Source: Erodium maritimum (taxonomy: Eukaryota > Streptophyta > Magnoliopsida > Geraniales > Geraniaceae). Taken from it: a DNA stretch of 64,000 nt. The notes beneath the pieces were generated by a model. It was given only the letters and a program-made list of their open reading frames with translations. It ran no database searches and was not told the DNA's origin. Within the stretch, counting starts at the first letter, position 1. Each line of letters begins with the position of its first letter. This document shows, in pieces, positions 1-64,000 of the stretch. Position numbers and translations under genes: made by a program. Where the stretch lies: positions 21,075,515 through 21,139,514 of the forward strand of contig OY997591.1 in the NCBI GenBank assembly GCA_963921825.1. The letters are read 5' to 3'.

Positions 1-860
1 TTATTCGTATCCTATATGCAATCTAGGATCTTTTCTATTTTATTAACCTAAGAGGCATACTAAGTATTAAATTGCACGAGGAGTTTAGTACTTTCCCAAC
101 CTCAAGGTCTTCCTCTAATAATACTCCCAGCTGCTGACGACCGGGCCAACTCCGTCTTCTCGGGCGAAGTCCAAGTTCTCGGGCAAGGTCCCAGTCTGAT
201 TTTAACAGGTAAAACTTACACTCAGAACCGATACAGTCTAAATAACAACAAGTTGATCTTTAAACTCAAACGGGCCAAAAGCGGGATTAAACGACGAGTC
301 GGGTTCGAGCACCCGAACCCCGAGCACAGAATCCCGAGGCACGGTTCCCAATGCGCGGATCCCGAGGTAATGTTTTTGAGGCATAATTACCGAGGCACCC
401 GATTCAGCGTTTCCACTTTTAGTCCCGTTCTAAGTCTGGTTCATTCGTCATCGGTTCAAAGTCCTAACGTCTTCAGATCCGTTCACAGTCCATAAATCGT
501 TTTAATTCAAATCTGAATTTAAAACCCATTTTTGATTTAAATCTGTTTTTCGTTTAAAACTTTTATTTTATTTTATTTCTTTAATTAAACTGATTCAACA
601 CTCTGCCCAGATTCATAACAAGGCTCGGGAAGGAAACAACAACAAAAAAAGACGAGGATTCTCGGGTTGGGTCCGGCCGACCACCGGCGAGGACATCGTC
701 GGCGACCAAACCCCAAGGGTGAGAATCTCATCGTAGGAAAAGGGAAAACGACGAGGAGGCGGTTGCGCGCTGGAAGCGATGGAGCACGACAGGAAGCTCG
801 CCTCAGGTCCGGACGGAAGTTGCGATTTCGTCCCAGATCCGTCGATTTTGCCGGCGTGGA
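1..860 (-). mobile_element. Gypsy LTR M1 (minus strand), left portion
   Basis: This is part of a minus-strand Gypsy LTR that starts beyond the left edge of the window. It matches the M2 copy from about 44623 to 45376 at roughly 96% identity. It holds no convincing gene; the short open frames here are chance. It stops at 860, where solo LTR P1 is inserted, and resumes at 4915. The fragment is old enough to have received a second LTR. Confidence 0.8.
856..860. repeat. Target-site duplication of P1, left copy
   Basis: The sequence GTGGA abuts the TG end of P1 and is repeated exactly at 4915-4919. Confidence 0.88.
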
Positions 861-2784
861 TGTAAAACCCCACTTAGTTTTTAAAGGGTAATATTTGGAA
901 AATATGAAACGTTTGGGTATGAATTTGCAACGAGTGGAATTTGAAAGAGAAAATTCAAAAAAAAGGGGGGAAAGGGAGTTCTGAACTGGGCAGAAGGTTG
1001 GGCCGGATCTTGGGCCCAAACCAGTGACGCGCACGGCCCAAGAGAAACAAGGCCCATGCGCACTAACCGTAAAGCCACCTCTGGTTCTCTACTTCATTGC
1101 GCAGCTGCACGATTACCGAGACACCCTTCTCCCCCTCTCGATTTCGCACCTCCCCTTCCTCTGCCTCTCGATCTCCTTCTTCCTCGCGCTACCGACCCAC
1201 CACCACCTCACACCTCGTCCTCACGTTCTTACCGAGCTCGTTTCAAACCCAAACCTACCGGAATCGATACGGGCTCGCCGGATAACGCCCGGATTCGAAG
1301 CATCCGAGCTCGTGGCAGCGACAGTAACCGATAACCGAAGAGGGTTCATCCTCTCTCGCCGTTTATTCTCTTCCCCGACCCCGTTTTACCCAGAAACACC
1401 TCAGGCCGGACTGGGTTGGACGGAAACAACCAAAATCGACGCCGGCGACCACTTCTCACGCCATATCTGAGACATGAAAGGTTGGGCTACGCGTCGACTA
1501 CCGTTGCTCCTCCCTGACACTCTCTCAGCCTCGACAACCCCTTCTCCGAGCTTCTCTACCTCCACGCTGTCCCTTTGACGCCGGAGACTCGCCGGGGAAC
1601 TCACCGGAGCTCGCTGGCTCGCCGTCCTCGTCATCAGCTCAGACGGGACCTGGCAAAGTCGGGCCTTAGGCCAAACGGGCCTTGGGCCAGGTGGCTGGGT
1701 CAACACCAAAGGTTTGGGCCAGGCCCAGAACCGGGCAGTCTGGACCGGATAAGATCTGGATCTGGGTCTGGATCCGGGTCAAATCAGATTTAAAGAAAAA
1801 TCACTTTTAAAATCAGGTTAATTAACTGTTTAATTAATCTAATTTGGACAATTAAGGGACAAAATTGGACTTTTGCCGGTATTGGTTGGACTTTTCTTTG
1901 TCAAACCTAGACGGGACTTCGCCCGAGCACAAGGGCTTGGACCCGAGCTAGAAGAACGAAGATCACGCCGGAACCCGTGTGAAAAACGGAGTTGTGAGCT
2001 CTTCACCAGAGTATTATTAGAGGAAGACCGCAAGGTAGGGAAAGTCTTAATTTCTTAATTAACGCTTAGTATGCATGATTAGGATAATAAAATCGGAAAG
2101 GTCCTAGAATTTCCTATAGGATGCGAATAACTAGAATAATCGTACTTCAATTACTAATAAATGGATGAGTCTCGTATGCATGCTTAGGATGATGACGATT
2201 AGTGAAGCTTGCTTTCAATATTTGGGAATTGATTTACTGGTAGAGAGGCTGTGAAGAGCTCTCGGATTAGTTGTGTGCTAGGTTCACATGCTTTGTTGCT
2301 AGTTATTAGGATAACATAAGAGTCTAAGGAAACTAGATTAGCTTGTTTGATTAAATACTTAATTGATCGTTCACATGATGGTTGATTGGTTGATTGCGTA
2401 CTTGGTTGATTGAGTGTTTGTGTTGATATAATTGTTGCTTGAACGGATGATCGAGTATGACTGGTTGTCCCAAGGGGTACAATCAGGTCACCGATGTACC
2501 GATGGTTCGTGGCAGGTAAGTATGACGGTAAGTGTAACCGTGGGTATGAATCCCGTGTGTTGTGTTGTGGATGAACGTGTATGCTTCTAAGATTGAGGAT
2601 TAAGTGAACGTCTTCAGTGTATTGTGGTGAACGTGTGATTCGATGAGAGTTGGTCGAGGGACGTATTATTGTATGTTTCCCTTATTCTTATTCTTGAATG
2701 TTAATGCTTGTTCCTTTATTCTTATCCTTGAAATGTATGCTTGTTTGTCTGTTTGTTTGGTTGTTGTTTGGTTCGGTACTACAC

Positions 2785-2812
2785 GGGGGGGGGGGGGGGG
2801 GGGGGGGGGGGG
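2785..2812 (+). repeat. Poly-G run of 28
   Basis: This is an unbroken G homopolymer. A 14-G run recurs at 3729-3742 at the junction of the tandem duplication. Homologous positions in the G3 LTRs (near 51645 and 60450) are also G-rich but short. Such runs are prone to slippage and to sequencing error. Confidence 0.9.
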
Positions 2813-4660
2813 AGGGAATCCGGTGCCGTTGTGGTGGTTGGAGTTGGACAGAGACAGTGAGATATTGGTTGAGTATTGGAGCCTGAGGGCATTGGTTACT
2901 GGATATTACGAGAATTGATTATTGGCAGATCCTGCGGGATATTTATTGATTATTGGCAGATCCTGCAGGATATTGAGTGATGAGAGGAGCTTGAGGGCTC
3001 GGCAGATCCTGCGGGATATTGAGTGGATTATTTCATGAGAGATGGTTACTAAGGTTTCACTCAAGGCGTGCGTCCCAGTGGAGCATCACCTTGGTTCCCT
3101 ATGCCATATGGTCCTTTGGAGGCATTTCTGGGAATCCCGATGATAAGCGCCCATTTGGGATTGTTTCCGGTGCCCCGACGCATGTGCTTCCTCTGGACCG
3201 AGGGAAAATACGATATGATATGGATACTCTGGTGGATCGGAATATGGGAACCGATGTGATCCCAGAATCTATCCATGGATCGGCGGCTTGAGAAAGCGAG
3301 TGGTTGGCGTGATATTAATTACTCCCATTTTAATAAGTTATGATCCGTTATGATACTTTCATGGAATCTTTTAAGTTACTGTTATCTTTGAAAAGACGAT
3401 ATTATTTCATCACACGGATTCCATAACATTTCATTGATTAATAGCATTTACTCGTTCCCAGTTGTGTCGTTTTCTATTTTATTATAATGTTCTCTATTTA
3501 TTGTCTGGGAAGTTATCGTTATCCTTGAGAATGCGCTATTGTTATCGTTGCTTCTTATTTATTTATTATATCTTTTTGTCTAAGGGTTTTAAATACTTTT
3601 GTGACATCGAACTAAAGCAGTTTGAATATATTAAACTTGGAGACTAAGGTTATTTACGATTTTCCCTACTGAGCGTAAGCTCATCCCTATTCGTTTATTC
3701 ATTATGTGTACAGGTGTCCTTGAGATCTGGGGGGGGGGGGGGAGGGAATCCGGTGCCGTTGTGGTGGTTGGAGTTGGACAGAGACAGTGAGATATTGGTT
3801 GAGTATTGGAGCCTGAGGGCATTGGTTACTGGATATTACGAGAATTGATTATTGGCAGATCCTGCGGGATATTTATTGATTATTGGCAGATCCTGCAGGA
3901 TATTGAGTGATGAGAGGAGCTTGAGGGCTCGGCAGATCCTGCGGGATATTGAGTGGATTATTTCATGAGAGATGGTTACTAAGGTTTCACTCAAGGCGTG
4001 CGTCCCAGTGGAGCATCACCTTGGTTCCCTATGCCATATGGTCCTTTGGAGGCATTTCTGGGAATCCCGATGATAAGCGCCCATTTGGGATTGTTTCTGG
4101 TGCCCCGACGCATGTGCTTCCTCTGGACCGAGGGAAAATACGATATGATATGGATACTCTGGTGGATCGGAATATGGGAACCGATGTGATCCCAGAATCT
4201 ATCCATGGATCGGCGGCTTGAGAAAGCGAGTGGTTGGCGTGATATTAATTACTCCCATTTTAATAAGTTATGATCCGTTATGATACTTTCATGGAATCTT
4301 TTAAGTTACTGTTATCTTTGAAAAGACGATATTATTTCATCACACGGATTCCATAACATTTCATTGATTAATAGCATTTACTCGTTCCCAGTTGTGTCGT
4401 TTTCTATTTTATTATAATGTTCTCTATTTATTGTCTGGGAAGTTATCGTTATCCTTGAGAATGCGCTATTGTTATCGTTGCTTCTTATTTATTTATTATA
4501 TCTTTTTGTCTAAGGGTTTTAAATACTTTTGTGACATCGAACTAAAGCAGTTTGAATATATTAAACTTGGAGACTAAGGTTATTTACGATTTTCCCTACT
4601 GAGCGTAAGCTCATCCCTATTCGTTTATTCATTATGTGTACAGGTGTCCTTGAGATCTGG
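2801..4660 (+). repeat. 930-bp tandem duplication in P1
   Basis: The stretch from the poly-G run to the CTGGGG motif near 3730 is repeated directly to about 4660 with a period of 930 bp. The encoded 90-residue chance frames at 3019 and 3949 are identical, and I found one base difference, near 3166 versus 4096. Both junctions lie in G runs, which fits slippage or misalignment at microhomology. Confidence 0.93.
3671..3682 (+). promoter_or_regulatory. Conserved LTR hairpin GAGCGTAAGCTC, copy 1
   Basis: A 4-bp perfect stem GAGC/GCTC encloses a GTAA loop (GNRA type). The duplicate is at 4601-4612. It is one of the best conserved short motifs across all the Gypsy LTRs in the window. Confidence 0.7.
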
Positions 4661-4914
4661 GGAATTCGAGGCTTGGGAGCTTCTGGATGTCTTGAGAGTC
4701 GTATTAGAGATGGGTTGGTCCACATTGTTGAACTTTATTTATATTATGTTATTTGTCAAGTTTGACATTATATTTGAAATTTTGGATTTAGTTATTGAGA
4801 AATATTTTGGACTCGCATTCGGCTTTAAAAGAGTTTATTACTGTTTTACTACTTTTATTTCGATGGTTTCAAGTCACGTCTCGAGTCCGGCCAAAACCGG
4901 ATTTGGGGCGTGAC

Positions 4915-4919
4915 AGTGG
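4915..4919. repeat. Target-site duplication of P1, right copy
   Basis: The sequence GTGGA follows the CA end of P1 and matches 856-860. Confidence 0.88.
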
Positions 4920-5651
4920 AGCTCGGGACGAGGACTCTTACGGTGGCTAGGTTGAACGAGGAAGAGAGAGAGAGGGCGGCAGGACAGATCTGAGAGAGGG
5001 AGGGCTCGATGATGGTGAGAAGGAGACGTGGTGGCGAGGTCGGAACGGAGAAGGAGAAGGTGAGGGAGAGAGGGCAGCGGCTGGTGTGTGTTGAACGGAG
5101 AAGAAGGGAGACGGTGGAGACGGCGCGGTTGGTTGAACGGAGGGGATGAAGGAAGGGAGAGGGTCGTGCGGACGACGGCTGCGGGTCTGGTCGGAGAAGA
5201 GGAAGACAGGGGACCGATCGGAGAAGGAGGGCGTGGCCGGAGCTGGTGATGGGGACGACGAGAGGTTTGATGGTGAAGAGGGAGAAGGAGAGTCGGGTAT
5301 AGAGATGAGGGAGGAGGCTTGGCTGCGAAAATTAGGGTTTCAAACCCCTAATTTCGCCTTTATACCCAGTGCTCCAAAGGGCTTGGACCCCTCACTTTTG
5401 GGCCCAGCTAGCGGGCTTCAGCGGAACTGGGTCGGACAGCCCAAAACGAGCAGCAGGAGTGGATCGAGGCAGGCCTGGCCTGGCCGGGCCTTCGGGTCTG
5501 GTCGGATCAGCCCTTTACCCTCTCCTTTTTTTCTTTCTCTTTTTGCCTTTTTTTTTGAACTCGATCCAAAATTCGATTAAACTCTCAAACCGTTCTCCAA
5601 CCCGCCACGTTCCAACAATAAATTGAACTATCAAATTTCCCGGTCTTTACA
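4915..5651 (-). mobile_element. Gypsy LTR M1 (minus strand), 5' terminal portion
   Basis: This is the continuation of M1 beyond P1. On the minus strand the LTR begins TGTAAAGACC at 5651, and its upstream part is purine-rich on the plus strand. The bases ATTTT follow at 5652-5656 and also precede the start of M2 at 43182, so they may be its target duplication. A related LTR start lies near 30714. Confidence 0.8.
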
Positions 5652-5730
5652 ATTTTATTGATATTAAGGAGCACAACTAAGTACAGGGAAGCAATGATAT
5701 GAAAAATTAAAAACAGAAAATATCATAAAG

Positions 5731-5905
5731 GCGAGACTCTGCTCATTTCCTGACTCGACCTAATACCCGTGATAGTGGATTAGAAGCGGCGCCAGGTGGC
5801 ACAGGCAGTCAGGGAGAACACTAAAAAATGGTGGGATCAGGTCGTCGGATTTGCATCGAACTTGACAAGGTAGGATGTGCGTCTCCACACACATACCGGT
5901 GTTGG
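5731..5905 (-). repeat. Fragment shared with 62592-62755
   Basis: This stretch is about 88% identical to 62592-62755. On the minus strand both copies keep one reading frame containing PCQVRCKSDDLIPPF and then SVLPDCLCHL before a stop. The second copy sits beside LINE ORF1 remains, so this may be LINE debris inside the EnSpm remnant. The family was not recognised. Confidence 0.6.
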
Positions 5906-5989
5906 GAGTGAAAGGAAGTTGCGCTACTGCTGAAGGGGTCTTGACAGACGCATCTGACCCGTAGCGTAGGTTAGGATTTCCGTCGGCAG

Positions 5990-6310
5990 GGTTCTTAGCC
6001 AACGGATCCATCCGTCGGCCAAGATCCGTCGACCAGGTCTCGTCGGTGTACTATTTGAAAGACGGATACAGGTTTTCGTCGGTGGGGTGGATATCCTCGG
6101 CCACGGATCTCATCCGTAGGAAAAGTTTATAACCATGCCTATGGATATCATTTGTAGGTCAAGTTTATAACCATGCCTACGGATATCAACTTTACCTACG
6201 GATGATATCCGTATCTAAAGTCTAAAACCTTATCCACATATAGCTTCCATGGCTTAGGTTCGCGTCTTTACCTACGGATGTCATCCGTAGGTAGAGTTGT
6301 AAACTTTACC
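5990..6310. repeat. Subterminal inverted repeats of CACTA type
   Basis: Short units of the form CCTACGGAT...ATCCGTAGG recur in both orientations. One perfect palindrome of 10-bp arms lies at 6271-6291 and others near 6110-6215. Arrays like this are typical of EnSpm/CACTA subterminal regions, where transposase binds. No CACTA terminus was seen. Confidence 0.55.
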
Positions 6311-9040
6311 AACGATTATTATTCATTGTATCTGTCGGCCAAAATACAACCAGAACAAAAAAAAAAGCATTTTGAATATACTGCACCCAATCGTGCATAT
6401 ACCCTGAACTGGGTCTGGTACCTGTGCAAACTGGGTTGGAATCTACCCTTCTGAGCCTTCTTGGCGATTTGATGGATGATAGGTAGGTCTTCCTCCACAG
6501 TCAACGGTGCAAGGACATTAGAGGATGAATCCTCGCACTCGGTCATCTGTGACTCGCACAACTTCTCACGGTCCACTTCCACAATTAATTTGGCTTCTTC
6601 CTAATGAAAAATATAGCAGGAAGTTTTCATGAGACTCAACGAAAATTTAGTTTAGTAAACTATAAGTGTATTGACAAAACTACAAATGCTTAAGTGTATT
6701 CAGAAAACTAAGTAAAGAAATTTACCACTCGTAGTTTGTTGTGCTCGTTCTTGTCATTTTCCTCTGTGTAAGCCTCTGTGTATGGGTCGCAGCTTAGAAG
6801 CAGGGATTTTCGGGCGAGCCAAAGTGTGGCCCGTTTCCTGAAAGCCATACTACCCCCGTGGTGAGCGTGGACGTTCTTTTTCCGATTTACAGACCCACAC
6901 TCGCTCAATAGCTGCAATTGTTTTGACAAATGTTATTTACCATAACGAACATGTTAGAAAACCAAACATCAAAGTGGAAAGCGTAAGATATGTGACTGTA
7001 AACGCAAAAACATTTAGTACCCAACTCCAGAAAGCTATCAAAACAAACAGATATCCAGCTAATGCTTGCAAGCAACAAAATTTATGGTTAAAAATTAAGA
7101 AACAAAACTAGGATAATTATGCTTTACAATCAAATTTATTACCTTGAATTTTTCAGATACAAAGTGTTTGCACAACCATTCCAACTGGTCAGGACGTTCT
7201 TGAAATTCGAGTGGCGTGGGCACTTCTTCACCCGGGTGCTTCTTCTGCCAATTGAGGACTCACTTGTGTATCTCATACTTCCACTCCCTAAAAACGGCCT
7301 CTAGTCATTCACATGATGAACTGCAACAACTCCTCGTGGTGATTGTAAGAACCACCCCGGTCGATCCCGGTCGAACCAGTGATTTTTGGCAAAGTTTGAC
7401 TTTCGGCCAGAAAAGTCAAATGATGACTCCGGGAGTCATTATGGACCCTTCCGGGACACAAAAGACTTAGCCTTCGTTACGGTTAGCTTAGTTGGGTCGT
7501 TTCCATTCGAAAAAGGGTCTTCGCGAAAAAAGTCAAATTTAGTCAAACGGGGGCTCGAATCGGTTTTTTTTATCGAATAAAATAAGTGAGCTGGGAAATT
7601 TTGTTGGACGTGGACCCCACAAGTAAATTTGAAATTTAAGTAATTGGAGGAGAGACAAAATAGGTGGGAAAGGTCTAGTTTACCCCTGCTTTTACCTAAT
7701 CTGTGGAAACATGGAAAATGTTTTTTGGCTCCACTCTTTTTTGGATAAAACCCACATGTGAATAAAACATTCATCATTTACACCCCAAATCCGAAAATTG
7801 TAGAGAGAGAAGCTCTCTTGAACTCCATTGTTGCAGAAGGAAGAAGAAGAAGAAGAAGAAGAAGAAAGGTACTCCAAGCACCATTTCTCCATCGAAATTC
7901 CATTTTTCTTCCATAGTCCTTCTCCTCTCTTCATTCCCTACGCTGAGAACTCTTTTATTTTCGTTTTTCAGCAACTAAAATATGTGGGTCTTGGAAGAAT
8001 CAACTTGTTTTGGAGTGGGTATGGTTGCAAACAAGAAAACAATGTTGGATTTGTAAGGAGATGTAAAGAAAACGTTGGATTTGTAGATTGGAGTTCCAAC
8101 CCTAATTTGGAGAATTGGGGAAAATGTAAATTTGGGACTATTATTAAGGGGCTTTTGATGAAACTTTTTGGATTAAGGACCTAAAGCACATTTGGAATGA
8201 ATTTGGAGAAAAAGAGAAAATTTCCGGCGACCGGAGGCTCGCCGGAGGACCGGCCACGGGTGCCGAAGTTTGGGAACACAGATGGGGCACCTCAGGAACC
8301 GTGCCTCGGGACACGTGCATGGGAACCCGTGCCTCGGGGGCCGTGCACCGGGAACCGTGCACTCGGGGCTCGGGTGTTTAAAGCCCGGTTGCTCGTGAAT
8401 TTCGTGCTTAAAACCGTTTAAATTGAAGAAAGGGAAAATTGTTGGTTTAATTTCGGTTTTCGTTACTTTAAATCAATGATGGACTCGTTATTAATTTATC
8501 GTGTTCCATGTTAATTTAGAGTCCGGCTTCGTCCACGGAAGAGGTGATTAGCCAAGGTCGTCAGCGCAAGTTTGGATAGCTTTCGAGGTAGTGAAGAGTA
8601 GTAAACTCCACCTTTAGTTTAAAGAATGCTAATAGTATGCCTATAGGATAATAATAACTGGAAAGGTCCTAGTTTGCATATAGTATGTGATTCACTAGAA
8701 TAACCGCTTTCAATTACGATAAGAACCAGAAGAGTCTTAGTATGCATATAGGATGTGATTCACTAGTTTAACCGCTTTCAATTATTGGGAATTGTCGTGC
8801 TGGTAGAATGACCATGTCGAGCCATAGGATTGATTGTTGATTGTGCTTGATTGTAGTCTTTAGTCCTTAAAAGTTGATGCATGTTATCTTTTTTGATTAC
8901 TTTAAGAGTCATAACATGCCTTATGAATTATGATGAATGGTTGTTCGTGATGTGATTGGTTGGATGAATGTGATGGATGTAATAGTGAATGTTGACTTGT
9001 GTTATGATCGGGTGAATGATAGACCGATGTGGTGTGTTCG

Positions 9041-9933
9041 GTAAGTATGTTGGTAAGCTATGACGATGCGACAAGATTGGTTTGGTATGTTGAATTGATA
9101 TGGTTGGTATTGCGCGATGTGGTGTGTTGTTGCTTCCCCCGATGCTTAGTGTTCCGGGAAGACATCTAGACCGAGGAGCATTTTGGTACGATGTATGTGG
9201 TTTCACCCCGATTCTTAGTCTTCCGGGAAGATATCCGACCGAGGTGTATGCCGGTCCGATATGTTTATTATGTGGCTTTACCCCGATGCTTTGTGTTCCG
9301 GGAAGACATCCAGACCGAGGGACATTCCGGTACGATGTATATTCTTTCACCCCGATGCTCTGTGTTCCGGGAAGACATCTAGACTGAGGGATATTCCGGT
9401 GTGATGTAATCGTTTCACCCCGATGCTTTGTGTTCCGGGAAGATATCCAGGCCGATGTGTGTTCCGGTACGATATATTCATTGAGTTGTGCGTGATGTTT
9501 GAATTGTCTTGAATACTTGTCTTATGCTTGTGTGTTCTGGATCCGTTTGACGTTTGCGGCGGTCTTGGTAGCATCATGTTCCGTTGTTTGCACGTCTCCT
9601 CAGTTCAATGCTTTATGGATCGGTTCTTGTGGTATGATTATCTTACATTTCGGTTGTCATGGTTACCTGTCTTGAGTTGTGTGGCATCGGATCTAGGTAA
9701 CGTTCGTAGTGGTCTTAGTAGTTTAATTGTACCGTTGTTCGGGTGTTCCGTTAGTTGGATGCCCTTATCAATATCATTGTGTCCATGTTTTTTTCTTCTT
9801 ACATTATCAGTTTTTAGTAAGCTTTATTAATCGAGAATTTTTTGGTGTTGGAGCGGGAGTCCTTCTTCCATTTACTACTTCTTCCTACTGAGCGTAAGCT
9901 CACCCCCCCCCCCTTTGTTTTACTGTTTTACAG
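9041..9933 (+). other. Candidate intron inside G1 LTR
   Basis: The donor-like GTAAGTAT is at 9041 and the acceptor-like TTACAG|G ends at 9933. The interval holds the G1 minisatellite and the hairpin. Splicing is inferred, not shown. Confidence 0.42.
9126..9472 (+). repeat. Minisatellite in G1 LTR
   Basis: About six imperfect units of 60-70 bp are built around CCCCGATGCTTTGTGTTCCG and GAAGACATCCAGACCGAGG. It occupies the same slot as unrelated minisatellites in the other Gypsy LTRs. Confidence 0.85.
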
Positions 9934-10194
9934 GTTTCGTTGATGTGTTTTCTTAGAGGACGTCTCAGGGCTCGGGAGCTCATTGAGGGTCCGGGTTGTT
10001 TTACTTCCTAGAGACGTACTTCCAGTTTCGGATTAAACTTTGTCCTTACTTTATTTGGATATTGAATTTGAATGCGGATTTTCAAACTTTTATTATGAGA
10101 TTCTTGTTAATTAAATTTGGTTTTATTGTTATTTATTTTTCTTTCTAGTTCACGTCTCGAGTCTGGTCAAAACCGGATTTGGGGCGTGACAATT

Positions 10195-10207
10195 TGGTAT
10201 CAGAGCC
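10195..10207 (+). other. Primer-binding site of G1
   Basis: TGGTATCAGAGCC lies three bases after the LTR and is complementary to the 3' end of initiator tRNA-Met. Confidence 0.9.
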
Positions 10208-10718
10208 TGGTTTTTCAAAACCTCAGACCGTATGTCAATTTGGTGGGTAGAGTTAGGTTGTTATGGTTCTAATGTTTGGTTACGCGAATCGGAAATGTCC
10301 TAAGCGTAGATCCGAGACGACGAGAGTTTCGGGTAGTGAACTACTTGTTTGAGTCTTGCCTGATATTGTGTTATGTCGTGTGCCTTGGTTGAACTGTTGT
10401 GTCGATCGGTTGAGATCGAGGCTGGGTTAGCAAGCGGTGCTTGATGCAGTTTATGATGTGGATGTTGATTGATCGTTATGTGGGTTGCCACCTTGGTCGG
10501 GTGTTGAGTAATTGGTTGGATCGAAATGTTGATTTGGTCGGGTGGTAATCGAGTAATTACCGAGACCCGAGATGTGTAACTGCAATGTTTTGCTGTGTGC
10601 TATGTTGTGCTGAATACTTTGTGCGGTTTGTTTATTGAATGTCCTGCTTAAGCGGATGGTTAGTGGAATTTACGAACGGGTCATGCCCAAATTTCTGCAA
10701 AACTGAAGTGGTTGTACC

Positions 10719-10816
10719 ATCACGGGTTGACTCAGGGGCGCCACTGTATTCGAACGTGATAGGGGAATGTCAAGTGGTTACAACGAGATTCGGGGACGCC
10801 TGAGTCGGGTTGTAAC
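10719..10816 (+). other. Conserved leader stem-loops SL1 and SL2 (G1)
   Basis: SL1 (10719-10760) closes with ATCACG/CGTGAT. SL2 (10777-10816) has an outer stem GTTACAAC/GTTGTAAC and an inner hairpin GATTCGGG-GACG-CCTGAGTC. Matching structures are in G3 (53570-53667) and T1 (22211-22309) with compensating changes. They lie about 360 bp before gag and may be packaging or dimerisation signals. Confidence 0.6.
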
Positions 10817-12064
10817 GACGCGATATCGACATGAATGTTGTGATAGGAAGAGAAAGGTGTTGAGAACCTATGGAAATGAGTTAGTGCGGAGAATCTGTGA
10901 AACTGTTGCGTGATGTGAACGGTATACTGTGTAACTTGGTTGACATTGTGACTCCCGTGGGAGATGGTTGAATTGTGTGATTGATTCTGTGAGACGCACA
11001 AGTGTGCGGACTTCTCTGATTCTTTGAACTAATCCATGACTATACTAAGACTACGTATGTTGTTGGTCTGAGTATGACCCTTGTGAAACGTGTGTGAACG
11101 TTACTGTTTGTAAGCGAGCCACTTTGTCGAAACAAAGAAACTGAACATGTGTGTTATCCATGCAGAGGATATACGACATGACACCTGCCTACGTACCGCG
11201 AGGCACTAGGAGTCGCCCAACTAGAGGCCAGGGGAAACCACCTTCCATTGAGCAGGGAGGGACAATTAGTGCCCATGGTGCTTCCTCCACCAAGAGACTT
11301 CCGCAGGCTGAGTAAACCTATCTTTTCCGGGGAGCCAGACCCCGAGGAAGCCGAGAGATGGCTGGAGCGGGTTACCCGCAACCTGGACACATCGGGGATA
11401 CGAGATGGTGGCATGAGAGTATCTTTTGCGGGGTTCCAGCTGGAGGGAGACGCAAACTATTGGTGGCAGCGCGAGTAGGGGATCACTTTCAACTGTTTGG
11501 ACAGTGGTTCTTGGAGCAGTATTTCCCGAGATCAGCCCGAGATGACATGCACCAGCAGTTCCTGGAGCTGCGTTAAAGAGGGATGATTGTATCGTAGTAT
11601 GAGGCGAGGTTCACATCCTTGTCCCGCTTCGCACCGGAGATGGTGCAGACCGAGGAGCGTCGTTGCAAGCGATTTGAGAGGGGACTCATTCCGTCGATCG
11701 TGGACCGAGTCACCGCCTTCAGGACTGAGGTTTACACCGAGCTAGTGGACCAGGCACTGGTAGTGGAGCGACACATCAAAGAGACCGCCAGGGCCTGCGA
11801 GAGCATCCGAAACCGAGTGGCTTTCTGAGGTCGTCTGAGGGCCGCGATCCAAGGAGGCAGAGGACCTCAGGATCTTTCCAGCCACAACCCCAGTCTAGTG
11901 GGATGCGCCGAGTCGGAGCAGTAGCGTCCGTTGGACCTGCCCCGTTAGCGCAGTTTGGCTCCCTGTGCATGCAGCTCAGTCATCTGGGCCGAGATTGCCC
12001 GATGAGTGGTAGATCTACAGATCGCCCAATGGATCGTCCGACGAGGGTCGAGGAGAGGCCGCGT

Positions 12065-12166
12065 TGTTTGTCTTAGTGCCCGTAGTTCAATCCTAAATGT
12101 CCAAATGTATATATCATCGTTAGCAATAAAATTAAAGCGGCTTCATATTAATTATGTGTTGGAGTA

Positions 12167-12212
<46 letters not shown>

Positions 12213-13767
12213 TCTGATGTATGCCCACAATGCGAATAGAACCATAGATCGATATAGATCACACTCGATGGGTCCCTAGTAAACAAAGCTTCACTAGAAG
12301 CGACTAGTATGAAAGATGACTCTTTATGGCTTACGTTCTGTTAGTCATTGGAATGAGAATCCGGAGTCTGATCATAGATATCATGTGGGACATGATATTG
12401 GACGACCCGCCCTGAATATGTGCCATAGATTAAGTCATGAACATATTCAGTGTCGTAGCTTGTCATGTATCCTTAGACCAAGGAGTGTTTGTGATCGCTA
12501 TGTAGTCAACAACTGAGTTTGACCTAAGCCTAACGTTGTCCGTAACATGGCTTCCATAACGGCCAGGATTGGCTTGGGGACGGGCTACATGAGTGACACG
12601 AAAAACGGCTAAGGGATTTATCCCTCATACTAAGGTATGGGAAAGATATCGGTTCTCGGCCGCTTGATCGAGAGTGACTGAAAGAATAGCATGGCCATGC
12701 ACATGATACTGGGTATCATATATTCAGTCATCTCACATATCAAGGAACATTGATTGAGAATAATAAGGATGACGGCTCTATGCCTTATCTAAATCAGGAT
12801 ATCAGAGAAAAAAGGATAATGACAGGGATGACGGAAAGGTTAGAATCGACAGGGTTGATTCGTTATGCAGTGTCAGACAATACTAAAGTCTCGTTAGTTG
12901 CCACTTAAATAGGATCAAGTAAAATGGGATTTTACGTTGATCTATTGACATGCATAAACCTAAGGGTCACACCAGAGGATGAAACTCATTGACATATTTA
13001 TGGAGAATGGCCAAAAGGGAGTTGTCTCGGGACATGACCAAAACTGGGATTTGGGTCATGTGCCCGTAAGTGAATAGGACTTTACGGATCGAGACAAGGC
13101 TTGGAGTCTTGGGATTGATCGCGTCGGATAATGTTGGACATTTCCAGTATGGAAGGCTTGGAGGCGATGAGCGAATCACGGGACCTTGTTGGAAATGGCC
13201 ACGGACCATGTTCCAATAGGCCCATGAAAGGCCCATGGAACTAATTAATCAAGTCTTGATTAATTATTACTAAGTAAGCAAGAAAAGGATTAAGGTGTTG
13301 GTGATTCACCACCTAACCCAATCTTGTCTTGCCATACTTTGTCCTATTTACACCTTACTTGTCACCATGCTTGTCCCATGCCTTTAGTTGGACAAGCATG
13401 GGGTTTGTTATGTTTAAGTTATCTTTTTTCAACATAACAAACACAAGAACCAAATGGGAATTAACTTTTTTCACTCCCTCCTCCTACCATTTCGGGTTTG
13501 GCTAGTTTCCACCTCCATTTTTGTGTTCTTGAGTGCTCAAAGAGAAGAACTACGTGGCTTTAATTCCCATGTGAATAGGTAGGCGTCTTGGAGACTCAAG
13601 AAAATCATTCGTTAACCGGTGTTCTTGTTTTGGTAAGAAATAGAGCTGAATTTTTCTCTTGTGAATCCATTCTTTGTTAGTTGTTTCATGGTTTTAATTG
13701 TCTCTTGGTTTTCCTATATTTTCCGCTGTGAGTTGGTTCATCTCCAACCCTACCTCGAGACCCAACA
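12065..13767 (+). mobile_element. Copia B, 5' LTR
   Basis: This 1,703-bp LTR starts TGTTTGTCTTAG and ends GACCCAACA. It is homologous throughout to the 1,688-bp Copia A LTRs but differs in a TA/GT microsatellite and at scattered bases. It is followed by TGGTATCAGAGC at 13769-13780. It is inserted in the gag of G1. Confidence 0.94.
12165..12211 (+). repeat. TA/GT microsatellite
   Basis: A (TA)n tract runs directly into a (GT)n tract. It is expanded relative to the homologous site in Copia A (near 32713), which has no array. Confidence 0.9.
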
Positions 13768-14286
13768 GTGGTATCAGAGCCGTGCTACCTTCGGGATTTA
13801 CAAGACATTGTTCAAAGTTTCGGTTTTGCTTGAAAGTTTCGTTTTTGGCATGTTGTTTTGCTAAATTGTTTGATAACATGTTTTAAATTCTTGTTTATGT
13901 ATTTAATGCATGTAAAATGAATTTTTGAATATTATTTCAAACATGGAAATTTTGAAATTTTTTTATTTTTCGGGTCTCGGGAGCGGGACTCTCGAGGAGC
14001 CGAAACCGAGACCGAACTGGGCTCCATTGGACGGAGCTAGGCCAAGCATGACCATTGGATGGTTGATATGCCAAGCCTAAACCATTTTGTTAGTTATGAC
14101 GAGATTGGAACCGTCATGACGAACTCGAAGATCAAATGTTCAAAAAGTTTCATTTTTGAACGGTTTCGATAAACCGAGCATCAAAAAATTTCGAAACTTG
14201 GCTATTAATTAAAACCGGAAAATCACATGATGTTTGATAACATGATTGTTTGATAACACGATGTGTGATGTGATGTTTACATGGTT
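13768..14286 (+). mobile_element. Copia B leader, first part
   Basis: This is the primer-binding site and non-coding leader, matching Copia A 34300-34818. It stops at 14286, where T1 is inserted, and resumes at 25831. Confidence 0.9.
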
Positions 14287-14855
14287 TGTCACGCCCCAAT
14301 TTCAGTAAACCGAACTCAGGACATGAACTTTTAAAACAATAAAACATTTTGAAACCTTTTACATTAGATCACTTTAAAATCACCATTAGTTCAACAAAAT
14401 AATATTTACAACTTAAATCACGTCCCAACAAGTGGAAAAAAGTATGGCATCCGTCGCTAGACTCAAAATAAACCCAGAATCACGCTCCCAGCTCTTCAAG
14501 CTTCGGAAGCTCACCTAGTCCAACCTGCGACCGGTACCTGTAGGAAAAGCTGCTAGGGGTGAGCGTTCGCTCACCACCACGGATAACAAAACTGACTACG
14601 GCATAATTAGCAGACAATGCCGGTAACACCAACAACCAACTCAACACCGGGGACTACTATCCCCAAAACTCAAGTAACTTAACTGACACACCACCCGTTA
14701 CTTCCTCAACAGACTCAACACTCGGACTCGTAATGTAGACCCAACACAACGATCACGACCTCTTCCAAGGACTCAAAAGACCACCACGCAAACCCAAGAT
14801 CACAAAGGATCGCATACCAAACAAGATCACAAAGGATCGCATACCAGCTGCTCAG

Positions 14856-14965
14856 GCTATCGACTTATCGCAATTCATTGACACCAAGTCGGATCAGGCT
14901 GTCGACCTATCGCAATTCATCGACACCAAGTCGGATCAGGCTGTCGACCTATCATACTCACAACC
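14856..14965 (-). repeat. 42-bp tandem repeat, T1 left LTR
   Basis: About 2.5-3 units contain GTCGACCTATCGCAATTCAT and ACACCAAGTCGGATCAGG. The partner LTR has about five units (23120-23315), so copy number changed after insertion. Confidence 0.88.
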
Positions 14966-15009
14966 CCAAACCAGGTAACCACAATCACAATCACAAATTA
15001 AGTTCAACA

Positions 15010-15890
15010 AACAGCAACAACACAAGTTCAGCACTCCACAGGCACTCATGGCCACCCCAGACCCCAACCGTAAAACACGGACTCAACAACCCCACAGGCA
15101 CCCACGGCCTCCCAAGACACACCAACAGTAACTCACGGGCTCAACAACCCTACGGGCACTCACGGCCTCTCAAAACCACCGACAGTAACTCACGGGCTCA
15201 ACAACCCCACGGGCACTCACGGCCTCTCAAAACCACCAACAGTAACTCACGGGCTCAACAACCCCACGGGCACTCACGGCTACTCAAACCACCAATGGTA
15301 ACTCACGGGCTCAACAACCCCACAGGCACTCACGGCCTCCCACGACACACCAATATTAAAGACACGGGTTCAACAACCCCACGGGCACTCACGACCTCCC
15401 AAGACACACCAACGATAAAGACACGGGTTCAACAACCCCACGGGTACTCACGGCCTCCCAAGACACACCAACGGTAAAGACACGGGTTCAATTACCCCAC
15501 GGGCACTCACGGCCTCCCACGACACACCAAAAGTAAAGACACGGGTTCAACAACCCCACGGACACTCACGGCCTCCTAAGACACACCAATGGTAAAGACA
15601 CGGGTTCAAAAACCTTACGGGCACTCACGGCCTCCCAAGACACACCAATGGTAAAGACACGGGTTCAACAACCCCACGGGCACTCACGGCCTCCCAAGAC
15701 ACACCAACGGTAAAGACACGGGTTCAACAACCCCATAGGCACTCACGACCTCCCAAGACACCAACAGTAAAACACGGGCTCTCATGGCCACCCAAGACAC
15801 CAACCATAAAACACGGGCTCTCATGGCCACCCAAGACACCAACAATAAAACACGGGCTCTCATGGCCACCCAAGACAGGAATTTAAACAA
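15010..15890 (-). repeat. About 60-bp minisatellite, T1 left LTR
   Basis: At least a dozen units contain CACGGGTTCAACAACCCCAC and GGCACTCACGGCCTCCC. The 199-residue frame over this array is a repeat artefact. The partner array is at 23400-24118. Confidence 0.9.
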
Positions 15891-16444
15891 TCAACCTCTG
15901 GGCATGGTCATATGCCTCCAGTAATTCTAACATCGCTAAGTTCTCTGCTCCCACGACACTACTAAGTGTCACATGCATTTCCAATACTTGCTACGTTCCC
16001 GTATCATGCTTTTCTAATATTCGATAACCTACTTAACCCACGACACCCCGGTGTCACATGCAATTCTACTGTTAACTTTCCCTAGTCAGGGCCGAGATCC
16101 GGCTACTTTTCCCTACCTCGTGCGTGTTCTCCAAAGCCAACCAACGACATCCGGTGTGATCTCAGTCACTCACCCAGCTTTCCCTTGCCTCGGTCCGCGG
16201 CACGATCTAAAAGAACACAATTTTAAACGCTTTTAAGCTTGCAAGCATAATGCTGAATTTTAATAAACCTGACGCCCAAAAGTAACCCCGACAATGTCGA
16301 TCACTCCCAAACTCCCCAATTACTCGACATTGTCGATATTGGACCCGTAAAGGCCCGATTCGCACGACATGGCGAATCTGCCTGGGTTTTGGAAATGCCC
16401 TTCCGAGGCTCCAAAAATTCCCGTTTTCGTTTCTACGGTCTTAG

Positions 16445-18197
16445 TGTTGGGTCTTGATGTCGTGGACATGTTAAACATAAAATGCAGCGGATATTAACCA
16501 CGAGACAATCGAGATGAATCTACCAAATATGAAAAACAAGTCTGAAAATTCAACAAAGGTTTGAGCACATCACCTTTGCTAGTGCCTCATCTTGCAGCTC
16601 GTGTATCTCGCAAACGAACCGTTGAAACTCAAATCCCTTTGGTTAGATTGAAGTCCCATATGTGGAGAACGTTCAATCCAAAAATCAGCTTCATCGGACA
16701 TCGGATGAACCTCCGATCGAGCTCCTCAAAGTGACTGGTCGGACAAAACTGTGCTGAAAATCAGCACCCTCTACTTGTCCGAAATTGGTTCAATAACACC
16801 CAACTTTGAATGGCTTGAGCCCCTTGGACGCCTACGTATCCTTAACGGAATCAAAGCCAACGTAGTTCTTGAGTTTGATGACTCAAGAACATGAAAAGAC
16901 CAACCTTGAAGCTTGGAGGGAGTTTGGCCAAGGTAGAGGAAGAAGAAGAAGACTCTCTCTAATTCTCTACACTTGCATGTTGTTTTCTCCAACCTATCTT
17001 GCATGCTTAGTTAAGTGCAAACACTTAGCTCTCTACTTGAGACAAGTGTCCATGCCAAGATGCTAGGTGGAACTAATAAACATCCTAGTTTATTAGTTTA
17101 GTGGAAATTGGGTCCCACCCAATTTTGGTCAACAAGACTAATAGTCATCTAATGACTTGAGTCCTTGTTGGGCCTAGCCTATATGGGCCGGCCATGGGCC
17201 TCTCCAAGAGAGCCCATGCCGAGCCCAATATGCTAGCCGGTCCACAATGGCGATCCCCGCCACAAATCCCTCCAACTCAGGTTCGTCATGTTCTTATCGA
17301 GTATCAAACTGTCGGTGTGACCCTTAGGTCTATGCATGTCGGTAAGATCAACGTAAAATCCCATTTTACTTGATCTTACCAAAGTGACGACTGACGAGAC
17401 TCAGTATAGCCCGACCCTGCATAACGAATCGCGCCCTGTCGATTCTGACCTTTCAGCCGTCCTTGTCATTATCCCTTTATCACCGATATCCGGATTGAGA
17501 TAAGGCATAGAGCCGTCATCCTTATTATCCTCAATCCATGTTCCTTGATATGTGAGATGACTGACCTTATGATACCCAGTATCATGTGCATGGCCATGCT
17601 TTCTTGTCAGTCATTCTCGATCAAGCGGCCGTGAACCAGTTATCTTTCCCATACCGTAGTATGAGGGATAAATCCCTTAGCCGTCTATCATGTCACTCAT
17701 GCAGTCATTCCCCAAGCCAATCCTGGCCGTTATGGAAGCCCAGTCACGGTGCAACGTTGGGCTTTCAGGTCAAACTTGGTTGTTTACTGCATAGCAATCA
17801 TATAGACTCCTCGGACTAAGGATACCTAACAAGCTACGACTCTGAACAGGTTCATGACTTAATCTATGGAACATATTCAGGTCGGGTCGTCCAACATCAT
17901 GTCCCACATGATGTTTATGATCAGACTCCGGAACCCTTTCCTATGGCTAATAGAACGTAAGCCATCAAGAGTCATATCTCATACTAGTCGCTTCCAGAGA
18001 AGACTATTGACTAGAGACCTCATCGAGTGTGATCCATCCTGATCTATGGTTCTATTCGCATGGTGGGCATAGATCGGAAACACACACGACTTATTACTCC
18101 AACACTTAAGTAATATAAAAACCGCTTTATTTTTATTGCCAACGATGATAATTACAATTGGACATTTACGATCGGACTACGGGCACTGAGGCTAACA
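16445..18197 (-). mobile_element. Copia C, 3' LTR (minus strand)
   Basis: On the minus strand it runs TGTTAGCCTCAG...GACCCAACA, about 1.75 kb. It is related to but clearly diverged from the Copia A and B LTRs; for example it shares the segment ATGGGATTTTACGTTGATC. It lies within the left LTR of T1. Confidence 0.88.
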
Positions 18198-19413
18198 ATC
18201 TCCCACTTGCCCTAGCTCCAATCTAAATTCCAATCTAATCCTATTGACCTTATATGCCTTTCGTGCTTGGGTAACGAAAGCGCTTTGGTCAACAGGTTGG
18301 CTATGTTATCATCCGTTGCAATATACGTGATCTTCACATCACCTCTGTTCAGAATCTCTCTGATTAGGTGATATCGCCGCAGTACATGTTTGGATTTGTT
18401 ATGAGATCTGGGCTCTTTAGCTTGAGCAATGGCCCTAGTGTTGTCGCAAAATAGGTTCACCAGGCTTAGGCGGGTTTTTAATTACGCCTAACCCTGCCGT
18501 GAACTTCCAAATCCATATAGCCTCCTTGGCTGCCCCTACAGCCGCTATGTACTCGGCCTGTGTCGTGGAGTCAGCGACAGTATCTTGCTTCATGCTCTTC
18601 CAGCTGAAAGCACCGTCAATCAGCGTAAACAGATGTCCTGACTGACTTCTAAAGTCAGCTTAATCTGTTTGGAAACTAGCGTCAACATATCCTTTGGCGA
18701 CTAGTTCAGCATCCTCCTTCCCCAAGGGTCAGACTGATGTCTGCTGGTACAACACAAGGCATACAAGACATCTAGTCTTGTATATGTCATGGCATATATG
18801 ATCGATCCTGCCCCTCTCAGGCGCATGGGATTCGCATCATCCTTTTCAGCTCATCAGGTGTTTTGAGACACTGAGTCTTGCTGAGATTAATGCCATGACG
18901 AGCGGGTAAGAATCCTTTCTTTGAATCGAGCATTGAGAACCTACTCAATGCATTGTTCACATAGGTGCTCTGACTTAATCCCAAGACCCTCTTGGTGCGA
19001 TCTCTATATATCTTAATTCCTAAGATACAAGCAGACTCGCCTAAGTCCATCGCGAAACACGTCCCCACCAAGCTTTTGGTCTCGTTTAAAACAGGGACGT
19101 CGTTTCCGATAAGAAGTATGTCATCGATATACAGCACCAGAAAGGCAATCTTACTCCCACTAGCCTTCTTGTAAACGCAAGGCTCATCTTCGTTCTTGAC
19201 AAAACCGAATCCAATTACAGCTTCATCAAAATGAAGATTCCAACTCCGAGAAGCTTGTTTCAATCCACAAATGGATTTCAACAACTTATAAATCTATCCC
19301 TTATTCTTCGGATCGTCAAAACCTTCGGGCTGAGACATAAAACGTCTTCAGTCAAATTCCCGTTTAAAAGCGGTTTTGACATCCACTTGCCATATCTCGT
19401 AATAAAGATACGA
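18198..19413 (-). mobile_element. Copia C, reverse transcriptase/RNase H remains
   Basis: Next to the LTR is a polypurine tract (GGGCAAGTGGGAGAT on the minus strand). Beyond it are RNase H remains (LFCDNTRAIAQAKEP and KHVLRRYHLIREI) and copia reverse transcriptase with LYIDDILLIGND. Only the 3' part of the element is present, and it is broken, with several breaks. Confidence 0.88.
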
Positions 19414-19679
19414 GACTAAGCTTTTTGGATCCCAAACGGTCCTCGAATGGACCAAAACGTCGTTCGGTTGACTTTTCCAGCGAAAAGTCAACATTTCCCA
19501 AACTGACCAGAAAGTTGCCCTGAGTCCCCCGAAACTGACTTTCGTCGATAGCGGGGTCAACTTATGTCCGGTATGACCCTCGGGGTCAACCTTAGGTTCA
19601 TTTAAGTGTCTGTCGAATTTTTTTAAATTTTCCTGTTTTTCGCAGGTTTGAATTGCGTTGACTGGGAGTGGTTATTACA

Positions 19680-20913
19680 ATCTACCCTCCTTAAAGGAAT
19701 TTCGTCCGCGAAATTTAAAACAACGTACTCCAGGAGTCGAACCGGTCGGGGTACTTCGCGGGAACCTCGTCCTCGCGTTCCCAAGTTGACTCGGCCTCGT
19801 GGTGTCGCCACGACACAGTTTCTAAGCGGATAACCCTTCCGCGTAGGACCTGCTCTCGTGGATCCCTTTCCCACATCGGTTTCTCCTTATACGGGACATC
19901 ACCCGTTACCTCGACATCTGCCCACTCAATGACGTACTCAAGACCTCGAAAGGCCCGATATACCGCGGGGCTAACCCGCCTCCGCCGCGGTTGAACCGCA
20001 TTAGTCCACCTTTCGGACTCACCTCCAGGGATACATGACCACTGATTGCTGACTCGAGAGGTCGGCGCCGTCTGTCAGCATAGCTCCTGCTGACTCTGCG
20101 CGGTCTTCAACCGCTCACGCTTCGGCACGACCGACTCAGCTGTCTCTCGGTCCAGTTCTAGCCCAGTAAACTCTTATTCCTCACTTCTGCCCAGCACACG
20201 GGCGATCGACACGGCGATGTGCTCGGACGAATAAAACCCTTCTCCCGAAGTTCCTCGAGCTGACTCTTCAGCTCGGTCAACTCGGCTGGCATGACCCTGT
20301 AAGGCGCCATCGATATCGCTGTCGTTCCCTGCACCAGGTCAATCCCGAACTCCACCTCACGAACTGGTGGCAACCCGCTCAATTCCTTAGGGAAGACCTC
20401 GGGGAACTCGCACGCCTCTCGTGGTAACTCTCGGCTCTGCACGACCAATACTTCCTTTACTACGGACAGGCCGACAGGAGAACTCCGCTTCCACTGCCCA
20501 GAATACACGAACCTCTCGCGTTGCCCGTTGACACTGTCACTCGTCGTCTGTGACGGTCGATATTGGCTCGGTACTTCGCCAACCAATCCATTCCCAAGAT
20601 TACGTTAAAGGTTGTCATTTCGTAAGTATCCTTCCCACGGATATATGCACAAGCTCAGTCGCTGCCGATCCTCACGGATCCTCGCAGTCACTCGAAGACC
20701 TCGCTCCACTACGTCGTCGTGCCTACCAACTCCGAACATACCCGATCCAGCATCAGGGCTCTTGAGCCCTCTCTCGAACCTCCTGTAGCAGCTCGCTTCT
20801 CTAACTTCGCAGGCACGACATACCTTAGTCAACACCACACCACCACCAACCGGCGTGTCCCGACGCAGGGGTGGACTCAACGGCTCTAAACTCAGCACAA
20901 CTCGACAAAACAA
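19680..20913 (-). mobile_element. T1 pol remains (chromodomain tail, integrase tail, RT start, protease)
   Basis: Read leftward to rightward this is the reverse of pol order: tail sequence, a short integrase piece ([10 protein letters not shown]), the start of reverse transcriptase ([11 protein letters not shown]), and the linker [10 protein letters not shown] after the protease. Most of pol is absent and the remains are broken, so T1 would have needed proteins from another element. Confidence 0.75.
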
Positions 20914-20918
20914 ACGAG

Positions 20919-21870
20919 TGTGACGCCCCGTTACCCATTAAATTGACGCCCAAATCGGAGACCGAACAACCACTCCATTAGTCACCCCGGTAAGGTCCAG
21001 TGCAACCCTCACACGGTCCTCTATGCATTTACTTATAACTTTCCGCAACCAAACCAGTGTTCGCTACTCGTCCCTTGCGGGAAAAGTAGTAAAGGGGATG
21101 AGCGCTATGCTCGCCTCCACGGACACCCGTTCGATTATGGCATACTAGTAACGCACAAAAGACTTACCGATCTAACCAGGGCAACCAATACCTCAAACCT
21201 GATGCCAAACGTCACACTGTTCACGCTATTAAGACCTCAAGTACTCGCTCATGTAAGATAAACCTTGACACGGGAAACACGTCCTCAGCTCAGTAAATCA
21301 CTATTGCTCAAAACCTCAATACCCCACTTACCCGATCACATAAGGAAACCTCAAATAACCCACTCACGTGAAGGAAACCTCACTCACCCGTTCACGCGAG
21401 GGAAACTTCGAACACCCATTCACATAGGAAACCTAGTTCGTATGGCGCTGCAGCGCACCAACCCTAACCCCTTTCCGCGGTGAGACTCTCGCACCGAGGC
21501 GCTGTATCACTAGCACAGGTTATTGATGAGTCTCGAACCCAAGACCTCATCCCTCAACACCGAACTTACGACCTCTACAACCAACACAATCGTGAACACC
21601 GCCATGCCATTAATACTGTAATTATAATAACACGTAAAGAGACCTTAAATAGAACGCACAAATGTGCACCAAGTCACACAACCACAACGCGACAACTGCG
21701 TAAACAAGATGGTGAAAAGGACAGGGGTCACGGACCCGTGACAGACCCCGTCACGGCTAGGGTCACGGTGTCGTGACAAAGGCCCTAAAATGGCCAAAAC
21801 CCTCTGATCCGTCACGGATCCGTGACAAGATCTGTGACACTCGCGCATACCTGTTTTCCAAAAACTTCTT
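20919..21870 (-). mobile_element. Gypsy LTR fragment of another family inside T1
   Basis: It starts TGTGACGCCCC (minus-strand 3' end) and has the hairpin variant at 21100-21112 (GAGC...GCTC). A block of palindromic GTCACGG/CCGTGAC units lies at 21720-21840. The right limit is approximate. It sits where T1 gag would be expected. Confidence 0.6.
21720..21840. repeat. GTCACGG/CCGTGAC palindromic block
   Basis: Repeated inverted units such as GTCACGGACCCGTGAC and CCGTCACGGATCCGTGAC. A very similar block is in the G3 5' LTR at 50628-50765. Confidence 0.8.
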
Positions 21871-22018
21871 AAACTCGACCCTTACTCCTGTTTACCCTCA
21901 AAGAGAAACCTTGGACGACACACACGCTCGACCCACAAATCACCAACACAAGTACAACCATTCAAGACCGACACAAACCTCCCCAATCCTCAATCATGAG
22001 CCGACACGGCCAAACAAC

Positions 22019-22165
22019 AACACTCGCCCACCGGGCCAACCAACACCGAACCACGCCCACCGGGCCAACCAATATCAAAGCACGCCCACAGGGCCAATCA
22101 AAATCAAACACGCCCTCAGGGCCAATAAAATTTTAAAACGCGCCTACTGGGCCAACCAATTTTGA
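22019..22165 (-). repeat. About 30-bp tandem repeat in T1 leader
   Basis: Five imperfect units centred on CGCCCACCGGGCCAACCAA. No gene is seen. Confidence 0.75.
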
Positions 22166-22210
22166 AGCTTCCTCCACTTCCTTAAAAACCTCATTTCCTG
22201 ACATCAGGTA

Positions 22211-22309
22211 GTTACAACCCGGTCCAGGCGTCCCCGACCTACATTGTACCCACTTGATGTCAACACCGTCACGCTCGACTACAGGGGCGCCCCTGAGTCG
22301 AGTCGCGAC
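22211..22309 (-). other. Conserved leader stem-loops (T1)
   Basis: On the minus strand SL1 (22309-22268) closes GTCGCG/CGTGAC around a CTCGA/TCGAG stem. SL2 (about 22250-22211) retains the CGGGGACGCCT core. Spacing and SL1 length (42 nt) equal those in G1 and G3. Confidence 0.55.
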
Positions 22310-23119
22310 AGTTTAAAGTGTTTCACGCAGCAACGCACAAACAGTATGCCAGTAACCCCGTACTGCACATACACACAAGCACAAACAGGACACACAACAC
22401 AACGGGTCTACACACGGTTTCGACCTGCGTACCCAATGCACGACAGGACTTTACTGACTCGACTCTCCCCACCTAATTGACGTACAGTCCGAGGTGTGAA
22501 ACCTCGAGATCTGATACCAAGCTGTCACGCCCCAATTTCAGTAAACCAAACTCAGGACGTGAACTTTTAAAACAATAAAACATTTTGAAACCTTTTACAT
22601 TAAATCAGTTTAAAATCACCATTTGTTCAAAAAAATAATATTTACAACTTAAAACACGTCCCAACAAGTGGACAAAAGTATGGCATCCATCCCTAGACTC
22701 AAAATAAACCCAGAATCACGCTCCCAGCTCTTCAAGCTTCGGAAGCTCACCTAGTCCAACCTGCGACCAGTACCTGTAGGAAAAGCAGCTAGGGGTGAGC
22801 GTTCGCTCACCACCACGGATAACAAAACTGACTACGGCATAATTAGCAGAAAATGCCGGTAACACCAACAACCAACTCAACACCGGGGACCACTATCCCC
22901 CAAACTAAGTAACTTAACTGACATACCACCCGTTACTTCCTCAACAGACTCAACACTCGGACTCGTAATGTAGACCCAACACACCGATCACGACCTCTTC
23001 CAAGGACTCAAAAGACCACCACGCAAACCCAAGATCACAAAGGATCGCATACCAAACAAGATCACAAAGGATCGCATACCATCTGCTCAGTAACCTCCTT
23101 CACGCCCTTTACCAATCTC

Positions 23120-23315
23120 AAATCAGGTCATGCGGTCGACCTATCGCAATTCCTCGACACAAAGTCGGATTAGGCTGTCGACCTATCGCAGTTCATCGAC
23201 ACCAAGTCGGATCAGGCTGTCGACCTATCGCAATTCATCGACACCAAGTCGGATCAGGCTGTCGACCTATCGCAATTCATCGACACCAAGTCGGATCAGG
23301 CTGTCGACCTATCAC
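23120..23315 (-). repeat. 42-bp tandem repeat, T1 right LTR
   Basis: About five units of the repeat also found at 14856-14965. Confidence 0.9.
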
Positions 23316-23399
23316 ACTCACAACCCCAAACCAGGTAACCACAATCACAATCACAAACAAAGTTCAACAAATAGCAACAACACAAGTTCAGCACTCCAC

Positions 23400-24118
23400 A
23401 GGCACTCATGGCCACCCAAGACCCCAACCGTAAAACACGGACTCAACAACCCCACAGGCACCCACGGCCTCCCAAGACACACCAACAGTAACTGACGGGC
23501 TCAACAACCCTACGGGGACTCACGACCTCTCAAAACCATCGACAGTAACTCACGGGCTCAACAACCCCACGGGCACTCACGGTCTCTCAAAACCACCAAA
23601 AGTAACTCACGGGCTCAACAACCCCACGTGCACTCACGGCCACTCAAACAACCAACGGTAACTCACGGGCTCAACAACCCCACAGGCACTCACGGCCTCC
23701 CACGACACACCAACAATAAAGACACGGGTTCAACAACCCCACGGGTACTCACGGCCTCCCAAGATACACCAACGGTAAAGACACGGGTTCAACAACCCCA
23801 CGGGCACTCACGGCCTCCCACGACACACCAACAGTAAAGACACGGGTTCAACAACCCAACGAGCACTCACGGCCTCCCAAGACACACCAACGGTAAAGAC
23901 ACGGGTTCAACAACCCCACGGGCACTCACGGCCTCCCAAGACACACCAACGGTAAAGACACTGGTTCAACAACCCCACAGGCACTCACGGCCTCTCAAGA
24001 CACCAACAGTAAAACACGGGCTCTCATGGCCACCCAAGACACCAACCATAAAACACGGGCTCTCATGGCCACCCAAGACACCAACAATAAAACACGGGCT
24101 CTCATGGCCACCCAAGAC
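23400..24118 (-). repeat. About 60-bp minisatellite, T1 right LTR
   Basis: About ten units of the repeat found at 15010-15890, with a different copy number from its partner LTR. Confidence 0.9.
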
Positions 24119-25830
24119 AGGAATTTAAACAATCAACCTCTGGGCATGGTCATATGCCTCCAGTAATTCTAACATCGCTAAGTTCTCTACTCCCACGACA
24201 CTACTAAGTTTCACATGCATTTCCAATACTTCCTACGTTCCCGTATCATGCTTTTCTAATATTCAATAACCTACTTAACCCACGACACCCCGGTGTCACA
24301 TGCAATTCTACTGTTAACTTTCCCTAGTCAGGGCCGAGATCCGGCTACTTTGCCCTACCTCGTGCGTGTTCTCCAAAGCCAACCAACGAGCTCCGGTGTG
24401 ATCTCAGTCACTCACCCATCTTTCCCTTGCCTCGGTCCGCGGCACGATCTAAAAGAACACAATTTTAAACGCTTTTAAGCTTGCAGGCATAATGCTGAAT
24501 TTTAATAAACCTGACGCCCAAAAGTAACAGTGACAATTTCGATCACTCCCAAACTCCCCAACTACTCGACATTGTCGATATTGGACCCGTAAAGGACCGA
24601 TTCGCCCGACATGGCGAATCTGCCCGGGTTTTGGAAATGCCCTTCCGGGGCTCCAAAAATTCCCGTTTTCGTTTCTACGGTCTTAGAATAATTCAAGGGT
24701 CCCAATGCACTTGACGGAATCGAATTCCGGATTCTGAGTCAATTAATTGACTTTTAAAGTTTCTAAACCCGATAATTACAACTTTTCCAATTTAATTCCA
24801 AATTTCGATTCGGTAATGGATAAATGATCCGGGGAACGTTCTAAGGCACCTGAACACTAAACCCGAGCACCCGAGCACGTGGGCCCCATCCGGCCCACCT
24901 TGGCCGTGGGTTCTAGTGCTCAAATTGGGGCCCGGCCACCATGGTGGTGGCTGGTCCCAGCTCCGGCCAGCCACCCCATGGCCGGCCGGCCACCACCCAC
25001 GGTGGCCGGAGCTCCTCCCGAGCTTCCGATCACCGGAAAACGTTCTCCTTCAACTCCAAACGCCTCCCAAACGTCTCCAACAGTCCCCCAACATCAAAAC
25101 AACCTTCAAATTAATAGTTTTACATAAACCCTAACTTTCGAAATTATTCAAAACGAGAATCGGTTCGGTACTAACCGTAGAGGAGGACGAGGGGAGTTCG
25201 ATTCCTTCTTGCCTTGAGACGATCCAATGGATGGATGACGTGAATAGTAGCAAAACCTCCCAAGCTTCCTTCTCTTTTCTCTCTCTAAAAACACTAACAC
25301 ATTTTCTCTTTTTTTTTTTCTTTTGAAATGTGTGGCCGGCCACCCATATGGCTTCATCTTTATTTTCCCCCCAAAACTAACACCACCACTTGTTGGACAA
25401 GTGTCAAGGTGGGTCCCACACCTTTTGGAAAATATCTCTTAGATATTTTCCAATCAGATTCGCGAAAATCGGACGTTTCGGGCCTTGAACGGGCACTTTT
25501 TCCAAGAAATTACGAAACTTGACGGGCTACAAGGAAACGGCTCAACTAAGACCGTTGCGACGACGGATAAGCTTTCTGGATTCTAACCGGTCCTCGAATG
25601 GACCAAAACGTCGTTCGGTTGACATTTCCAGCGAAAAGTCAACATTTCCCAAATTGACCAGAAAGTTGCCCTGAGTCCCCCGGAACTCACTTTGGTCGAT
25701 AGCGGGGTCAACTTACGTCCGGTATGACCCTCGGGGTCAACCTTAGGTTCATTTAAGTGTCTGTCGAAATTTTTTAAATTTTCCTGTTTTTCGCAGGTTT
25801 GACTGGCGTTGACCGGGAGTGGTTATTACA

Positions 25831-26697
25831 TGGTTTACATCATAGCCCCGAGCTCGATTTAATTATTTATCGCCTTTCACGGCCTGCGAGCCATTAGAGT
25901 TAGCGTGTAATTATTCTTTCAAGGTGTGGTCGTCGAACCACTTTTTTGTAATATTTATTTATTCCCGACCTACGAGTCGTGTATTAAATTGTAATCTTTT
26001 GCTCAAGACGAAGAAATGGAGAAAAGGTCATTTGGTGGCTTTTCGGGTGTTGGCATCGACTTGGAGTCGATGGAGCTCAAGAATCTAGTGGGAGTTAGTT
26101 TAGGGGGCTATTATGTGCACATTTATCGCTTTATGCTTGGTTTAGTTTATGCATGATTAATTCTATGTGTTGTATTAGAATTGCATGCTTAACTTTATAT
26201 ACCGAGCATATCACCTCACATGCAAAGATAAAATTGGAATTTTAATCCTTGTTTGTGAGCCCTTAGAACCGTCATTACATTAGATGTAGTTGACGGGTTC
26301 GAAGGAAGAACTACATTGGATGTAATTGGAGGCATCATTACATTTGGAATGTAGTTGATGTGCTCATCGCATCTAGAATGTGCCAAAAGTTTTAAACACA
26401 ACCGGACAAGTAAAAACGGGTCATGTCCGATAACTCCCAATTCTCAACACCTTACTACCTCCCCGTCCTATGGGTGTCGTGCGCCTTAGCGGAGGATCCA
26501 TGGGAAAGCGGGGTAGTAGGTTTGGACGACATATGTGGGTGCCGTGCGCCTTAGCAGAGCACCTACATAGTGGCGTGTCATAGTTGAAAATTGGTGAACC
26601 CGACTACGATTCTCAGCCAGGGTTGAGCTAGGGTATCAGATAGGGTAATTTGTAAATTGGTGGACCCGACTACATAGTGGCGTGTCATAGTTGAAAA
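25831..26697 (+). mobile_element. Copia B leader, second part
   Basis: This resumes the Copia B leader after T1 and matches Copia A from 34817. Sequence 26107-26640 is repeated at 27758-28300, on the other side of unit U1. No gene is seen. Confidence 0.88.
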
Positions 26698-27757
26698 TTT
26701 GTTTCAAAATCCCGTTTAACGAGCGAAAATTTGCACAAGTGTGTGCCTTACTTAATAGTTTGGATTAGAATGTGCTCCCTACGTTTGTCCCGCGAGGACT
26801 AAGCATAACCATAAGGTTACGCCTTAGAAGCGCGAGCACCTCACGTTGAAACCTGGCAACACGTTGCTGAGGGCGACTACCACAAGCTTCCAGGCCAGTA
26901 ACAAGATGGCACCGAACGGAGCGTGTGTGATAGGTCGGATTTTATGCCATGCATGGGCACATGGAAAGTTAAGGGTTAATCGTTGTTGGTTTTGAGTTGT
27001 TCGAGGAACGATGGAAGGAACTGTGCTAGTTTCTGAACTGTTCAATTTATCGAGATCACAGTACTTGATGATTACTCCTTATGGGTGACTTGGGTGGACT
27101 TGACTATAAGTTGTTTTGATCGACAGCTCGTGAACGAGCGTCAACGGTATAAGGATTACCACCGATCGGGATAAACTTATTTGATAAATCTTGGATTGTG
27201 TTTCGCTGTCAAGTTGATTATTGTACGTTTATTTTGGGTGTCTTGAAGGACGCCTACTTTCGGCTAGAGTGCCAGTACGAGGTTCCACCGTTCTTGTTGT
27301 TGTGCGTCGTCGTCCGACAAGATGCTGGTAGAGTTCGTGGTTGTACGGAACCGTGCACCGGGTTTGAGAACCGTGGTCTCGCAGATACAATGACTCAGAC
27401 GAAGCGACTTGTAAGATGGTTTTGTCAGAGGTGTGAACTGGTATCGACGGTAAGATAATTATAGCAAGTTGGTTAACTTTCGTGATCGACCGTAGTTGAG
27501 ATTTGTTAGTTTCTCCTTATTCTAGGATTGTGATACTTGATGATTGGTTGAATCATTATCAGGTTGAGAATCTTGAAAGTATTTACTAGGTGTGACCTGT
27601 CGATAAGATTGGGCAAGTATGCCGCACTTTGGATAACGTGAGCTTCTATTGGTAGTATGTTTTGAGGCGTGCCGACTTCCGACTAGAGGTTGGCGCATTG
27701 TAGTATTCACTTGGTTGAGGTACGTTTGTGTGTGGTTCCGACTTTGTTAACTTGTAG
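26698..27757 (+). repeat. Unidentified 1,060-bp unit U1
   Basis: A near-identical copy (about 1.6% different) lies at 47360-48419. It begins TTTGTTTCAAAATCCCG and ends GTTAACTTGTAG, with no TG...CA ends or clear terminal repeats. It is flanked here on both sides by the same Copia B leader sequence. An 86-residue frame is open in both copies but matches nothing I recognise. Confidence 0.85.
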
Positions 27758-30648
27758 TTGTGCACATTTATCGCTTTATGCTTGGTTTAGTTTATGCATG
27801 ATTAATTCTATGTGTTGTATTAGAGTTGCATGCTTAACTTTATATACCGAGCATATCACCTCACATGCAAAGATAAAATTGGAATTTTAATCCTTGTTTG
27901 TGAGCCCTTAGAACCGTCATTACATTAGATGTAGTTGACGGGTTCGAAGGAAGAACTACATTGGATGTAATTGGAGGCATCATTACATTTGGAATGTAGT
28001 TGATGTGCTCATCGCATCTAGAATGTGCCAAAAGTTTTAAACACAACCGGACAAGTAAAAACGGGTCATGTCCGATACCTCCCAATTCTCAACACCTTAC
28101 TACCTCCCCGTCCTATGGGTGTCGTGCGCCTTAGCGGAGCATCCATGGGAAAGCGGGGTAGTAGGTTTGGACGACATATGTGGGTGTCGTGCGCCTTAGC
28201 AGAGCACCTACATAGTGGCCTGTCATAGTTGAAAATTGGTGGACCCGACTACGATTCTCAGCTAGGGTTGAGCTAGGGTATCAGATAGGGTAAGCCGTGT
28301 ACTTAAGTACATACCCTAGCCAAGAGTCACATTGGATGTGATTGGACGGGTAGCTACCTACATAGCTCGATTGAGTGGTGAGCCTTCGTCCAGCTTGATC
28401 GAGTGAATCAAGGATCTTGGTTTCAGATTCTAAGGGTTTAGATACGATTGTTGGTGTTTAAGCTTGATCTTCATAAAATTTATTCAGTTTACTGATTGAA
28501 TTTTATCTATTGTAGATCAAATGGAAAATTCAGCGAACATTAATAGCTTGTCATTAAAAACCATTCTTGGCAGGGTCAAGCTAAATGGGACAAACTATTT
28601 GGACTGGTACAGAATTTTGAGGATAGTCCTCAAGTCTGAACGCAAAGAATATGTCCTTGACAAGGCTGTCTCTAAGACCATATCAGAGTTACATGAAGTG
28701 TCATTAACTGCTGAGAAGAATATATCAGGGATTTGGATATTCTGATGGTCAACAAGGGAATTGGAAGTGGCAAGGGCGGCGCCATGCACACTTTGCAAGA
28801 AAGATGAGACACTTGAAAATGTCTGCTTCTACTGCCAACAGCCTGGTCATTGGAACAGGGATTATAGGAATTTCACGGCTGATCTTAAGAATGGCAGTGG
28901 GACTGTGCCTTCATCAAATAGCCTGGATCATCTTAAGAAGGGCCGTAGGACTACGCCTTTATCAGGAAACCTGGATGATCTAAGGAAGGGCGGTGGGACC
29001 GTGCCTTCATCCGGTATTAACTCTATAGAGCTACATCTCTCTACTTCCAAAGATTCATGGGTATTGCATATCAGGACTGAATCTCACACATGCAGTAATA
29101 TATGGTGGCTGAAAGTAGGAGAGGTTTTGAAAGCACGAAGTGGACCTCAGAGTTGTGGCAACTGCTGTAGGATCTATGAGTCTTGCTTTTTCAAGTGGCC
29201 TTGTCTTAGCATGTGTAATGTATATTGCACACCTACTTTTAGTAGGAATATTATATCTATATCCTTGTTTGACAAGGAAGGATATAATGTTAATAATGGA
29301 AATGGAGTTTTCAATGTTCTATGCAATGATATGTTTTATACCAGTACTAACTTGGTTGGAGGATTGTACATATTAGATATGGTAACAATGCCTCAAGTTC
29401 TATATATTATGTTAGTACCAAGAGGTCTAAATCCAACGATTTAAAGCTAACTCTGTTATGGCACTGTCATTTGGGCCGCATAAACAAGAAGTGCCTATCA
29501 GCACTTTAGAAGTGCGGGCTTTCAGGTCCATTAGAATTCCATTCGATCGATAGGTGCAAGGTTTGTTTGATGGGCAAAATGACTAAAGCGCCCTTTATCG
29601 ATCGCGGTGAAAGGGCGGTTGAATTATTGGGGCTGATACACTCGAATGTGTGTAGACCAATACGTTCACTTGCCAGGAGGGGTTTTAGCTACTTTATCAC
29701 ATTTACTGATGATTACAATAAATATGGTTATGTCTATTCGGTGAGACATAAGTCTGAAGCTTTTGATAAATTCGAAGAGTTTAAGACTAAAGTAGAAAAC
29801 CAGCTCGACAAAGGGATTAAGGCACTTCGATTGGATCGAGGTGGAAACACTGTAGTTGAAAGGTGTAGCCAAACGGAGAAATCGGACATTGTTAGACAAT
29901 GGTTCGTTCCATGATTAGTTGGACTGATCTCCCAATCTCTTTATGGGGTTATGCTCTAGAGACGACCGCATTAATAGTGAATCGGGCTTCGACGAAGGGT
30001 GTGGAAGGGACACCATTTTAAAAATGGTACGGGATGATTCCCGCTTTGTCCTTCCTAAAGATTTGTGGTTGCGAGGCTTATGTGAAACATTTGGTTTCGA
30101 CTAAGCTCGATACAAGATCTGAGATATGCACCTTCACGTAGTATCCCAAACAAACAAGGGGATACTACTTCAACAATCCCAGTGAGAACATGGTGTTCGT
30201 CGTTTGGGGTGGGGTCTTTATGGAAAAGGAGTTTTGTTTCCAAAGACGGCATTGGAAGGACTGTGCATCTTGAAGAAATTCAGGATGGTACAGATTTGTC
30301 TAAACCAATTGACAACCCAGTAGAAAGGAGCCAGAGATTGTCGTAGAGTAAGAACCAATTCTTATTACAATTCATGAAGGTCTAAGGCTATTTGAAAGGA
30401 TCAATCTTCCACCTCCAAGATATGGTATCCGGAGGTGACAATGAAGTCATGGTGGATCACGATGATCCAGCCACCTTTCAGGAAGTCGTGGATGGGCCCG
30501 ACTCCGAGTTATGACTGGGAGCCATGAGGGAGGAAATGCAATCCATGTCGGACAAGCGAGTCTGGGAACCGGTTGATCCCATCAATGGTGTGAGGATCAT
30601 CGGATGCAAAAGGATCTTCAAGGTGAAGATGGACATAGACGGCAACCC
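27758..30648 (+). mobile_element. Copia B leader repeat, gag and pol remains
   Basis: After a second copy of the leader segment comes gag from about 28521 (LNGTNYLDWYRILRIVLKSE), a zinc-knuckle region (CFYCQQPGHWNRD), integrase (RGFSYFITFTDDYNKYGYVY) and the start of reverse transcriptase near 30600. It is collinear with Copia A 35090-38070, is broken with many breaks, and ends abruptly at about 30648. The 3' LTR is missing. Confidence 0.9.
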
Positions 30649-31055
30649 TGAGACAGTGTCAAGTGGAGTACGTTCGTTTTAAATTTCGAGAACGAAATTC
30701 TTTTAAGGGGGTAGACTCTAAAGACCGCCCTGGTTTAAAAGAATTAAATTTTTAAATTTTTTTCGTTGGAACGTCGGGGTTGGAAAGCGGGTTGAAAATT
30801 GGAACGATTGCAAAAGAAAAAGAAAAAAAGGAATGGAAGCAGACTGGGCCGGACCTGTTTTAGGCTCACTCAACCGGACTGGGCCTAAGCCCGCGCGCAC
30901 GAGCTCAGGCCCAAGCCCACTCGGGCTAACCCTACACTGTTCCTTCGTCGTCTTCATTCAGCCGCGCGCTTCCCGAGACGAAACCCTCGCCTCTTCTCTC
31001 TCGCTCTCGCAGCTTCCTGCATCTCTCTCTCTCGATCTTTTCCTCTCTTCCTTAT
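30649..31055 (+). mobile_element. Gypsy 3' end fragment (polypurine tract and LTR start)
   Basis: A polypurine tract (TTCTTTTAAGGGGGTAGA) at about 30695-30713 precedes an LTR start (CTAAAGACC...) related to M1. The fragment includes a CT-rich stretch at 30985-31050 like those in the other LTRs. It is not the G1 LTR family, so it belongs to another element. Confidence 0.65.
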
Positions 31056-31550
31056 GAGATGACTTCCACAAAGTCGAAACGGGGGGCGCTGTCTTCTTAA
31101 AACGTTCCCGAGTTAAAGAACGAGCTCGCGAACGAGTAACAACAGTATAAGTAGGAGGTCGGCTCTGACGAGGTTGAAGGAGAGCATCCTTCCACGGACT
31201 ACTTTCCTTCTCCTCTGCTTCCACCGGAGCCTTCAACCCTTCAGTAGTCGCTACTACCGAACCTGTCCCCACATCATCCATAGGGGCCCTTCTCAACTGG
31301 GCCTAACACATCAGGACAGCCCAATTGCCTTTTGGCTTCATACAGCATTTCTGACGGCACAGCTATAGCCGAAGTCATTGGATCAAGAACCTCACCGGAA
31401 TGGGCTTCAGTAAGGCCCCCAACCTGATCCACAAAGTCATCATTGAAGCCCAAAACAAGATCATCACCACCCGAACGTGTCCCTGATTCTACTAACGTCG
31501 CACAAGTTCACCTCCTAAATGACTACTAAAGACAACGTCAGTGATGGTTG
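31056..31550 (-). other. Unrecognised coding-like debris
   Basis: On the minus strand, 31510-31300 and 31296-31060 give long runs of non-repetitive residues (VLGFNDDFVDQVGGLTEAHS and PVEAEEKESSPWKDALLQPR) interrupted by a frame change. I do not recognise a domain. It could be LINE ORF1 linker sequence or a host gene fragment. Confidence 0.3.
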
Positions 31551-32606
31551 TTAGTTGAGTGACATATTTTGTTTTCATCTTGCATGTTGGATCTTGGTCG
31601 ACTTTATATCATTTCGTTGATAAAGTTCCTAACTTGGGCGAGGATTTAATTTATGCCATCGTCAAGTGAAAATCTAGTGTAGTGGTTATTATAAACAGCT
31701 CACCAAAACTAATTTTACATTTTTGAACTTTTAAGAATAATATAGTGTTTTTTAGGGATGGATATTGGTCGGTTAGTCAACACGTCGTAAAATATCTTCA
31801 CAGTACCAAGAAACCACATATTGATGGGAGAAAAAAACGCTAAGAAATGCGATGTAAAGAAAAACAGGCACAAACGTTGACGACCACATGGTTTGAGAGA
31901 GAAGGAGAAAGATAGAGACTTGTCGTTCGAAGATAGAGTTTGTCGAGAATAAGGAGAGATGAGAAAGAAGAAAGGAAAGAGAAAGCATCAACTAGAAATA
32001 TAGTGAAAAGAAGGATCATATTACCTCTACAATTTTATAAATTATTTTCTATGCATTTTCAAATTTTGCGTATTTTAGTGTGCTAACTTAAAATAATTTT
32101 ATTTTTCTCTTTTACCATGTTTTAAAACCTTAAGTCTCATTCTATCTTCTACCATCATCAATTGTAATCGTTAGAAGTTCTAGTAGAGAACATGTGTTAA
32201 GTACTAGTTATCCTCAATTAACAATCGATCGAGCAGTACTATTCGATTCATCATTTTCCCCACCGATGTTATCATCTCGATGTCGGTAACGATTGGTCTC
32301 ACTGATACAGATAATCTTTTTTTAGTGTTAGTGTTGCTAAAAATTTATATTTAACATTTAATTAAAAAAAGATAATATGCTATCATCGTTTACTTGAAAA
32401 ATGATGATGGCACCATGAAACAATTACAAAAGCGAACAATTTGTTGAATTGATTGACATTCCATGAAAAAACAAAGAAAGTGTAGCTACATACCTACCAA
32501 TCGATTTAAATGAAATGTTTATTGAACAAACATAAATCTTTTGAATTTTACATTAGAGGAAGAGATAAAAAAATAAACGAATTGTTAATTTATGCTAACA
32601 CGGGAT
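31551..32606. other. AT-rich sequence; original 3' flank of the BBE-like gene
   Basis: No gene, LTR or repeat was seen. Before Copia A inserted, the right end of this stretch was joined to the end of the BBE-like gene (see 41082-42650), so its right end probably includes the old 3' UTR on the minus strand. Confidence 0.55.
32518..32523 (-). terminator. Candidate displaced poly(A) signal
   Basis: AATAAA on the minus strand. With Copia A removed it would lie about 95 nt after the BBE-like stop codon, a typical distance. Confidence 0.4.
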
Positions 32607-32611
32607 GTTTC
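32607..32611. repeat. Target-site duplication of Copia A, left copy
   Basis: GTTTC, repeated exactly at 41076-41080. Confidence 0.95.
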
Positions 32612-34299
32612 TGTTAGTCTTAGTGCCCGTAGTTCAATCCTAAATGTCCAAATGTATATATCATCGTTAGCAATAAAATTAAAGCGGCTTTATATTACTT
32701 ATGTGTTGGAGTAATATATCGATGTGTGCTCTGATCTATGCCCACCATGCGAATAGAACCATAGATCGAGATAGATCACACTCGATGGGTCCCTAGTCAA
32801 CAAAGCTTCACTAGAAGCGACTAGTATGAAAGATGGCTCTTTATGGCTTACGTTCTGTTAGTCATTGGAATGGGATTCCGGAGTCTGATCATAGATATCA
32901 TGTGGGACATGATATTGGACGACCCGCCCTGAATATGTGCCATAGATTAAGTCATGAACATATTCAGTGTTGTAGCTTGTCATGTATCCTTAGACCAAGG
33001 AGTCTTTGTGATCGCTATGTAGTCAACAACTGAGTTTGACCTGAGCCTAACGTTGTCCGTAACAGGGCTTCCATAACGGCCAGGATTGGCTTGGGGACGG
33101 GCTACATGAGTGACACGAAAGACGGCTAAGGGATTTATCCCTCATACTAAGGTATGGGAAAGATATCGGTTCTCGGCCACTTGATCGAGAGTGACTGGAA
33201 GAATATCATGGCCATGCACATGATACTGGGTATCATATCTTCAGTCATCTCACATATCAAGGAACGGTGATTGAGAATAATAAGGATGACGGCTCTATGC
33301 CTTATCTCAATCAGGATATCGGAGATAAAAGGATAATGACAGGGACGACGGAAAGGTTAGAATCGACAGGGTCGATTCGTTATGTAGTGTCAGGCAATAC
33401 TAAAGTCTCGTTAGTTGCCACTTAAATAGGATCAAGTAAAATGGGATTTTACGTTGATCTATTGACATGCATAAACCTAAGGGTCACACCGGAGGATGAA
33501 ACTCATTGACACATTTATGGAGAATGGCCAAAAGGGAGTTGTCTCGGGACATGACCAAAACTGGGTTTTGGGTCATGTGCCCGTAAGTGAATAGGACTTC
33601 ACAGATCGAGACAAGGCTTGGAGTCTTGGGATTGATCGCGTCGGATAATGTTGGACATTTCCGGTATGGAAGGCATGGAGGCGATGAGCGAATCACGGGA
33701 CCTCGTTGGCAATGGCCACGGGCCATGTTCCAAGAGGCCCATGAAAGGGCCATGCAACCAAGGCCCATGGAACTAATTAATCAAGTCTTGATTAATTAGT
33801 ACTAAGTAAGCAAGACAAGGATTAAGGTGTTGGTGATTCACCACCTAACCCAATCTTGTCTTGCCATACTTTGTCCTATTTACACCTTACTTGACACCAT
33901 ACTTGTCCCATGCCTTTAGTTGGACAAGTATGGGTTTTGTTATGTTTAAGTCATCTTTTTTCAACATAACAAACACAAGACAAGAATAGGAAACACATTT
34001 TCTCTCCCTCTTCCATGGCCATTTCGGGTTTGGCTAGTTTCCACCTCCATGTTTGTGTTCTTGAGTCCTCAAAGAGAAGAACTACGTGGCTTTGATTCCC
34101 ATGTGCATACGTAGGCGTCTTGGAGACTCAAGCCAATCATTCGTTAACCGGTGTTCTTGTTTTGGTAAGAACTAGTGCTGAATTTTTCTCTTGTTAATCC
34201 ATTCTTTGTTAGTTGTTTCATGGTTTTAATTGTCTCTTGGTTTTCATTGATTTTCCGCTGCGAGTTGGTTCATCTCCAACCCTACCTCGAGACCCAACA
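32612..34299 (+). repeat. Copia A 5' LTR
   Basis: TGTTAGTCTTAG...GACCCAACA, 1,688 bp, equal in length and apparently in sequence to the 3' LTR. Confidence 0.96.
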
Positions 34300-34300
34300 G

Positions 34301-34312
34301 TGGTATCAGAGC
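34301..34312 (+). other. Primer-binding site of Copia A
   Basis: TGGTATCAGAGC, complementary to the 3' end of initiator tRNA-Met, one base after the LTR. Confidence 0.92.
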
Positions 34313-35858
34313 CGTGCTACCTTCGGGATTCACAAGACGGTGTTCAAAGTTTCGGTTTTGCTTGAAAGTTTCGTTTTTGGCATGTTGTTTTGCTAAATTG
34401 TTTGATAACATGTTTTAAATTATTGTTTATGGATTTAATGCATGTAAAATGAATTTTTGAAAATTATTTCAAATCTGGAAATTTTGAAATTTTTTTTTGA
34501 TTTTTCGGGTCTCGGGAGCGGGACTCTCGGGGAGCCGAAACCGGGACCGAACGGGGCTCCGTTGGACGGAGCTAGGCCAAGCATGACCATTGGATGGTTG
34601 ATATGCCAAGGCTAAACCGTTTTGTTAGTTATGACGAGTTTGGAACCGTCATGACGAACTCGAAGATCAAATGTTCAAAAGTTTCATTTTTGAACGGTTT
34701 CGATAAACCGAGCATCAAAAAAATTTCAAAACTTGGCTATTAATTAAAACCGAAAAATCACATGATGTTTGATAACATGCTTGTTTGATAACACTATGTG
34801 TGATGTGATGTTGACATGGTGTACATAATAGCCCCGAGCTCAATTTAATTATTTATCGCTTTTCACGGCCTGCGAGCCGTTAGAGTTAACGTGTAATTAT
34901 TCTTTCAAGGTGTGGTCGTCGAACCACTTGTTTGTAATATTTATTTATTCCCGACCTGCGAGTCGTGTATTAAATTGTAATATTTTACTCAAGACGAAGA
35001 AAGGGCGAAAAGGTCATTTGGTGGCTTTTCGGGTGTTGGCATCGGCTTGGAGTCGGTGGAGCTCAAGAAGCTAGTGGGAGTTAGTTTAGGGGGCTATTAT
35101 GTGCACATTTATCGCTTTATGCTTGGTTTAGTTTATGCATGATTAATTCTATGTGTTTTAGAATTGCATGCTTAACTTTATTTACCGAGCATATCACCTC
35201 ACATGCAAAGATAAAATTGGACTTTTAATCCTTGTGTGTGAACCCTTAGAATCGTCATTGCATTGGATGTAGTTGACGGGTTCAAAGGAAGAATTACATT
35301 GGATGTAATTTGAGGCATCATTGCATTTGGAATGTAGTTGATGTGCTCATCGCATCTAGGATGTGCCAAAGTTTTGAACACAACTGGACAAGTAAAAGCG
35401 GGTCATGTCCGATACCTCCCAATCATCAACACCTTACTACCTCCCTGTCCTATGGTTGTCGTGCGCATTAGCGGAGCATCCATGGGGAAGCGGGGTAGTA
35501 GGTTTGGACGACATATGTGGGTGTCGTGCGCATTAGCGGAGCACCTACATAGTGACGAGCCATAGTTGAAAATTGGTGGACCCGACTACGATTCTCGGCC
35601 TGAGGTTGAGCTAGGGTAACAGATAGGGTAAGTCGTGTACATAAGTACATACCCTAGCCAAGAGTCACATTGGATGTGATTGGATGGAGTCCTACCTACA
35701 TAGCTCGATTAAGTGGTGAGCATTAGTTCAGCTTAATCGAGTGAATCAAGGATCTTGGTTTCAGATTCTAAAGGTTTAGAATTGATTGTTGGTGTTTAAG
35801 CTTGATCTTCATAAAATTTATTCAGTTTACTGATTGAATTTTATCTGTTGTAGATCAA
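34313..35858 (+). mobile_element. Copia A non-coding leader
   Basis: About 1.5 kb between primer-binding site and gag with no coding potential seen. It matches the Copia B leader (13781-14286 and 25831-28520). Confidence 0.85.
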
Positions 35859-38800
35859 ATGGCAAATTCAGCGAACATTAATAGTTTGTCATTAAAAACC
35901 ATTCTTGACAGGGTCAAACTAAATGGGACAAACTATTTGGACTGGTACAGAATTTTGAGGATAGTCCTCAAGTCTGAACGCAAAGAATATGTCCTTGACA
36001 AGGCTGTCTCTAAGACCATATCAGAGTTACATGAAGTGTCATCAGCTGCTGAGAAGAATATCTCAGGGATCTGGGATCCAAGGATATTCTGATGGTCAAC
36101 AAGGGAATTGGAAGTGGCAAGGGCTGGGCCCATGCGCACTTGGTAGGAAAGATGAGACACCTGAGAATGTCTGCTTCTACTGCCAACAGCCTGGTCATTG
36201 GAACCGGGATTACAGGAAGTTCACGGCTGATCTGAAGAAGGGCAGTGGGACTGCGCCTTCATTAAATAGCCTGGATGATCTGAAGAAGGGCAGTAGGACT
36301 ACGCCTTCATCAGGAAACCTGGATGATCTAAGGAAGGGCGGTGGGATCGTGCCTTCATTCGGTATTAACTCTATAAAGCTACATCTCTCTACTTCCAAAG
36401 ATTCATGGGTATTAGATACCATGACTGAATCTCACACATGCACTAATATATGGTGGCTGAAAGTAGGAGAGATTTGGAAAGCACGAAATGGACCTCAGAG
36501 TTGTGGCAACTGCTGTAGGATCCATGAGTCTTGCTTTGCCAAGAGGCCTTGTCTTAGTATTGTATAATGTATATTGCATACCTACTTTTAGTAGGAATAT
36601 TATATCTGTATCCGTGTTTGACAAGGAAGGATATAATGTTAATATTGGAAATGGAGTTTTCAATGTTCTATGCAATGATATGTTTTATACCAGTACTGAC
36701 ATGGTTGGAGGATTGTACATATTAGATATGGGTAACAATGCCTCAAGTTCTATATATTCCGTTAATACCAAGAGGTCTAAATCCAACGATTTAAACCTAA
36801 CTCTGTTATGGTACTGTCATTTGGGTCGCATAAACAAGAAGCGCCTATCAGCACTTCAGAAGTGCGGGCTTTCAGGTTCATTCGAATTCCATTCGATCGA
36901 TAGGTGCAAGGTTTGTTTGATGGGCAAAATGACTAAAGTGCCCTTTATCGATCGCGATGAAAGGGCGGGTGAATTATTGGGGCTGATACACTCGAATGTG
37001 TGTAGACCAATAAGTTCACTTGCCAGGAGGGGTTTTAGCTACTTTATCACATTTACTGATGATTACAGTAAATATGGTTATGTCTATTCGGTGAGACATA
37101 AGTCTGAAGCTTTTGATAAATTCAAAGAGTTTAAGACTATAGTAGAAAACCAGCTCGACAAAGGTATTAAGGCACTTCGATTGGATCGAGGTGGAAAATA
37201 CTTGACCACAGAGTTATTAGATCATCTAAAAGAGAATGGGATCCTTTTGGAATGGACTCCTCCTAGGTCACTGTAGTTGAAAGGTGTAGCCAAACGGAGA
37301 AATCGGACATTGTTAGACAATGGTCTGTTCCATGATTAGTTGGACTGATCTCCCAATCTCTTTTAGGGGTTTTGCTCTAGAGACGACCGCATTCATAGTG
37401 AATCGGGCTTCGACGAATGGTGTGGAAGGGACACCATTTTAAAAATGGTACGGGATGATGCCCGCTTTGTCCTTCCTAAAGATTTGTGGTTGCGAGGCTT
37501 ATGTGAAACATTTGGTTTCGACTAAGCTCGAACCAAGATCTAAGATATGCACCTTCGTGTGGTATCCCAAAGCAACAAGGGGATACTATTTCTACAATCC
37601 CAGTGAGAACATGGTGTTCGTCGCTTGGGGTGGGGTCTTTATGGAAAAGAAGTTTTGTTTCCAAAGACGTCATTGGGAGGATTGTGCATCTCGAAGAAAT
37701 TCAGGATGGTACAGATCTGTCTAAACCAATTGACAACCCAGTAGAAAGGAGCCAGAGATTGTCGTAGAGTAAGAACCAATTCCTGTTACAATTCTGGAAG
37801 GTCCAAGGCGATTTGAAAGGATCAATCTTCCACCTCCAAGATATGGTATCCGGAGGTGACACTGAAGTCATGGTGGATCACGATGATCCAGCCACCTTTC
37901 AGGAAGTCGTGGATGGGCCCAACTCCGAGTTATGGCTGGGAGCCATGAGGGAGGAAATGCAATCCATGTCGGACAAGCGAGTCTGGGAACCGGTTGATCC
38001 CATCAATGGTGTGAGGACCATAGGATGCAAATGGATCTTCAAGGTGAAGATGGACATGGACGGCAACCCTCTGACCTACAAAGCTCAACTGGTGGCGAAA
38101 GGTTATAGGCAGATCCAATGGATTGACTATGAGGAAACCTTCTCCTTAGTGGCTATGGTCAAAATCGATCCAAATTCTTCTTGACATAACTGCGTATCAT
38201 AATTACGAGATATGGCAAGTGGATGTCAAAACCGCTTTCCTAAATGGAAATTTGACTGAGTACGTTTGTATGTCTCGGCCCAAAGGTTTTGACGATCCGA
38301 AGAATAAAGGAAAGATTTATAAGTTGTTGAAATCCATTTCTGGATTGAAACGAACTTCTCGGAGTTGGATCCTTCGTTTTGATGAAGCTGTAATTGGATT
38401 TGGCTTAATCAAGAACGAGGATGAATCTTGCGTTTATAAGAAGGCTAGTGGGAGCAATATTACCTTTCTGGTTCTCATTGAAAACGACATCCCAACCTTG
38501 CACGAGATTAAAGCTTGGTTGAGGAAGTGTTTTTCAATAAAGGACTTAGGTGATGCTTCTCATATCTTAAGGATTAAGATATGTAGAGATCGCACCAAGA
38601 GGGTCTTGGATTTAAGTCAGGGAACCTATGTGAACAAGGCATTGAGTAGGTTCTTAATGCTCGATTCAAAGAAAGGACTCTTACCCACTAGTCATGGCAT
38701 TCATCTCAGCAAGACTCAGTTTCCTAAGACACCTGATGAGCTGAAAAGGATGATGAGAATCCTATGCGCCTGGGGGCAGGATCGATCATATATGCCATGA

Positions 38801-39372
38801 CATGTATGAGACCAGACGTCTCGTAAGCCTTATGTTGTACCAGTAGACATCATTCTAACCCGGGGGAAAGATGATGCTGAACTAGTCGTCGAAGGATGAG
38901 TAGACGCTAGTTTTCCAAGACAAATCCAGATGACTTTAGAAGTCAATCAGGATATGTGTTTACGCTGAATGGCAGAGCTTTAGCTGGGAAAGCGTAAAGC
39001 AAGATACCATTGCCGAATCTACGACAGAGGCCAAGTACATGGATGCTGCAGAGGCAGCTAAGGAGGCTATGTGGATTTGGAAATTCATGGCAGGGCTGGG
39101 TGTAATTAAAAACCCATCCAGTCCGGTGAATCCATTTTGCGACAACACAAGGGTCATTGCGCAAGCTAAAAGCCTAGATCGCATAACAAATCCAAACATG
39201 TACTGCGGCGTATCCACCTCATAAGATAAATACTGAACTGAGGTGAAGTGAAGATAACCGATATTGCAACAGATGATAACATAGCCAACCCTTTGACTAA
39301 GGCAGTGTCACTGCCTGAACATGTTAGACATGTAAAGTCGATGGGGACATATTGGAGTTTAGATTGGAACTA
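35859..39372 (+). mobile_element. Copia A gag-pol region
   Basis: Domains in copia order: gag from 35859 (LNGTNYLDWYRILRIVLKSE), zinc-knuckle region near 36160, integrase 36790-37270 (CHLGRINKKRLSALQKCG; FITFTDDYSKYGYVYSVRHK), reverse transcriptase about 37940-38700 (GCKWIFKVKMDMDGNPLTYK; VDVKTAFLNGNL), and RNase H about 39000-39300 (FCDNTRVIAQAK). Integrase before reverse transcriptase identifies Ty1/copia. The region is broken, with several breaks. Confidence 0.93.
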
Positions 39373-39387
39373 GGGCAAGTGGGAGAT

Positions 39388-41075
39388 TGTTAGTCTTAGT
39401 GCCCGTAGTTCAATCCTAAATGTCCAAATGTATATATCATCGTTAGCAATAAAATTAAAGCGGCTTTATATTACTTATGTGTTGGAGTAATATATCGATG
39501 TGTGCTCTGATCTATGCCCACCATGCGAATAGAACCATAGATCGAGATAGATCACACTCGATGGGTCCCTAGTCAACAAAGCTTCACTAGAAGCGACTAG
39601 TATGAAAGATGGCTCTTTATGGCTTACGTTCTGTTAGTCATTGGAATGGGATTCCGGAGTCTGATCATAGATATCATGTGGGACATGATATTGGACGACC
39701 CGCCCTGAATATGTGCCATAGATTAAGTCATGAACATATTCAGTGTTGTAGCTTGTCATGTATCCTTAGACCAAGGAGTCTTTGTGATCGCTATGTAGTC
39801 AACAACTGAGTTTGACCTGAGCCTAACGTTGTCCGTAACAGGGCTTCCATAACGGCCAGGATTGGCTTGGGGACGGGCTACATGAGTGACACGAAAGACG
39901 GCTAAGGGATTTATCCCTCATACTAAGGTATGGGAAAGATATCGGTTCTCGGCCACTTGATCGAGAGTGACTGGAAGAATATCATGGCCATGCACATGAT
40001 ACTGGGTATCATATCTTCAGTCATCTCACATATCAAGGAACGGTGATTGAGAATAATAAGGATGACGGCTCTATGCCTTATCTCAATCAGGATATCGGAG
40101 ATAAAAGGATAATGACAGGGACGACGGAAAGGTTAGAATCGACAGGGTCGATTCGTTATGTAGTGTCAGGCAATACTAAAGTCTCGTTAGTTGCCACTTA
40201 AATAGGATCAAGTAAAATGGGATTTTACGTTGATCTATTGACATGCATAAACCTAAGGGTCACACCGGAGGATGAAACTCATTGACACATTTATGGAGAA
40301 TGGCCAAAAGGGAGTTGTCTCGGGACATGACCAAAACTGGGTTTTGGGTCATGTGCCCGTAAGTGAATAGGACTTCACAGATCGAGACAAGGCTTGGAGT
40401 CTTGGGATTGATCGCGTCGGATAATGTTGGACATTTCCGGTATGGAAGGCATGGAGGCGATGAGCGAATCACGGGACCTCGTTGGCAATGGCCACGGGCC
40501 ATGTTCCAAGAGGCCCATGAAAGGGCCATGCAACCAAGGCCCATGGAACTAATTAATCAAGTCTTGATTAATTAGTACTAAGTAAGCAAGACAAGGATTA
40601 AGGTGTTGGTGATTCACCACCTAACCCAATCTTGTCTTGCCATACTTTGTCCTATTTACACCTTACTTGACACCATACTTGTCCCATGCCTTTAGTTGGA
40701 CAAGTATGGGTTTTGTTATGTTTAAGTCATCTTTTTTCAACATAACAAACACAAGACAAGAATAGGAAACACATTTTCTCTCCCTCTTCCATGGCCATTT
40801 CGGGTTTGGCTAGTTTCCACCTCCATGTTTGTGTTCTTGAGTCCTCAAAGAGAAGAACTACGTGGCTTTGATTCCCATGTGCATACGTAGGCGTCTTGGA
40901 GACTCAAGCCAATCATTCGTTAACCGGTGTTCTTGTTTTGGTAAGAACTAGTGCTGAATTTTTCTCTTGTTAATCCATTCTTTGTTAGTTGTTTCATGGT
41001 TTTAATTGTCTCTTGGTTTTCATTGATTTTCCGCTGCGAGTTGGTTCATCTCCAACCCTACCTCGAGACCCAACA
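39388..41075 (+). repeat. Copia A 3' LTR
   Basis: 1,688 bp. The three chance frames checked (66, 94 and 70 residues) are identical to those in the 5' LTR. Its promoter would face the 3' end of the BBE-like gene and could drive antisense RNA. Confidence 0.96.
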
Positions 41076-41080
41076 GTTTC
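41076..41080. repeat. Target-site duplication of Copia A, right copy
   Basis: GTTTC, matching 32607-32611. Only one base separates it from the stop codon of the BBE-like gene. Confidence 0.95.
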
Positions 41081-41081
41081 T

Positions 41082-42650
41082 TTAAAGAGGTGGGATACTT
41101 TGTTCATTAGTGAAGAAATTGGTAGGATCAACCATAGTCTTGACACGCACCAATCTGTCGAAGTTGTTGTTGAAATATTTACTTCCCCAAATGCGTGATT
41201 GCTTGTAGCTGATTTGGTGTTGAAAGTTCATCCCAATATCAAGATCCCTGTAGTTGACATAAGCCTGTCTCGGGTTCTTGGAAACATAGGGACCCAAGAA
41301 ACTATAAAGTCGTCGGATCCAAGCCACACACTTGTGTGCAACCTCTGCATCGTCTTCAACCCACGACACAGTGTACTCAAGTTGATACAAATTCCCAGCT
41401 CTATGTGGAAATGGGATATGAGTTTCTGATATCTCACTCATTTTGCCTCCATAGGCCACGAGAAGCATTTGTCCGGTCTCGCCTCCTTGATCGTGAAACC
41501 TTTCCCATATAGCGTCCAAGTTTTTTGCGGAGATGGGTTCTTGTACATAATCTGATTTTGCTTTGTAAAACCCTCGTGTGAGAGACACCCTTCCGAGCAG
41601 GACCTCGGGTGATTGATCTCTAGGGTACCCAGCAAAGTATAGGACGGACTCGATCCAGCTCATTTGGATGCAGTGTTCACGTAGCAGCCCCAGGTCAGGG
41701 AAGGTCTGTTGCATCAGTTGGACGAGGTCGTTACTCGTTCCGAGGAACATAGCACTGAACGAGGCTTGTATTCCTTGAGTCGGGTTGGCGGGGTTTAGGA
41801 TGATCCTTAGGAAGGATAAATCTTGGGGCATCATGCTTGCCTTGAGTTGCCACTGGTAGACAAGATCGGTGACGTTGGTTTTTTGTAATGTGAAGACAGT
41901 GACAATGGAGGGAACACGAACGAGTTGAACTTTCCATGCGACGATGACACCAAAGCTAGCTCCTCCGCCTCCTCGGATGGCCCAAAAGAGGTCCTCTCCC
42001 ATTGACCGTCTGTCAAGAAGCCTTCCACGTGCATCCACGACATGTGCGTCGATGACATGATCCGCGGCAAGACCGTGTTTCCGGAACAAAGTCCCGTAGC
42101 CTCCCCCACTGAGGTGTCCTCCGGCGCCGACCGTGGGACAAACGCCTGCAGGGAAGCCTAGGGTGGAGCTCTTCTCAGCGATTCTGTAGTAAAGCTCACC
42201 AAGAGTCGCGCCTGCCTCAACCCACGCGGTCTCGGTGCCTTCATCTACGCTAACTTGCCGGAGATTGGACATGTCAATGATGAGAAAGGGGGCGGTGGAT
42301 ACGAAGGAGAGGCCCTCGTTGTCATGACCTCCACTCCTGACCCGGACCTCTAGGCCATGGCTCTTGGAGCAGGTTATGGCTGCTTGGACGTGGGAAGCGC
42401 GCGATGGAGTGATGATGACTAGGGGTTTCGGGGTTGATGGGGTAGAGAACCTCAGGTTCTGTATGGTGGAGTTCAATAGGGATGAGTAGGAGGAGTTGCT
42501 TCGGGTGTAAGTAACTGTGGATATGGAGCTGGCCTTGTCACCCGAATATAGGCATCGGAGAAAGCTTTCTTCATTGTAAACTGCCCTTGCATGACACAAA
42601 CTGTATGAGATCAAAGCGTAACACAAAATGGACACCAACTGGCCTTGCAT
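41082..42650 (-). CDS. Berberine bridge enzyme-like FAD-linked oxidoreductase
   Basis: This is an intact 522-residue intronless gene, the usual length for plant BBE-like enzymes, which are secreted or vacuolar flavoproteins oxidising alcohols, sugars or alkaloids with O2 or another acceptor. A hydrophobic N-terminus (about residues 1-21) looks like a signal peptide. The FAD-binding domain spans about 75-245. The two residues that bind FAD covalently in the family are present: His109 (RSGGHDNEGLS) and Cys171 (GVCPTVGAGG). Tyr185 of GGGYG is kept, and Cys33 and Cys94 fit the conserved N-terminal disulfide. The C-terminal BBE domain (about 462-520) has YVNYRDLDIG and VDPTNFFTNEQSIP. The position after HD is Asn111, usually Tyr, and QLEY (Glu425) replaces the common K-I-Q-Y; Glu is also reported at this site in true BBE (Glu417). 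Substrate is unknown. Copia A lies directly downstream. Confidence 0.97.
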   Translation of the reverse strand: MQGQLVSILCYALISYSLCHARAVYNEESFLRCLYSGDKASSISTVTYTRSNSSYSSLLNSTIQNLRFSTPSTPKPLVIITPSRASHVQAAITCSKSHGLEVRVRSGGHDNEGLSFVSTAPFLIIDMSNLRQVSVDEGTETAWVEAGATLGELYYRIAEKSSTLGFPAGVCPTVGAGGHLSGGGYGTLFRKHGLAADHVIDAHVVDARGRLLDRRSMGEDLFWAIRGGGGASFGVIVAWKVQLVRVPSIVTVFTLQKTNVTDLVYQWQLKASMMPQDLSFLRIILNPANPTQGIQASFSAMFLGTSNDLVQLMQQTFPDLGLLREHCIQMSWIESVLYFAGYPRDQSPEVLLGRVSLTRGFYKAKSDYVQEPISAKNLDAIWERFHDQGGETGQMLLVAYGGKMSEISETHIPFPHRAGNLYQLEYTVSWVEDDAEVAHKCVAWIRRLYSFLGPYVSKNPRQAYVNYRDLDIGMNFQHQISYKQSRIWGSKYFNNNFDRLVRVKTMVDPTNFFTNEQSIPPL

Positions 42651-43176
42651 GGTATCTATTGATGTTTTTCTTCTGTTTCTGTTTCTGTTTTGGACAATGA
42701 TCCTTGCATTTCTACAACGCTGGTCTTATATATATACTGTCAAGCTTTTGACCATGCCATGTATTAAAGTCCATTTTTTCATTTGGAAGCGTTCAAAGTC
42801 AACTCACCAAAACCTCCATCGAGTTGGATTTAATTGATCCATATTATGTGAGACTCCGCAACATTTAATTCATCAACTAAACTTTGCTATTTTCTATTGA
42901 CTTTCCCATTACAAGTTTACAAGCCACCAATGAATTGTTCAATGGTCATACCTCATACAAACTGATACGTGTTTTTTGTTTAAACATGTTCAATCTTGCA
43001 AGGAAATTCAGAATGGCTACTAATTCCCAAAACAATACAACTCCATGACGATATAGCCTTCAATATCCTGTAATGATTAGCTTGATAAGGCCATTATACT
43101 TGTTTTTTTGTGGTCTAATCTTATTACGTGTGAAATGAACTTTTAAAAGGTTATTTTTTTGTATCACATTTAGATT
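42651..43176 (-). other. Upstream region of the BBE-like gene
   Basis: Non-coding, AT-rich. The 5' leader next to the ATG is an A-rich run with repeated CAGAAA units (42651-42700). About 530 bp remain between the start codon and LTR M2, so M2 may limit or alter the promoter. Confidence 0.6.
42725..42736 (-). promoter_or_regulatory. TATA box of the BBE-like gene
   Basis: TATATATATAAG on the minus strand, about 75-85 bp before the ATG, which would give a 5' leader of roughly 45-55 nt. Confidence 0.7.
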
Positions 43177-43181
43177 ATTTT

Positions 43182-45376
43182 TGTCGCGCCTCAAATCCGG
43201 TAGAAATAATAAATGAATAATAATTAAAGTGAAATTTAACGAAGCCAAACCGTAAATCTTTAAGTTCCAAAATTATACTTTCGATAAATAAGACATAAAT
43301 CGACCCTTCAAAACGAATAAATTTAAAATGATGTTTTGTAATGAAAAAAAAGTACGTCTTCTACAACAATAACACCCGGACTATCCAGAAGCTCCCGAGC
43401 CTCGAGTCCACTACTCACCAAGCAAGCCTGTTCAAACAAGAAATAAACAGATAGGGGTGAGCTTACGCTCAGTAGGGAAAATAATAAACAACCATCCTCC
43501 AACTTGATAGTAAAGTAGAATTAACGCGGTTAAGTACCATATACAATTAATACGACTAATCAACGAGATGCTATTAAGGAGATAACGATAACGGTAATAT
43601 TCCAATCTTAAAGGGGTAAACGTCATTTAAGAAAATGAGGAAAACGATCTAATCTTTAATAAACTACTAAAGCAAGACAAGATGTAAATATCGTGCCAAC
43701 AGATTAAATCACAATACTCCGATCCACAGTTGGTTCTTGTGTCATGTCGGATCTCATACTCCGATCCACAATAGCCCTAGTGTCATGTCGGTTTGCCCCT
43801 CGGTCCAGGGGAAACACATATCATCGAGGCTACCGGAAACATCCCTAAAGGGACGCACATCGTCGGAATTCTCGGAAATGTTCCCAAGGGGCCATAGGTC
43901 ATCGGGGTCCAAGGTAATGATCCCGCATGACGCATACACTCGGGTGAATCAACAAGTAATTATTCCCCGCAGGGTAAACCATCCAATTGCCCCGCAGGGT
44001 CCAACAACCACACACCATACCGGAAACGCACATCGGCCTAGACGCCTTCCCGGTAACCCACATCGGGGAGTATAATCGCATACCATACCGGAAACGCACA
44101 TCGGCCTAGGTATTTTCCCGGACTACCTCGGGTGGAACACAAAACCATCTCAAAACGTACAAAAGACACTAACATGCCAATATATCATACAACCAAAGCT
44201 TAACAAATCATAAATCCATCACAACACACCAAAGAGATCCATATACCTTTACACTTACCGTTATACTTACCAATAGCGATCCATCGCTCTACCACTCACC
44301 CGATCATACCATTTGGCACAATCAATTACACTCAAGCATTCATCCAATCATTCAATCATTCAAGCATCCATTCAATCATTCAAGCTTCCGTTCAATCATT
44401 CAAGCATTCGATTTATCTAGTTTAGTTAGACTCTTAGTTTATCCTGGAGACTAAGCAAGCAATGCATGTGAGGCAACCACAACCAATCCTATGGCTCATC
44501 TCGACCTTTCTACCAGTAAAGCAATTTCCCAAGTATTGAAAGCGAGTAAAGCTAGTTATTTACATTCTATGCATGCATACTAGACACGTCCGGTTATTAG
44601 TAATTGAAAGACGATTATTCTAGTTATTCGTATCCTATATGCAATCCAGGATCTTTTCTATTTTATTAACCTAAGAGGCATACTAAGTATTAAATTGCAC
44701 GAGGAGTTTAGTACTTTCCCAACCTCAAGGTCTTCCTCTAATAATACTCCCAGCTGCTGACGACCGGGCCAACTCCGTCTTCTCGGCGAAGTCCAAGTTC
44801 TCGGGCAAGGTCCCAGTCTGATTTTAACAGGTAAAACTTACACTCAGAACCGATACAGTCTAAATAACAACAAGTTGATCTTTAAACTCAAACGGGCTAA
44901 AAGCGGGATTAAACGACGAGTCGGGTTCGAGCACCCGAACATCGAGCACAGAATCCCGAGGCACGGTTCCCAATGCGCGGATCCCGAGGTAATGTTTTCG
45001 AGGCACAATTGCCGAGGCACCCGATTCAGCGTTTCCACTTTTAGTCCCGTTCTAATTCTGTTTTTCGTTTAAAACTTTTATTTTATTTTACTTTCTTTAA
45101 TTAAACTGATTCAACACTCTGCCCAGATTCACAACAAGGCTCGGGAAGGAAACAACAACAAAAAAAGACAAGGATGCTCGGGTTGGGTCCGGCCGACCAC
45201 CGGCGAGGACATCGTCGGCGACCAAACCCCAAGGGTGAGAATCTCACCGTAGGAAAAGGGAAAACGACGAGGAGGCGGTTGCGCGCTGGAAGCGATGGAG
45301 CACGACGGGAAGCTCGCCTCAGGTCCGGGCGGAAGTTGCGATTTCGTCCCAGATCCGTCGATTTTTCCGGCATGGA
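43182..45376 (-). mobile_element. Gypsy LTR M2 (minus strand), left portion
   Basis: It starts TGTCGCGCC, the 3' end on the minus strand, with no primer-binding site or polypurine tract beside it, so it is solo or terminal. ATTTT precedes it (43177-43181). It has the hairpin GAGCGTAAGCTC on the minus strand (43470-43459), GTAAGTAT (44270-44263) and short tandem repeats at 43710-43800 and 44010-44125. From 44623 it matches M1. At 45377 it is interrupted by P2, at the same site where P1 interrupts M1. Confidence 0.85.
43428..44270 (-). other. Candidate intron inside M2 LTR
   Basis: On the minus strand GTAAGTAT at 44270 and CAG|G ending at 43428 bracket the hairpin and short repeats, as in P1, G1 and G3. 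Splicing is inferred. Confidence 0.4.
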
Positions 45377-47037
45377 TGTAAAACCCCACTTAGTTTTTAA
45401 AGGGTAAAATTTGGGAAATATGAAACGTTTGGGTATGAATTTGCAACGAGTGGAATTTGAAAGAGAAAATTCAAGAAAAAAAGGGAAAAAGGGAGTTCTG
45501 AACTAGGCAGAAGGTTGGGCTAGATCTTGGGCCCAAACCAGTGACGCGCACGGCCCAAGAGAAACAAGGCCCATGCGCACTAACCCTAAAGCCACTTCTG
45601 GTTCTCTTCTTCATTGCGCAGCTGCACGATTACCGAGACACCCTTCTCTCTCTCTCGATTTCGCACCTCCCCTTCCTCTCACTCTCGATCTCCTTCTTCC
45701 TCGCGCTACCGACCCACCACCACCTCACACCCCGTCCTCACGCTCTTACCGAGCTCGTTTCAAACCCAAACCTACCGGAATCGACACGGGCTCGCTGGAT
45801 AACGCCCGGATTCGAAGCCTCCGAGCTCGTGGCAGCGACAGTAACCGAGAACCGAAGAGGGTTCGTCCTCTCTCGCCATTTCTTCTCTTCCCAGACCCCG
45901 TTTTACCCAGAAACACCTCAGGCCAGACTGGGTTGGACGGAAACAACCAAAATCGACGCCGGTGGCCACTTCTCACGCCAGATCTGAGACATGAAAGGTT
46001 GGGCTACGCGTCGACTACTGTTGCTCCTCCCTGACGCTCTCTCAGCCTCGACAACCCCTTCTCCGAGCTTCTCTGCCTCCACACTGTCCCTTTGACGCCG
46101 GAGACTCGCCGGGGAACTCACCGGAGCTTGTTGGCTTGCCGTCCTCGTCATCAGCTAAGACGGGACCTGGCAAAGTCGGGCCTTAGGCCAGACGGGCCTT
46201 TAGCCAGGTGGATGGGTCAACACCAAAGGTTTGGGCCAGGCCCAGAACCGGATAGTCTGGACCGGATCAGATCTGGATCCGGGTTGGGCGTGGATCCGGG
46301 TCAAATCATATTTAAAGAAAAATCACTTTTAAAATCAGGTTAATTAACTGTTTAATTAATCTAATTTGGAAAATTAAGGGACAAAATTGGACTTTTGCCG
46401 GTATTGATTGGACTTTTCTTTGTCAAACCTAGACGGGACTTCGCCCGAGCACAAGGGCTTGGACCCGAGCTAGAAGAACGAAGATCACGCCAGAACCCGT
46501 GTGAAGAACGGAGTTGTGACCACTCGAGCTCTTCACCAGAGTATTATTAGAGGAAGACCGCAAGGTAGGGAAAGTCTTAATTTCTTAATTAATGCTTAGT
46601 ATGCATGATTAGGATAATAAAATCGGAAAGGTCCTAGAATTGCCTATAAGATGCGAATAACTAGAATAATCGTACTTCAATTACTAATAAATGGATGAGT
46701 CTAGTATGCATGCTTAGGATGATGACGATTAGTGAAGCTTACTTTCAATATTTGGGAATTGATTTACTGGTAGAGAGGCTGTGAAGAGCTCTCGGATTAG
46801 TTGTGTGCTAGGTTCACATGCTTGGTTGCTAGTTATTAGGATAACATAAGAGTCTAAGGAAACTAGATTAGCTTGTTTGATTAAATACTTAATTGATCGT
46901 TCACATGATGGTTGATTGCGTACTTGGTTGATTGAGTGTTTGTGTTGATATAATTGTTGCTTGAACGGATGATCGAGTATGACTGGTTGTGCCAAGGGGT
47001 ACAATCAGGTGATCGATGTACCGATGGTTCGTGGCAG
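45377..47037 (+). mobile_element. Gypsy LTR P2, partial
   Basis: It starts TGTAAAACCCC and matches P1 from 861 to about 2515 at roughly 96%. Similarity ends at GTGGCAG|GT, which is the donor-like site of the candidate LTR intron; unrelated sequence follows. A 148-residue frame is open in both P1 and P2 but is not conserved like a protein. Confidence 0.88.
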
Positions 47038-47359
47038 GTTGGGTGTGAAAGAGGAGTAACAGAACTAGTCGTACGAGAAGTTCTTTTCCTTCTTCGATAG
47101 TGAGGAGCGAGTTTTAAGAACCGATGGGTGAAACAACCGACGTTCATCGAATATCATCAGCAGCGAATGCTGAGCAGTGGAAGGCTGCAGCCTTGACCTG
47201 TAAACGGTCCGACCGGTCAACAGAGATGACCGAACAATGATAAGATCAGAGTAGCCCAGCGGAAGCGTGGTGGGCCCATAACCCACATGAGTAGTAATCT
47301 CCAGTTTCTTCTACCTCCGCTAGAAGGTTTAGGTCACAAGATTCGAACCTTCAAGGCGA
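47038..47359 (+). other. Unidentified sequence with tRNA-like segment
   Basis: This links P2 to unit U2. No protein gene is seen. It contains the tRNA-like segment described at 47245-47351. Confidence 0.5.
47245..47351 (+). other. Initiator tRNA-Met-like sequence, pseudogene or SINE head
   Basis: The first 42 bases (47245-47286) match the 5' half of plant initiator tRNA-Met with two or three differences. They include an A box (TAGCCCAGCGG, 47252-47262) and an anticodon arm GTGGG-CCCATAA-CCCAC with anticodon CAT. About 50 bases later is a B-box-like GATTCGAACCT (47340-47350). The 3' half does not fold as a normal T arm or acceptor stem, so it is not a working tRNA. It may be a SINE head or a captured primer tRNA. 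Confidence 0.6.
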
Positions 47360-48419
47360 TTTTGTTTCAAAATCCCGTTTAACGAGCGAAAATTTGCACA
47401 AGTGTGTGCCTTACTTAATAGTTTGGATTAGAATGTGCTCCCTACGTTTGTCCCGCGAGGATAAGCATAACCATAAGGTTACGCCTTAGAAGCGCGAGCA
47501 CCTCACGTTGAAACCCGGCAACAGGTTGCCGAGGGCGACTACCACAAGCTTCCAGGCCAGTAACAAGATGGCACCGAACGGAGCGTGTGTGGTTGGTCGG
47601 ATTTTATGCCATGCATGGCCACATGGAAAGTTAAGGGTTAATCGTTGTTGGTTTTGAGTTGTTCGAGGAACGATGGAAGGAACTGTGCTAGTTTCTGAAC
47701 TGTTCAATTTATCGAGATCACAGTACTTGATGATTACTCCTTATGGGTGACTTGGGTGGACTTGACTATAAGTTGTTTTGATCGACAACTCGGGAACGAG
47801 CGTCAATGGTATAAGGATTACCACCGATCGGGATAAACTTATTTGATAAATCTTGGATTGTGTTTCGCTGTCAAGTTGATTATTGTACGTTTATTTTGGG
47901 TGTCTTGAAGGACGCCTACTTTCGGCTACAGTGCCAGTACGAGGTTCCACCGTTCTTGTTGTTGTGCGCCGTCGTCCGACAAGATGCTGGTAGAGTTCAT
48001 GGTTGTACGGAACCGTGCACCGGGTTTGAGAACCGTGGTCTCGCAGATACAATGACTCAGACGAAGCGACTTGTAAGATGGTTTTGTCAGAGGTGTGAAC
48101 TGGTATCGACGGTAAGATAATTATAGCAAGTTGGTTAACTTTCGTGATCGACCGTAGTTGAGATTTGTTAGTTTCTCCTTATTCTAGGATCGTGATACTT
48201 GATGATTGGTTGAATCATTATCAGGTTGAGAATCTTGAAAGTATTTACTAGGTGTGACCTGTCGATAGGATTGGGCAAGTATGCCGCACTTTGGATAACG
48301 TGAGCTTCTATTGGTAGTATGTTTTGAGGCGTGCCGACTTTCGACTAGAGGTTGGCGCATTGTAGTATTCACTTGGTTGAGGTACGTTTGTGTGTGGTTC
48401 CGACTTTGTTAACTTGTAG
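47360..48419 (+). repeat. Unidentified 1,060-bp unit U2
   Basis: Second copy of U1 (26698-27757), about 1.6% different, in unrelated flanks: tRNA-like sequence at left and EnSpm remnant at right. The shared ends define the unit limits within a few bases. Confidence 0.88.
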
Positions 48420-49005
48420 AGAGTTCCAAACATATTCAACCGTTTTAGATAATATATAAAGTTTGTGGGAAAATGTTACTACTGGGGTTGATGACGGTGC
48501 TGAAGATGGGGTCGCTGTGGAAGGGACGATAGCTTGCTGGGACGTAACCATTGCCATCATTTGCTGAAGCTTAGCATCCATCTCCTTGCACTGCTCTTCC
48601 ATCAATTTGCGCTGCTCGGCAATCATCAATTGGCGCTGCTTCTCCAAACGTTGCGCAAACACGGCCTCTTGCTAAACAATGCGAGTCCTCAACTCTTCTA
48701 CCTCCTCAGAGGAGCTTCAGACCTCGCACTGGAGCATTGACCGTCGTGCTTATCCCTCACAGTTGGGATGATCACCACATGACCGAAACCGGGTTGTAAT
48801 CTACCCTTCTGAGCCTTCTTGGCGATTTGTTGGATGATGTGTAGCTCTTCCTCCACAGTCAATGGTGTGAGGATAGTAGAGGATGAATCCTCGCACTCGG
48901 TCATCTGTGACTCGCACAACTTCTCACAGGCCGCTTCCACAATTAATTTGGCTTCTTCCTAATGAAAAATACAGCAGGAAGTTTGCATGAGACTCAACGA
49001 AACAT
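48420..49005 (-). pseudogene. EnSpm transposase C-terminal remnant
   Basis: On the minus strand, after a TTAG acceptor, an exon encodes EEAKLIVE...CESQMTECEDSSS and LTVEEELHIIQQIAKKAQKG, closely related to 6600-6340. In a shifted frame comes a glutamine-rich coiled-coil tail (LEKQRQLMIAEQRKLMEEQC) as in Ptta/EnSpm proteins. The frame change and the missing N-terminal exons show it is dead. The upstream intron is cut by the LINE-like sequence. Confidence 0.7.
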
Positions 49006-49679
49006 CACCATGCTCTGTTCCACTGGAACCAAAACTCACAGAATATTAAGCATTCTCGGCTCGCTTCACCCAAGCCTGTCCGAGCTTCTTAATTCCTGGA
49101 GACGAAACCTCTGTACTAGACACACGAGGGTGTGCCAAAGCTAAAAAAAATGTATCCATTAATCGTATAAACATTGAAGGTCTCCACTGCCATTGACGCA
49201 GATTCTGGTGTCGAAAATCAAACCCAAAAATCTTTCTGCCTCTGTTCTGACGCTTCAAAACAGAGCATCCGATAATCTCACCAAAAGCTCCAAAAGTGCG
49301 ACGAACCCAATTCTCCGAAGTCGCAATGGGTAAATTTAGAATGTAAATTTCATTTGGAATTACCTTTGCAGGATCACATCCCTTGTGAGTTGGAAACGCC
49401 TGTTTCTTCCTCTTCAAAAGTTTCAACCTTTGCGTCGCAACTGGATTGGAAGAACCACCCATCTGTTCAAGCTCCCCACCAGCAAGCCTGATATCGATTC
49501 CCTGTTTCCCGATCGCAACTCCTAACTGATCACGACCCTGAACAGAGCTCGACTACACTGGTTTCACTTTCTTTTTCCCAACCTGACTGGCATGACAAGA
49601 AGCATATTTCGACGTGACCTTCTTAACCCGCACTGTCGCCTTAGTCGGTATAGAAGCACGAACTCGTTTGACTGAAATG
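49006..49679 (-). pseudogene. RRM-containing ORF, probably LINE ORF1 fragment
   Basis: An open frame of 138 residues (49462-49046) contains an RNA-recognition motif: RNP2-like IYILNLP, then SENWVRRTFGAFGEIIGCSV and RNP1-like RKIFGFDF. The order and spacing resemble RRM-type ORF1 of plant L1 LINEs. Coding-like sequence continues upstream to 49679 with one stop, and G3 is inserted there. It could instead be a host RRM gene. No poly(A) tail or reverse transcriptase was seen. Confidence 0.45.
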
Positions 49680-50627
49680 TGTAAGAACCGCTCCCAGTCG
49701 ATCCCGGTCGAACCGGTGACTTTTAAGACAAGGTTGACTTTCTGCCGGAAAAGTCAACTGAGGACTCGGGAAGTCACTCGGGGGGCTTTTCCGGGGCCCA
49801 AAAAGCTTAGTCGTCATCACGGTTGGCTTAATTGGGCCGTTTCCATTCTTTTGAGTATAATATCGAAGGAAGTCAAATTTGGTCAAAATCGAGTTTTTTT
49901 ATCGAATCGATACATTTAAACTTGGACTGCTGGATTTTAAATGGAAGAGAGTGGCCCCATTATGCCAAGTGTCACTAATGGCTTGGAGGGAAGGAAAGAG
50001 GCTCAAAAGTCATCTCTACCCTCACTAGTTGTCCACAAAAGGGATAAGAACTAAAGGGTTTTTGGTCTTTTACACCTCTAGGTCTTTTTAAAGTATTAGA
50101 TGACACAAAATCAGCTCACACCTTAGTGTTGCAGCCGAAAATCACAAAGGGAGAGAGCAAGAGAGAAGCTCATTTCTTGAGGAAGAAGATAGTGAAGAAA
50201 GTTTGGATTTTGGAGCTAGTTCTTCATCCTTTTGACTCCATTTTGCTTCCCTCTCCTTCATCTCATCATCCTAAAGGTATGGATGCTCTCAACTCTTCAT
50301 TTCATCTACTCTCAATTCTTGGGTTTTGTGGGTTTTGGCTTGAAATTGATGAACTAGCCTTGTGTTGGTCTATTGGAGAAGGAATAGTGAAGTAGGATGT
50401 TGAGTTGATACTTTTGTTGAAATTTGATGAACATTTTGGAACTTTTGATTTGATTGTGATTTGGAGAATCATTGGAAACTTGTTTGTTTGTTGATTCCTA
50501 CCATGGGTAGAGGAGCTTTGATGTTATTTGATGGTTTTGGGAGCTGGAAATGGTTAAAAATGGAGTTTGGTGGTGGATTTTTGGAGAAAAGAAGATGGAG
50601 GTTGAAGAAGGGCGGAACTGCCCAGGA

Positions 50628-50765
50628 GCGTCACGGATCTGTGACGGATCCCGTGACGGGTGACGTCACGGCTACGTGAAGGACACCGTGACAGCACACG
50701 TCACGGCTCCGTGACGTCTTTCGTGAGGGTCGGTGTCACGGCTCCGTGACCGTGTCCGTGACCGA
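50628..50765. repeat. GTCACGG/CCGTGAC palindromic block
   Basis: Repeated inverted units, including TGACGTCA at 50661-50668, the core bound by plant bZIP (TGA/CRE-type) factors. It may act as an enhancer. It is similar to 21720-21840. Confidence 0.75.
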
Positions 50766-51479
50766 CCAGTTCAGAGGGTTTTTTTTAGGGTTTTCCCCCC
50801 GTTTTGATCTTGGTTAGGAGCTGAACTTTGGAGGGGTTTTGGGGAACCTTTTATTACTGTCAAGTGGAGTCTAATTAGAGTTTTGTTTTGTGATCAAAGA
50901 CCACAAGACCTTGAAGAACGAAGACCTTGAAGAAAGTAGACATTGCCGGTACCCGTGTGAAGGACGGTGTGGTGACCATCGCTTGTGACAACAGAGTGTT
51001 GAGAGGAAGACCACGAGGTAGGGAAAATCTTAACTTCTCGATTAAATAACGCTTAGTATGCATGTTAGGTTAATAAAAATGGAAAGGTCCTAGAATTGCC
51101 TATAGGATGCGAATAACTAGAATAATCGTCTTTCAATTACTAATAAATGGATGAGTGTAGTATGCATGTTTAGGATGATGACTATTAGTGAAGCTTGCTT
51201 TCAATACTTGGGAATTGATTTACTGGTAGAGAGGTTGTGAAGAGCTCTCGGATTAGTTGTGTGCTAGGTTCACATGCTTGATTGCTAGTATTAGGATATT
51301 CAAGAGTCTAATGGAACTAGATCGAATGCATGCTTGATTGTTCTTAGTTTTACTTGAATGCTTGAATGATCATTGATTACTTGAGGGGTGATTAATTGTT
51401 GATTGAACCGATGATCGAGTATGACTGGTTGTGCCAAGCGGTACAATCAGGTGATCGATGTACCGATGGTTCGTGACAG

Positions 51480-52461
51480 GTAAGTATACGGTAAGCGTGG
51501 AATGGTATTGGATGTCTTGTTGTGATGAATGTATTCCTTGATGAGTGTTGAATGATGATTGAATGATATTGCTGGTTCCTTTATCTTTATTCTTAAGATG
51601 TATGTTTGAATGATTGTTTGGTTCGGTACTACACCGGGGGGTAATCCGGTGCCGTTGGTGGTTTGAGTTGGACAGATGTACGGGATATTGAGTGATGTGA
51701 GGAGCTTATTGCTCGGCAGATCCTACGGGATATCGAGTGACGTGAGGAGCTTATTGCTCGGCAGATCCTACGGGATATTGAGTGACGTGAGGAGCTTATT
51801 GCTCGGCAGATCCTACGGGATATTGAGTGACGTGAGGAGCTTATTGCTCGGCAGATCCTACGGGATATTGAGTGATGTGAGGAGCGTATTGCTCGGCGGA
51901 TCCTACGGGATATTCATTGATTATTGGGGCCAGAGGGCTCGGTAGATCCTACGGGATATCGATTATGGTTACTAAGGTTTCACCCAAGTGGGTGTGTCCC
52001 ACGGGAGCACCACTTGGTTCCCTATGATCGATGGTCCCTTGGAGGCATATCTGAATGGTTTTCGGTGCCCCGAAGCATGTACCTCCTCTGGACCGAGGGA
52101 AAATCTGATATGACATGGATACTCTGGTGGATTGGGGCATGGAACCCGAGGTTGTCCCAGAATCTATCCATCGATCGGAGGCTTGAGAAAGCAAGTGATT
52201 GACAGGATATTGATTAATTCCATTTTACTCTTATTGATTCATTAAAGTAATTCTTTTGAAATTCCTTATGATATTGTTACCTTGAGATTATTGTCTTATT
52301 GTAGTTATTTCTGTTTCTTTATTATTTCCTTGTTAATTGTGTTAAACTATTGATTCGGGTTACCTTTGTAAGCAGTTTACTATTTGACCTAAGGGTTGAG
52401 TTATTAAGGTTTTTCCAACTGAGCGTAAGCTCACTCCCTTTGGTTTCTGACTGTGTTACAG
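51480..52461 (+). other. Candidate intron inside G3 5' LTR
   Basis: AG|GTAAGTAT at 51480 to TTACAG|G ending at 52461 (982 nt), enclosing minisatellite and hairpin. The 3' LTR keeps the pair at 60290 and 61279. Splicing is inferred. Confidence 0.45.
51676..51930 (+). repeat. 45-bp minisatellite, G3 5' LTR
   Basis: About five units containing GGGATATTGAGTGA and GCTCGGCAGATCCTAC. As 45 is divisible by 3, the frame stays open and gives a spurious repetitive peptide. Partner array at 60494-60735. Confidence 0.92.
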
Positions 52462-52737
52462 GCGTGTCGGATGTCTAGTGAGTTCGAGGCCCACGAGCTT
52501 TGGGACTTCTTGGGGTTTTTAGTAGAGTTATGTTGGTCTTGTGTATTGAACATCTTTTATCGTACTATTTATGTTGAGCTGTGACTCACGAGGATTTGAA
52601 CTACTTGTTTATCTATATCTTTTTTATGGAGCTTTTATGAGAATTTTAAGGTTTTATTAATTGTTTATGATTTCTATTCATTTCAACTCAGGTCACGTCT
52701 CGAGTCCGGTCAAATCCGGATTTGGGGCGTGACAATT

Positions 52738-52750
52738 TGGTATCAGAGCC
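52738..52750 (+). other. Primer-binding site of G3
   Basis: TGGTATCAGAGCC, complementary to initiator tRNA-Met. Confidence 0.92.
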
Positions 52751-53569
52751 TGGTTTCATTTGAAACAGGTGGTAATTTTCGAACTTGTTTTCAAAACCTT
52801 GGACCAACGTTTATTAGGTGGGTAGAGTTAGGGAGTCTAAGTCGTGTGTTCATTGATGCAAGTGAAAATATTTGATGCAGAGAGTGAGAAAGACTCGAGT
52901 CTTACTGTTTTGTTTGTTAATTAAATTTGAACTCATTTGATTATAACGGTTATATCGCTTGAGTGGTACCCTTACCTTATTGACTGTGAGATGCAGTGAT
53001 CGGTGAAACCGACTAGTTGAGATCGGTGTTGGGTTGACAAGCAATGACCGAACCGTTATATGTTGATTGTTGAGTAAAGTGTTTGTGTGTTAAGTGCATT
53101 ACCGTTGTGGTTGGTTGTTTCATGTGACTTGAACTGAGGGATTATTTGAGAGGGGTGTTGATGAGGCGGGAGATTGGTTTCAATAGAGTGTTACCGGCGG
53201 AGCGGTGTTTGAGCGAAGGGAGGATTTATGGAAGGGTTGAATTGTTATGATTTGGAAATTGTTTGAGTGTTGACTCGGTTATGACGTTTAGAATTGTTTA
53301 AGGAATCAGGATGGAAAATATGATTCAGTTAGAGTAACTTTTAAAAGGGGAATCGAACTTGAGTAATCTTGCACCCTCTTGGTTGAGTGTGTACTTGCGA
53401 AGCATGAGAATCCTATGTATTGATTGTGTTGTGAACTACAGAGCATGAGAACTCTTTAATTGGAATAACTTGTGGAAATTGATTGGTAATTGTGCCGCGT
53501 AAGCGGAGGGTTAGTGGAAAATACGAATAGGTCATGCCGAATTTTCTGTAAAACTGAATTGGTTGTTCT

Positions 53570-53667
53570 ATCACGGGTTGACTCAGGGGTGCCACTGTGG
53601 TCAAACGTGATGGTTGGATGTCAAGTGGTTACAACGAGGTTCGGGGACGCCTGAACCAAGTTGTAAC
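53570..53667 (+). other. Conserved leader stem-loops SL1 and SL2 (G3)
   Basis: SL1 is 53570-53611 (ATCACG/CGTGAT, then TTGA/TCAA). SL2 is 53628-53667: outer GTTACAAC/GTTGTAAC, inner GGTTCGGG-GACG-CCTGAACC. Relative to G1 the inner stem changes on both sides and still pairs. It lies about 395 bp before gag. Confidence 0.62.
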
Positions 53668-54061
53668 GATGCGAGATCGACTCGATTATTGTGACTAAAG
53701 ACAAGTAACTTGAGGAAAGTTAAGGGTTTGTTAAAGGAAGTAAGGAAGGAGAAAGGCTGTGATAAAAAGGATTAAGGACTTGTTTGCAAAACGTCTTGCT
53801 TGTGCTTTCCACCCCAGTGATGGGATGTTTGTGGTTGATCTTTGGCTCCCATGGGAGTTGGTTGTATTACTTGGTTGCTGTGTGAGACGCACGATGTGCG
53901 GGCTTGTGTGTATATATATAAGTACTATATACAACCTATTTACTTAACCTGACCCAAATAGGATCCATTGAGACGAACGTTAACATCCCCTCTTCGCTTA
54001 GATAGTGAGGTCGTGTTGAACTTAGTTTGAACTGTACGTACTACTGCAGCGTTCTTTCGTG

Positions 54062-55170
54062 ATGTCCGGTGTCTACATTCCGAGAGGTACCCGGAGTCGC
54101 CCAGCTTTGGGGCAGAGTCAGTCACCAGCTGTTGGACTGGCAAGGGCAGCAGGTGCCAAGGCGCTGCTCCCACAGAGCACCAGAGCTTTGAGGATGGACC
54201 GCCAGGGTCACCAGTGAGAGATACCCCGGTCGCAGAGCCGACACAGACTACCCCTATTGATGAGGTGGTACGCGCAGTGCTAGCAGCACTCAACGCTCAG
54301 CAGGAGACTGCAGCACCGGCGACAGAGCTCGTGCCTGCCACTGAGACAGTCGCCGTTGAGAGGCCAGGGCAGATGGATAGCTACACGGCCCAGGCACTTC
54401 GTGATTTCCGTCGTTTGGGTACACCGACATTTTCTGGGAGCACAGACTCTGAGGCAGTAGTTCTATGGTTGGAGCGGATCACTCGCAACCTTGACACGTC
54501 TGGTATTTCTGAGGGACGTCTGAGAGTTTCCTTCTCCACCTTCCAGCTTGAGGGAGAGGCTTTTTACTGGTGGCAGTCCGTGCAGACCAGAGTTGGTGAG
54601 GATTTCGAGCTTTTTAGTCGACTGCTCCTGGAGCAGTACTTTCCGCGATCATTTCGGGATGATCGTCGTCAGCAGTTCATGGATCTGAGGCAGAGGGGTA
54701 TGACAGTAGCTGAGTATTCGGCGAGGTTCTTATCCTTGTCCCGCTTCGCACCCGAGATGGTACAGACTGAGGACAGTCGTTGCAGGCGGTTCGAGAGTGG
54801 GCTCCTTCCTGCTATTGCGGATCGGATTGTTGTTTTGAGGACGGAGGTGTACTCTACTCTCGTTGACCAGGCCTTAGCAGTAGAGAGGCACTTTCGAGAG
54901 ACTGCCCGAGAGCGAGATGTCAGGCCGAGACCGAGTGGGTTCCTCAGGCCATCAGAGAGGCGTGATGCCAGACGACAGAGGACTTCTGGGCACTTCCAGC
55001 CACAGTTTCAGCAGAGTGGTATGCGCAGAGGAGCAGCAGTGGCATCAGTTGCACCTACACCATTGGCACAGTTCTGCCCTACATGCAGACAGCAGGGGCA
55101 TTTGGCCCAGAACTGCCCGAGGACCAAAGGACCCGCAGAGCGGCAGATGGATCGTCCACAGTAGTATGAT
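54062..55170 (+). mobile_element. G3 gag
   Basis: Retrotransposon gag region with FSGSTDSEAVVLWLERITRN, WWQSVQTRVGEDFELF and RFAPEMVQTEDSRCRRFESG, then a zinc knuckle C-x2-C-x4-H-x4-C (CPTCRQQGHLAQNC). It packages element RNA into particles. Closely related to the G1 gag at 11178-12064. Confidence 0.92.
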
Positions 55171-55179
55171 GAGAGGCAG

Positions 55180-58100
55180 CGTGTCGATGATCGGACTTGT
55201 TATCAGTGCGGCCGGTTGGGGCACATTGCTTTTACTTGTCCCGATCGGGTTGGAGTTGTACCTCCATCGAGGCCTCAGCAGGCACAGCCACGTCAGGCAC
55301 CTCCCGGCCGACCACGTCTGGCACAGCAGCAGAGAGCTCCGCGTCAGGCGGCGGGAGCGGTAGCCTCGAGACACCAGGCTAGGACTCAGCGGCAGGTGGC
55401 ACTACCACCACCACTGAGAGGAGGACCACCGGCACGGCAGGGCCGAGTGTATGTAGTCACAGATGCAGGAGCTGAGAGACAGTATGCCGGCCATGAGGCC
55501 ATATAGGGTACGTGTTTATTTTTTCATTCGTGAGCGTCTTTTTTGTTCGATACGGGTGCATCCCATTCGTTTGTCTCTACTTCGTTTGCTCGTTCCTTGG
55601 GTTTGGTGACGGAACCCCTTAGTAGACTCTTGTGTCTGGAGACCCCAGTTACGGGAGAAGTGGTGTTGGACGCCGTTTGTCAAGATTGTGAGGTTCGAGT
55701 GGCAGATTGCCCCTTCTTGGGTGACCTACTCATCCTGGAGATGACGGCTTTCGACGTGATCTTAGGGATGGACTGGCTTACGAGATATCGAGCGACGATC
55801 GACTGCTTTCGACGACAGGTGACCGTACGATCCGGTGATAGAGTCATCACTTGTGTTTTGGGTAGCAAGAGCAGAGTCCTCCTATCCGCCTTGACTACGG
55901 GAATGGAGGCCAAGGTTGTGCAGGATGGCAGAGACCTACCGAGAGTAGTGAGTGAGTTCCCGGACGTTTTTCCGGAAGAATTATCAGGTTTACCGCCGGC
56001 ACGAGAGTTAGAGTTTCGGATCGACTTGATCCCCAGCACCGCGCCGATCTCGATGACACCTTATCGGTTCACGCCAGCTGAGTTAGTCGAGTTAAAGCGA
56101 CAACTTGAAGAGCTGCAAGAGAAGGGCTTCATCCGCCCTAGTGTCTCACCGTGGGGAGCACCCGCCCTCTTCGTGAAGAAGAAGGGTGGTGCCCTAAGGA
56201 TGTGCATCGATTACCGGAAGTTGAACCGGGTAACGGTGAAGAACCGCTACCCGATGCCGAGGATCGATGACATGTTCGATCAACTGAGAGGAGCGACCTG
56301 CTTCTCCAAGATTGATCTAAGATCAGGCTACTACCAGTTGAGAGTCCGAAAGGAGGATGTGGAGAAGACCGCGTTCCAGACGCGTTACGGACACTTTGAG
56401 TTTCTAGTGATGCCGTTCGGGTTGACGAACGCGCCAGCAGCCTTCATGGATTTGATGAATGGCATATTCAGGCCTTACCTGGATCAGTTTGTCGTAGTTT
56501 TCGTGGATGACATCTTGATCTACTCGCCTAGTGAAGAGGCACACGAGGAGCACTTGAGGATAGTGTTGACCTTGTTACGCACTCACCAGCTATATGGGAA
56601 TCTGGAGAAGTGCGAATTATGGCTTGAAAAGGTGAAATTCCTCGGACATGTGGTGTCCCGTGATGGTATCCTAGTCGACCCGGCAAAGGTCGATGCAGTT
56701 TCAAAGTGGGCAAGGCCCAAGAACGTGTTTGAGATCCGTAGCTTCCTAGGGTTAGCCGGTTATTATCGACGCTTTGTTCAGGACTTCTCACGTTTGGCTG
56801 CACCTATGACAGCTTTGACTCGCAAAGGAGCAGAGTTCCTTTGGACTAGCAAGTGTGAGCACTCGTTCTCAGAGCTAAAGGCTCGTCTGACCACCGCTCC
56901 AGTGTTGATTGTTCCGGAGCGAGGAGTGGGCTATGGCGTATACTGTGACGCCTCAGGCGAGGGACTTGGTTGTGTTTTGATGCAGTGCGGGAAGGTGGTT
57001 GCCTACGGCTCAAGACAATTGAAGGTGCACGAGCGCAACTACCCGACCCATGATCTCTAGCTAGCAGCAGTAGTATTTGCATTAAAGAGTTGGAGACACT
57101 ATATGTATGGTGAGCAGTTTAGGGTGTTCCCAGACCACAAGAGCCTTAAGTATATTTTCTCTCAGCGCGATCTGAACATGCGCCAAAGGCGATGGATGGA
57201 GTTTCTTGAGGAGTATGACTTTGAGCTGCTCTATCATCCGGGCAAGGCGAACGTCGTCGCGGATGCTCGGAGCAGGAAGTCAACTCATTGCGTGGCCAGC
57301 ATAGCAGTATGAGAGTGGAGCATGTTAGAGGAGTTGAGCTCTTTCAGACTTGAGCTCGAGGAGATCACGGATGGTATGGCTTTGTGTGCATTGGTGGCTC
57401 AACCCACATTGGTTACTCGGGTGCTAGAGGCACAGACCGAGGATGCTGAAGCTATAGGGATTCGTGAGAGACTGGTAGCCGGAGAGAAGATCGATGACTG
57501 GGATTTGAGTACAAATCAGGGACTTCGGTTCAGAGGACGGTTGTTCGTGCCCCGAGGATGTAGAGACACCGTGTTAAGAGAGCGTCGCCACTCCCGGCTT
57601 GTAGTACACCCCGGTGGCACCAAGATGTATAGAGACATCCGAAGACAATTCTGGTGGAGGGGGATGCGCAGAGCAGTCGTAGTTTTTGTTTCGAGATGCC
57701 TCACCTGTCAGTAGGTGAAGGCAGAGCATCAGCGCCCCGCTGGCTTACGACAGTCTTTACCAGTTTCCGAGTGGAAGTGGGAGCATGTGACTATGGATTT
57801 TGTGAGTGGGCTACCGAGGTCGTCTAAGGGGCATGATGCCATTTGGGTTGTGGTTGATCGACTAACCAAGTCGGCACATTTTCTAGCTATGAGGATGACT
57901 GACACGGTGGACATGTTGGGCCGGTTGGATGTCAGGGAGATCATTCGTCTACATGGAGTACCGGTATCAGTGGTATCTGATAGAGACCCTCGTTTCACAT
58001 CCAGATTCTGGAAGAGCCTACAGAAGGCATTGGGTACTAAGGTACTGTTGAGTACAGCCTACCACCCTGAGACAGACGGACAGTCAGAGCGAACCATTCA

Positions 58101-58836
58101 AATTTTAGAGGACATGCTTCGAGCTTGTGTGCTTAACTTTCAGGGATCATGGGAGGATCACCTACCTTTAGCAGAGTTCGCTTACAACAACAGTTATCAG
58201 TCCAGCATTGGTATGGCACCATTTGAGGCTTTATACGGCAGACCATGTAGGTCGCCGGTGTGTTGGGCTGGGGTAGGAGATCAGAGTTTGCTGGGACCAG
58301 ATATGGTCAGGGAGACGACCGAGAAGGTCACAGTGATTAGAGAGCGGCTGAAGACCGCACAGAGTCGTCAGAAGAGCTATGCAGACAGACATCGCAGACC
58401 ACTTGAGTTTCCGGTCGGAGACCACGTTTTTCTGAGGGTGAGCCCGAAGAAGGGCCTACTGTGGTTCAACCGCGACGGAGGAAAGATATCCCCGCGTTTC
58501 ATTGGACCATTTGAGGTCTTAGAGAGGATTGGAGTTGTAGCTTATCGGTTAGCCTTGCCACCGCAGCTTGGGAATGTGCACAACGTCTTCCATGTGTCCC
58601 AACTGCGGAAGTACACGGCAGATCCCTCGCATGTTATCGAGTGGGCAGATATTGAGGTAGCATATGATGTCTCTTATGAGGAGCAGCCCATCAGGATTGT
58701 GGATACGGGAGAAAAGGTCTTGAGGAAGACTACTATACCTTTGGTTCGAGTGCAGTGGAAGCATCAGGGAGCTGACTCGACCTGGGAGCGAGAGGATGAG
58801 ATCCGAGAGAAGTACCCCCACTTGTTCGACCTTTGA
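55180..58836 (+). mobile_element. G3 pol: protease, RT, RNase H, integrase, chromodomain
   Basis: In order: a second CCHC region (near 55195-55250), aspartic protease (DTGASHS, about 55546), reverse transcriptase (about 56040-56800; [20 protein letters not shown]), RNase H (about 56900-57270), integrase with H2C2 zinc site (about 57590-57715) and core ([20 protein letters not shown]), and a chromodomain-like tail ([18 protein letters not shown]) up to 58836. Chromodomains steer integration to marked chromatin. The region is broken, with a few breaks. Confidence 0.93.
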
Positions 58837-58849
58837 GGTACTTTCACTT

Positions 58850-58887
58850 TTAATTTCGAGGACGAAATTCTTTTAAGGAGGGTAAAT
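58850..58887 (+). other. Polypurine tract of G3
   Basis: Ends AATTCTTTTAAGGAGGGTAAAT directly before the 3' LTR. The same GACGAAATTC motif precedes the LTRs of T1 and of the fragment at 30695. Confidence 0.85.
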
Positions 58888-61551
58888 TGTAAGAACCACT
58901 CCCAGTCGATCCCGGTCGAACCGGTGACTTTTAAGACAAGGTTGACTTTCTGCCGGAAAAGTCAACTGAGGACTCGGGAAGTCACTCGGGGGGCTTTTCT
59001 GGAGCCCAAAAAGCTTAGCCGTCATCACGGTTGGCTTAATTGGGCCGTTTCCATTCTTTTGAGTATAATATCGAAGGAAGTCAAATTTGGTCAAAATCGA
59101 GTTCTTTTATCGAATCGATACATTTAAACTTGGACTGCTGGATTTTAAATGGAAAAGAGTGGTCCCCACTATGCCAAGTGTCACTAATGTCTTGGAGGGA
59201 AGGAAAGAGGCTCAAAAGTCATCTCTACCCTCACTAGTTGTCCACAAAAGGGATAAGAACTAAAGGGTTTTTGGTCTTTTACACCTCTAGGTCTTTTTAA
59301 AGTATTAGATTACACAAAATCAGCTCACACCTTAGTGTTGTAGCCGAAAATCACAAAGGGAGAGAGCAAGAGAGAAGCTCATTTCTTGAGGAAGAAGATA
59401 GTGAAGAAAGTTTGGATTTTGGAGCTAGTTCTTCATCATTTTGACTCCATTTTGCTTCCCCCTCCTTTATCTCATCATCCTAAAGGTATGGATGCTCTCA
59501 ACTCTTCATTTCATCTACTCTCAATTCTTGGGTTTTGTGGGTTTTGGCTTGAAATTGATGAACTAGCTGTGACCGACCAGTTCAGAGGAGTTTTTTGAGG
59601 GTTTTTCCCCCGTTTTGATCTTGGTTAGGAGCTGAACTTTGGAGGGGTTTTGGGGAACCTTTTATTACTTTCAAGTGGAGTCTAATTAGAGTTTTTTTTG
59701 TGATCAAAGACCACAAGACCTTGAAGAACGAAGACCTTGAAGAAAGTAGACCTTGCCGGTACCCGTGTGAAGGACGGTGTGGTGACCATCGCTTGTGACA
59801 ACAGAGTGTTGAGAGGAAGACCACGAGGTAGGGAAAATCTTAACTTCTCGATTAAATAACGCTTAGTATGCATGTTAGGTTAATAAAAATGGAAAGGTCC
59901 TAGAATTTCCTATAGGATGCGAATAACTAGAATAATCGTCTTTCAATTACTAATAAATGGATGTGTCTAGTATGCATGTTTAGGATGATGACTATTAGTG
60001 AAGCTTGCTTTCAATACTTGGGAATTGATTTACTGGTAGAGAGGCTGTGAAGAGCTCTCGGATTAGTTGTGTGCTAGGTTCACATGCTTGATTGCTAGTA
60101 TTAGGATATTCAAGAGTCTAATGGAACTAGATCGAATGCATGCTTGATTGTTCTTAGTTTTACTTGAATGCTTGAATGATCATTGATTACTTGAGTGATG
60201 ATTAATTTTTGATTGAACGGATGATCGAGTATGAATGGTTGTGCCAAGCGGTACAATCAGGTGATCGATGTACCGATGGTTCGTGATAGGTAAGTATACG
60301 GTAAGCGTGGAATGGTATTGGATGTCTTGTTGTGATGAATGTATGCCTTGATGAGTGTTGAATGATGATTGAATGATAATGTTGGTTCCTTTATCTTTAT
60401 TCTTAAGATGTATGTTTGAATGATTGTTTGGTTTGGTACTACACCGGGTGGGGGGGGCGTAATCTGGTGCCGTTGGTGGTTTGAGTTGGACAGATGTACG
60501 GGATATTGAGTGATGTGAGGAGCTTATTGCTCGGCAGATCCTACGGGATATTGAGTGATGTGAGGAGCTTATTGCTCGGCAGATCCTACGGGATATTGAG
60601 TGACGTGAGGAGCTTATTGCTCGGCAGATCCTACGGGATATTGAGTGACGTGAGGAGCTTATTGCTCGGCAAATCCTACGGGATATTGAGTGATGTGAGG
60701 AGCTTATTGCTCGGCGGATCCTACGGGATATTCATTGATTATTGGGGCCAGAGGGCTCGGCAGATCCTACGGGATATCGATTATGGTTACTGAGGTTTCA
60801 CCCAAGTGGGTGTGTCCCACGGGAGCACCACTTGGTTCCCTATGATCGATGGTCCCTTGGAGGCATATCCGAATGGTTTTCGGTGCCCCGAAGCATGTAC
60901 CTCCTCTGGACCGAGGGAAAATCTGATATGACATGGATACTCTGGTGGATTGGGACATGGAACCCGAGGTTATCCCAAAATCTATCCATCGATCGGAGGC
61001 TTGAAAAAGCAAGTGATTGACAGGATATTGATTAATTCCATTTTACTCTTATTGATTCATTAAAGTAATTCTTTTGAAAGTCCTTATGATATTGTTACCT
61101 TGAGATTATTGTCTTATTGTAGTTATTTCTGTTTCTTTATTATTTCCTTGTTAATTGTGTTAAACTATTGATTCGGGTTACCTTTGTAAGCAGTTTACTA
61201 TTTGACCTAAGGGTTGAGTTATTAAGGTTTTTCCAACTGAGCGTAAGCTCACTCCCTTTGGTTTCTGACTGTGTTACAGGCGTGCCGGATGTCTAGTGAG
61301 TTCGAGGCCCAGGAGCTTTGGGACTTCTTGGGGTTTTTAGTAGAGTTATGTTGGTCTTGTGTATTGAACATCCTTTATCTTACTATTTACGTTGAGCTGT
61401 GACTCACGAGGATTTGAACTACTTGTTTATCTATATCTTTTTGATGGAGCTTTTATGAGAATTTTAAGGTTTTATTAATTGTTTATGATTTCTATTCATT
61501 TCAACTCAGGTCACGTCTCGAGTCCGGTCAAATCCAGATTTGAGCGTGACA
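58888..61551 (+). repeat. G3 3' LTR
   Basis: 2,664 bp, starting TGTAAGAACC. It carries the 45-bp minisatellite (60494-60735), GTAAGTAT at 60290, the hairpin at 61239-61250 and CAG|G at 61279. Confidence 0.95.
60494..60735 (+). repeat. 45-bp minisatellite, G3 3' LTR
   Basis: About five units, the partner of 51676-51930. Confidence 0.92.
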
Positions 61552-62440
61552 AATGCCTCTTTCTTGAAACAATATTCTCCTTACCAACAGAATAAACGAT
61601 ACCGCAGTAGGTAACATAGCTTGAAATCAGCACGGAGCAAACAGTAGAAAATGAGAGAGTTTGGATCGCCAGAACACTCATCTCTCTCATTTTTGTTCCC
61701 TTCCATGTCGTTGTCATTTTGGATCCATTCCATGTTGTTGTTGAAAACACTCCACAACCACCTTGATTACGGCACAAAACCACTGGTACAATCAAAACGG
61801 CTTACGAGAGAACTTAGCAAAACACAACCTCTTCTCTAGAGATCCCACAATAATAATGGTCTTTGGACCAAATTGTTGAAAGTAAATTGTTTCTTAGTCC
61901 TGCAACGCAAACTGAAACAACTGACCTCCAGAGAAGCTGGGTCTGCGGTCTGATGGTGAACGAGATGATCCACCACGCCGGCTCGACAAAAACCAGAGAA
62001 CCGAACTGTAACTGGTGTTCTTCTTTGTTCATCCAACACCACCGAAACCTCTCTCTACTGTTGATCGCGTCACACCTACCGAGCTCAATCCAGGAGGTCA
62101 GAATCGGTTCGGATCGCTCCCAAAACTCGCGACGAACGACAAGACACGAACGAAATCGCCGGATCGCTCATGAAATACCGAAAAGGATTCGTCTTGCTCC
62201 CTTGTGTCCTTTGGTCTCACCGTAGACGATCGGGAGGATGTCAAACGAGGCTCACCGGAGACAAAATGGGAGAGGCAGGACCGGAGGCGTGACGACAATA
62301 AGCTTCGCCGACCTGAACCCCTCTGCCCGCGTTGGAGATAAGCGTGACCAGGCCGGAGACGAGGAACCAGAGGGGCGGCTGGTGCGCGACGACACAAGCG
62401 AACCTTAGGTTTTGCGCGCGTGAGGCGTGTACCAGCGACA
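61552..62440 (-). pseudogene. Upstream part of the sequence split by G3
   Basis: This continues on the minus strand the sequence at 49006-49679 beyond G3. A 3' half (61552-61800) is coding-like but not recognised, and 62100-62440 is GC-rich and resembles a LINE or gene 5' leader. No domain was identified. Confidence 0.35.
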
Positions 62441-62591
62441 TATGCCCAAAAAACTTAGCCCCCCTACAGCCTATACCTCTGTTCTAACTCATATGTATTG
62501 AATGCTAACCCTATAATAGAGTACCCGATTATATCAGTGATAAAAATTTGTAGACGATATCCTACTTGTGGGACTGTAATGAAGAGAGATT
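62441..62591. other. Short unannotated AT-rich spacer
   Basis: No open frame or repeat recognised. Confidence 0.4.
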
Positions 62592-63682
62592 GCTCATTTC
62601 CTGACTCGACCTAATACTTGTGATAATTGATTAGAGGCGGCACCAGGTGGCATAGGCAATCAGGGAGAACACTAGGAAATGGTGGGATCAGGTCGTCGGA
62701 TTTGCATCGAACTTGGCAAGGCGGGATGTGTGTCTCCACACACATACTTGTGCACATAGGGCCACTCATTTTCCTTGATGAGGCTGTTTGGCAGACCTTG
62801 CTTCCTCTTGTTTCGGGAAAGCTTGTACCTTAGCCGTGCGGGCGCATCCGAACTCCTCTTTTTTAGGGCCAACAACGTATCTATCTCCGAATTTGCATCG
62901 ACCAGTCCCTTCTAATCTCGACCTTCATATGGGGATTTCTAGGGCCATTAGGGAGAGGTCAAATCAAGGTGGACTCGATGGTAAGGTGGGATCCTTGTGC
63001 CCGCATTTGGTCTCCTAGTGGTCTGTCCAGCCACAATAAAAGACTACAAGGCGAGCATATTGGTATGAACCATGATTGTTGTCTCATGGCCTAGGATGGT
63101 TATACGGTTCGTACAACGGAAAGATGTGACCAGGTCCTTCCAAAATTGGACCCAAAAGTGAATCCCCCACCATTCTAGCCTTATCTGTTCCGATATCCAC
63201 ACAACCGCCCAATGATTCCCCCTGTTGCTGGCATGTTTCCTATGTAGTGTCATCCTAAGGTAGGTTGGAGATCAGAACCTAGCACAAAAGGCACGAAGAC
63301 GATAGACTAACTAGGTTGACCCCTGGTTTGAGATCGTGAAGAATGAGTGGTGCGTCCTTGAAATACCATGGTTCTCCACGCCTAATTATATACTTTTCCT
63401 CTTGGAACGTGAACTAGATACCGGACATTCCCCTTCCAAAATATTTGATGACCTAGCCATCATGATGCCATACCTTGTCATGACCCCTTCCGTGATATCG
63501 TGATCGTAGGAATGTGTGGTGAAGAACCGTCCGGCTAGACCAAACTTCGTGTGTGCACAGACGTGAATGCTCTCGGTATTCTTTAGGATGTTGATGATGA
63601 CTTCTTCTTCCTCCTCTATTTGAAAACTATCAAAGCCGTCCCGCAATGCTAGAAGGGAGTCCATTGAAGAGCAATCCAGCAC
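62592..63682 (-). pseudogene. LINE ORF1 remnant (DUF4283-like)
   Basis: On the minus strand a 98-residue frame starts at 63682 (MLDCSSMDSLLALRDGFDSF...). After a frame change it continues YIIRRGEPWYFKDAPLIL, matching the G-P-W-x-F-x3-x-L-x-L core of DUF4283 in plant LINE ORF1 proteins. Further down, near 63050-63020, YCGWTDH...C resembles part of a CCHC knuckle. Several stops and frame changes show it is dead. The lower end (62592-62755) repeats 5731-5905. No reverse transcriptase is present. Confidence 0.45.
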
Positions 63683-64000
63683 GTGGGAACCGGATATGGT
63701 CCTAGACAGTTGCTTGACCCGTAAGCAACCAATTCAACCCATCAAGTTCGTGATCCTCGGGACCCAGCGCATGTATCCTCCAATCTCAACTCAATCTGAT
63801 TCGAAAATCACGGGAGGAATATCACCCCAATCCATAGAAAGATTCTAATCACAATCCATACCAATCGAATCTGGATTGAGAGTTTCGAAATTCAAATTCG
63901 AAAGTGTGGCCGGAGATCTCTTTACATCGTCGAAAATAAGCCTATTAATAACGTCGCCAGAGAAAGACACCGGCGACGTACCATGGTCGAGCACCGGGGA
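63683..64000 (-). other. Possible LINE 5' region
   Basis: Upstream of the ORF1 remnant on the minus strand. A few imperfect repeats of AATCCATA...GATTC are seen but no gene. It runs off the window. Confidence 0.3.

Follow-up and report, generated by a model that had tools for sequence, protein, structure and literature searches.

Two conserved leader hairpins as a putative dimerisation and packaging signal of Tekay-like Ty3/gypsy retrotransposons in Erodium maritimum

Three gypsy elements (G3, G1 and T1) in a 64,000-nt window of the Erodium maritimum genome carry two hairpins, SL1 and SL2, in their leaders, and we are highly confident both of the fold and of its selection in the sense RNA. 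Two features are new: the SL1 loop is mostly self-complementary despite sequence change, and SL2 has a GACG loop. Together they suggest, with a probability that we put at about 0.65, that SL1 is a dimerisation signal and SL2 a packaging signal of Tekay-like Ty3/gypsy elements. In this model, the two hairpins would form a single signal in the leader of the genomic RNA. The self-complementary apical loop of SL1 would allow two genomic RNAs to begin dimerising by kissing-loop contact, as a dimerisation initiation site, and SL2, long and capped by a GACG tetraloop, would be a packaging and dimer-stabilising element recognised by Gag/nucleocapsid.

The window, that is, the whole stretch of DNA analysed (C4:21075515-21139514), is a nest of LTR retrotransposons; genome-wide counts were taken over the 763-Mb assembly, with at least nine large contigs. 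G3 is a Ty3/gypsy element with gag, protease, RT, RNase H and integrase matches (Table 1). The length of its LTRs and its tRNA-Met primer-binding site (PBS) agree with Tekay elements (LTRs about 2.5-3 kb), and it is on LTR size and PBS that we would call G3 Tekay-like. In Beta, Tekay LTRs measure 2.6-3.0 kb, with one truncated to 1.0 kb, according to the published description (PMC3605345). At the C-terminus of the G3 integrase there is a weak Pfam Chromo match (E 0.037, 14.4 bits, cut-off 25.1). The gag pieces of G1 are 67, 64 and 57% identical to those of G3. T1 is internally deleted: its protease/RT pieces are 56-58% and its integrase pieces 52 and 37% identical to G3, and no gag match was found in it.

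Table 1. Features of the G3, G1 and T1 elements in the window
Feature	Position	Strand	Remarks
G3 5' LTR	49675..52735	+	3.06 kb
G3 PBS, tRNA-Met type	52738..52749	+	832 nt before SL1
Leader island conserved between G3 and G1	53491..53694	+	84% over 204 nt
G3 SL1	53568..53613	+	outer stem, internal loop, inner stem; the 42 nt of the original prediction are 53570-53611
G3 SL2	53625..53670	+	outer stem GUUACAAC/GUUGUAAC, inner stem GGUUCGGG/CCUGAACC, GACG tetraloop at 53646-53649
G3 gag frame, stop to stop	54031..55161	+	Retrotrans_gag E 1.4e-15
G3 protease, RT, RNase H, integrase, weak chromodomain match	55534..58833	+	three frames, read as they stand
G3 3' LTR	58884-61552		2.67 kb; aligned blocks 97-98% identical to 5' LTR
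G1 PBS	10195-10206	+	
G1 SL1	10717..10762	+	loop GGGCGCCA, GGCGCC palindrome
G1 SL2	10774..10819	+	GACG tetraloop
T1 PBS	22519-22508	-	one mismatch
T1 SL1	22266..22311	-	apex CAGGGGCGCCCCUG, 14-nt palindrome
T1 SL2	22208..22253	-	G where 28/28 other family loci (duplicate apart) carry T

Several duplications were seen around these elements. The start of the window (1-2517) matches 44624-47039 at 95-98%, and near-identical copies of the G1 and T1 leaders (L010 and L040) lie ~46 kb upstream, outside the window, at C4:21040100 and C4:21051568; the leader copies and the window-start match are probably traces of a segment of some 44-46 kb that was duplicated in tandem. Two 1,690-nt copies (32612-34301 and 39388-41077) are 100% identical and have a copia-type pol frame (36488-37276) between them, which is probably a very recent insertion. 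At 2799-4662, a 934-nt stretch is duplicated head to tail with 99.9% identity. An open frame of 522 aa with FAD-binding and berberine-enzyme domains (41082-42650, minus strand) adjoins the retroelements.

The sequences, lengths and pairings of SL1 and SL2 in the original prediction (53570-53667, plus; 10719-10816, plus; 22309-22211, minus), including an SL1 of 42 nt in G3, G1 and T1, match those found here. Both hairpins are in sense orientation in each element, and in G3 and G1 they lie between PBS and gag. The stems first described are present and had been drawn too short: the outer stem of SL1 has two additional pairs in the majority of 31 representative sequences, and that of SL2 is also longer (Table 1). 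In G-type SL1, a third segment, CAG/CUG, closes an 8-nt loop. The right arm of SL2 given for G1, CCTGAGTC, is correct for that copy and a minority form in its family, where 29 other loci carry GAATC (23), GAGTC (5) or GATTC (1).

Each hairpin was folded singly and compared with 200 dinucleotide shuffles. SL1 and SL2 gave z -2.6 and -6.7 in G3 and z -5.6 and -2.8 in T1; in G1, SL2 gave z -6.4 and SL1 alone was unremarkable (z -0.8; 35/200 shuffles as good). Among other loci, SL1 folded with z -2.0 in L129 and -3.4 in L096, and a piece of L100 without SL1 folded no better than its shuffles (z -0.7). The weaknesses in G1 and T1 are mostly copy-specific. At position 10749, 28/29 other loci have G, not T, which accounts for part of the weak G1 SL1. 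The poorer pairing of T1 SL2, noted originally, holds for the window copy and is private to it, as seen from the count in Table 1, which excludes L039, the window copy itself, and L040, a duplicate nearly identical to it. When a covariance model of 35 pairs was built from 31 sequences, none of them a window copy, it found the three SL1-SL2 places in the 64 kb with E-values of 7e-28, 4.6e-25 and 9.2e-24; its other matches up to E 1 are four weak reverse-strand echoes of the same places. In G3, the model scores 120.7 bits on the sense and 25.9 bits on the reverse strand.

To follow the fold beyond the window, 146 loci were gathered, of which 145 gave the SL stretch and 139 were unique. Ten unique rows (eight of the L113 family, L137 and L141) were left out before the statistics, and the other 129 were represented by 31 medoids (93% identity). 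In the L113 family the SL1 stem is a different one, which also folds, and L137 has a shortened SL1. In L141 (70-190), SL2 is kept by an A-U to G-C swap (TGCAA/TTGCA), with no recognisable SL1 upstream. Among the 31 representatives, 90.6% of 1,074 pair cells pair, versus 31-37% in six slid versions of the structure (counting tool). The changes affect both sides in 12 of the 35 pairs, compared with 8.0 in shuffles (10/500 as high) and with 7.8 (23/400) and 7.1 (4/400) in two tree nulls. The covariation score is 0.198 versus 0.159 +/- 0.007 in shuffles (0/500); further pair types are no more numerous than in shuffles (309/500). The fraction paired is 0.919 for SL1 (tree-null means 0.751 and 0.797; 0/400 each), 0.895 for SL2 (0.731, 0/400; 0.857, 11/400) and 0.906 for the two together (0.741 and 0.831; 0/400 each); SL2 alone is thus weak against one tree null. 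Having been drawn from these same families, the structure has an advantage over the slid versions; it has none over the tree nulls, which start from the same reconstructed root.

The original prediction took the compensating changes as a sign of a selected RNA structure, and these structure-restricted tests on the 31-representative alignment bear it out. The genome-wide covariation check that it proposed had a divided outcome: the restricted tests are positive, whereas in an R-scape-like all-pairs test (129 rows, two tree-based nulls, substitutions re-dealt along a FastTree tree) E stayed at 1.5 or above for every pair, owing to the dominance of three big clades. RNAalifold, with no structure supplied, draws both hairpins, with both-side changes in 9/29 pairs. 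Two neighbouring SL1 pairs change from G-C, A-U to A-U, G-C in one clade, and A-U, G-C and G-U all occur at the SL2 column pair 80/97. At one outer SL2 pair there is no sign of upkeep: both bases are changed from U-A at 58 places, only 18 of which pair (by eye, 12 G-C, 6 G-U, 39 G-G and 1 A-G).

The position of the changes on the tree and the kind of mismatch are also informative. On internal branches, 36 changes from a standard pair preserve pairing and 18 break it; on terminal branches the numbers are 56 and 93 (rounded means of 20 reconstructions; Fisher p 0.0004). Such a concentration of breaking changes on terminal branches is expected if selection acts until insertion and decay follows. 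Over all 35 pairs there are 118 G-U and 42 A-C cells; setting aside the frayed pair 74/93 leaves 117 and 29, and setting aside in addition an SL2 pair that is G-U in 31/31 representatives leaves 86 and 29. The excess of G-U over A-C, together with the terminal position of the breaking changes, therefore indicates that selection acted on the sense RNA.

The SL2 loop is GACG in 31/31 representatives; this number is no evidence, because 26/31 were found with patterns fixing GACG or all but its flanks. In 95 loci found by DNA similarity (L001-L088 and L129-L135), GACG is kept in 88 and deviates in 7 single copies (L012, L019, L026, L034, L043, L070 and L078); in L064 and L080 the only difference is in the stem next to the loop. 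The SL1 loop is readable in 120 of the 139 unique copies and contains a strict palindrome of at least 4 nt in 101, a palindrome with G-U in 16 and none in 3. Its main forms are GGCGCC, GGUACC, AGCGCU, GACGUC (one copy) and GGCC. In G3, the loop is GGGUGCCA, where GGUGCC is self-complementary via G-U. In the L113 family, with the SL1 stem UAUGAUUUG/CAAAUCAU, the loop is CUGCAG in 7 of 9 loci, with one further locus self-complementary via G-U and one broken. Self-duplexes of strict palindromes are predicted at -5.9 to -11.7 kcal/mol and those of G-U forms at -3.8 to -7.2, compared with -2.1 for GGCACC and -1.5 for GACGCC. Taken alone, the palindrome columns do not depart from a tree null: 22 copies are self-complementary against a null mean of 16.6 (190/1000 as high), and 6 distinct SL1 loop hexamers were matched in 86/1000 simulations. 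At 938 places with the G-type frame, the palindrome-breaking GGCACC occurs 26 times and the restored GGTACC 7 times. In the first 100 of these places as listed, the loop centre is CG in 84, TG in 11, TA in 2, and CA, AA and CT in 1 each; the excess of TG over CA fits tolerance of G-U, though a founder effect in the G3 subfamily would fit it too. We rejected an intramolecular kissing contact of SL1 with SL2 (GGCG to CGCC), as the GACGCC of SL2 is common to families with differing SL1 loops. We also rejected a coding role, since every frame of each window copy contains stops and the families differ by single-base indels.

The hairpins are abundant, and their place in the leader varies. The string GGGGACGCC occurs three times in the window, once per SL2, and the pattern TACAA-N-GGGGACGCC-N-TTGTA is found genome-wide at 2,890 + 2,898 = 5,788 places (reversed control 0). 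Six places have both bases of one SL2 pair changed, four of these as TGCAA/TTGCA (A-U to G-C), against 1 place in the reversed control. At 50 places the first T after the SL2 inner stem is changed; all are single-base variants of known forms and say little about new families. In viral and prokaryote sequence collections, SL2 was found at 0 places. Beyond the two hairpins the leaders have diverged: the T1 leader aligns with that of G3 only over 89 nt of SL1-SL2 and with that of G1 at SL1-SL2 and the PBS end; the G1 and G3 leaders also have short pieces near the PBS in common. Some 80 nt just upstream of SL1 (53491-53569 and 10640-10718) are conserved between G3 and G1, not T1, and it is in these ~80 nt that single-sequence folds of the G3 and G1 islands differ. 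Shortly after SL2, the T1 leader has short repeats rich in GGCCC and GGGCG (22008-22155). The distance from PBS to SL1 is 798-838 nt in 26/28 G3-type, 506-601 nt in 25/30 G1-type and 171-214 nt in 29/30 T1-type loci, with no PBS found in the remaining ones; the medians, by eye, are ~830, 540 and 212 nt.

Some carriers of the hairpins have no recognisable gag. Of the 30 T1-family loci including the window copy, 7 others (L040, L041, L043, L044, L047, L049 and L057) are collinear with T1 from SL2 into protease, have no gag match and keep both SL1 and SL2; with L040 being a duplicate of the window copy, they amount to six independent loci. In seven further loci (L042, L045, L050, L055, L060, L066 and L068) gag is present. 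This sorting covers the window copy and 14 others of the 30 loci. The gag-less copies would need Gag from elsewhere. Their hairpins are partly a selection effect, because the copies were found by their leaders.

Could the paired changes be inherited accidents in a leader sequence shared by common descent only? This is very unlikely. Such descent would fit the negative all-pairs test, in which three clades dominate, and some of the both-side changes are indeed single events on the tree. However, the combined fraction paired lies above both tree nulls in every simulation, sliding the structure lowers the paired fraction to 28-41%, pair-breaking changes sit on terminal branches, G-U exceeds A-C about three- to fourfold, and T1 aligns with the G leaders only at SL1-SL2 and, for G1, the PBS end. 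The pairing, branch and G-U tests thus largely refute common descent as the only explanation. It is extremely unlikely that the hairpins are DNA-level inverted repeats or precursors of small RNAs (hairpin siRNA or miRNA) instead of a signal in genomic RNA. Although inverted repeats are present and the reverse strand of G3 does score weakly in the covariance model, the G-U pairs, among them the invariant one of SL2, would turn into A-C mismatches in the opposite strand, and the stems are short and interrupted.

Another possibility, less likely in our estimate, is that the hairpins do act as RNA but perform a different task in the leader, such as translation control (initiation, or shunting past a long leader), nuclear export or RNA stability. 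All of the structure evidence fits this equally. Moreover, the leaders are long, with some 210 to 830 nt from the PBS to SL1 and ~0.5 kb from SL2 to gag in G1 and G3, and a structured leader figures in RNA export of a plant pararetrovirus in a plant review (PMC12786077). Neither self-complementary SL1 loops in several sequence forms nor hairpins in gag-less copies would be predicted by such a task, however, and the distance to the PBS varies widely between families. The dimerisation and packaging reading draws on these features: as in dimerisation sites, SL1 is a 5' leader hairpin near PBS and gag with a self-complementary apical loop. The fold, its pair-preserving upkeep, its sense specificity, the mostly self-complementary SL1 loops, GACG, the position between PBS and gag and the presence in gag-less copies are all observed in the sequences, and from them we infer that the RNAs form dimers, with the loops as the contact, and that SL2 is bound by Gag. 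The role in packaging or dimerisation that was first suggested is thereby better supported, through the SL1 loop forms, GACG and the gag-less subfamily, still as a proposal.

To our knowledge, Rfam holds a model of the gammaretrovirus core encapsidation signal. No Rfam family was found for 53500-53720 at E up to 10, or for the window at the gathering score. The Erodium leaders do have a GACG tetraloop hairpin beside a palindromic hairpin, as in that signal, and lack two adjacent GACG hairpins. In murine leukaemia virus (MLV), the palindromic SL-A and SL-B start dimerisation, SL-C and SL-D with GACG tetraloops stabilise the dimer, and the GACG loops serve packaging (PMC5874298, PMC516450). The order of a palindromic and then a GACG-tetraloop hairpin is the same here. 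In contrast to MLV, there is one GACG hairpin per leader instead of two, the SL1 loops are not GACG and the palindrome is about 6 nt instead of 10 and 16; the element is also a plant one, with SL1 up to ~830 nt from the PBS.

In yeast Ty3, a CUGCAG palindrome lies in the apical part of a hairpin, and its deletion abolished dimerisation of 5' RNA in vitro (PMC11381356). This PAL6 is likewise a 6-nt palindrome in the apical part of a hairpin in a Ty3/gypsy element, and its hexamer is that of the L113 family. Unlike the hairpins described here, PAL6 lies at nt 391-396, by position apparently inside the GAG frame, and in Erodium the loop hexamer varies between families; the string GACG is absent from the text of that paper. 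Beside SL1/DIS of HIV-1, we know of no GACG hairpin. SL1/DIS itself resembles the SL1 described here in having a self-complementary, purine-flanked apical loop (G-GGCGCC-A in the G1 type) and a stem with an internal loop (PMC516450). Barley BARE1/BARE2 offer a parallel to the gag-less carriers, as gag-less BARE2 is said to keep dimerisation and packaging signals (PMC3735527); unlike the gypsy elements here, these are Ty1/copia elements. Among the matches listed in a search of titles and abstract starts of the open-licence literature, no description of these hairpins, or of a GACG hairpin in plant Ty3/gypsy leaders, was found. No word starting with "dimer" appears in a review, published in 2025, of the host factors of plant LTR retrotransposons (PMC12786077).

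A further idea, which we regard as a long shot, is that each family has its own recognition code in the SL1 loop (GGCGCC, AGCGCU, GGUACC, GACGUC, CUGCAG or a GGCC core). If so, genomic RNAs would prefer their own kind in a nucleus crowded with related elements, and the common GACG hairpin would let all of them, gag-less parasites included, use one Gag. A bolder extension would make the layout of palindrome plus GACG older than the split between Ty3/gypsy elements and retroviruses. The selection and pairing of genomic RNA in plant LTR retrotransposons seem to be poorly described. SL1-SL2 is a compact candidate with covariation support and thousands of places, by which dimerisation, packaging and gag-less parasitism become directly testable, and it may serve as a marker in seeking the same signal in other plants. 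The GACG hairpin, known from retroviruses, is now found in plant Ty3/gypsy elements as well, which bears on the question of whether such signals are convergent or ancestral.
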